Shown piece by piece: positions 1 to 26,140 of a stretch of 26,140 bases of DNA (within the stretch, counting starts at the first letter, position 1; the number at the start of each line of letters is the position of its first letter). A program made the translations under genes and the position numbers. The stretch covers positions 1 to 26,140 of the IMG/VR virus record IMGVR_UViG_3300035158_000282. The stretch is one strand, 5' to 3'. A model generated the notes under the pieces. The model was not told the origin of the DNA, did not search any database, and saw only the letters and a program-made list of their open reading frames with translations. The DNA comes from a virus.

Positions 1-81
1 GAGTTGTTGTAGTTGTGGTAGGGGCAAGAGTTGTTGTAGTTGTGGTAGGGGCAAGAGTTGTTGTAGTTGTGGTAGGGGCAA
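1..81. repeat. Three perfect tandem 27-base repeats coding TLAPTTTTT
   Basis: Positions 1-27, 28-54 and 55-81 are identical. On the minus strand each unit encodes nine residues, T-L-A-P-T-T-T-T-T, at the distal end of the Thr-rich protein. A fourth unit starts at 82 and then diverges. The array may continue beyond the window. Perfect tandem coding repeats can change copy number by slippage. Confidence 0.9.
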
Positions 82-1654
82 GAGTTGTAGTGGTAGTAGT
101 CGTCGGAGCGGCTGTCGTTGGAGCCGTAGTAGTAGTAGGAGCGAAAGTAGTAGGAGCGGAAGTAGTAGCAGGAGCCGTAGTAGGAGCGGAAGTTGTTGGG
201 GCCTCCGTAGTAGGAGCCTCTGTAGTTCCCAGAGCTGTCGTAGTGCCAGCGGGAGTCGTGGTAGTTGGCACAGCCGTAGTTGGAGGAGCGGTTGTGGGGC
301 CTGCTGTAGTAGGAGCTCCTGTGGTTGTTGGTGCAGCCGTAGTCGGGGGTGACGTGGTTGTAGGGGCGGCTGTCGTGGTTGTGGTAGTGGTGATGACGGA
401 TGGATCCACTACACCGCCTATAACTCTCACCACTCCACCGCCTTCGAACTCCACTGTAGCAGATGGGAATCGAAGACGCTCACCAACCAACGGGATGTAA
501 TCCATCGAAGTGGCCTCGGCACTTTCCTCAGCACTACAAGGGCTTGCAAATACATACCCTCCCGCATACTCTGGAACAACCCCGAAAGTAGGGGTCCCAT
601 CTGGATATGAATCCTTTTCAATGCCTAGGTAGGTTGTCTGATAGACTCTATCCGCAACGATATTATGGCCCGAGTCAGTCACCTTCCTACGATCAATAAC
701 ATTTACACCACCAGTAGTACGAGGAATACTAGCGGAAATTGCATGAGACAAGTCCGGCCATGTGTCAGCACGTCTCAGCATCAATACATCCGCGCCGCTT
801 CTACACCCTCCAAAATCAGGAGTCTCCTGCCCGTCAAGAACATACCCGTCTTTCACATCGTAATCAGAGTTCTCAAATATGATTGTTTTCGCAGGGAAGG
901 ACCACCCCTCATCATTACGATTATCATAGACATAGCAATACGGCGCCTGGTTCTCTTTCTCCAAGTAGACAAGCGCGAACGCAAACGCGGTGAAGTCGTC
1001 ACCCTCAAAGTAGTTACGGAGTAGAAGCCGTAGTTCCTCATCGCCCGATCTCGTAAGCGGCTGTATGACTTCCATCGGCCCATTGGGGTCCCAAACACCC
1101 TTCATATTGGACCGGTTGATGATGCCTCCATGACCGGCGAATTGATTTCCTATTCGCTCCCCAGGCGCAACTTTTCCCTTCGCGTACGAGTTGCCCGTTT
1201 TATTGATACGTAAGGGCGGGTACTTTTCAATATACGCCGCAATCCCGACACCACCGACCAAAACCTTTCCGTCTCCATCATCGCCTACTGGAGGCTCCAT
1301 AATAATCCCTAGGTTCGACATCCCAGGGGCAATACAAGGGTGAATATGCACCATCTCCGCATCATTCACCTCGTTCATGGGCTCCTGCAATGAAACCACA
1401 TCCAGATAGTCTGGTTCTACAATAGAGCTGACTGGGAATGGGAACTCGTCAGTCGTCCAACCCTTCCCTTTTTTACACGGAACAATGTTGGAAGGCAAGC
1501 CTTCCTCACGAACCACATCAAGGAACATGCCCCCTAAGCTGGACTTTGCCAGCCCATCACCAGATATATTAGTGAGTTGGTTAACTCTGGTGATAAGTCG
1601 GTTCGCCCAGCCTGCGGAAATTTTATCCCCTGGACTTACCTTCTTTAAACTCAT
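1..1654 (-). CDS. Partial structural protein (tail fibre/tip candidate) with Thr/Pro/Ala-rich C-terminal stalk
   Basis: I read this frame by hand: it opens at an ATG (1654-1652) and stays open for 551 codons to the window edge, so the C-terminus is missing. The ATG overlaps the stop of the upstream gene as ATGA, which indicates coupled translation. The N-terminus MSLKKVSPGDKISAGWANRL resembles the 'PGDxISAxxWNRL' opening I associate with phage virion proteins. Residues up to about 425 look globular, with no domain I recognise. After about residue 428 the chain is almost only Thr, Ala and Pro (TTTTTTAAPTTT-type units) and ends in tandem 27-base repeats. Its place after the tape measure gene suggests a tail tip, fibre or baseplate component; this is inference from position. 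Confidence 0.75.
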   Translation of the reverse strand, partial: MSLKKVSPGDKISAGWANRLITRVNQLTNISGDGLAKSSLGGMFLDVVREEGLPSNIVPCKKGKGWTTDEFPFPVSSIVEPDYLDVVSLQEPMNEVNDAEMVHIHPCIAPGMSNLGIIMEPPVGDDGDGKVLVGGVGIAAYIEKYPPLRINKTGNSYAKGKVAPGERIGNQFAGHGGIINRSNMKGVWDPNGPMEVIQPLTRSGDEELRLLLRNYFEGDDFTAFAFALVYLEKENQAPYCYVYDNRNDEGWSFPAKTIIFENSDYDVKDGYVLDGQETPDFGGCRSGADVLMLRRADTWPDLSHAISASIPRTTGGVNVIDRRKVTDSGHNIVADRVYQTTYLGIEKDSYPDGTPTFGVVPEYAGGYVFASPCSAEESAEATSMDYIPLVGERLRFPSATVEFEGGGVVRVIGGVVDPSVITTTTTTTAAPTTTSPPTTAAPTTTGAPTTAGPTTAPPTTAVPTTTTPAGTTTALGTTEAPTTEAPTTSAPTTAPATTSAPTTFAPTTTTAPTTAAPTTTTTTTLAPTTTTTTLAPTTTTTTLAPTTTTTT

Positions 1655-2679
1655 GTTCCAAGAGCGCCCCAATAAAAGTCGAATTCATCAGCAAAGTCGT
1701 GTCGGGGCCGGGTAGGTATCTGAGCCCAGTAAGAAGGGATAGGAACATCGCCTGGCCCCCTATGTACTAACGGAAGCTCAGCTTGGGCAGGCATTTTGGT
1801 AATTGCATTTTCTGAAGAATCAGTCCATTCCTCAAACTCCTGAGTATCATAATTGAACAGGTAAAGAGTGTCATCTGTCTCAAACTTGATATTTTGCTGT
1901 TTACGAGTCAAGTAGAAGAACTCATACTCCCAACCATCAGGATTAAAGGCGAACTCAAGAGTCATCTTCCAAACCCAACCCCTCGTCTCATCTGAGATGT
2001 CATTAACGCCTGCAATTTTGAGAGGCTGTCCAGTGCAACCAATATACATCAACCTAGTCTCGCTGAAGTAGAAAGGACGGTGATCACCTAAACCTGATAC
2101 GGGAGGGTAGGACGCATCATTTATCCCGCCCAAAGAGTTCAATATTGCTTGTCCTTGGGAGGTGGACGAGTCCGGACAGATATTCACGTCGAATTTCCAA
2201 ACCGCTGTTGGGATACGAGCTTGGACAGGCTGTGGGAGAGGGACATACTTCCCATTCCGTTTGCCCCATAGCTGCTCAACTTCTATTGTGTCGAAGTCAA
2301 GACTTTCGTTATAAGGGCATCCGTAAGTTATCCCTCTACGACGCTCCTCCGCCTCTTGATTATCAGAAGAGCTATCATCAGGAGATTCAGATGAATGAGC
2401 ACCATCACAGGAATAGAAACACGATACGTCCACAGATTCTCTAGTTACACGTTTCCATCGTTTACGTTTCAGATAGTATGTGTAGGCGTCTCCATCCTCC
2501 GTCACGGTGATTTTATGTCCGGTGCTAGGTATGTCATCCGCATCAATCGCATTAGCAGCACCAGCCGCAGTGGCGACCTCCTCTCCCTGCACGTTAAATA
2601 TCCGCGTGAGGTCGCCACCCTCCTCTTTCGATAACTCACCCTCATAGGTCTCAAATCGCTCTTTTACATCGAGTGCCAC
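1651..2679 (-). CDS. Unknown virion-associated protein downstream of the tape measure gene
   Basis: A 342-residue protein starting at GTG (2679), with a GGGGAG ribosome-binding site about ten bases upstream and five bases after the tape measure stop. No family is recognised. It has an acidic/charged N-terminal part, a Ser/Asp-rich low-complexity stretch (SSESPDDSSSDNQEAEERRR, about residues 95-115) followed by several Cys, and an aromatic-rich C-terminal half (for example FAFNPDGWEYEFFYL). There is no signal peptide or membrane segment. Its slot directly after the tape measure is where siphophages usually encode distal tail or baseplate hub proteins, so a tail-tip role is plausible but unproven. 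Its end overlaps the next gene by four bases. Confidence 0.7.
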   Translation of the reverse strand: MALDVKERFETYEGELSKEEGGDLTRIFNVQGEEVATAAGAANAIDADDIPSTGHKITVTEDGDAYTYYLKRKRWKRVTRESVDVSCFYSCDGAHSSESPDDSSSDNQEAEERRRGITYGCPYNESLDFDTIEVEQLWGKRNGKYVPLPQPVQARIPTAVWKFDVNICPDSSTSQGQAILNSLGGINDASYPPVSGLGDHRPFYFSETRLMYIGCTGQPLKIAGVNDISDETRGWVWKMTLEFAFNPDGWEYEFFYLTRKQQNIKFETDDTLYLFNYDTQEFEEWTDSSENAITKMPAQAELPLVHRGPGDVPIPSYWAQIPTRPRHDFADEFDFYWGALGT

Positions 2680-2683
2680 TTAT

Positions 2684-5600
2684 TTACTCCCCAAATGTAG
2701 CGTTTTCGATAGGCCGCCCAAGCATAATTTCAATGAGTGTATCAAATTTACCACCAATATTTTTCAGCTCCTTTACCCCCAAACCAGTATTCTTAGCTGT
2801 CTCTTTCTCTGGACCCTTACCAAACGAAACGGCTGCCGGACCCATCTGAATCCCTCTCCGCATCATATTTTTCACTCTCAATGCACCCCATCTATCTTGA
2901 AGCTCGTCCTGATCCTCCATGTTCTTAACTTGCTGATATGTCTCCCAAGTAACCCTCTTCTGATTAGCGAGAGCTACCTTGGTAAGGTAAAGCCTAGCTT
3001 TAAGTGCTTTCTCTCGGTCTTTATCATCCTTTTGCTGGGCCTGCTTTATCTTCAACTCAAGTTCTTTACGCCTATTTTCAAGTTCAGCCAACTTAGCTGC
3101 TTGCTCTGCTCTAAACTCAAGATATTTAGCACCTTCCTCACTTATTGAAGCAGAATCGCGCATGGCTTGGATGGTTTCGCTCATAATCCCTTTACGTTCC
3201 TTCAGCCCACTGGTCTCCTCCTGCAACGACTTAAGTTCAGATTGATAATATATTTGCGCCTGCATAGCTTTAACGATCTCCCATTCTTCGCCCTTCATAT
3301 CAATAATGCCTCGGAGCTCATCTGCTATCGCCTGCGCTTCGCCTTCACTTAAGTCCTTCATCTGACGTAGAGCGGGTAGGAACCCAGCAGCAGTTTCAAC
3401 AATCTTGCTTCTCGCCTCGAATTGTGCCTTGTACTGCTCAATAATACGCTTGTTTTCCGCGTTCAGCTCCGGATTTAGGTCAAGATACGCTTGGAGTGCT
3501 TGTATCTGGGCACTCCAACTTGTCGTAACAGCCTTGGAATATTGCTCGGCATTTTTGATCTGGTTTTTCCAGTTTTTACTACCTAACGTCTCTCCCTTTT
3601 CTGTCGCCTTGATAATATCCCAAAACTTGGATTCGAGAGTTTCATAGCTCTCGCCCGCCCAGCCCACAGCTTCTCCCTCTTTCTTTGCGCCTTCCTCCTT
3701 CGCTCTATTTAGATCTTGTTGTAGTTGGACGGCGGTCGCTTTAAGCTCAAGCCCTTCCTTCAGCAACTCAAGCCACTTTTTATACTCGCCCTTCGACCTA
3801 GCTCTCCTAGCCGCGGCCATCTTGTAACCCGCCTCCATTCGAGCACTCGCCGCACGAGCCAAAAGTAGCTTTCTTTCTATCTCGGCAGTTTCCTCAGTAG
3901 CCTTCCCAAGCTGTTCGCGTGCGCGAGAGAGGTCATGTATCCCACCCAAGAGGGTTTCGTTAAGCTCTATACCGAGCTTCTGTTGTTCTTGGAGTGCGAT
4001 AACCGTAGCTCTTAGCTGTCTTGTACGATTTAACTCCAGTGAAAGAGCTATACTGCGTTCCTTCCTCCGTCGAACATCTTCATCCAGATTATCTCCAAGA
4101 TTATCTTGGACGTGTAATATTGCCTCCTCTTCCTTTCGCAACTCCTCTAAGGCATTGAGTTGCTTCTCTATAATCTTGGTGGCTTCTTTCCTAGCTTGAA
4201 TCTCATTCCCCAAGCGGTCTATCAATGCCTTGCCTGAGAGCTCTCGTTGTTGTTTCTTCGCCTTGAGGTACTTAGTTATGACTACTCCAATCACACCAGT
4301 CAGAACGAAAAGTGAGCCAACAACTCCCGCGATAGTAACAGCTACCCCGCCTAACGTGACTCCGACTGCGCCAAGCATAGGTAGGATAACACTAAGGGCA
4401 ACGAGGACGCCGCTTATTGCAACTCCGAGTGCAATCACTGCCGCTGTAACACCGCCTATCAAGATACCCAAAGCAACCTGCTGTCCCTGAGCAGTTTGGA
4501 AAAACTCTACTAAGTCGGCCATAACATCAGCAACGTCTTTCACCACCGACGCAAGGGTTTTGTTCGCATCCATCGCGCGGCCAACCTGAGCAGTGAAGTT
4601 CTTGACTGCTTCCCCCGTTCTTTGGATTTGATAAGTAAGTGTTCCTTGAACTTGAGCCAATGCCTCCACTCGAGTTCCCGCCGAATCAGTCATATCCGCA
4701 TAGGTCTTCATATAGCCATTTATATTCTCAAGCAGCGCCGCTGCCCCACGGAACGCACGCTGAGAAGCAAAAATCATACGGATTTCCTCAGCAGTTGCTC
4801 CGGCAAGCCCCCTCATTATCCCAATTAAACCTTGGGCCTCAAGACCCGCCGATCCAAGCTGAACCCCGAATTTAGATGCAGCGAGAGCAGTTGCATCCAT
4901 CGAAGGGGAGAGGAGATTTCTCAACATTGCTGTGAGTGATGTCATAGTCACCGATGATTTGATACCGGCCTGCGTCATCACAGCAATCGCAGAGAAAAGA
5001 TCCTCAGTTGCAACTTTCGCTAGCGATCCCTGAGCTGCAACACGACCGATCTGGCTACCCAACTCGGCAAAAGTCGTCTTGCCCTTTCGCACAGTCATGA
5101 AGAGCTGGTCAGATATCTTTCCAACATCCATAGACGACATACCATAAGCATTCATAATGGTGGTTAACGCATCGGCAGCTATGCCTACAGACACAAAACC
5201 TGCGCGAGCAGTCTCAGTAGCAACTCTTAACACCTCACTTGACTCACCCACACCAACCTGCGCGGAGAGAATCTGGTATAATGCCTTTGATATGTCTTTG
5301 CTTGCTGCACCAAACTCATTAGATACATTGACGACGGTATTCGTTAATGACTCCAGTGCAGGAATCGTCCTCCTATTCAACATCGTTGCTACTTCGGCCA
5401 TTTGGTACGTAAGAGACCCCGCAGCAGCCGCAAGACCCACAAACATACCGGTGAGAACGACTAACGCGCTTGTTGCAATCTTAGTAGCAAAAAAGGGTAA
5501 GCGTAAAAGCTTCAGGTGAGCCGCAGTTACATCGCCCATCGCGTCTTTTACTTCCGTAATCCTCTTACCGTAGGTTTCTTGCTCCTTTTGAGCCTCCTTC

Positions 5601-6172
5601 ATAGCCCCTTCTCTTCGCTTGATAGCTTCAGAAACTCTACCAATCTGCGTCTGAAGGGTTCTCTCCTCTTTTCTATGAGCCCCAATATCCTGGGTAAACC
5701 TACGACTCATCTCCGACGTGATTTGGAAATCCTTGCTCAGCCATTGCATTACTTCCCTAGTATTTCCAGACTGCTTTCGATGGCGAACAAGGTCTGAAGT
5801 AAGTTGTCTATGGGATACCTTTAGCTTGTCAAGCTGGTCTTTGTGACGGGCCTCCTCCTTTGCTGCACCCCGTTGAGAGGTTCTATATTTGTTGAGATCG
5901 GTACGAGCATTCTGGAGAAAGTGACGTACTCCTTCCCCACCCATCCTTACAGTGTCTAGTCTTTCCTTCGTGATGGTAGAGGCGTCGCCTAGTTTTTGAT
6001 ACGCACCCCTCAAGTCCATGATAGGACCAGCACCACCACCAAGGACATCGGTTGCCTCTCTAGCAGCTTTTGATATGCTGTTGAATACGTTGCCCAAACG
6101 CTGTTGGAGAGCTCCCCAAGAGCGATCCATCTGTGCCCTAAAGGAGATATAAGCTGTATCAATTACCGCCAT
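2684..6172 (-). CDS. Tail tape measure protein, TP901-type
   Basis: At 1162 residues this is among the largest proteins here, as usual for a tape measure, whose length sets tail length and which is ejected with DNA. Residues 100-220 are charged and coiled-coil-like. Residues about 255-535 look like the TP901 core domain (SNEFGAASKDISKALYQILS, a Gly-rich helical segment, then FASQRAFRGAAALLENI). A hydrophobic helix lies at 230-255 and a long Gly/Ala/Val-rich block at 565-633 could insert into membrane. From about 640 to the end it is mostly Lys/Glu coiled coil. The start (ATG, 6172) lies inside the upstream small gene with GAAGG seven bases before it, so the two are coupled. No lysozyme or peptidase domain is evident. 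Confidence 0.93.
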   Translation of the reverse strand: MAVIDTAYISFRAQMDRSWGALQQRLGNVFNSISKAAREATDVLGGGAGPIMDLRGAYQKLGDASTITKERLDTVRMGGEGVRHFLQNARTDLNKYRTSQRGAAKEEARHKDQLDKLKVSHRQLTSDLVRHRKQSGNTREVMQWLSKDFQITSEMSRRFTQDIGAHRKEERTLQTQIGRVSEAIKRREGAMKEAQKEQETYGKRITEVKDAMGDVTAAHLKLLRLPFFATKIATSALVVLTGMFVGLAAAAGSLTYQMAEVATMLNRRTIPALESLTNTVVNVSNEFGAASKDISKALYQILSAQVGVGESSEVLRVATETARAGFVSVGIAADALTTIMNAYGMSSMDVGKISDQLFMTVRKGKTTFAELGSQIGRVAAQGSLAKVATEDLFSAIAVMTQAGIKSSVTMTSLTAMLRNLLSPSMDATALAASKFGVQLGSAGLEAQGLIGIMRGLAGATAEEIRMIFASQRAFRGAAALLENINGYMKTYADMTDSAGTRVEALAQVQGTLTYQIQRTGEAVKNFTAQVGRAMDANKTLASVVKDVADVMADLVEFFQTAQGQQVALGILIGGVTAAVIALGVAISGVLVALSVILPMLGAVGVTLGGVAVTIAGVVGSLFVLTGVIGVVITKYLKAKKQQRELSGKALIDRLGNEIQARKEATKIIEKQLNALEELRKEEEAILHVQDNLGDNLDEDVRRRKERSIALSLELNRTRQLRATVIALQEQQKLGIELNETLLGGIHDLSRAREQLGKATEETAEIERKLLLARAASARMEAGYKMAAARRARSKGEYKKWLELLKEGLELKATAVQLQQDLNRAKEEGAKKEGEAVGWAGESYETLESKFWDIIKATEKGETLGSKNWKNQIKNAEQYSKAVTTSWSAQIQALQAYLDLNPELNAENKRIIEQYKAQFEARSKIVETAAGFLPALRQMKDLSEGEAQAIADELRGIIDMKGEEWEIVKAMQAQIYYQSELKSLQEETSGLKERKGIMSETIQAMRDSASISEEGAKYLEFRAEQAAKLAELENRRKELELKIKQAQQKDDKDREKALKARLYLTKVALANQKRVTWETYQQVKNMEDQDELQDRWGALRVKNMMRRGIQMGPAAVSFGKGPEKETAKNTGLGVKELKNIGGKFDTLIEIMLGRPIENATFGE

Positions 6173-6372
6173 CGCTGTGCCTTCGCTGCTAGTCTTCGCT
6201 TAGTTGACGGATCTATAGAAGAGCGGGAGGACCCTGAGGGTTCCATCTCCTTCAGGATCCTCGCGGCCTCCTCTAGAAAGATACGGTACTGTCCAGGTGT
6301 GAGACGCCCAACTTCATCTATAGAGAAATGATAGAAGTAGCATAGGAAAGGGATGCCTTCTCTATAACTCAA
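6163..6372 (-). CDS. Tail assembly chaperone, second frame (GT-like)
   Basis: A 69-residue frame that begins at a TTG (6372) overlapping the stop of the preceding chaperone gene as TTGA; it is in the -1 frame relative to that gene. The sequence FLCYFYHFSIDEVGRLTPGQ followed by YRIFLEEAARIL resembles the 'Y..w...ei..Lt..e...ll' pattern of small chaperone C-terminal pieces in siphophages. In lambda and many relatives this second product is made as a fusion by -1 ribosomal frameshifting. Here the -1 frame is closed by a TGA at 6399-6397, so a shift would have to occur between 6396 and 6372, where I see no standard slippery heptamer. Separate initiation at TTG is the alternative; AGAAGG lies only one base upstream of it. 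Confidence 0.6.
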   Translation of the reverse strand: MSYREGIPFLCYFYHFSIDEVGRLTPGQYRIFLEEAARILKEMEPSGSSRSSIDPSTKRRLAAKAQRWR

Positions 6373-6836
6373 GCCTTCTCTGTAGGGCGGGCATTCTCAC
6401 TCTCGCTTTCATCCGGAGTCGGAAGACCGGAAATTTCAGCAATGATTGAGGTTAGTTTCTCAAGATCACCAAAATCGAGATCAAGGTCGTCCAGCTCAAT
6501 GTCCGGATGATTTCGCCGGATGGAGAGGTATACAAGATATTCCATACCCTCCTCCGTCCCCATCTGAGCAATTACATCATCGCTCACAGTGGCGTTATCG
6601 CCTTCGCCTTCCACAACGGGGGTTACACTGAGGATCTTTTGGATGGCCCTGTCAAAAGCGTCTGCATCCAGATCCATCTTCTTCGCCGCCCGCATGAAAG
6701 TGCCTAGGCGCTTCTCCTTCACCCATTCACGAAATTCACCAAAGTCCTGTAGACGGAGTGGAGATACCAAATAAGTATCCTCTCCGATCTGGATCTTTGG
6801 TTTACCCTGTCCGAGCACAACTTCGAGATCAGACAT
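6369..6836 (-). CDS. Tail assembly chaperone, first frame (G-like)
   Basis: A 155-residue acidic protein just upstream of the tape measure, the position of G-type chaperones that coat the tape measure protein during tail assembly. It opens with a short beta-like region (KPKIQIGEDTYLVSPLRLQD) followed by helices (FGEFREWVKEKRL and a segment ending NHPDIELDDLDL), a layout seen in many such chaperones. I chose ATG 6836 because AAGGAG sits nine bases upstream. An in-frame GTG at 6842 is only three bases from that site and is less likely. It ends with a disordered acidic tail (TPDESESENARPTEKA). Function is assigned from position, size and composition, not from a catalytic motif. Confidence 0.65.
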   Translation of the reverse strand: MSDLEVVLGQGKPKIQIGEDTYLVSPLRLQDFGEFREWVKEKRLGTFMRAAKKMDLDADAFDRAIQKILSVTPVVEGEGDNATVSDDVIAQMGTEEGMEYLVYLSIRRNHPDIELDDLDLDFGDLEKLTSIIAEISGLPTPDESESENARPTEKA

Positions 6837-6858
6837 GCCCACTTACTCCTTCCGGATT

Positions 6859-7293
6859 TTAGCTAGTAGTTGCACCACCGATATCACCAATGGTGATTTC
6901 CTCGGTCCCCTGAAAGTCAACGGACAGCGAAGCTATGCCGTCGAGAGAGACTTCAGGATGGACACCAGTGATGATGATGAGGCCAGAGTAGCCCACATAC
7001 GTTCCATCATCGGGATCCCATTTGACATAGAACAACCCTGTCATTTCGGAGCCCGGCAAGAGAGACGATGTAGGGCTATCATCGTGGAAACCTTCAAAGC
7101 TCCCACTCCACCCACGAAGGCCCGGCAGATACGTGCGCCAGTTCTCCGTAGCAGGCCAAGTTTCCCAATCGGTCCAGTTAGTATCTTCGGGCGTATCGCA
7201 TTCGATGTCGATGCTCCACGTAGACGCATGATCGGTAAAATCACCCGCTGAGACAAAACCGTGGATACCCGAAACTGTAGATCTATCAGCCAC
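6859..7293 (-). CDS. Tail tube-like protein, copy 2
   Basis: A 144-residue protein clearly paralogous to the gene just upstream. Both begin MADRST(V/I)SGI(H/Y)G and share a (S/C)WS(I/M)D(I/V)E..(A/T)PEDT.W segment, WRTY..., GxSGS(F/Y)E, HPE..(L/I)DG and (L/V)SVDFQG. The all-beta pattern with a central GWSGSFEG-like strand and the position before the chaperones and tape measure fit a major tail (tube) subunit. It starts at GTG 7293 with AGGAGG eight bases upstream, a strong site. It ends in the short Thr tail ATTS. Whether both copies build the tube, or one is a tail decoration or terminal ring subunit, cannot be told from sequence. Confidence 0.65.
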   Translation of the reverse strand: MADRSTVSGIHGFVSAGDFTDHASTWSIDIECDTPEDTNWTDWETWPATENWRTYLPGLRGWSGSFEGFHDDSPTSSLLPGSEMTGLFYVKWDPDDGTYVGYSGLIIITGVHPEVSLDGIASLSVDFQGTEEITIGDIGGATTS

Positions 7294-7308
7294 TTTAAGT
7301 TCCTCCTA

Positions 7309-7743
7309 TCAGCTCGTAGTAGTCGAGTCCTTCACGTTGAGGTTTAGCACACCTTGGAAATCAACGCTTACCGTCTCCATCCCATCTATGGGAGCTTCGG
7401 GATGAATTCCTCCACAAACCGCCGTCCCCACCCAAGAAGCTCCGGCATCACGGTCCACATACAGCTCGATAACCGCTTCAGTTCCGGGCGAGAAATCCGC
7501 AGGCGTTTCGTCTTGGTAACATTCGTAACTTCCAGAAAATCCCAGAATACAATCACTGGAGTAGGTTCTCCAACCATCACCACCAGTACCTGGGACAACA
7601 TCACCGCCTGCGTCAAACTCCCACGCGGTGTCCTCAGGTGCTTCAGCCTCAACATCCATAGACCAGCTAAAGGTATGGGAGGTATAATGCCCCGGCCATA
7701 TCACACGGCCATAGATGCCAGATATTGTTGAGCGATCAGCCAT
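7309..7743 (-). CDS. Tail tube-like protein, copy 1
   Basis: A 144-residue protein and tandem paralogue of the next gene, with the same length. ATG 7743 follows a GGAGG site with eight-base spacing and lies directly after the tail terminator stop, so expression should be high and coupled. The sequence is rich in beta-prone residues and Asp/Glu/Gly, with CILGFSGSYECYQDETP in the middle and IDGMETVSVDFQGVLNLNVK at the end, like siphophage tail tube proteins. It ends STTTS. Unlike copy 2 it has three Cys, in the central and C-terminal parts. The order tail terminator, tube, chaperones, tape measure is the usual siphophage order, which supports the call. Confidence 0.7.
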   Translation of the reverse strand: MADRSTISGIYGRVIWPGHYTSHTFSWSMDVEAEAPEDTAWEFDAGGDVVPGTGGDGWRTYSSDCILGFSGSYECYQDETPADFSPGTEAVIELYVDRDAGASWVGTAVCGGIHPEAPIDGMETVSVDFQGVLNLNVKDSTTTS

Positions 7744-8139
7744 TTATTCTTCCTCCAGTATACACTCGTATTCTATCGTGATACTCCACATCTTGTCAAC
7801 CTTCGACGGAGCTGTGGAGCGTTCTCTCTTAAAATGCTTGAGTTCCCAATTATCAACAGAGAACTCAGCAAGGTCAAAAGCATCCTTAACTAACTCTGCC
7901 CCATTAATAAGCTCAGTTGGATTGGTGGAGCTGGATGAGTAAAGAAAGAAGTAAACGATATAGGTATTTAACTCATCCGGCCAACATAAAGGTTCGTGTA
8001 ACTCCTCAACCCCAACCACAGCATATGGCTTCCCGTACTCGTTTGGCATCTGCGTAAGATGAATCCCGCCTGTAAAGTGATCTGTGAGCTCACTTTGAGA
8101 ACTCCAGTACTCACCAATAGCTCGTATTAGATCTCTCAA
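7744..8139 (-). CDS. Probable tail terminator / tail completion protein
   Basis: A 131-residue protein in the slot between the gp10-like protein and the tail tube, where siphophages encode the tail terminator that caps the tube and joins it to the head. The N-terminus MRDLIRAIGEYWSSQSELTD is a helix of the kind such proteins start with. It is followed by alternating strands (YAVVGVEELHEPL, YIVYFFLYSSS) and a C-terminal WSITIEYECILEEE strand. The start is TTG 8139, overlapping the upstream stop as TTGA with GGAG eight bases before it; the next Met is 30 codons in, so TTG is preferred. No motif proves the function. Confidence 0.6.
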   Translation of the reverse strand: MRDLIRAIGEYWSSQSELTDHFTGGIHLTQMPNEYGKPYAVVGVEELHEPLCWPDELNTYIVYFFLYSSSSTNPTELINGAELVKDAFDLAEFSVDNWELKHFKRERSTAPSKVDKMWSITIEYECILEEE

Positions 8140-8591
8140 ATATGTATCTCCACACGAGCCTGTATATTGAATTCAGTACCCTCTCGAATCTTGCGAACTG
8201 GCTTACGAACCAAACTCCAATCACGACTATCTAAAGGACGCATGATAATAGGTTGGATTTGCTCTTTGAGATGATCGAATATAGGACGTAGCCAAGGGCG
8301 AGGGAAAGCATAGGTCCCACCCCGAGTAGTCCATCCTACCTCTAAGAAAAGTGGATATGGACGACCAGCCCTGTTCGCATCAGAACGGATATCAAACTGA
8401 ACCGCCTTACCAGCGATTATTCTTGTCTTGCCGTAAATACCACCAGATAAATTACCGGTTCGCTTTGCGGGCGGCTCGCCACCTGGAGCGGCGGGAGGAT
8501 AGGTCCTCATGGTGGTGATTTGCTTGCCAAATCTCACACCCTCTTTCATGAGCTCCCTCATTCGTCGTTTCAGTATCTGGTTTACTGCCAT
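8136..8591 (-). CDS. HK97 gp10-like head-tail joining / minor tail protein
   Basis: A 151-residue basic protein. The C-terminal half carries YPLFLEVGWTTRGGTYAFPRPWLRPIF, closely resembling the 'Y..flE.GT....g....i.prpFlrpa' core of HK97 gp10-like proteins, which work at the head-tail interface or tail completion. The N-terminal helix (MAVNQILKRRMRELMKEGVR) and the PPAAPGGEPPAKRTGNLSGG loop also fit that family. I chose ATG 8591: GAGG lies eight bases upstream and the gene then overlaps its neighbour by ten bases. An upstream in-frame start at 8624 would add eleven residues inside the previous gene and has poorer support. Confidence 0.75.
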   Translation of the reverse strand: MAVNQILKRRMRELMKEGVRFGKQITTMRTYPPAAPGGEPPAKRTGNLSGGIYGKTRIIAGKAVQFDIRSDANRAGRPYPLFLEVGWTTRGGTYAFPRPWLRPIFDHLKEQIQPIIMRPLDSRDWSLVRKPVRKIREGTEFNIQARVEIHI

Positions 8592-8860
8592 TCTCTCAGC
8601 CTCACCACAAGATGGTTGCCCCAACTCACAACGCCCTGAATCCCGTACCTCACGCCATCCTCAAGTATATCGCCCCTACCAACGATGCGATCAGTTTCAT
8701 CAATATCAAGAGTATTCGTGTACATTCTATACTCCACCTCAATCGACTCGCGGTCTTGAAATGCCTGCTCCTTCGAACTAATCGGCTCAATCTGACATCT
8801 CACGCCTCTCAACTTCGTAGACCATGTTACGTCAGATCCAAGCAATTCATTCTCTGACAA
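8582..8860 (-). CDS. Probable head closure / head-tail adaptor protein
   Basis: A protein of about 92 residues with predicted small beta-barrel character. KLRGVRCQIEPISSKEQAF then IEVEYRMYTN, DRIVGRGDILEDGVRYGIQG and a final VRLREW strand match the layout of head-tail joining (head closure, SPP1 gp16-like) proteins, where 'g..y.I.gv' precedes the last strand. Its place between connector and gp10-like genes agrees. I chose TTG 8860 because GAGGAG lies six bases upstream and this removes the overlap with the cupin gene. An in-frame GTG at 8911 would give 109 residues but lacks a clear ribosome-binding site and overlaps the cupin by 35 bases. Confidence 0.65.
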   Translation of the reverse strand: MSENELLGSDVTWSTKLRGVRCQIEPISSKEQAFQDRESIEVEYRMYTNTLDIDETDRIVGRGDILEDGVRYGIQGVVSWGNHLVVRLREWQ

Positions 8861-8876
8861 AGCTCGCTCCTCTACA

Positions 8877-9292
8877 TCAACTTTGTGATTTCTCCAACTT
8901 CTCCCCTTCACGATGAAGTGACTCCTCGGCAGGCTGAAGTATTACGACGAAAAGTGAACCCTTCTTTGCTCGCACAGCATGTGGAGTACCAGGATCAATC
9001 GAGTAACAATTATTGGGTCCTAAACAGACCGCATGTTCTCCAACATATATCTCTACCAATCCCTCTAACACAAGCATATGCTGGAAAGACTCTTTATGTG
9101 CGTGCCAGCTCAGACCATTAGGTTCTTCGGCTATGACGAAAAAAAAAAAACTTGAAATCTCGGATCATCAATCAACAGGTACATTGTCATGGTGTCAGTG
9201 TGGAAACCATTAGCATTCTCACGCATCATCTTGTCGATAGCTTTAAGCTTATCAACCGCCTCATCAATATCTCTTATCCTGTCTACTGTCAT
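8877..9292 (-). CDS. Cupin-domain protein, reading frame interrupted at a T12 tract
   Basis: ATG 9292 overlaps the previous stop as ATGA. The first frame gives MTVDRIRDIDEAVDKLKAID and continues to DDPRFQVFFF, then hits a TAG at 9133-9131 just past twelve T's (9150-9139). A one-base backward shift in the tract continues as VIAEEPNGLSWHAHKESFQH and on to the stop at 8877, giving 138 residues in all. The joined protein has a cupin motif 1 (G60, H64, H66, G78) and a motif 2-like segment (SIDPGTPHAVRA, H105). Without the join, the downstream frame alone (ATG 9077, 66 residues) loses both H-x-H residues. The usual motif 1 Glu is not in its expected place. It may bind metal or a small ligand. Why a cupin sits in a head-tail gene block is unknown. 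Confidence 0.65.
9139..9150 (-). other. T12 homopolymer (frameshift or slippage site) inside the cupin gene
   Basis: Twelve consecutive T's on the coding strand. Thirteen or ten T's would join the two halves of the cupin in one frame. A U-UUU-UUU type run supports -1 ribosomal slippage, and long T/A runs also support polymerase slippage. A base-count error in assembly gives the same picture. Confidence 0.8.
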
Positions 9293-9546
9293 CCGAAAAT
9301 CACCCTAGCGACGGTGAAAATAATTGCGGAAATAACCACAGAGGTAATAGCAGCCCACACGATTGATTTACCTTTCAAAATCCAAACCTCCTTCTCAATG
9401 GTGGCTAACCTAACATCAATCTTGTGTAGATCTTTCCGTATATCATCAGGCATAGTCTTGATTTCTTCTCTCATCAAATCTACACTCTCGGTTACTTTAC
9501 CACGCCAACGCTCCCACCCATTCGGAGGTCCATTATAATCAGACAT
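9289..9546 (-). CDS. Small membrane protein with coiled coil and C-terminal TM helix (holin-like candidate)
   Basis: An 85-residue protein with a soluble, charged N-terminal half predicted as coiled coil (MREEIKTMPDDIRKDLHKID then VRLATIEKEVWILKGK), followed by one transmembrane helix at about 61-84 (SIVWAAITSVVISAIIFTVA) and almost no tail. This layout is common for small phage proteins annotated as holin-like, XhlA-like or tail-associated membrane proteins, but no lysin gene lies nearby, so a lysis role is only a guess. ATG 9546 overlaps the connector gene by eight bases with GGATGAG upstream. Its end overlaps the cupin start. Confidence 0.55.
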   Translation of the reverse strand: MSDYNGPPNGWERWRGKVTESVDLMREEIKTMPDDIRKDLHKIDVRLATIEKEVWILKGKSIVWAAITSVVISAIIFTVARVIFG

Positions 9547-10402
9547 CGTATCTCATCCACATTCTAAGCCTATATCTCAAGTCTTCCCCGAGGAAGTCTT
9601 TCGCAACTTCCTCACGATAAGAGCCTACTTTCTCAAGCGTCAGCAATGGGTCTCGGCCATGCTTAAAGTAGTAGACTGCTGCTACGTCACAGACAAGATC
9701 TTGTAGCTCTTTTGGTATAGTAGCGTAACCCGCCACATACACCACACGTATGTTATCCCAACCTTCAGTCCATCCAGCCTTCCTATACAGTATACCCAAA
9801 TCCTCATCCACATCATAGCTACTTGAGCTCACTGTATCCCAAGAGCTTCCGTCCCACGTTGATGCGGAGGTGATAGAGCTAACAGGATAATTCTGAAGGT
9901 AAAGTTTCTTATCTCCATTACCAGATATTATTTCAGTGTAGGTGTCCTGCTCAAAATGCCTGTAGCACCATCTCTCAATCCAGTCGCTAACTTGATCAAG
10001 TAGTGAACCGAGCCAGTAGTTTCTCTCGCCCTCTAGCGCAACGCGATTTGTATACCCAGTGCAAGAGGTCTCCTCGGTATAAGAAAGTGAGCTGGACAAA
10101 GCACTACCGTGATTGTAGGTGATGGTGATCCAGTCACTATCATAAGACTCAATAGCACTGGTTATCTCATCTACTGTCTCATAATCCTCGAAGGCGAATT
10201 CAGTTGGATAGCCCGAGGTTGTGGTGGTAGTGGTGCCTAAACTTACGTCAATTACGACAGCATCAGTGGTAACAGCGACCGTAGCAGAACCAGACCCCGA
10301 GTACCAAATTTCAAAGAACTCGATCTCGAGGTCGCGGTGTCCGCTTAGGCCAACCAGCCCCAGTCGCATTTTCAAACGATCTCTGGTTGTTAATCTGGCC
10401 AT
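9539..10402 (-). CDS. Head-tail connector (gp6-like adaptor) with an inserted Thr-linked segment
   Basis: 287 residues, about twice the usual size of this adaptor family. It opens TTRDRLKMRLGL. The middle and C-terminal part (LGSLLDQVSDWIERWCYRHFEQDTYTE, then LQNYPVSSITSA, VVYVAGYATIPKELQDLVCD, KDFLGEDLRYRLRMWMRYDV) matches the gp6-like head-tail connector pattern, where 'D..id.as..ie.yc.r.f' follows almost directly on the N-terminal helix. Here about 100 residues (roughly 25-130) are inserted between them: a beta-rich stretch with a TTTTTT linker and many Ser/Thr. ATG 10402 sits directly after the upstream stop with no clear Shine-Dalgarno, so translation is probably coupled. It sits on the portal ring in related phages. 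Confidence 0.75.
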   Translation of the reverse strand: MARLTTRDRLKMRLGLVGLSGHRDLEIEFFEIWYSGSGSATVAVTTDAVVIDVSLGTTTTTTSGYPTEFAFEDYETVDEITSAIESYDSDWITITYNHGSALSSSLSYTEETSCTGYTNRVALEGERNYWLGSLLDQVSDWIERWCYRHFEQDTYTEIISGNGDKKLYLQNYPVSSITSASTWDGSSWDTVSSSSYDVDEDLGILYRKAGWTEGWDNIRVVYVAGYATIPKELQDLVCDVAAVYYFKHGRDPLLTLEKVGSYREEVAKDFLGEDLRYRLRMWMRYDV

Positions 10403-10771
10403 TTATGTAGTGGTGGATTCAACCGCCCAGTCACCAGAACTCATCTTGACGGTCCAGTTGTTATTGCTCCCCGCCGTTAGGGTCAAATGAGACCACTGAG
10501 TAGAGGTGCTGAAGCCATAGTCGTCTGCCACCGAATCTCCCTCATGAGCTACAACAGTAAGCGTATTCGCTCCACACACCACCATGATGTAGATAACAGA
10601 ACCCCCAGCTTCATCAATGTCAGGAAGAACCATCTCCACATCCCCACTTCCCGTATCAACCAACAGGACTCCGCCGGTGTGGGAGGAGTTAAGCTCGATA
10701 TCAGAGTCAATCGCAAAAACAATGCGATCTGCTTCGCCTTGTGCTTTATCTGTGCTCGGTCTAGTGAGCAT
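10403..10771 (-). CDS. Small beta-rich structural protein, possible capsid decoration
   Basis: 122 residues, no family recognised with confidence. The sequence is rich in beta strands and small residues (GGVLLVDTGSGDVEMVLPDI, SVIYIMVVCGANTLTVVAHE, then WSHLTLTAGSNNNWTVKM), like jelly-roll or trimeric decoration and fibre modules. It ends in a short Thr tail (AVESTTT). It has a strong ribosome-binding site (AAGGAG seven bases before ATG 10771) and lies just after a terminator-like hairpin following the capsid genes. A role on the capsid surface is inferred from neighbours only. Confidence 0.55.
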   Translation of the reverse strand: MLTRPSTDKAQGEADRIVFAIDSDIELNSSHTGGVLLVDTGSGDVEMVLPDIDEAGGSVIYIMVVCGANTLTVVAHEGDSVADDYGFSTSTQWSHLTLTAGSNNNWTVKMSSGDWAVESTTT

Positions 10772-10790
10772 TACAGTCTCCTTCGAAAGG

Positions 10791-10863
10791 AAAAACGTGG
10801 GGAGCTAAGCCCAGCACAAGTGGGCAAGGGAGATGAAGAAGATATCAGCCTAACTCCCCACGT
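10791..10863 (-). terminator. Terminator/attenuator-like hairpin after the capsid genes
   Basis: On the minus strand, ACGTGGGGAG (10863-10854) pairs perfectly with CTCCCCACGT (10804-10795) and is followed by TTTT then CC (10794-10789). The 49-base loop contains a second hairpin, GCCCA (10825-10821) with TGGGC (10813-10809). A ten-pair GC-rich stem plus a T run is terminator-like, though the loop is unusually large. It lies in the only sizeable gap (10772-10874) in the head operon and could reduce read-through from the highly expressed capsid genes. Confidence 0.6.
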
Positions 10864-10874
10864 AATCGCCCTGT

Positions 10875-11342
10875 TTAAGTAGTAGTAGTAGTAGTGCAAT
10901 CGAGGGAATCGGTCGTCTTGACGTTCTCATCCCGCATGTAGGGCATCCCGCCCACAACGGAAGCACCATCAAGAGCCTGACCTTCATCGTGATAGAAAGC
11001 AAGAGCGACGTAGCCAAACCCGCCGTCCGTATCTACTTCCGTCTCACGAGCCTCTGCGATACACATAAGACTCTGCTCACCATCAGCCTCGAGAGTCACC
11101 TCGTCCCCGAGATCCTTGGCGTCAGAGCCATCGGCATCCGTAGCCTGCCTCCAATAAACATGCAAGGTTGTGCCGTCGGATGCACAACGAACAAGAGCCA
11201 TCCCAACCCCTCGCCGCCATTCGTGAATATTAACCCACGCAGACGTTTCCACAGTCTCCGATGCGATAGACTGCGGAGGGGTTCCGATAGCAAAGTCCGC
11301 AATTTCACGGATCTGAACGTTGGTGTTTGCGTATAGAGCCAT
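10875..11342 (-). CDS. Small head protein downstream of major capsid, poly-Thr C-terminus
   Basis: 155 residues, family not recognised. ATG 11342 has AGGAGG seven bases upstream, as strong as any site here, and follows the major capsid stop by twelve bases, so abundant expression with the capsid is likely. The chain looks like a beta-rich fold (TSAWVNIHEWRRGVGMALVR, TTLHVYWRQATDADG, GFGYVALAFYHDEGQ). It ends LDC followed by six Thr, all ACT codons, just before the stop. Position and expression signals suggest a capsid decoration or head-stabilising protein; this is inference. Confidence 0.6.
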   Translation of the reverse strand: MALYANTNVQIREIADFAIGTPPQSIASETVETSAWVNIHEWRRGVGMALVRCASDGTTLHVYWRQATDADGSDAKDLGDEVTLEADGEQSLMCIAEARETEVDTDGGFGYVALAFYHDEGQALDGASVVGGMPYMRDENVKTTDSLDCTTTTTT

Positions 11343-11354
11343 AGTCAGTCCTCC

Positions 11355-12464
11355 TTATGCAGTGTGGATGTTCTTGAGGATGTAGAAATTCTCAGGAACG
11401 CGAGGACCGCCGTCCACACGCCTGATTCCACGGAAGACTGTCTGGTTCTGCTCGAAGGCATCGGACGCCACATCCGAAGACTTCATGGAGATGCCATCCC
11501 GCTTCTGGACGATCATAAACTCAGACCAATCGGCCAGAACGATAAACGTACGATTAGCAAGCGTGTCACCATCGTAGTCCATGTTCCCAGGGATCTGACG
11601 AGAGTAGTACACAGGGACGCCAAGGAGCGAATCAGGCTCGCCCTTAGTCATGTCGCCCTGCGACCAAATGTGGCGATCATTAGTATCCTTCAACTGTCGG
11701 ATGATACCCTTCATGGTCGGGTTCATCAGCCAAGAAGTATACTCACCACTCACGTTCTCCACAGCCGTCTGGGCGTCGATGAGAGTATCAAAACCGTCTG
11801 CACCATCAAGCTGAGCATTCACGTTAACATCGTTAACCTCGGAGAGATGGTAAATCCCAAGAGGTTCAGTCCCGCCGTCACCAATGAGGAAAGCCTCATC
11901 TTCGGCAAGCGCAAGGACCTTAGCGATGTCGTTCGTAACCAACCTGTCTGCCGCAGGCGTAGAGTCTTCCAGAAGCGTATTCGGGATACGAGCAAATCCT
12001 GCAACCGTCTTCAGGACCAGCTCAATGTCTCCCCAACGCACTTCCTGATCAACATCATCCTCGATGTCTGAATTGTCACCAACCCATGCGTAGTCGGATG
12101 CCTGAGTCTGTCGAGGCATCTGAAGCGTATTGGTATTGGGGAGATTCACGACCTGCGGATTCAGAGAACGGATTACGGCCCGCTTCCTAATCAGCGGGAT
12201 AATCTGCTCCTGAATCTTCGGGTGAACCAGAAGCCCACCTTCCGTACCAACATCCTCAGAGTACTTCATTGCCTCTTCATACAGAGACGCTTCCTTCTTC
12301 GCATGAGACCAATTTCCAGTAGCAACACCACGAAGATACTTCGAGATGCTGATGTGCTCATCATCCTCTGTATCCGAGTTACCACTGGACTTACGTGCAT
12401 TAGCCTCCATCAACGGGTCGAGAACCCCGTGGAGGCTGTCCTTGAGAATATCCTTCAGTTCCAT
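11355..12464 (-). CDS. Major capsid protein, HK97 fold
   Basis: 369 residues. Features of HK97-type capsid proteins are visible: a charged, helical N-terminal region (about 1-75) like a delta/scaffold domain, then VGTEGGLLVHPKIQEQIIPL, the segment around SDYAWVGDNSDIEDDVDQEV and LVLKTVAGFARIPNTLLEDS (typical 'K..g....S.ELl.DS'), and FLIGDGGTEPLGIYHL (typical 'GtG...P.Gi'). The C-terminal half carries LLGVPVYYSRQIP and ADWSEFMIVQKRDGI. ATG 12464 overlaps the scaffold stop (TAATG) with GAGGAGG upstream. With a protease domain encoded two genes upstream, cleavage of the N-terminal region during maturation is expected from the HK97 model, but the site cannot be fixed here. Confidence 0.92.
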   Translation of the reverse strand: MELKDILKDSLHGVLDPLMEANARKSSGNSDTEDDEHISISKYLRGVATGNWSHAKKEASLYEEAMKYSEDVGTEGGLLVHPKIQEQIIPLIRKRAVIRSLNPQVVNLPNTNTLQMPRQTQASDYAWVGDNSDIEDDVDQEVRWGDIELVLKTVAGFARIPNTLLEDSTPAADRLVTNDIAKVLALAEDEAFLIGDGGTEPLGIYHLSEVNDVNVNAQLDGADGFDTLIDAQTAVENVSGEYTSWLMNPTMKGIIRQLKDTNDRHIWSQGDMTKGEPDSLLGVPVYYSRQIPGNMDYDGDTLANRTFIVLADWSEFMIVQKRDGISMKSSDVASDAFEQNQTVFRGIRRVDGGPRVPENFYILKNIHTA

Positions 12465-13120
12465 TAGTCGGAGCCCTCCTCAATAGTTTCTTGGACCGCT
12501 TCCTTGACGGCCTGCGCGATTGCCTGCTTCTGCTCGTCCGTGAACAACTCATCTTCGGAGTCATCTTCAGGGTCTTCCTCGACCTCTACTTCTGGCTCCT
12601 CTGACTTCATGCTCTCAATAAGTGTGAGCAATCCGAGCTTTTCAGCAGCAAGAGCGTCTTCAAGGGTGAGTTCACCCTCTTCCTTCTTAGCGCCTCCAGA
12701 CAGCAATGTAGCAAGACCTTTAGAGATTTCGTCGAGTTTAGCCTCAAGGGCCGCCGTGTCAACTTCCACCTCCATAGTCTTGTCCTCATCGCCAGCCTCG
12801 CCATAGCTCTCGCCATAGCCAGCGGCGCGTGCCAAAACCGCGACTGCCTTCTTCACCTCAGACGGGAGATCGTCAACCCACTTAGACAGAACGCGGAGAG
12901 CATTCTTGATTGCTTCCTTGGCATCGTCCGAAACCTCAGACGCCTTCTCACAATCAGTGAAAGTTGACTCGACCTCATCATCCAGAGGGAAGGCTTCACG
13001 GATTTCCTTTTCGAATTCGTCCATACCTTCCTCCTTTTTGACGTAGAACCACTTTCGATTGGCCGGATTCCGAACCAAACTCAAGATACTAGGTCGAATT
13101 GCTATTAGTTCCATAGCCAT
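12464..13120 (-). CDS. Acidic scaffold-like protein with XkdF-type N-terminal motif
   Basis: About 218 residues. The N-terminus IAIRPSILSLVRNPANRKWF followed by YVKKEEG strongly resembles the 'iSLV..PAN...F.i.K' stretch I associate with XkdF-type prohead proteases, but no protease motif follows. Instead the chain is acidic and helical (EKEIREAFPLDDEVE, SKWVDDLPSEVKKAVAVLAR, a VDTAALEAKLDEISKGLATL coiled coil, then EVEVEEDPEDDSEDE), as expected for an internal scaffold lying just before the major capsid gene. ATG 13120 is preferred because GGAGG is eight bases upstream; the in-frame GTG at 13135 overlaps that site. Confidence 0.7.
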   Translation of the reverse strand: MAMELIAIRPSILSLVRNPANRKWFYVKKEEGMDEFEKEIREAFPLDDEVESTFTDCEKASEVSDDAKEAIKNALRVLSKWVDDLPSEVKKAVAVLARAAGYGESYGEAGDEDKTMEVEVDTAALEAKLDEISKGLATLLSGGAKKEEGELTLEDALAAEKLGLLTLIESMKSEEPEVEVEEDPEDDSEDELFTDEQKQAIAQAVKEAVQETIEEGSD

Positions 13121-13145
13121 ATTACCTTCCTCCACTTAGTAGTCT

Positions 13146-13174
13146 ACTGTATAGCCTAGAGGTATGCAAGTCAA
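13146..13174 (-). promoter_or_regulatory. Candidate sigma-70 promoter for scaffold and capsid genes
   Basis: Minus-strand TTGACT (13174-13169) followed after 17 bases by TACAGT (13151-13146), or after 15 bases by TATACA (13153-13148). It lies in the 50-base gap before the scaffold gene and ends at a position giving a leader of about 20 bases. The match is partial; no experimental support. Confidence 0.4.
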
Positions 13175-16100
13175 GACTCTATTTTTCGTCTCATAACTCT
13201 ACCTTCCCACGAGAAACCTCTAATCTCTTCATTTTTTACTAGCACCCAAACATTAGGATCATTTATTCGAATTGTCATATACCAATCTCCAGCCTTTACA
13301 ATACCCCCTGCTTTTTGAGTATCCTCTTCTGCTTGGAAGCATTCAAGAACAGTTGCACGGAAAAATTTATCGTGATCTGTAGAAAACTTCAGACCATGCT
13401 CCATGAAGTAGTACATGGCATCTCGAATAACCGTTGAGTTTGCCTTCTCGCCATCAGTATCGAAACGATCTGCTTGGTACACGACGCCCCCAACGATTTG
13501 TAAATCTTCGTTCTTAGTCATCATTTTGAAGCCGAGCTTTACGTTAGGAGAATCTTCACTATAGGCAGCAGTCCATATATTGCTACCGGATTCTTCTCGC
13601 GCAATTACAATTGTCTTTTCGCCTTCAAGATCAAACTTCTTGACGCTGGCCGAATCCTCTAATATCTTCACCCCGCCTTCTGCCACAACGTCAGCCCAAG
13701 CAGGTGTCTCCTTTGTCGGGTTGAGCGCGGTACCAGCATCCAGTTCCGACGAATCACTAATACTCCAAAGCTTATCCGTGCCTTCCTCAGACGGGACAGC
13801 CATAACATTTTCTTCTCTTGGATCACCATCCATCTCAAAGTGGTATGTTTTACCACCATCCTTTACGAGAAGATCATATATTTCGGTAGAAGGCCCAAAT
13901 CTAACCACGTACTGGCCTCTCCACCATCTACGAACAAGACGGTACTTACTCTCACTCTTGAACCGGTAGGCGTAGTAGTACTCACCATCAAACACAATAT
14001 TCGAATCTTCAAATACGTCTTCGATCTTACTTGACTTGGATTTTATAAGCCAGTTACCCTCAGCCTTCCGTATGTACCGTCGAAGCTCTACAAGGGGAAC
14101 TGAATCATCAGCAAGAACGAATAGGCTGGCACTCAGGTTATTTTTGATGGTCTCCCTCCAGTCAGGAGACGACATAGGCTCCACGTATGAACTGGACGGT
14201 GGGAGTTCTGGTGCCTGCTTTTTCTCTTCCTCTTCAGGAACACCTAACTCATGCACCTCGAACTCCTTAATCAACTCATCTCGAACACTTTTACGCTTAC
14301 TCTCGTCATCGAATTTCCAGTACTGATATTTCTCTGGAATATTCTTCTTAACATTGGTTGGTAGACAAGAGAAGTCTTTCGGGGGAATCCAATCTTTCTC
14401 TCCACTTTGAAGAACATAAGGTGTTTGCTCTTTCGGCTTCATCATAATCCAATAGAAAGCACTCCGTGGAGTTTCCTCCTCATCACTTGGAGGCAAAACC
14501 TCAGCCTTATTGGATTTTATTGTACTCTCTCGTTGTTCGTTCCAACCAGAAATCTCGTCTTCTTTAGGAGGCGAACTTTCCATATACTGTTCAGCTTTTC
14601 GGTAAGCTTTCCAGTAGGAGGTATCAAAACTCTCATCATCCTTACTCGGAGGCAAGAGAGGGAAATAAACTGATCTCAGAACATCAACTATCTTGGCAAA
14701 ATATTTGAGTAGAGCTTCCATATCCCACTCGCCCCACTCTTCTCCGGCACTCAATTTGGGATACCCGGAGTTGCCTAGGTAGCGAAGATCCGCCAGCAGC
14801 TCAGGCCAGCGAGTCTCCGGATGAGCAAGATCGTAGTCTATCCCTTCCACATTGAACTGCTCGAGGCTAAGTTTCTCAGCATTTGAGAGAGATTGACTAA
14901 TATAACCAGCCAGCCCGTCCCACCAATCTTTCCAATCCGACTCACCATACCACGTTTTACCAGCAATACAGATACGAGGTCGATTCTCCGCACCCATATC
15001 ACACCGAGCATAATAACCGTTATCGGGGGTGTGAAGTGATTTTGCAACAGATTCCGAGAGGCCATCATCGTTAAGACGGATCACAATATAAGTAGGACGG
15101 TCTTCACCGTGGCCCTCACAGCTAGCACGAACCTCAATCAAGTCTATTTCAGATAGGGCGTCCAACCACTCGTCCTTTAGATGTTCATCTACTCTCAAAC
15201 CATTCCAGTCACGTTCTCCATGCTCAGTACGTCCTCTCAACATCTCATCGGGTTCTTCACCATAGACTGTGGTGTAGGCGAGAGTAGGTGAGTTAGTCCA
15301 CTTTGAAGCTTTACGACTTATCTGTCGGAAAATAATACGGCCTTCAAGCGCCTTACCATCGAAGAAGTACTCATGGAAGTAGGGCTTCTGAGCACCGTAC
15401 GCCATTTTACCTTCGTCCACAATATGGAAGACGCCTGGGTACTCCTTGGTGGCACCAACTTCTCCCGCAGGCGAAACCCCTTCAACCTTCAACCATTCTG
15501 AAGGCTCTTTCTTCTTAGGGGCACACCGAATATTTGCACGTTGAATACTCCCGCTTCGAGTCTGTCGTTTATCGAACTCGCCTGTTTTCCAATTGATCTT
15601 GAAGGAGTCCGGATCAGCATCCTCACTTACCGCCTGACTCATAGCTGTAACCGGCTCATCAATCTCACCTTCTTGCTGGTCCATAAGGGTCCAACCAATC
15701 AGGTAATCATTGTGTTCGATCCTCAAATCACCATGAACAGATTTCCCTCGATAGTGATGCTGTACAACATAGTTGTACTCTTTATCGCCGCCGTCAGGCC
15801 AATCTCCATCGGATTTCTGATCTTGAATAGACAAAATACCCTCATCCTCAGCAGCGTCAATCACCGCATCAACTGTGTCGGCTTCCTTCCGTTCTGAAAC
15901 ACCAATGAATCGAGGCACCCAAGCAGTTACATCCACCTGACCATCCTTATCTTCAACATTCACAGTCTCGGCCTCCACCTCGATAATATCGCCCACGTTG
16001 GCTTTAACTTTAGTGGAGAAGGTATAGCCAACATCCTCATACGTTTCGCCACCTACCTCCACAGGTGTGGCGGGGTTTGGAGATTTAATAGCATAGCGAT

Positions 16101-17253
16101 AGTTAAACACACCGTCTGTTTTTGTTTCCTTACGCTCAGTCACTATACCGTGGATGAGGATGTTCTTGTGAAATTTCACAAATGAAGAATAACTCCTTAA
16201 ACCATCAATATGATATTCTCCACCCGCCGTCTTTACCACCACACCTTCAGAACCTTGCTTGTGGGAAAGCTCTTTCGCAACTCTTACGAGCTCCTCATCA
16301 TCTAATACCTTCTTACTCGAAACAAGATTCAGGCCACTTTCCGGCTTGCCAAGAGTGGACTGCGGGAAGTTATACTTCTCCAGCCTCCCACGTCGGTCGA
16401 TGAAATTAACCTTGTGGAGATCCTTACCATCCTCAAACAGAATATCGAAAACGTTTGCAACGACTCCAGACTCATCGGGTTCACTGTGAGAATGGATGTA
16501 CCCGGCAACATCCTCTCGATCTAAATGTTCGTCACCTTTCCAAACCTCGATCTCGGCAGCAAGAGTTAGTGTAGATGGTTTGTTATCGCCCCTCAAGTTC
16601 TTGAGAGACTTTGAAAGCTCAGGGAAACGCTCAGTACACTCCGTACCATCATCCGTGACAATTCGAACTTCGCCAGATGCCTTCATCAAAATACAATGAA
16701 CCCCATCATACTTCTTCTCAACGTAGGCGGGGTAGTCGCCAACAAAATCCGCAAGATTCTCCACTGACATCCGTTCCTTCACCTCGGCTGCGCGAGCTGG
16801 TTTCATAGGATAGAAGAATTTACCCGCAGCAATGCGATCCTTACGCTTCGAAGTCTCGGCCTCCTCTAGAGGATCGGCAGATTTCTTTCGAATAATGTCA
16901 GTGTCTTGAACCTTACGATATTCGAACTCATCCTTCGGAACCACCACGAGATCGGCTGCCGGAACATGATCCCAGTTTGGTCCTACTGATGCTGGAATAA
17001 AGTGAACTTTCTTATCCGAATGCTCTTCAAATACGCGCTGCACCTTCATCATGAGGTTTCTATCTAGCTTGAGAACAATACCCTCCCCACCAGATTCCGC
17101 TCTCACAACGATATCAAGATCGTCCGGATCATCAGTTCCGTAGACGGAACTACCTGTTATGCTGAGAAAATCATGGATAAGGACAAAAGGCTTAGTCTTC
17201 TTCAGGTTCTCCGTCAGATTCCGAAACTTCTCCTTCTCTGGACGACTGGACAT
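13171..17253 (-). CDS. Giant fusion: nucleotidyltransferase, ATP-dependent DNA ligase, LigD-like 3'-phosphoesterase, XkdF-like prohead protease
   Basis: 1360 residues. (1) About 25-110: polymerase-beta-like nucleotidyltransferase, GSSVYG (35-39 region) and DLDIVV with acidic D45/D47. (2) About 140-360: ATP-dependent DNA ligase, motif I KYDG with nucleotidylated Lys K181, FDILFEDG (269-276), EGVVVK (336-341), and SFVKFHK with K360/K363. (3) About 364-452: OB-fold-like (STKVKANVGDIIEVEAETV, VPRFI). (4) About 491-645: YNYVVQHHYRGKSVHGDLRIEH, like the LigD 3'-phosphoesterase 'FVVQkH.ar.lHyDlRLE'. (5) About 650-1215: unrecognised, charged and Trp/Tyr-rich. (6) About 1228-1355: XkdF-like protease, with H1294 (TDHDKF), E1304 and S1348 (GFSWEG) as likely catalytic residues. 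The slot between portal and scaffold/capsid is that of a prohead protease. The start overlaps portal by 62 bases; GAGAGG is seven bases before the ATG. Confidence 0.8.
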   Translation of the reverse strand: MSSRPEKEKFRNLTENLKKTKPFVLIHDFLSITGSSVYGTDDPDDLDIVVRAESGGEGIVLKLDRNLMMKVQRVFEEHSDKKVHFIPASVGPNWDHVPAADLVVVPKDEFEYRKVQDTDIIRKKSADPLEEAETSKRKDRIAAGKFFYPMKPARAAEVKERMSVENLADFVGDYPAYVEKKYDGVHCILMKASGEVRIVTDDGTECTERFPELSKSLKNLRGDNKPSTLTLAAEIEVWKGDEHLDREDVAGYIHSHSEPDESGVVANVFDILFEDGKDLHKVNFIDRRGRLEKYNFPQSTLGKPESGLNLVSSKKVLDDEELVRVAKELSHKQGSEGVVVKTAGGEYHIDGLRSYSSFVKFHKNILIHGIVTERKETKTDGVFNYRYAIKSPNPATPVEVGGETYEDVGYTFSTKVKANVGDIIEVEAETVNVEDKDGQVDVTAWVPRFIGVSERKEADTVDAVIDAAEDEGILSIQDQKSDGDWPDGGDKEYNYVVQHHYRGKSVHGDLRIEHNDYLIGWTLMDQQEGEIDEPVTAMSQAVSEDADPDSFKINWKTGEFDKRQTRSGSIQRANIRCAPKKKEPSEWLKVEGVSPAGEVGATKEYPGVFHIVDEGKMAYGAQKPYFHEYFFDGKALEGRIIFRQISRKASKWTNSPTLAYTTVYGEEPDEMLRGRTEHGERDWNGLRVDEHLKDEWLDALSEIDLIEVRASCEGHGEDRPTYIVIRLNDDGLSESVAKSLHTPDNGYYARCDMGAENRPRICIAGKTWYGESDWKDWWDGLAGYISQSLSNAEKLSLEQFNVEGIDYDLAHPETRWPELLADLRYLGNSGYPKLSAGEEWGEWDMEALLKYFAKIVDVLRSVYFPLLPPSKDDESFDTSYWKAYRKAEQYMESSPPKEDEISGWNEQRESTIKSNKAEVLPPSDEEETPRSAFYWIMMKPKEQTPYVLQSGEKDWIPPKDFSCLPTNVKKNIPEKYQYWKFDDESKRKSVRDELIKEFEVHELGVPEEEEKKQAPELPPSSSYVEPMSSPDWRETIKNNLSASLFVLADDSVPLVELRRYIRKAEGNWLIKSKSSKIEDVFEDSNIVFDGEYYYAYRFKSESKYRLVRRWWRGQYVVRFGPSTEIYDLLVKDGGKTYHFEMDGDPREENVMAVPSEEGTDKLWSISDSSELDAGTALNPTKETPAWADVVAEGGVKILEDSASVKKFDLEGEKTIVIAREESGSNIWTAAYSEDSPNVKLGFKMMTKNEDLQIVGGVVYQADRFDTDGEKANSTVIRDAMYYFMEHGLKFSTDHDKFFRATVLECFQAEEDTQKAGGIVKAGDWYMTIRINDPNVWVLVKNEEIRGFSWEGRVMRRKIES

Positions 17254-18409
17254 TGTTTTTCCTCTCGCCTAGGTAGTGATCGTTGCCCCCATTCTCATAG
17301 GGTTCTCCAAGTCCGGTGACTTTCATGAACTCATTCGGTGTCAAACTGCCTCTGTCAAATTGGTCTGAGAGAGCATTCACAAGTGACTCAAAATCGAGCA
17401 GACCTATTGAAGTCTTATCGAACTCAAACCTACCTACACCTTCACCATAGCGAGGCATAAGTTGTCTATTGATTGCATCTTCAAGCTTTATCAGATGTGG
17501 AACGACTGTCAAGGTATAGAAAGCCTTAAGCTGCACATCATATGATGCATAACGAGCCGTTTCAACTAATCCTGCTAAGGCAGGTGGGACTCCCAATACC
17601 GATAGTTTTGCTTGTGTGATAAAGTCCATAAAGTCCGTCAAACCGCTCTCCTTCGGAGGTCGCGCAATATCCTTCCAGTCGATACCGAAGGGGAGTAGAG
17701 GAGTCTCATTGGAGTCTTCACCAGGGGACTGCCACTTCTGTTTCAGCCGCTTTGAAGCAGGTTCACTTATTCGAGACTGAGTTGTAAGGAAGCCCCTCGA
17801 TACACCATACCGCTTCAGGTAAGACCTAATCCATCTCCAACCATACTTATCAGCATTTACGATGTTGGAGAGAGGCTTAACTGATGGCATACCACGAAAA
17901 TCATTGGTGGGGTTAAAGTGTTTTGTATGAACCACCTCATCCTTATTGAACGTTTCCTTCTCCATACCAGCAGAGAACTCGTAATGAGATATTCTAGTAT
18001 TCTTATCATTCAACATAAGCTTTACACGGTCAGGTCTCATGTTGTAGAGTTCTCTAGGCACATTGAGTTTATCTGGAACAATCTCCCAGAAAAACTCTCC
18101 ACCTAATGAGAGATAGCATATAGTAGACTCAAAGAAATCGAATGAGCCCTCATCTTCATTGGGAGCTCTGAACAAGCTTAGTATAGGGTGTTCGATCTCC
18201 TCACCTTCCGGCCCCACAACACGACGCTCAGCCATTGCGCACGACCAAGCGATGAGACGCACAGCTCTTGTGATATATGGGTCGGTTTCGTATAGCTGTA
18301 AAAAAGACAACACACCGACAGGCGGTGGAATAGACGAACTCCCAAACAGACTCCCCAGTTTGATTGGGAGAGTTGCGGAAGCTTTACCAGCCCAATCGAA
18401 AAGTTTCAT
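17192..18409 (-). CDS. Portal protein, HK97 family
   Basis: 405 residues. The N-terminal part (LQLYETDPYITRAVRLIAWS, EHPILSLFRAPN, GSFDFFESTICYLSLGGEFF) and the C-terminal part (VLGVPPALAGLVETARYASY, LTVVPHLIKLEDAINRQLMP, SLTPNEFMKVTGL) follow the HK97/lambdoid portal pattern closely. The dodecameric portal sits at one capsid vertex, is the DNA channel and docks the terminase. The gene follows the terminase by 15 bases with GAGG before ATG 18409, and its last 62 bases overlap the start of the giant fusion gene. The C-terminal tail (residues about 380-405) is acidic and probably disordered. Confidence 0.93.
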   Translation of the reverse strand: MKLFDWAGKASATLPIKLGSLFGSSSIPPPVGVLSFLQLYETDPYITRAVRLIAWSCAMAERRVVGPEGEEIEHPILSLFRAPNEDEGSFDFFESTICYLSLGGEFFWEIVPDKLNVPRELYNMRPDRVKLMLNDKNTRISHYEFSAGMEKETFNKDEVVHTKHFNPTNDFRGMPSVKPLSNIVNADKYGWRWIRSYLKRYGVSRGFLTTQSRISEPASKRLKQKWQSPGEDSNETPLLPFGIDWKDIARPPKESGLTDFMDFITQAKLSVLGVPPALAGLVETARYASYDVQLKAFYTLTVVPHLIKLEDAINRQLMPRYGEGVGRFEFDKTSIGLLDFESLVNALSDQFDRGSLTPNEFMKVTGLGEPYENGGNDHYLGERKNNVQSSREGEVSESDGEPEED

Positions 18410-18424
18410 TTCCTCAACCTCTCT

Positions 18425-19645
18425 TTACAGTAAGTATATATCGAGTTGCCTATCATCTTCAAGTCCCATAACGAGATAACGCAGACAGTCGAGTAGGTGA
18501 TGAGGCGTCGATTTATCCGGTTTATCGTCTTTAGGCTTATATTTGTAGGTTGCGGCTTCAGAACGGAGATTCGGAAATAAATCTCGAGGAATTACGAGAC
18601 GCTCATCCGCAATCATCTCATTGATTTTGAGAATACCAGGACGAATGTCATTCACAGCCGGTCTTACATCCAAACCCAACGCCGAAAGCTCCTCCCTCTC
18701 ACGACGCGCCGCTGGGTCCATATAATAAGTGGTATCCATATCGAGGAACTCGAGAAGGTCCCTCAATAGCATATCTGATTTGTATAACTCCCGTCTAAAA
18801 TGAAGCTTGCCGTCATCGCCATAGATAGCAGTTAGTGCAGCAAACGGATCGCTCATTCCTGGGTCAACCGATCCTATACGATAATCATCTGCGTGAACCT
18901 TGTACGGATCCCCACTCGTCACACAATTTTCAAATCGAGGGAGTACTAGACCCTCCATACGCTCAAACACACCACGGTAACGCATGTTGAATTCACGAGG
19001 GTCAAGTACTTTCTCCATTCGTTTGTACTCGTCCATAGAGTACAGGGGATTGAGGACGGAAGGAAATCGTATAACGTGATAGGTTTCTGGCTCCTCTCCT
19101 TCCTCTAGTGTTATATGATTCCCATTCTCATCAAATTGATCAATTCGTGCATAGTCTTGGAACTCAAGCTTGAGCCAATTCTCTGCATAAGGTGTTGTAC
19201 TAATCAGAATCTTACCTTCACTCAACCCCACACGTGACTGTAGCACAACCCAAGCCCACCTTGAGTACTGTCCTGCTTCGTCCGCCCATGCCCCCTGAAG
19301 GTGGACGGACTCGATGGAGTGTGGTTTATCGGCAGAACGGAAATAGACCCGGCCTCCATCAGGCAACAGATAGATATTGGGCTGTAACTTCAACTCCCCT
19401 TCCAATTCCGTACCTTCGAAGAAGTTAAGGAACTCTTTACGCGATGCGTCTTCTAGGATCTTATAGGTCGGCGCAACCACCATCCACTCTTTCCCTGGGT
19501 GGTTTGAGATTTCCCTGTACAGCCATTTCGGACCGAACCACGTCTTGCCACTGCCGGTCCCTGCAATCATCGCTACGAAACGGGCCTCAGACTGTAAAGC
19601 AGCCCACTGGCCCGGATGTAGCTGAACTTCTTTCTTTTTCTTCAT
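18425..19645 (-). CDS. terL: Terminase large subunit (packaging ATPase/nuclease)
   Basis: 406 residues. Walker A GTGSGKT at 29-35, Walker B-like GAWADEA at 118-124 (D122, E123), and ISTTPYAENW at 148-157 as coupling motif. The C-terminal RNase H-like nuclease has GSVDPGMSDPFAA (D261), YYMDP (D310) and HHLLDCLRYLVMG (D386) as the three expected acidic residues. It is the motor that pumps DNA into proheads and cuts it. I chose ATG 19645: a candidate promoter would start RNA near 19664, leaving a short leader with GGGAAGGGGG. A TTG at 19657 (four extra residues) directly abuts that purine run and is less likely. Confidence 0.93.
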   Translation of the reverse strand: MKKKKEVQLHPGQWAALQSEARFVAMIAGTGSGKTWFGPKWLYREISNHPGKEWMVVAPTYKILEDASRKEFLNFFEGTELEGELKLQPNIYLLPDGGRVYFRSADKPHSIESVHLQGAWADEAGQYSRWAWVVLQSRVGLSEGKILISTTPYAENWLKLEFQDYARIDQFDENGNHITLEEGEEPETYHVIRFPSVLNPLYSMDEYKRMEKVLDPREFNMRYRGVFERMEGLVLPRFENCVTSGDPYKVHADDYRIGSVDPGMSDPFAALTAIYGDDGKLHFRRELYKSDMLLRDLLEFLDMDTTYYMDPAARREREELSALGLDVRPAVNDIRPGILKINEMIADERLVIPRDLFPNLRSEAATYKYKPKDDKPDKSTPHHLLDCLRYLVMGLEDDRQLDIYLL

Positions 19646-19670
19646 GTAGAATCTCAACCCCCTTCCCGAG

Positions 19671-19698
19671 AGTTTACCCCCTGCACTCTGCTCGTCAA
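19671..19698 (-). promoter_or_regulatory. Candidate late promoter before the terminase gene
   Basis: Minus-strand TTGACG (19698-19693), 16-base spacer, TAAACT (19676-19671). The predicted start is near 19664, about 20 bases before the terminase ATG. It is directly preceded by a perfect dyad (next feature), as expected for a regulated promoter. Confidence 0.45.
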
Positions 19699-19724
19699 GG
19701 TATGAATCCGTTCCGGATTCAACC
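19699..19724. promoter_or_regulatory. Dyad / possible operator abutting the terminase promoter
   Basis: TGAATCCG (19703-19710) and CGGATTCA (19714-19721) form a perfect 8-base inverted repeat around TTC. GGT (19699) and ACC (19724) extend it with one unpaired A. It ends exactly where the -35 hexamer begins. No T tract follows, so a terminator is unlikely; a regulator-binding site fits better. Confidence 0.45.
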
Positions 19725-19790
19725 TATGACTACGCATCGTTCGGGGTGAAGAAAAGGTTGTGGGGGTTATCGTTCTCAAAAAAAGCGGCC

Positions 19791-19862
19791 CTAGTTGTGG
19801 AAGCGCGTGATTAAGAACCAAACGGCCCATAACACGAAAAAACCATAGAGTATCAGAAACAT
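19791..19862 (-). CDS. Tiny membrane peptide, 23 residues
   Basis: ATG 19862 lies two bases after the methylase stop, with GGGAG seven bases upstream (the overlapping AGGA is closer still). The frame MFLILYGFFVLWAVWFLITR ends with FHN and a TAG. About 17 consecutive hydrophobic residues followed by a basic end make a single transmembrane helix. A seven-T run on the minus strand lies just beyond the stop. A competing 86-residue frame over the same bases overlaps the methylase end and has no such features. Function unknown; short TM peptides in phages include holin, spanin or antiholin parts and exclusion factors, none of which I can assign. Confidence 0.5.
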   Translation of the reverse strand: MFLILYGFFVLWAVWFLITRFHN

Positions 19863-19864
19863 TC

Positions 19865-20908
19865 CTATTCTCCCAAACGAGAGTGAACTCCAGAAGACTC
19901 GTCTGCGACCACATAGAGATACTCTTTGTTCCGCAGGTGACTGACTTCGCCTACTTTCTCGCCCTGAGGGTTGTGGATGCCTATCTGGGCACCAACGTAG
20001 CGCTTATAGTCGTTCTCGAGGATTGTCACCTCACCTCTTTCGCCGAGCAGACTCTCCATCTCCTCCCGGCTGAAATACCCCTCGTTATTGAACGACACGA
20101 CCAAGACTGGTGCGCTCACGGCATGGACCACTTTCTGCATCGCACGCTGGCACTGACGCTTAGAGTTGAAGGGACTTCTCCTTTGTCGGCAATCGACGCG
20201 TTTGCAGGCAACGCCGTACACTTCGGGTTTGTCCCATCGGACCAGAGTCTCCCAGACGTGGTAGTTGCCGAGGTAGGAGTGCTGGTTGTAAGGAGGATCA
20301 AGATAGGCCACGTCGCCTCTGAGCTCGTGGGCGGCGTCCAGGGCGTCCATGCAGTAGGCCGCCCCTTTTCCGTTCTGAGCCTGCGGCAGAACCTGTGGCA
20401 CGCGCAGCCTCAAGTCATTGAAAGAGCGGGAAGCCCACTGCTTGAGATACGCCATCTGTAGACCGGTCGTTGAATCAACACGGTCAGCAGCCTCCATGAG
20501 CGATGTAAGCAAGACGGCCTTGAGCTCCGGCTCCAGCCCCTTGCGCTCGATGGCTTCCCGAATAGCGTCTACCCGTTCCCCATTCTTCGGTTGTATGTAA
20601 CGCGAACGAACGCAGAAGGTCTCGGTGAAGTACCCGGGATTGCCCGGCAAGGCATTCAACTCGCGAACGAGCTTCTTTGCGTCGTCAACGACATCCTCCC
20701 GGTCAGCTTGCACGTAGCACGTGGCTAGGACGTGCGCGTAGGCGTTGTGGTCATTTGCGAGCACACGGTAGCCGGCGCGTTTGAGCGCGTGTCCCACGCG
20801 GGATGTGCCGGAGAACAGGTCAATGACCGTTCCGGCATTGGGCAGGGCTTCCACTGTCCGGAGGATGACCGGGAGGAGCTTCCGCTTGGAGCCGATGTAC
20901 TTGATCAC
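19865..20908 (-). CDS. DNA N6-adenine methyltransferase, D12 class
   Basis: 347 residues. The N-terminus MIKYIGSKRKLLP is the family's SAM-site opening; VIDLFSGTSRVGHALKRAGY (29-48) is the FxG SAM-binding motif, and VAYLDPPYNQHSYLG contains catalytic DPPY (204-207). It transfers a methyl group from S-adenosylmethionine to adenine in a short DNA site, which may protect phage DNA from host restriction or mark it; the target site cannot be read from sequence. GTG 20908 has GGAGG ten bases upstream. No cognate restriction enzyme is present. The gene looks visibly richer in G+C than neighbours on both sides, which suggests recent acquisition. Confidence 0.9.
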   Translation of the reverse strand: MIKYIGSKRKLLPVILRTVEALPNAGTVIDLFSGTSRVGHALKRAGYRVLANDHNAYAHVLATCYVQADREDVVDDAKKLVRELNALPGNPGYFTETFCVRSRYIQPKNGERVDAIREAIERKGLEPELKAVLLTSLMEAADRVDSTTGLQMAYLKQWASRSFNDLRLRVPQVLPQAQNGKGAAYCMDALDAAHELRGDVAYLDPPYNQHSYLGNYHVWETLVRWDKPEVYGVACKRVDCRQRRSPFNSKRQCQRAMQKVVHAVSAPVLVVSFNNEGYFSREEMESLLGERGEVTILENDYKRYVGAQIGIHNPQGEKVGEVSHLRNKEYLYVVADESSGVHSRLGE

Positions 20909-20938
20909 GCGATTCTACCCTCCTGACATATCCAATGT

Positions 20939-21259
20939 CTACATATTCCTTCCCGGATCATCCACCTTTTCCTCCCACTCCTCGCCTTCCAAACCATTAA
21001 GGAAGGAGCGAATAAGAACGGGGATGGAGCCCCAACATACGACGTTGTGGCCGCATAGATCACTGTGGTGAAGCGGTAGCTCTTTTATCCTTATCACCTG
21101 ATCCACTCCAGTTGGTGTTGCGGAAGGAATTCGGATCTTAAACACAAGGATCTTGTTGTGATCGCCTTCCTCAATCTTAATGTCCTCGATTGAGTACTGT
21201 GCGGGCAGATTCATAATCTGTGCCATCGCTTGCAGGTTTAGCTCAACTCCACATCGCAT
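20939..21259 (-). CDS. Small protein of unknown function
   Basis: 106 residues, no recognised family. It begins MRCGVELNLQAMAQIMNLPA, has two or three strands (ILVFKIRIPSA, VIRIKELPL), a DLCGHNVVCWGSIPVLIRSF segment and an acidic C-terminus (EGEEWEEKVDD). AGGAG lies seven bases before ATG 21259, and the gene overlaps the HD gene by 22 bases, so it belongs to the same transcript. No membrane segment or catalytic motif is evident. Confidence 0.6.
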   Translation of the reverse strand: MRCGVELNLQAMAQIMNLPAQYSIEDIKIEEGDHNKILVFKIRIPSATPTGVDQVIRIKELPLHHSDLCGHNVVCWGSIPVLIRSFLNGLEGEEWEEKVDDPGRNM

Positions 21260-21804
21260 TCGAAATCTCCTAATCTGTGTCTAATGTTGATTAACTCTTT
21301 TGAGAAAATAAAACGAGCTGGTGTGTAGGAGCGTGGTTTGATTTTTATATCCAGTGGCGTATAGCCCTCTCGGAAAGGAGTGAACTGATCGAGCGGTGTA
21401 TTTGGAAACAACTCTCGTGCTTCAGCCAGTAAGAGCCTCATATCCATTTCGTGGATCTTGTTTGGGAGAGGGTACGTCCCTCCGAAACGCTGCATTATCA
21501 CTTTGAGAACGGCATTCTCCATGTCTTGATACAAAGGTAGAGCTTTCTTTATCGGAGCGCTAATGTCCCCCAAGTATGCCTCCGCAGCGTCGTGGAGAAG
21601 GGCGGTGAGCTTTAGCTGGTCGTCTTCCATACACTTTGAAAGATGAACGCTATGCTGTGCCACGGAATAAAATGATGCTGACTGCCCGCTAAAACGACAT
21701 GTCTGAGCGAGACCGTGCGCGATATCAATGAGCTCAATATCGCTGGTATGGAGCCGGAGAGGATTAATAAGCTTGCCAGAGAATGTAACAACTTGGATAT
21801 TCAT
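21238..21804 (-). CDS. HD-domain phosphohydrolase (nucleotidase-like)
   Basis: 188 residues. RFSGQSASFYSVAQHSVHLS supplies the first metal His (H51) and ALLHDAAEAYLGDISAPIKK the HD pair (H71, D72), a signature of phage and bacterial HD nucleotidases/phosphohydrolases related to YfbR. Such enzymes remove phosphate from deoxynucleotides, which in phages can tune the nucleotide pool. ATG 21804 shares its A with the stop of the upstream gene (TAATG) and AAGGCGGGG precedes it. Upstream in-frame codons to 21837 lie inside that gene and are unlikely to be used. Substrate unknown. Confidence 0.85.
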   Translation of the reverse strand: MNIQVVTFSGKLINPLRLHTSDIELIDIAHGLAQTCRFSGQSASFYSVAQHSVHLSKCMEDDQLKLTALLHDAAEAYLGDISAPIKKALPLYQDMENAVLKVIMQRFGGTYPLPNKIHEMDMRLLLAEARELFPNTPLDQFTPFREGYTPLDIKIKPRSYTPARFIFSKELINIRHRLGDFECDVELS

Positions 21805-23030
21805 TACACCCCGCCTTCCCAAATCGCCATTTCCCACTCGCTTCGGTTAAAGTGGTAACCTTTATCATAGAACGGGAAGAAACGGGGGGTGAACTGCGAA
21901 ACTGCGCCGTTGTTGTCTTGGGAAAACTCCACAATGAAGAAACCGACATGAGCTTGGATATGGCGCGAGCGCATGAAACTCGTCTGGTCACACCCACATC
22001 CTGCCATCACAACATGGACATTACGGGGAAAGAACCACCCAGCTTTATGAAAATGGCCAACTAGGAGGATGTTCGGCTTCTCCCCGCCTTGATAGCTCGC
22101 CACAATTTTCTGTGGTTTGTAGGATTGTGCATAGCTACTACCACCTGCTGGATGCAGGATCCGCATAATCACACTACCTCCTTTACCGGCAAACTCAACA
22201 TCACGTTCAAGGTGGCCGAGAAACTTCAAGTCATCTCTACCCTGTTTTTCCGCAACCATCTGAATGTACTCACCGATCTCCAAACCAATCTTCTTCTGAT
22301 ACCACCCCTCGTGACACTTTCCTGTAATAAAGTGGGTCGTGATTCCTTCCCGTTCGGGGTACATATCCATCAGGTAGTAGCACTGGTCAGTGCAGTTGCG
22401 GAACAAAACCTCATCCGCGTTAATCGACTCCCTGTACCCATCAATAATGTTCCCGGCATGAAATACATCCGTTATGCCTTCATTAGCAAACTTCTCATAC
22501 GCCATCTCATTCATATCTAGCCGCTGAGATTTGCTACCTATATGCGTATCGGATATCACACCAATTTTGGTAATAGGATCACTAACACGGCTGAAATCCT
22601 TCATCACCACACGAGAGGATGGCAGGAGATCTTGAAGCTCAAATATACCCTCAACCTCCCTCACCATCCACCCGGAAGACTTAAGTGATCGTACCATATC
22701 CAACGCTTCGTCTTCGCTGGACCCCAGTCCTTCTGACAACTCCCTAAGTGCCACACCCTTCTTAAGAATTTCAATTGCTGCCATGCGGTATGTAGGGTGC
22801 TGTGGGTTGAATTTAGGGTGCTTCGATAGTTTGGCAGTTGGGGTTGGTTCTTTTGTCTCCACCAACTCCCTCGCCACCTTAGCCACTCTGCGGGCTTCCC
22901 TCCACGTACAGCCGGTCACCTGACGTAGTTCTCTACGACCAAGATAATCCTTATCAGGACGGTCCTTCGCTTGATCAATTGCAACTTCAAGTAAACGACG
23001 TTCTTGGGAACTCAAATCACGTTTATTCAT
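21804..23030 (-). CDS. Calcineurin-like metallophosphoesterase with N-terminal helical DNA-binding-like region
   Basis: About 408 residues. Residues 1-135 look like tandem small helical domains (GRRELRQVTGCTWREARRVA; MAAIEILKKGVALRELSEGL; MVRSLKSSGWMVREVEG), the last resembling a winged helix. From 155: GVISDTHIG (D161, H163), FHAGNIIDG (194-197), ITGKCHEGW (H240), ILHPAGG (H293) and LLVGHFHKA (H326, H328) give the metallophosphoesterase ladder. Two usual residues differ: the bridging Asp of 'GD' is Asn194 and the Asn of 'GNH' is replaced (GKCH), so metal use or activity may be altered. ATG 23030 is preferred (GGGAG six bases upstream) over GTG 23045. It overlaps the upstream gene by eight bases and may act on nucleic acid. 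Confidence 0.8.
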   Translation of the reverse strand: MNKRDLSSQERRLLEVAIDQAKDRPDKDYLGRRELRQVTGCTWREARRVAKVARELVETKEPTPTAKLSKHPKFNPQHPTYRMAAIEILKKGVALRELSEGLGSSEDEALDMVRSLKSSGWMVREVEGIFELQDLLPSSRVVMKDFSRVSDPITKIGVISDTHIGSKSQRLDMNEMAYEKFANEGITDVFHAGNIIDGYRESINADEVLFRNCTDQCYYLMDMYPEREGITTHFITGKCHEGWYQKKIGLEIGEYIQMVAEKQGRDDLKFLGHLERDVEFAGKGGSVIMRILHPAGGSSYAQSYKPQKIVASYQGGEKPNILLVGHFHKAGWFFPRNVHVVMAGCGCDQTSFMRSRHIQAHVGFFIVEFSQDNNGAVSQFTPRFFPFYDKGYHFNRSEWEMAIWEGGV

Positions 23031-23445
23031 CGTCTTCTCCCTCACTAGAAATTTCTACCGCAGTTTCCCCTCCCTTAACATACAACCTAACCTTCGCTTT
23101 CTCCTCCTTGCCCTCCGAGCTAAGTTTCTCGTAACGCTTCATCAATGGCTCCATTGTGAGCAGGAACTTGATTGGGTCTTCGCTGAATTTAGTCTGGAGT
23201 GCGATTCGAAGGTGTTCGAGATTAGATTCGTCCTTCAGAATCTCATTTATGATTGCTTTTGCTTCTTTTAGACCAACAGCCAACGGGTGGGTTTTTGCCA
23301 GTGTGCTGTGGGAGAGGGGCCGCCTTTTAAGTCTACCATCCGCATCCCGTTCTGTTGGATCGAGCGGAGCTGGCATATCATCAGCGGGGATAGGAAGCTC
23401 ATCTTTGGTTTCGTCCAACAATGCGTCAACTTCCTTCTTTGGCAT
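23023..23445 (-). CDS. Unknown helical protein, possible terminase small subunit
   Basis: 140 residues: a disordered acidic N-terminal part (about 1-45, ELPIPADDMPAPLDPTE) and a helical part (LKEAKAIINEILKDESNLEH, LRIALQTKFSEDPIKFLLTM, EPLMKRYEKLSSEGKEEKAK), then a short strand and an acidic tail. The 'DPikFl....mPl' stretch resembles small terminase-like and related phage DNA-binding proteins, and no other small terminase candidate is visible upstream of terL. The genes between it and terL make this tentative. ATG 23445 overlaps the nuclease gene by 20 bases. Confidence 0.35.
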   Translation of the reverse strand: MPKKEVDALLDETKDELPIPADDMPAPLDPTERDADGRLKRRPLSHSTLAKTHPLAVGLKEAKAIINEILKDESNLEHLRIALQTKFSEDPIKFLLTMEPLMKRYEKLSSEGKEEKAKVRLYVKGGETAVEISSEGEDDE

Positions 23446-23845
23446 CCGCCATCACCTTAAATTGGTAAAGCAGGTTACGAACAATCTTATCACCTTGGTT
23501 ATCTACAAAACAAACCGGAACCCCAAGTGGAACAGCGATTTCAAACAGTTTCTTAAGCGCAACAGGACCGGGCAAATCACATTGAGGATGGCCCAAGATC
23601 ACAGACGACACGGTAGAATCAATCACAAGATAGCGATAAGGATATTTAGACAACCGCTTCATCTGTTTTTTGAAACGATTTTTCGCAGTGGTGAGAGAAT
23701 GGTAGAGATCTGAATAAGATTTCCGCTCGATTGCGATCTCTTCCTCATATCCCTCTATGGAATAGTCTCCTGTTTTCAACGCGGACTTCACTGCATCAGT
23801 GAGCTTATATGGTTTCTGCTCACGTGTGTCTATAACTATCTTCAT
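23426..23845 (-). CDS. ERCC4-domain nuclease
   Basis: 139 residues, just one ERCC4 (XPF/MUS81-type) nuclease domain. VIDTREQKPY (D6, E9), LKTGDYSIEGYEEEIAIERK (GDY about 26-28; E40-R41-K42) and D46 form the conserved V/IERK...D active site. YRYLVIDSTV provides the core strand. Such domains cut branched or flap DNA; in a phage it may act in recombination, replication-fork processing or debranching before packaging. There is no helicase or HhH2 domain attached. ATG 23845 overlaps the upstream stop (ATGA), without a clear Shine-Dalgarno, so translation is likely coupled. Confidence 0.85.
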   Translation of the reverse strand: MKIVIDTREQKPYKLTDAVKSALKTGDYSIEGYEEEIAIERKSYSDLYHSLTTAKNRFKKQMKRLSKYPYRYLVIDSTVSSVILGHPQCDLPGPVALKKLFEIAVPLGVPVCFVDNQGDKIVRNLLYQFKVMADAKEGS

Positions 23846-24198
23846 TTTCTATGGCCCGTATCTGGGTCGCGTCCAAAGAGCCTCCGGAGCTTCTTCAGCT
23901 TCTTCTTGTATATCCTATCACATTCCGCAGCAATATCATCAGGATATTCAACATCACTTGCATCCAACCCCGGATAGTTCTTTTCAAACCTCCACTTCTT
24001 CGTCAGATCAGGACGGCAATAATTACGAAGCTTCACCTTCGCTTGTTGGTAGGTCTTGTTTTGCTCATACCAATCCTGTAGATAATCGGGGTTGTCCTCC
24101 CTGAATTGCCGTGATCGTTCAAGTTCTTGCTCATGATGTCGCCAGTAATAACGACGGACGTACTCACGAGCCTTCTCTCTTTGGCGTTTTGAAGTCAT
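23842..24198 (-). CDS. Small basic protein of unknown function
   Basis: About 118 residues, strongly basic and aromatic: SKRQREKAREYVRRYYWRHH then RSRQFREDNPDYLQDWYEQN, and a basic end (YKKKLKKLRRLFGRDPDTGHRK). The first half resembles the 'R..Y...N...yr...NPDY...y' stretch that precedes HNH or endonuclease VII domains in phage proteins, but no nuclease motif follows. Nucleic-acid binding is likely from charge. I chose ATG 24198; an in-frame GTG at 24210 lies within the leader hairpin. The end overlaps the ERCC4 gene by four bases. Confidence 0.6.
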   Translation of the reverse strand: MTSKRQREKAREYVRRYYWRHHEQELERSRQFREDNPDYLQDWYEQNKTYQQAKVKLRNYCRPDLTKKWRFEKNYPGLDASDVEYPDDIAAECDRIYKKKLKKLRRLFGRDPDTGHRK

Positions 24199-24237
24199 AA
24201 GGCTGGCCACCCCAACGGAGCAGAGCGACCAGCCTTA
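24198..24237 (-). promoter_or_regulatory. Leader hairpin over the start of the small basic protein gene
   Basis: TAAGGCTGG (24237-24229 on the minus strand) pairs perfectly with CCAGCCTTA (24206-24198), a nine-pair stem with a 22-base loop. The stem reaches the A of the ATG, and the only Shine-Dalgarno-like run (GGGGTGG) lies across the loop and stem edge. It could limit translation of this gene. No T run follows, so it is not a typical terminator. Confidence 0.45.
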
Positions 24238-24256
24238 GAGGGAGGAGCGGATGTAG

Positions 24257-24463
24257 TCATTCAGTTTCGTGTAGTTTCCTCTTCTTTAGTGTCTCAACCT
24301 CAACCGTAAGGGTGGCACCCTTCAAAACAACGATCTGATAAGACTTGTCGGCATCGCCATTGTCTTTCAACCATTTGATCCCATCACGATAGTCATCTAG
24401 ACCTCTCGCTACAACCCTCAGATTTCCACCAGCTTCCTCCGCCACGGCGAAATCATTTTTCAT
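24257..24463 (-). CDS. Small protein of unknown function
   Basis: 68 residues: MKNDFAVAEEAGGNLRVVAR, LDDYRDGIKWLKDNGDADK, YQIVVLKGATLTVEVETLKK and a charged end. The layout (strand, helix, strand, strand) suggests a small compact fold. GGGAG lies eight bases before ATG 24463. It is the first gene of the leftward series, so it lies closest to the control region and may be made early. No family recognised. Confidence 0.6.
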   Translation of the reverse strand: MKNDFAVAEEAGGNLRVVARGLDDYRDGIKWLKDNGDADKSYQIVVLKGATLTVEVETLKKRKLHETE

Positions 24464-24609
24464 CTCCGTCTCTCCCTGCCATTAAAGTTTGCCGTATCCA
24501 TCTATCTATAGACTACACTATATATACTCAGAACGCAAGAGAGAAATTCAAAACTTATGTAGACTTCTACTCGATGCCCCAACGCCATCTTCAAACTACC
24601 ATTAGCCCC

Positions 24610-24653
24610 AGTTTATCCTAGATCGAGAAGGGGGGACGTATCTAGGATAAACT
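24610..24653. repeat. 44-bp inverted repeat, copy 1 (14-bp perfect arms)
   Basis: AGTTTATCCTAGAT (24610-24623) and ATCTAGGATAAACT (24640-24653) are exact inverses with a 16-base spacer holding a GGGGGG run. Total span 44 bases, identical to the two other copies. It may be a double binding site or an RNA hairpin. Confidence 0.85.
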
Positions 24654-24872
24654 ACCCACCTTTGTATAGTAGTCTCTTCCCAACTCCCTTACACAACAAC
24701 ACTTTACAACAACCACAACAATAATACTACTAGTATAGTATATATATGTATAGTATATTTAGTATAAGTTAATGTTTAAGTGCTTTTAGCTTCTAAAGGG
24801 GGTGATAAGCTAAGGAAGCGGTGGCAGATAGGTGACCTACCTACACCTCCCTTTCTCGTTTGAGGGTAAACT

Positions 24873-24916
24873 AGTTTATCCTCCTATGGATGGGGTTGTT
24901 CAAACTAGGATAAACT
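24873..24916. repeat. 44-bp inverted repeat, copy 2, with an abutting extra half-site
   Basis: AGTTTATCCT (24873-24882) and AGGATAAACT (24907-24916) are exact inverses with 24 bases between them, again spanning 44. A further half-site AGGGTAAACT (24863-24872) abuts the left arm back to back, creating the palindrome AAACTAGTTT. Confidence 0.85.
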
Positions 24917-25040
24917 GGCCGAAACTACCAAATTCGATACGCTAAGCGCCTTTTCGCCAAAATGGCCCATAAATAGCCTAAAATGCCTATAAGAACGGCG
25001 TCCTTCACACCTTAGAACCCCCTACGCGGTATTCTAAGCC

Positions 25041-25084
25041 TGTTTATCCTAGAATAGATAGGGTGGTTGATACTAGGATAAACT
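25041..25084. repeat. 44-bp inverted repeat, copy 3, with an abutting extra half-site
   Basis: GTTTATCCTAG (25042-25052) and CTAGGATAAAC (25073-25083) are exact inverses; with the outer position the span is again 44. An extra degenerate half-site AGTTTTTCCT (25085-25094) abuts the right arm, again forming AAACTAGTTT, as a mirror image of copy 2. Confidence 0.85.
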
Positions 25085-25202
25085 AGTTTTTCCTCCATTT
25101 CAGGCAGTGAATAGCGATGGCATAGAGGTGGCAGGTTGAAATTGGGGTTGGCTAGAGGAGGAGCCCCATCACCTATACGACAGACGGGGGGCCTGGTTTC
25201 CC

Positions 25203-25218
25203 AGCAAACCGCGTGCCA
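25203..25218 (-). promoter_or_regulatory. Sigma-54-like promoter element, leftward
   Basis: Minus-strand TGGCACG-CGGT-TTGCT matches the sigma-54 consensus TGGCACGN4TTGCW at every defined base. It would fire leftward towards the phage genes, with an RNA start near 25191. It diverges from the rightward copy at 25254. Confidence 0.5.
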
Positions 25219-25253
25219 GTTGTAAAGCATTGCACAGCATAAACTTACAACAG

Positions 25254-25269
25254 TGGCATGGTTTTTGCT
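25254..25269 (+). promoter_or_regulatory. Sigma-54-like promoter element, rightward, copy 1
   Basis: TGGCATG-GTTT-TTGCT matches TGGCAYGN4TTGCW with GG and GC at the required spacing. Predicted RNA start is near 25280. TGT-N10-ACA (25221-25236), the form of NifA enhancer sites, lies just upstream, which may be chance. Confidence 0.5.
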
Positions 25270-25340
25270 ACATATGCGGCCAGGCTTATTCAAATCCCAT
25301 GCCAGTTATAACCCGTTGCCCATAAAGGACTTACGATTGT

Positions 25341-25356
25341 TGGCATGATACTTGCA
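25341..25356 (+). promoter_or_regulatory. Sigma-54-like promoter element, rightward, copy 2
   Basis: TGGCATG-ATAC-TTGCA, a full consensus match, 87 bases after copy 1. The TGT-N10-ACA site is 105-120 bases upstream, a usual enhancer distance. The flanking TGCCAG and TTAC elements are repeated at similar distances as in copy 1. Confidence 0.5.
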
Positions 25357-25366
25357 TGGACCATAG

Positions 25367-25382
25367 GGCAAACTACATGCCA
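25367..25382 (-). promoter_or_regulatory. Sigma-54-like element, leftward, imperfect
   Basis: Minus-strand TGGCATG-TAGT-TTGCC differs from the consensus only in the last base. Another weaker leftward copy, TGGCATG-GGAT-TTGAA, lies at 25289-25304. The same 16-base layout thus recurs five times in 180 bases. Confidence 0.4.
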
Positions 25383-25525
25383 GAAAACCCATAGTGTGCT
25401 ATGTTCCAGGCGAACGTAACACAGCAGTTAACCGTACGTTATCGCAACCATAGGCTGTGCAAGCATTTAGGGCAATCCCAGGCGAATTGTACAATGTTGG
25501 GAACATGCAATCTATTTTATCCGAA

Positions 25526-25554
25526 TTGTTGTAACTGCGGGCACAGACTATACT
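25526..25554 (+). promoter_or_regulatory. Candidate sigma-70 promoter, rightward
   Basis: TTGTTG (25526-25531), 17-base spacer, TATACT (25549-25554). It points towards the rightward gene at 25683, with the palindrome ATTGTACAAT about 30 bases upstream. Confidence 0.4.
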
Positions 25555-25609
25555 TGCGACGCGCCAAGATTCCGTCGAGGGGGAAAACTGGAATCAAAGC
25601 GCCGACAAA

Positions 25610-25618
25610 TGGTATAAT
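25610..25618 (+). promoter_or_regulatory. Extended -10 promoter, rightward
   Basis: TGGTATAAT is an extended -10 element (TG-N-TATAAT) with a perfect hexamer at 25613-25618. No good -35 is seen, which extended -10 promoters tolerate. Predicted start is near 25625, right before the leader hairpin. Confidence 0.5.
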
Positions 25619-25627
25619 AAGGGCGTC

Positions 25628-25669
25628 GCACCAAGGGCCGAGCGGCCCGGTGCTACGATTCTCTTTTTT
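25628..25669 (+). terminator. Leader attenuator-like hairpin before the rightward gene
   Basis: GCACC (25628-25632) pairs with GGTGC (25649-25653), and GGGCC (25635-25639) with GGCCC (25644-25648), a GC-rich stem. TTTTTT follows at 25664-25669, ten bases beyond the stem. The T run is farther from the stem than usual, so attenuation is possible but not certain. The ribosome-binding site GGGAG follows at once. Confidence 0.45.
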
Positions 25670-25682
25670 GGGAGTACGTACC

Positions 25683-26140
25683 ATGCCGAAGCAGGAGCAG
25701 ACAGAAAACGTGGTCAAGGTGAGTGATGTTCGTGTCTCGAGCGCCGGCGTTGCGCCCGCACCTAATGCGAGCGATAGCCCCATCGGCTTCCGGAATCTGA
25801 AGCCGTCGAGCGCAGTTTATTGGATAGGTTTTGAGTGGCCGGATGGGAGCGTGCGAGCAATGCCCGTCGGGACCCGGATGGGGATGCTCTCGCAACTCTC
25901 CATCGACGCCTCCCAGTTCCTTGTTAGTGGAGAATCTGTTGATCATGCCGCATGGGTCACTCTACTGGCGAAAGCCCAGCAGAAAAAGCTCGAGCAGGCC
26001 ACAGAAGCACAGAAGCAAGAGGAATGCACCCTATCGCAAGGTGAGAAGACAGGCGGTAGGGCACAATTGCCTGAAGATGTTGACCTCGTGGCCGGGCTTA
26101 TTAGGCATCTCAAGGCCGCGGCAGCAGAATACCTCGATGC
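25683..26140 (+). CDS. Partial rightward gene of unknown function
   Basis: ATG 25683 has GGGAG eight bases upstream and the frame stays open for 152 codons to the window edge, so the C-terminus is missing. It begins MPKQEQTENVVKVSDVRVSS, contains IGFRNLKPSSAVYWIGFEWP and DGSVRAMPVGTRMGMLSQLS, then a Gln/Glu/Lys-rich helix (LAKAQQKKLEQATEAQKQEE) and EDVDLVAGLIRHLKAAAAEY. No family recognised. It is the only rightward gene, with higher G+C than the leftward block, and follows two candidate promoters and an attenuator-like hairpin. It may be the first gene of a divergent early operon, or host sequence if this is a prophage edge. Confidence 0.65.
   Translation, partial: MPKQEQTENVVKVSDVRVSSAGVAPAPNASDSPIGFRNLKPSSAVYWIGFEWPDGSVRAMPVGTRMGMLSQLSIDASQFLVSGESVDHAAWVTLLAKAQQKKLEQATEAQKQEECTLSQGEKTGGRAQLPEDVDLVAGLIRHLKAAAAEYLD

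Follow-up and report, generated by a model that had tools for sequence, protein, structure and literature searches.

The viral DNA analyzed here (IMG/VR record IMGVR_UViG_3300035158_000282, positions 1 to 26,140; hereafter the window) encodes a single 1360-a.a. protein in which putative DNA repair enzymes are joined to a prohead protease. The open reading frame (13171-17253, minus strand) begins at an ATG codon and comprises, in order, a probable nucleotidyltransferase, a ligase with its OB fold, a phosphoesterase, an insert, a conserved element, a second phosphoesterase, and an XkdF-like protease (Table 1). The fused architecture is confirmed and the enzyme identity of the frame strongly supported. 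We read the protein as a DNA end- or strand-repair enzyme of the head module in tailed viruses, drawn into the procapsid via its protease, and give this reading a probability of roughly 50%; that it is packaged and acts on the incoming genome is what we infer from this arrangement. An earlier note had described the frame without a strand, and the residues it named were found in place (K181 in KYDG, EGVVVK at 336, FVKFHK at 358, VQHH and HGDLR within 497-511, and H1294, E1304, and S1348). Its domain calls, the site in the head block, and the protease fusion were right, and all three are strengthened by the relatives.

Table 1. Features of the fused frame and neighboring genes in the window (residues refer to the 1360-a.a. 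protein).
Feature	Residues	Coordinates	Strand	Basis
Fused frame		13171..17253	-	
Pol-beta-type nucleotidyltransferase, probable (GSSVYG, DLD)	15-106	16936..17211	-	family profile and model
ATP-dependent DNA ligase adenylation domain, predicted (Lys181)	138-350	16204..16842	-	Pfam, conserved columns, and fold
Ligase OB fold, predicted	354-453	15895..16194	-	model, relatives
LigD-type phosphoesterase 1, predicted	490-647	15313..15786	-	hhalign, invariant columns, pLDDT mostly >90
Window-specific insert (~280 residues)	650-930	14464..15306	-	pLDDT mostly <50; absent from most relatives
Conserved element (~70 residues; TPYVL..W.PP...LP...YW)	932-999	14257..14460	-	in nearly all relatives
Phosphoesterase 2, predicted	1101-1234	13552..13953	-	Z 15.1 to 3p43; hhalign to LigD phosphoesterase E 1.2e-11
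XkdF-like prohead protease (H1294, E1304, S1348)	1243-1352	13198..13527	-	Pfam PF14550
Major capsid protein		11355..12464	-	phrog_10 E 7e-57
Scaffold-like gene		12464..13135	-	starts with ISLVRNPANRKWFYVKK; no PHROG match
Portal protein		17192..18409	-	phrog_12 E 1.6e-56
Terminase large subunit		18425..19657	-	phrog_2 E 2.5e-32
DNA methyltransferase, upstream of terminase		19865..20908	-	phrog_27806 E 5e-38

The surroundings of the frame are those of a head module, with PHROG matches marking the terminase, portal, major capsid protein, and tape measure genes among its neighbors and bearing out its placement between the portal and the scaffold/major capsid genes. The portal gene and the start of the fused frame share 62 bases. 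The scaffold-like gene on the other side had no PHROG match, and its first segment, ISLVRNPANRKWFYVKK, sits inside the protease gene in unfused relatives. At the C-terminal end, the proposed protease is upheld by the match to Peptidase_S78_2/XkdF (E 7.4e-14) and by the conservation of H1294, E1304, and S1348 in the fused relatives aligned. It resembles XkdF-type prohead proteases (PF14550) in its catalytic His, Glu, and Ser and in its site beside the scaffold and major capsid genes, and differs from them in the N-terminal fusion to repair enzymes and in having its last segment in the next gene. PHROG 1530, annotated as a DNA methyltransferase, was considered as a precedent for methylase fusion and rejected, as it matches the protease part only; a Lactococcus phage protease of that family is an ordinary head gene.

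By its motifs and its modelled adenylation and OB folds, the second part of the chain is a predicted ATP-dependent DNA ligase. Pfam DNA_ligase_A_M matched residues 163-350 above its cut-off (E 9.6e-19), and K181, E234, E336, G337, K341, and K360 are invariant in 44 aligned members. The model of both domains matched by Foldseek at E 6e-19, with a Z of 25 to archaeal ligases (2cfm, residues 124-460 aligned), so that profile, active-site columns around K181, and modelled fold agree with the ligase call made earlier. The alignments behind the models and conserved columns (44 and 46 members) were made without rows from ANMV-1, which carries the one relative detected among GenBank viruses. Given a family profile match to PF01909 proteins of P 72% and E 3e-5 (negative controls 0.1-0.2%), we regard the N-terminal part as a Pol-beta-type nucleotidyltransferase with probability rather than certainty. 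Alignment and profile show the G[GS]...DxD motif with the minimal fold, the strand-helix order of which was modelled at moderate confidence. A candidate third catalytic carboxylate, D101, is present in near relatives of the window protein and replaced in distant members.

The LigD-type phosphoesterase fold appears twice, recognized directly by structure in copy 2 and by profile in copy 1. Phosphoesterase 1 had no Pfam match, the Pfam LigD_N model finding nothing in the window, and is not among the VIA structure matches listed, which are to copy 2. Its family profile aligned to cellular LigD phosphoesterases (hhalign P 95%, E 3e-8), and all 46 aligned members carry its HxRGxSxHxDxR signature unchanged, including H500, H507, D509, and R511, the equivalents of the LigD Mn-site residues His42, His48, and Asp50 and of Arg52 (in ANMV-1, Met replaces the Arg511 equivalent). 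Profile match and invariant His cluster thus sustain the earlier identification from VQHH...HGDLRIEH. The LigD phosphate-site residues His84 and Tyr88, each essential in Pseudomonas (PMC8656161), are replaced by Glu583 and Trp587; phosphoesterase 1 is therefore a divergent LigD homologue, the activity of which is only predicted. Phosphoesterase 2, modelled with an rmsd of 2.3 to 3p43 over 116 residues, lacks the metal-binding residues and appears, from sequence and model, to be a catalytically empty copy. This second fold and the conserved 70-residue element lie within the 560 residues previously left unassigned, of which the 650-930 insert stays so.

A search for the ligase/phosphoesterase family yielded 77 viral and 11 MAG loci (54 non-redundant). 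Relatives in viral contigs were retrieved by alignment queries only; single-sequence queries with the window protein or the ANMV-1 ligase found nothing there. Downstream sequence is available for 80 loci. In 48 of them, the nearest sizeable gene on that side resembles a protease, and in 60 the next three genes include one for a protease or capsid protein. A portal gene lies upstream in 42 of 90 loci, with none within the next three genes downstream. In divergent viruses, the gene thus mostly holds its site between the portal and the protease/capsid genes; the capsid proteins of these viruses fall in different PHROGs, and gene position therefore outlives change of head type. The protease is a separate gene in most relatives. 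Same-frame fusion was found in ten further records and in one more locus (L072), at three places of the family tree, including a clade with another domain order (L053/L055). Stop-free fusions of this kind in independent contigs from other metagenomes, one domain order differing, led us to reject an assembly or annotation artifact, the likelihood of which is negligible.

The relatives also elaborate the protein. Their frames gain MBL hydrolases, a PNKP-like phosphatase, or a Dam methylase, with D12 N6-adenine methyltransferase domains inside the fused frame of some, and inteins lie within the best-conserved motifs of the ligase and of phosphoesterase 1, as they do in essential enzymes. A DSGGF motif occurs in the N-terminal part of three loci (L003, L005, and L034), with QueC/QueE genes near the first two; a tRNA-guanine transglycosylase/DpdA identity for this part is only a lead, profile comparison having given no confirmation. 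The family viruses are found mostly beside archaea. A search of 21 large records revealed no archaeal TBP, so the claim of archaeal hosts rests on MAG titles and ANMV-1.

The proposed role starts from the coding position between portal and protease/capsid genes, here as one chain with the protease. Because prohead proteases are incorporated together with the scaffold, the fused chain would enter the procapsid where the protease sits. At maturation, the protease would cut itself off, leaving the repair part near the DNA. In the head, or upon entry into the next cell, phosphoesterase 1 could generate 3′-OH ends, one nucleotide may be added or filled in by the nucleotidyltransferase, and the ligase would close nicks or seal genome ends. 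Gene position, recurrent fusion, invariant catalytic columns, inteins, added domains, a second ligase in two records, and the precedent of polyvalent proteins speak for this reading; the unfused protease of most relatives, the lack of any other ligase match in most large records, the 7 of 54 non-redundant loci without a ligase match, the failure to find Ku, and the replaced His84/Tyr88 speak against it. The covalent link is evidently not required, because most relatives are unfused and the ANMV-1 protease lies 21 kb away. A bolder version, which we consider doubtful, is that tailed viruses of anaerobic archaea and some bacteria widely carry a machine for end joining or nick repair, independent of Ku, inside their particles; the fused protease would bring it to the procapsid and free it there, it would heal and seal the incoming genome at the very start of infection, and an MBL hydrolase, PNKP-type phosphatase, or DNA methylase would tune it in different lineages.

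The gene order would be explained nearly as well if the enzyme acted inside the infected cell, shortly before packaging or in its course, mending nicks and 3′ ends of replicated DNA, or modification-linked breaks, to hand the terminase undamaged DNA; the link to head genes would then be one of space (portal/terminase) and timing, and the virion would not carry the enzyme. The upstream portal, retained by ANMV-1 where the protease neighbor is not, and the Dam methylases within relatives' frames suit this explanation, which nevertheless leaves unexplained why fusion recurs to the prohead protease and not to the portal or terminase. We hold it to be rather unlikely, if a serious contender.

Phage DNA ligases are usually regarded as replication enzymes, and the protein could be a general replication/repair ligase in a late operon, neutrally joined to an adjacent, self-freeing protease. 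Of 17 large records with a ligase match, 15 yielded no ligase besides the one in the head module, and ligase and protease genes adjoin in unfused relatives. However, two large records hold another, ordinary ligase elsewhere, the position is held across divergent viruses and head types, and such a ligase would have no need of a duplicated, empty phosphoesterase; we consider this improbable. Reuse of the domains as structural head parts that interact with the scaffold or portal, and whose catalysis has been lost or has become a side function, we consider very unlikely. The empty phosphoesterase 2, the two LigD residues missing from phosphoesterase 1, and the persistence of the phosphoesterase part, adjoining the protease, in loci where the ligase was not found would fit, but the ligase active-site columns and H500, H507, D509, and R511 do not vary among 44-46 divergent members. 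Carriage by the head remains our preferred reading: a ligase-phosphoesterase gene that is conserved between portal and maturation protease in many virus lineages, and fuses to the latter, suggests that viruses mend their packaged or incoming DNA as part of the life cycle.

Among known systems, bacterial and archaeal LigD with Ku shares the pairing of an ATP-dependent ligase with a LigD-type phosphoesterase, used there to heal and seal ends. The likeness to a bacterial end-joining set noted earlier holds for this pair and goes no further: the window protein had no Pfam or NCBIfam match to the LigD polymerase (archaeo-eukaryotic primase type), NCBIfam LigD models matching its ligase stretch only, and Ku was found in none of 48 records, many of them fragments. 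It differs further in its Pol-beta-type nucleotidyltransferase, two phosphoesterase copies, altered phosphate pocket, and place in a viral head module. The mycobacteriophages Omega and Corndog are described, in a passage citing Pitcher 2006, as using NHEJ in infection (PMC7719229). They bring Ku and rely on host LigD; here, ligase and phosphoesterase are viral and Ku was not found.

The ANMV-1 protein, annotated as an ATP-dependent DNA ligase (AJP62006, KP703175), is homologous over residues 1-1228 with identical domain order and lies immediately downstream of the portal (Phage_portal_3, E 3e-22; annotated MutT-like), but stops where the window protease starts, its prohead protease being separate. 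The ANMV-1 paper does not discuss this protein (the words ligase, capsid, and prohead are absent from its text), and we found no description of such a protein in the searchable literature.

A parallel in organization is offered by the polyvalent proteins, large multi-enzyme chains encoded by phages and by conjugative elements (Iyer et al. 2017, PMC5512222), in which an assemblin-like peptidase is always C-terminal, the domains include Pol-beta nucleotidyltransferases and adenine methylases, and P1 DarB/DdrB are in the phage head. The window frame likewise belongs to a portal-terminase virus and strings together several enzyme domains that are unrelated to one another, with its peptidase C-terminal. 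It differs in combining a LigD-type phosphoesterase with a ligase, whereas the polyvalent-protein text names no DNA ligase and its end-processing phosphoesterase is of the 2H family. In that survey, archaeal elements are poor in polyvalent proteins, and nearly all those >1000 a.a. are bacterial (PMC5512222). The best reading of the repair protein is as a new class of polyvalent protein, which carries the concept over to the repair of DNA strands and to archaeal viruses, where such proteins were reported to be scarce; if packaged, it may let a virus travel with DNA repair tools of its own.

There is good support for reading the family to which the fused frame of the window belongs as head-module proteins that repair DNA strands or ends. 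In the window, the frame and the end of the portal gene share 62 bases, and the PHROGs labels around it comprise terminase, portal, major capsid protein, head-tail adaptor and tape measure. Pfam matches within the frame were to ligase and XkdF protease, and the active-site and motif residues that the earlier note had named lie at the correct positions.

The ligase of the ANMV-1 virus, whose gene sits directly behind the portal gene, could be aligned to residues 1-1228 of the fused frame, its end coinciding with the protease start in the window. A two-sequence alignment of the window protein and this ligase recovered ten viral contigs, and an alignment of nine sequences recovered 77 viral and 11 genome loci. 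Eight of the 11 metagenome-assembled genomes are titled Methanosarcinales, Methanophagales, Archaeoglobales, Thermoprotei or Euryarchaeota and the other three Omnitrophota, Planctomycetota and 'bacterium', titles that can be wrong.

Features of the fused frame, its relatives (loci L001 to L089) and their surroundings
Feature	Locus	Position	Strand	Remarks
Fused frame	Window	17253 to 13171	minus	ATG start, 1360 codons
Frame open at contig end	Window	2-1672	minus	Long Thr/Pro/Ala-rich low-complexity end (TTTTTAPTTT repeats)
Intein-like insertion, ligase frame	L067, L071, L073, L076, L089			One site
Intein-like insertion, phosphoesterase frame	L062, L073, L076, L077, L089			Three sites
PNKP-like HAD 3'-phosphatase	L032	6669-7986		N terminus of ligase-phosphoesterase frame (PNK3P E 4e-6)
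Insertion (2.1 kb) splitting ligase gene	L011	8692-10804		Contains reading frames
Insertion (~550 residues) before nucleotidyltransferase	L008	5739-7800		PEGA domain; L008 otherwise close to L007
QueC- or QueE-like gene	L003	138-755		Adjoining the relative's frame
QueC- and QueE-like genes	L005	3080-3778, 4696-5304		Adjoining the relative's frame
Weak C5 cytosine methylase-like start	L009	3975-5708		Fused to nucleotidyltransferase-ligase; preceding gene weakly matches queuine transferase PHROG
Portal gene of ANMV-1	L001 (KP703175)	1913-3193		Annotated MutT-like hydrolase; Phage_portal_3 E 3e-22
Gene for 1166-residue Cys-rich protein	L001 (KP703175)	5868-9368		After ANMV-1 ligase

Using local profiles for six segments, we found a common set of nucleotidyltransferase, ligase, OB fold, a LigD-type phosphoesterase (phosphoesterase 1), a 70-residue conserved element and a second phosphoesterase (phosphoesterase 2). 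Among 54 non-redundant loci, the ligase was present in 47, the nucleotidyltransferase in 42 and phosphoesterase 2 in 47, absences being lower-grade evidence because contig ends cut some loci. Ligase and phosphoesterase share a single frame in about half (25/54) and are neighbouring genes in the others; L053 and L055 run in the order nucleotidyltransferase, phosphoesterases, ligase, protease. Residues 650-930 are an insert specific to the window, modelled mostly at pLDDT <50. The insertion splitting the L011 ligase gene gave no Rfam intron at the gathering threshold.

Phosphoesterase 2 (residues 1101-1234), found in the part that the earlier note had left unassigned, folds like LigD phosphoesterases (Z 15.1 to 3p43, rmsd 2.3 over 116 residues), and its family profile aligned with LigD phosphoesterases at E 1.2e-11; it is without the metal-binding residues. 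In phosphoesterase 1, H500, R502, H507, D509 and R511 are invariant across 46 aligned members, with H500, H507, D509 and R511 corresponding to His42, His48, Asp50 and Arg52 of Pseudomonas LigD. In the latter, His84 and Tyr88 are each essential (PMC8656161); in phosphoesterase 1, Glu583 and Trp587 stand at these positions, and therefore the metal site is kept and the phosphate pocket is changed. Judged from these residues, the substrate or the geometry may differ, and activity may have been lost.

Across 44 aligned members, the ligase residues K181, E234, E336, G337, K341 and K360 do not vary. In several relatives, inteins immediately precede the motif-V lysine of the ligase or interrupt the best-conserved stretches of phosphoesterase 1 at three different sites; the L067 insertion shows Hint/LAGLIDADG features, and matching empty sites occur in the close relatives L066 and L067. 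Inteins prefer such conserved sites in essential enzymes, and their placement lends independent support to a live ligase and phosphoesterase.

Some frames have gained D12 adenine methylases (L012, L014, L021, L036, L065, L066) or MBL-fold hydrolases of the RNase Z/PhnP type (L013, L031, L041, L043, L066); together with the L032 phosphatase, these are partners that fit the processing of DNA ends and the protection of DNA. The N-terminal parts of the L003, L005 and L034 frames bear a DSGGF motif like that of tRNA-guanine transglycosylase/DpdA; profile comparison with these enzymes gave no significant match, so a possible capsid-linked DNA 7-deazaguanine enzyme is no more than a lead. Most large records yielded no ligase besides that of the head module; two also encode a second, ordinary ligase (547-582 aa) elsewhere, and in these the head-module ligase is therefore not the sole one.

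The usual gene order is terminase, portal, repair gene, protease/scaffold, capsid. With near-copies counted and gene labels taken as assigned by iterated profiles that started from PHROG-named genes, the next sizeable downstream gene is protease-like in 48 of the 80 loci having downstream sequence, and a protease or capsid gene lies within three genes in 60 of them; a portal gene is upstream in 42/90 and among the next three downstream genes in none. The capsid genes of these viruses are spread over different PHROGs. The XkdF protease is in frame in L003, L012, L021, L034, L036, L037, L052, L055, L060 and L065, plus L072, and its active-site residues are conserved in the fused relatives. Fused members occupy three places in the phosphoesterase-1 tree; its starred branches require two changes or more, and the window does not group with the main fused clade. 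The gene after the fused frame in the window starts with ISLVRNPANRKWFYVKK, a segment located inside the protease gene of unfused relatives; in the window, the catalytic half of the protease joined the repair enzyme and the remainder stayed with the scaffold.

The earlier note had proposed that end-repair enzymes are packaged and released by the fused protease. Entry of the repair protein into the procapsid is a reasonable inference, because it is fused to a protease working there and because polyvalent proteins, the large multi-enzyme chains of phages and conjugative elements, offer a precedent: their assemblin-like peptidases are always C-terminal, and DarB/DdrB of P1 are located in the phage head (PMC5512222). 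That the repair protein acts on incoming genome ends is one possibility among several; the gene order agrees almost equally well with a role at nicks, either ahead of packaging or while it proceeds. The head-module repair protein would work partly like LigD; however, it is not filed as LigD, because it differs in polymerase type and at two phosphoesterase residues and no Ku was found among 48 records. The polyvalent-protein concept fits the window protein on every point testable by sequence, to which the latter adds a ligase and phosphoesterases of LigD type, neither of them named in the text of PMC5512222.

Follow-up and report, generated by a model that had tools for sequence, protein, structure and literature searches.

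Strand-alternating arrays of sigma-54-like elements in viral contigs: a possible silent trap for host RNA polymerase

Why would a virus carry five sigma-54-like elements, facing both ways, within 180 bases of noncoding DNA? The question is raised by the 26,140-base IMG/VR virus record IMGVR_UViG_3300035158_000282, the whole of which was analysed here and is called the window. Its leftward operon encodes the terminase, the portal, the major head protein and the tape measure, i.e., it is the late operon, and the five elements lie between this operon and an ORF that runs rightward off the record (Table 1). The intervening region was taken as noncoding, the small ORFs that cross it being without known support. 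No PHROG or Pfam match was obtained for the rightward ORF, and no initiator match among the 10 window proteins scanned. At the opposite end, positions 2–500 hold low-complexity Thr/Pro-rich repeats (TTTTTTxAP) forming the C-terminal end of ORF 2–1672, which is truncated by the record end.

Table 1. Location of the elements, array units and flanking features in the window.
Feature	Position	Strand	Match or comment
Terminase large subunit	18425..19657	-	phrog_2, 2.5e-32; leftward operon, on the left-flank side of the array
Noncoding region holding the array	24464..25682		between the leftward (late) operon and the rightward ORF
Array unit 1	25195..25282		divergent pair, GTTGTAA/TTACAAC arms between the -24 boxes
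Element 1, TGGCACG CGGT TTGCT	25203..25218	-	sigma-54-like, 12/12
Element 2, TGGCATG GTTT TTGCT	25254..25269	+	sigma-54-like, 12/12
Array unit 2	25281..25371		tandem copy of unit 1
Element 3, TGGCATG GGAT TTGAA	25289..25304	-	sigma-54-like, 11/12
Element 4, TGGCATG ATAC TTGCA	25341..25356	+	sigma-54-like, 12/12
Element 5, TGGCATG TAGT TTGCC	25367..25382	-	sigma-54-like, 11/12
Rightward ORF	25683..26138	+	runs off the record end

Five elements in two tandem units

The sequence-only reading of the window had described five TGGCAYG-N4-TTGCW elements on both strands between positions 25,203 and 25,382. All five were recovered, three of them matching the motif at 12 of 12 positions and two at 11 of 12. 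The strands follow the order - + - + -, the N4 spacer is kept in all five sites, and so is the GG; the GC is altered in the element at 25,289 alone (TTGAA). That reading had also held a chance origin to be very unlikely, and 2000 dinucleotide-preserving shuffles of the noncoding region agreed with it: sites at 11/12 or better numbered 0.0155 on average and 1 at the most, against the 5 observed. No further 11/12 or 12/12 site was found in the 26,140 bases when the same element was sought elsewhere in the window, one of the checks proposed with the earlier description.

The divergent pairs proved to lie inside larger inverted repeats, as had been claimed. Two units of about 87 bases each, with a mean column identity of 78%, contain elements 1–2 and 3–4 as their divergent pairs. 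Both have inverted GTTRTAA...TTACRAY arms separating their -24 boxes; those of unit 2 are less perfect (TTACGATTGT). Because of this duplication, the sites cannot be counted as five independent events. Start-to-start spacings are 35 and 26 bases for the convergent (+-) neighbours and 51 and 52 for the divergent (-+) neighbours.

A 42-base palindromic element, GTTTATCCTAG-N20-CTAGGATAAAC, occurs three times in the same noncoding region (24,611–24,652, 24,874–24,915 and 25,042–25,083), the left arm of the second copy having two mismatches. Their form suggests operator- or initiator-like sites for a different protein.

No close relative of the window array was found in searches with the terminase, the capsid and the TTACAAC arm. 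No relatives of the window terminase and capsid were found among the IMG/VR viral contigs, and in a tblastn search of named phages the terminase matched 52 records, all below 60% identity, the 20 listed being at 22–27%. A viral search with a pattern including the extra TTACAAC arm returned three stretches and no array: two shared one sequence, which is probably coding, and the third held a single 12/12 site with no second site within 150 bases.

A class of arrays enriched in viruses

Pairs of the element recur in the IMG/VR viral contigs, a collection of 2.9 million. Divergent pairs (two elements facing away from each other, 20–50 bases apart) occurred in at least 119 stretches and convergent pairs (facing each other, 2–10 bases apart) in at least 120, whereas bacterial and archaeal genomes (257 Gb) gave 11 stretches with the convergent pattern. 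Control patterns with N5 or N3 spacers, or with the half-sites swapped, had no match in the viral contigs. By arithmetic on the pair counts, the viral rate exceeds the host rate unless viral contigs averaged nearly 1 Mb; among the matches listed, the longest contig measured 93,745 bases.

The loci were fetched by site pairs, and the pair itself is therefore selected; further sites, alternation and gene context are not. A further site at 11/12 or better lay within 150 bases in 99 of 130 viral convergent-pattern loci (mean 2.6) and in 3 of 11 host loci, the background rate of such sites being 0.021 per 316 bases. Four or more sites at 11/12 or better, each no further than 120 bases from the next, were counted as an array. 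This gave 117 arrays in 114 loci, or 114 viral arrays in 111 loci after removal of three host-genome arrays. Near-duplicates were dropped to leave 96 distinct arrays, and arrays with unknown flanks to leave 66 gene contexts.

The densest arrays pack up to 11 sites within 300 bases. Strands alternated between 413 of 523 neighbouring sites in the 96 distinct arrays; shuffling the orientations within arrays gave 285 on average and never more than 320. Convergent neighbours were at most 24 bases apart, start to start, in 189 of 213 cases and divergent neighbours at most 36 bases apart in 155 of 200, a packing often too tight for simultaneous use of the sites. A coding origin was rejected: with gene calls made by a simple longest-ORF choice, just 14 of the 117 arrays were mostly covered by a chosen ORF of at least 150 amino acids (45 of 117 for at least 100). 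One array family with a 20-nt inner spacer is open in one reading frame. Dense strand-alternating arrays are thus a virus-enriched class of which the window is not the sole carrier, and their sites, alternation, spacing, position and viral enrichment are observed directly.

Other arrangements were seen as well. Dispersed units, as distinct from a single array, were present in four loci (L005, L006, L049 and L072) on virus contigs of 82 and 42 kb. Each unit is a divergent sigma-54-like pair around an inner segment of 26 bases, which in most cases contains GAGCCGGTTCG, and successive units are separated by anything from a few hundred bases to about 2 kb. At L099:9778-9949, six same-strand copies of the element plus TGTGAGCGTT form, for the most part, a 26-base tandem repeat; this locus looks like an iteron-like exception to strand alternation. 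In loci starting at contig base 1 (L015, L024, L058, L060, L062 and L079), several arrays sit no more than a few hundred bases from the end of the contig, as if repeats had broken the assembly, and many more arrays may be hidden in this way.

With five sites in 180 bases on alternating strands, the window array falls within the class as defined, and its packing is looser than the typical convergent and divergent spacings. The window sites are consequently not too crowded to serve as promoters. Its flank and spacer positions fitted the viral profile weakly, 13% of random quintets scoring equally well. The window is itself a weaker case: it resembles the class in its core sites, its strand alternation and its position near the late operon, and less so in packing, flanks and the private TTACAAC arms.

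A few cultured Vibrio and Pseudomonas phages carry sparser versions. Five sites, among them a convergent pair 18 apart, occupy the noncoding stretch next to gene A2-A3 of the Vibrio T5-like phage VCPH. The Vibrio T5-like phages pVp-1, VPT02 and VF16 have a common layout with a convergent pair 22 apart; in VF16 the sites fall within the annotated left terminal repeat. Convergent pairs were also present in Vibrio phage D419 (17 apart) and in Pseudomonas phage Kat (18 apart), the latter within 628 bases that separate annotated genes. A single 12/12 site, without a partner, was found in Psxphi15, and the scan at 11/12 was empty for Salmonella phage 19 and Synechococcus Syn19. These scans followed weak matches from array BLAST at E up to 10 and covered the smaller part of the 301 matched records, with none from Listeria. 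Megablast and blastn of two array loci against named phages gave no match. Five named-phage terminase neighbourhoods (L220–L224), reached by tblastn with three array-neighbouring terminases, contained no array, nor did the first 16 kb of T5 or 42 kb of nickie, isolated 11/12 sites being present in nickie and L220. Against plasmids, BLAST of the arrays returned two matches at chance level.

Likeness to sigma-54 sites and the proposed role

The sigma-54 consensus is mrNrYTGGCACG-N4-TTGCW, and the viral elements share with the -24/-12 elements of sigma-54 (RpoN), TGGCACG-N4-TTGCW, the core, the spacing and the tolerance at each position. In 346 distinct 12/12 viral sites, upstream positions that had not been searched for were A/C in 66% at -5, A/G in 72% at -4, G/A in 64% at -2 and T/C in 85% at -1; at the spacer edges, A/G followed the -24 box in 79% and C/T preceded TTGC in 74%. 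All of these agree with the consensus (mrNrY, R, Y). Single mismatches spared GG and GC almost entirely and fell on the outer Ts, the final W and the last G of the -24 box. The Desulfovibrio sigma-54 core is given as tGGcacg and tTGCt (PMC4641369). Of the 11 bacterial genomes in which the convergent pattern occurred, 10 have the sigma-54 gene rpoN (PF04552), a figure that comes without a base rate for the searched genomes. The exception was Bifidobacterium jacchi, where an inverted repeat holds two 11/12 copies of identical sequence, and its phylum is reported to be without rpoN (PMC12316311).

The likeness to -24/-12 elements noted in the sequence-only reading is therefore upheld, through the N4 specificity of the viral class and the unsearched positions; the promoter control of phage genes implied with it is not. 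Judged from these patterns, the viral class very probably binds sigma-54, and the window's five sites, with less assurance, probably do so too. This putative binding step is the well-supported part of the explanation that follows.

We propose that the window cluster belongs, as a small example, to a widespread viral class of strand-alternating arrays of sites for host RNA polymerase with sigma-54, which would act mainly as silent traps; we put the probability of this at about one half. Host polymerase carrying sigma-54 would bind the array sites as a stable, silent closed complex, from which no transcription would start without an activator ATPase, and the array would keep the sigma-54 polymerase inactive on phage DNA. 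At phage copy numbers, scarce sigma-54 would be titrated away from host promoters, namely those of the phage-shock response, pili, flagella and nitrogen stress. The sigma-54 molecules of an E. coli cell number of the order of 100, which a hundred phage genomes with ten sites each would exceed. At its sites the sigma-54 holoenzyme is described as transcriptionally inactive, with binding that is not condition-dependent (PMC4591121). A review states that E. coli sigma-54 apparently lacks an anti-sigma factor (PMC3861889), and the phage-shock operon is sigma-54 dependent (PMC3844500). This silent binding, the apparent lack of an anti-sigma factor and the excess of sites over sigma-54 together favour a trap. 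Sigma-54 binding in vivo, titration and a benefit to the phage are what we infer.

The trap role appears the most likely one because the sites alternate in direction, are often tightly packed, show no orientation towards genes and come with no phage activator found. Alternating close packing fits a trap, where colliding promoters stay silent, and not directed transcription. An unlikely alternative is that these are ordinary divergent sigma-54-dependent promoters, fired by a host activator that may bind the GTTRTAA/TTACRAY arms and serving the late operon to the left and ORF 25683 to the right. The three 12/12 elements of the window do lie in a divergent intergenic region whose spacing leaves room for separate holoenzymes, and divergent genes are the commonest context of the class (35 of the 66 with both flanks known). 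Against promoters, 68 sites in codirectional gene contexts point with the genes and 68 against them, the window itself being uninformative as its context is divergent, and 9 of the 66 arrays sit between convergent gene ends. The window's left and right genes are about 740 and about 330–410 bases away from the nearest fitting sites. The activator domain PF00158 was found neither in 50 array-bearing virus records, chosen from 208 viral stretches, nor in the window, where the earlier reading had suggested looking for a phage activator; the window record and many of the others are fragments, and host activators could act.

Slightly less probable again is a role of the sigma-54 holoenzyme as repressor or roadblock, in which silent complexes would shield the early operon from the late one or lie over other promoters, and the phage would sense the free sigma-54 of its host. 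Promoters overlapped by bound sigma-54 are reported to be repressed (PMC4591121), and arrays are often found between divergent operons and near the terminase (60 of 111 loci). However, a sigma-70 scan of positions 24,200–25,800 found no promoter-like site to be covered, a pair seen by eye near 25,531 having failed the scan, and 31 of the 66 arrays lie in non-divergent contexts.

Of the same low probability is the reading in which the sites belong to a phage-encoded protein, as iterons, partition sites or operators that resemble -24/-12 boxes by chance. Arrays of many copies are typical of such proteins, and the tandem same-strand copies at L099 (26 bp), the extra TTACAAC arm of the window, which is outside the sigma-54 consensus, and the weak sigma-54 fit of the window's unsearched positions all point this way. 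Yet the motif recurs, with the degenerate flanks of sigma-54, beside unrelated genes, and one would expect the target of a phage protein to drift from phage to phage. Apart from the terminase, no family was present in more than 27 of the 111 loci, and no replication family was common to them. That no single phage-encoded binder stands beside the arrays in the loci examined suggests a host factor. Iterons, the alternative offered with the sequence-only reading, are disfavoured by the strand alternation and the lack of a shared replication gene, L099 being the one iteron-like locus.

The frequency of the terminase was also seen from the proteins: 54 of 70 array neighbours, picked by size from 163, matched the terminase profile phrog_2. 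The second commonest neighbour family (27 of 111 loci) consists of proteins of about 130 amino acids encoded beside the array (L024:634-1026 and homologues), with an AT-hook in the representative; its gene lies upstream of a peptidase/endolysin-like protein and the terminase.

Hairpins formed by inverted copies, as terminators, REP-like elements or packaging signals, are very improbable: alternating neighbour copies can pair over TGGCAYG and TTGC, but neighbour spacers are less complementary than shuffled ones (0.26 versus 0.335 for 154 +- pairs, 0.286 versus 0.33 for 144 -+ pairs), so hairpins do not appear to be selected.

Relation to known systems and meaning

The viral arrays differ from sigma-54 promoters in having many alternating copies within 100–300 bp, in not being directed at genes, in coming with no activator gene found and in being virus-specific. 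Titration by DNA has a natural precedent in datA, a site cluster that titrates DnaA, and synthetic DNA sponges and decoy sites are reportedly engineered clusters that titrate proteins. The viral arrays are likewise clusters of sites able to lower the concentration of free protein; unlike the others, they are on phage DNA, alternate in strand and have a sigma factor as the presumed target, the titration here being a proposal. Iteron origins of plasmids and phages also consist of short protein-binding repeats in noncoding DNA, whereas the viral arrays alternate instead of running in tandem and have no shared initiator gene. In the silent intragenic and intergenic sigma-54 sites of E. coli (PMC4591121), the bound holoenzyme is likewise inactive, but those sites are on the host chromosome and not in dense viral arrays. 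Searches of the open-licence literature in PubMed Central found no description of sigma-54 site arrays in viruses.

More tentatively than the trap itself, we suggest a DNA-encoded anti-sigma-54 in many uncultured tailed phages: an alternating array of optimal -24/-12 sites would hold the polymerase in dead-end closed complexes and disarm sigma-54 responses with no protein made. Among bacterial sigma factors, sigma-54 alone is known for a holoenzyme that parks silently on its promoter. An anti-sigma factor for it is apparently absent, according to the review cited above (PMC3861889). In the Vibrio T5-like phages, a sparse version lies in terminal-repeat DNA; should this be the first DNA to enter, as it is in T5, the sites would act at once.

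Uncultured viruses commonly have arrays of this class, and a few cultured Vibrio and Pseudomonas phages carry sparse versions, which makes the trap idea directly testable. An alternating array of sigma-54 sites in a viral contig may also hint at a host that carries rpoN. If the proposal is true, bare DNA sites used as bait would represent a host takeover without any protein, one that is invisible to gene-centred annotation.
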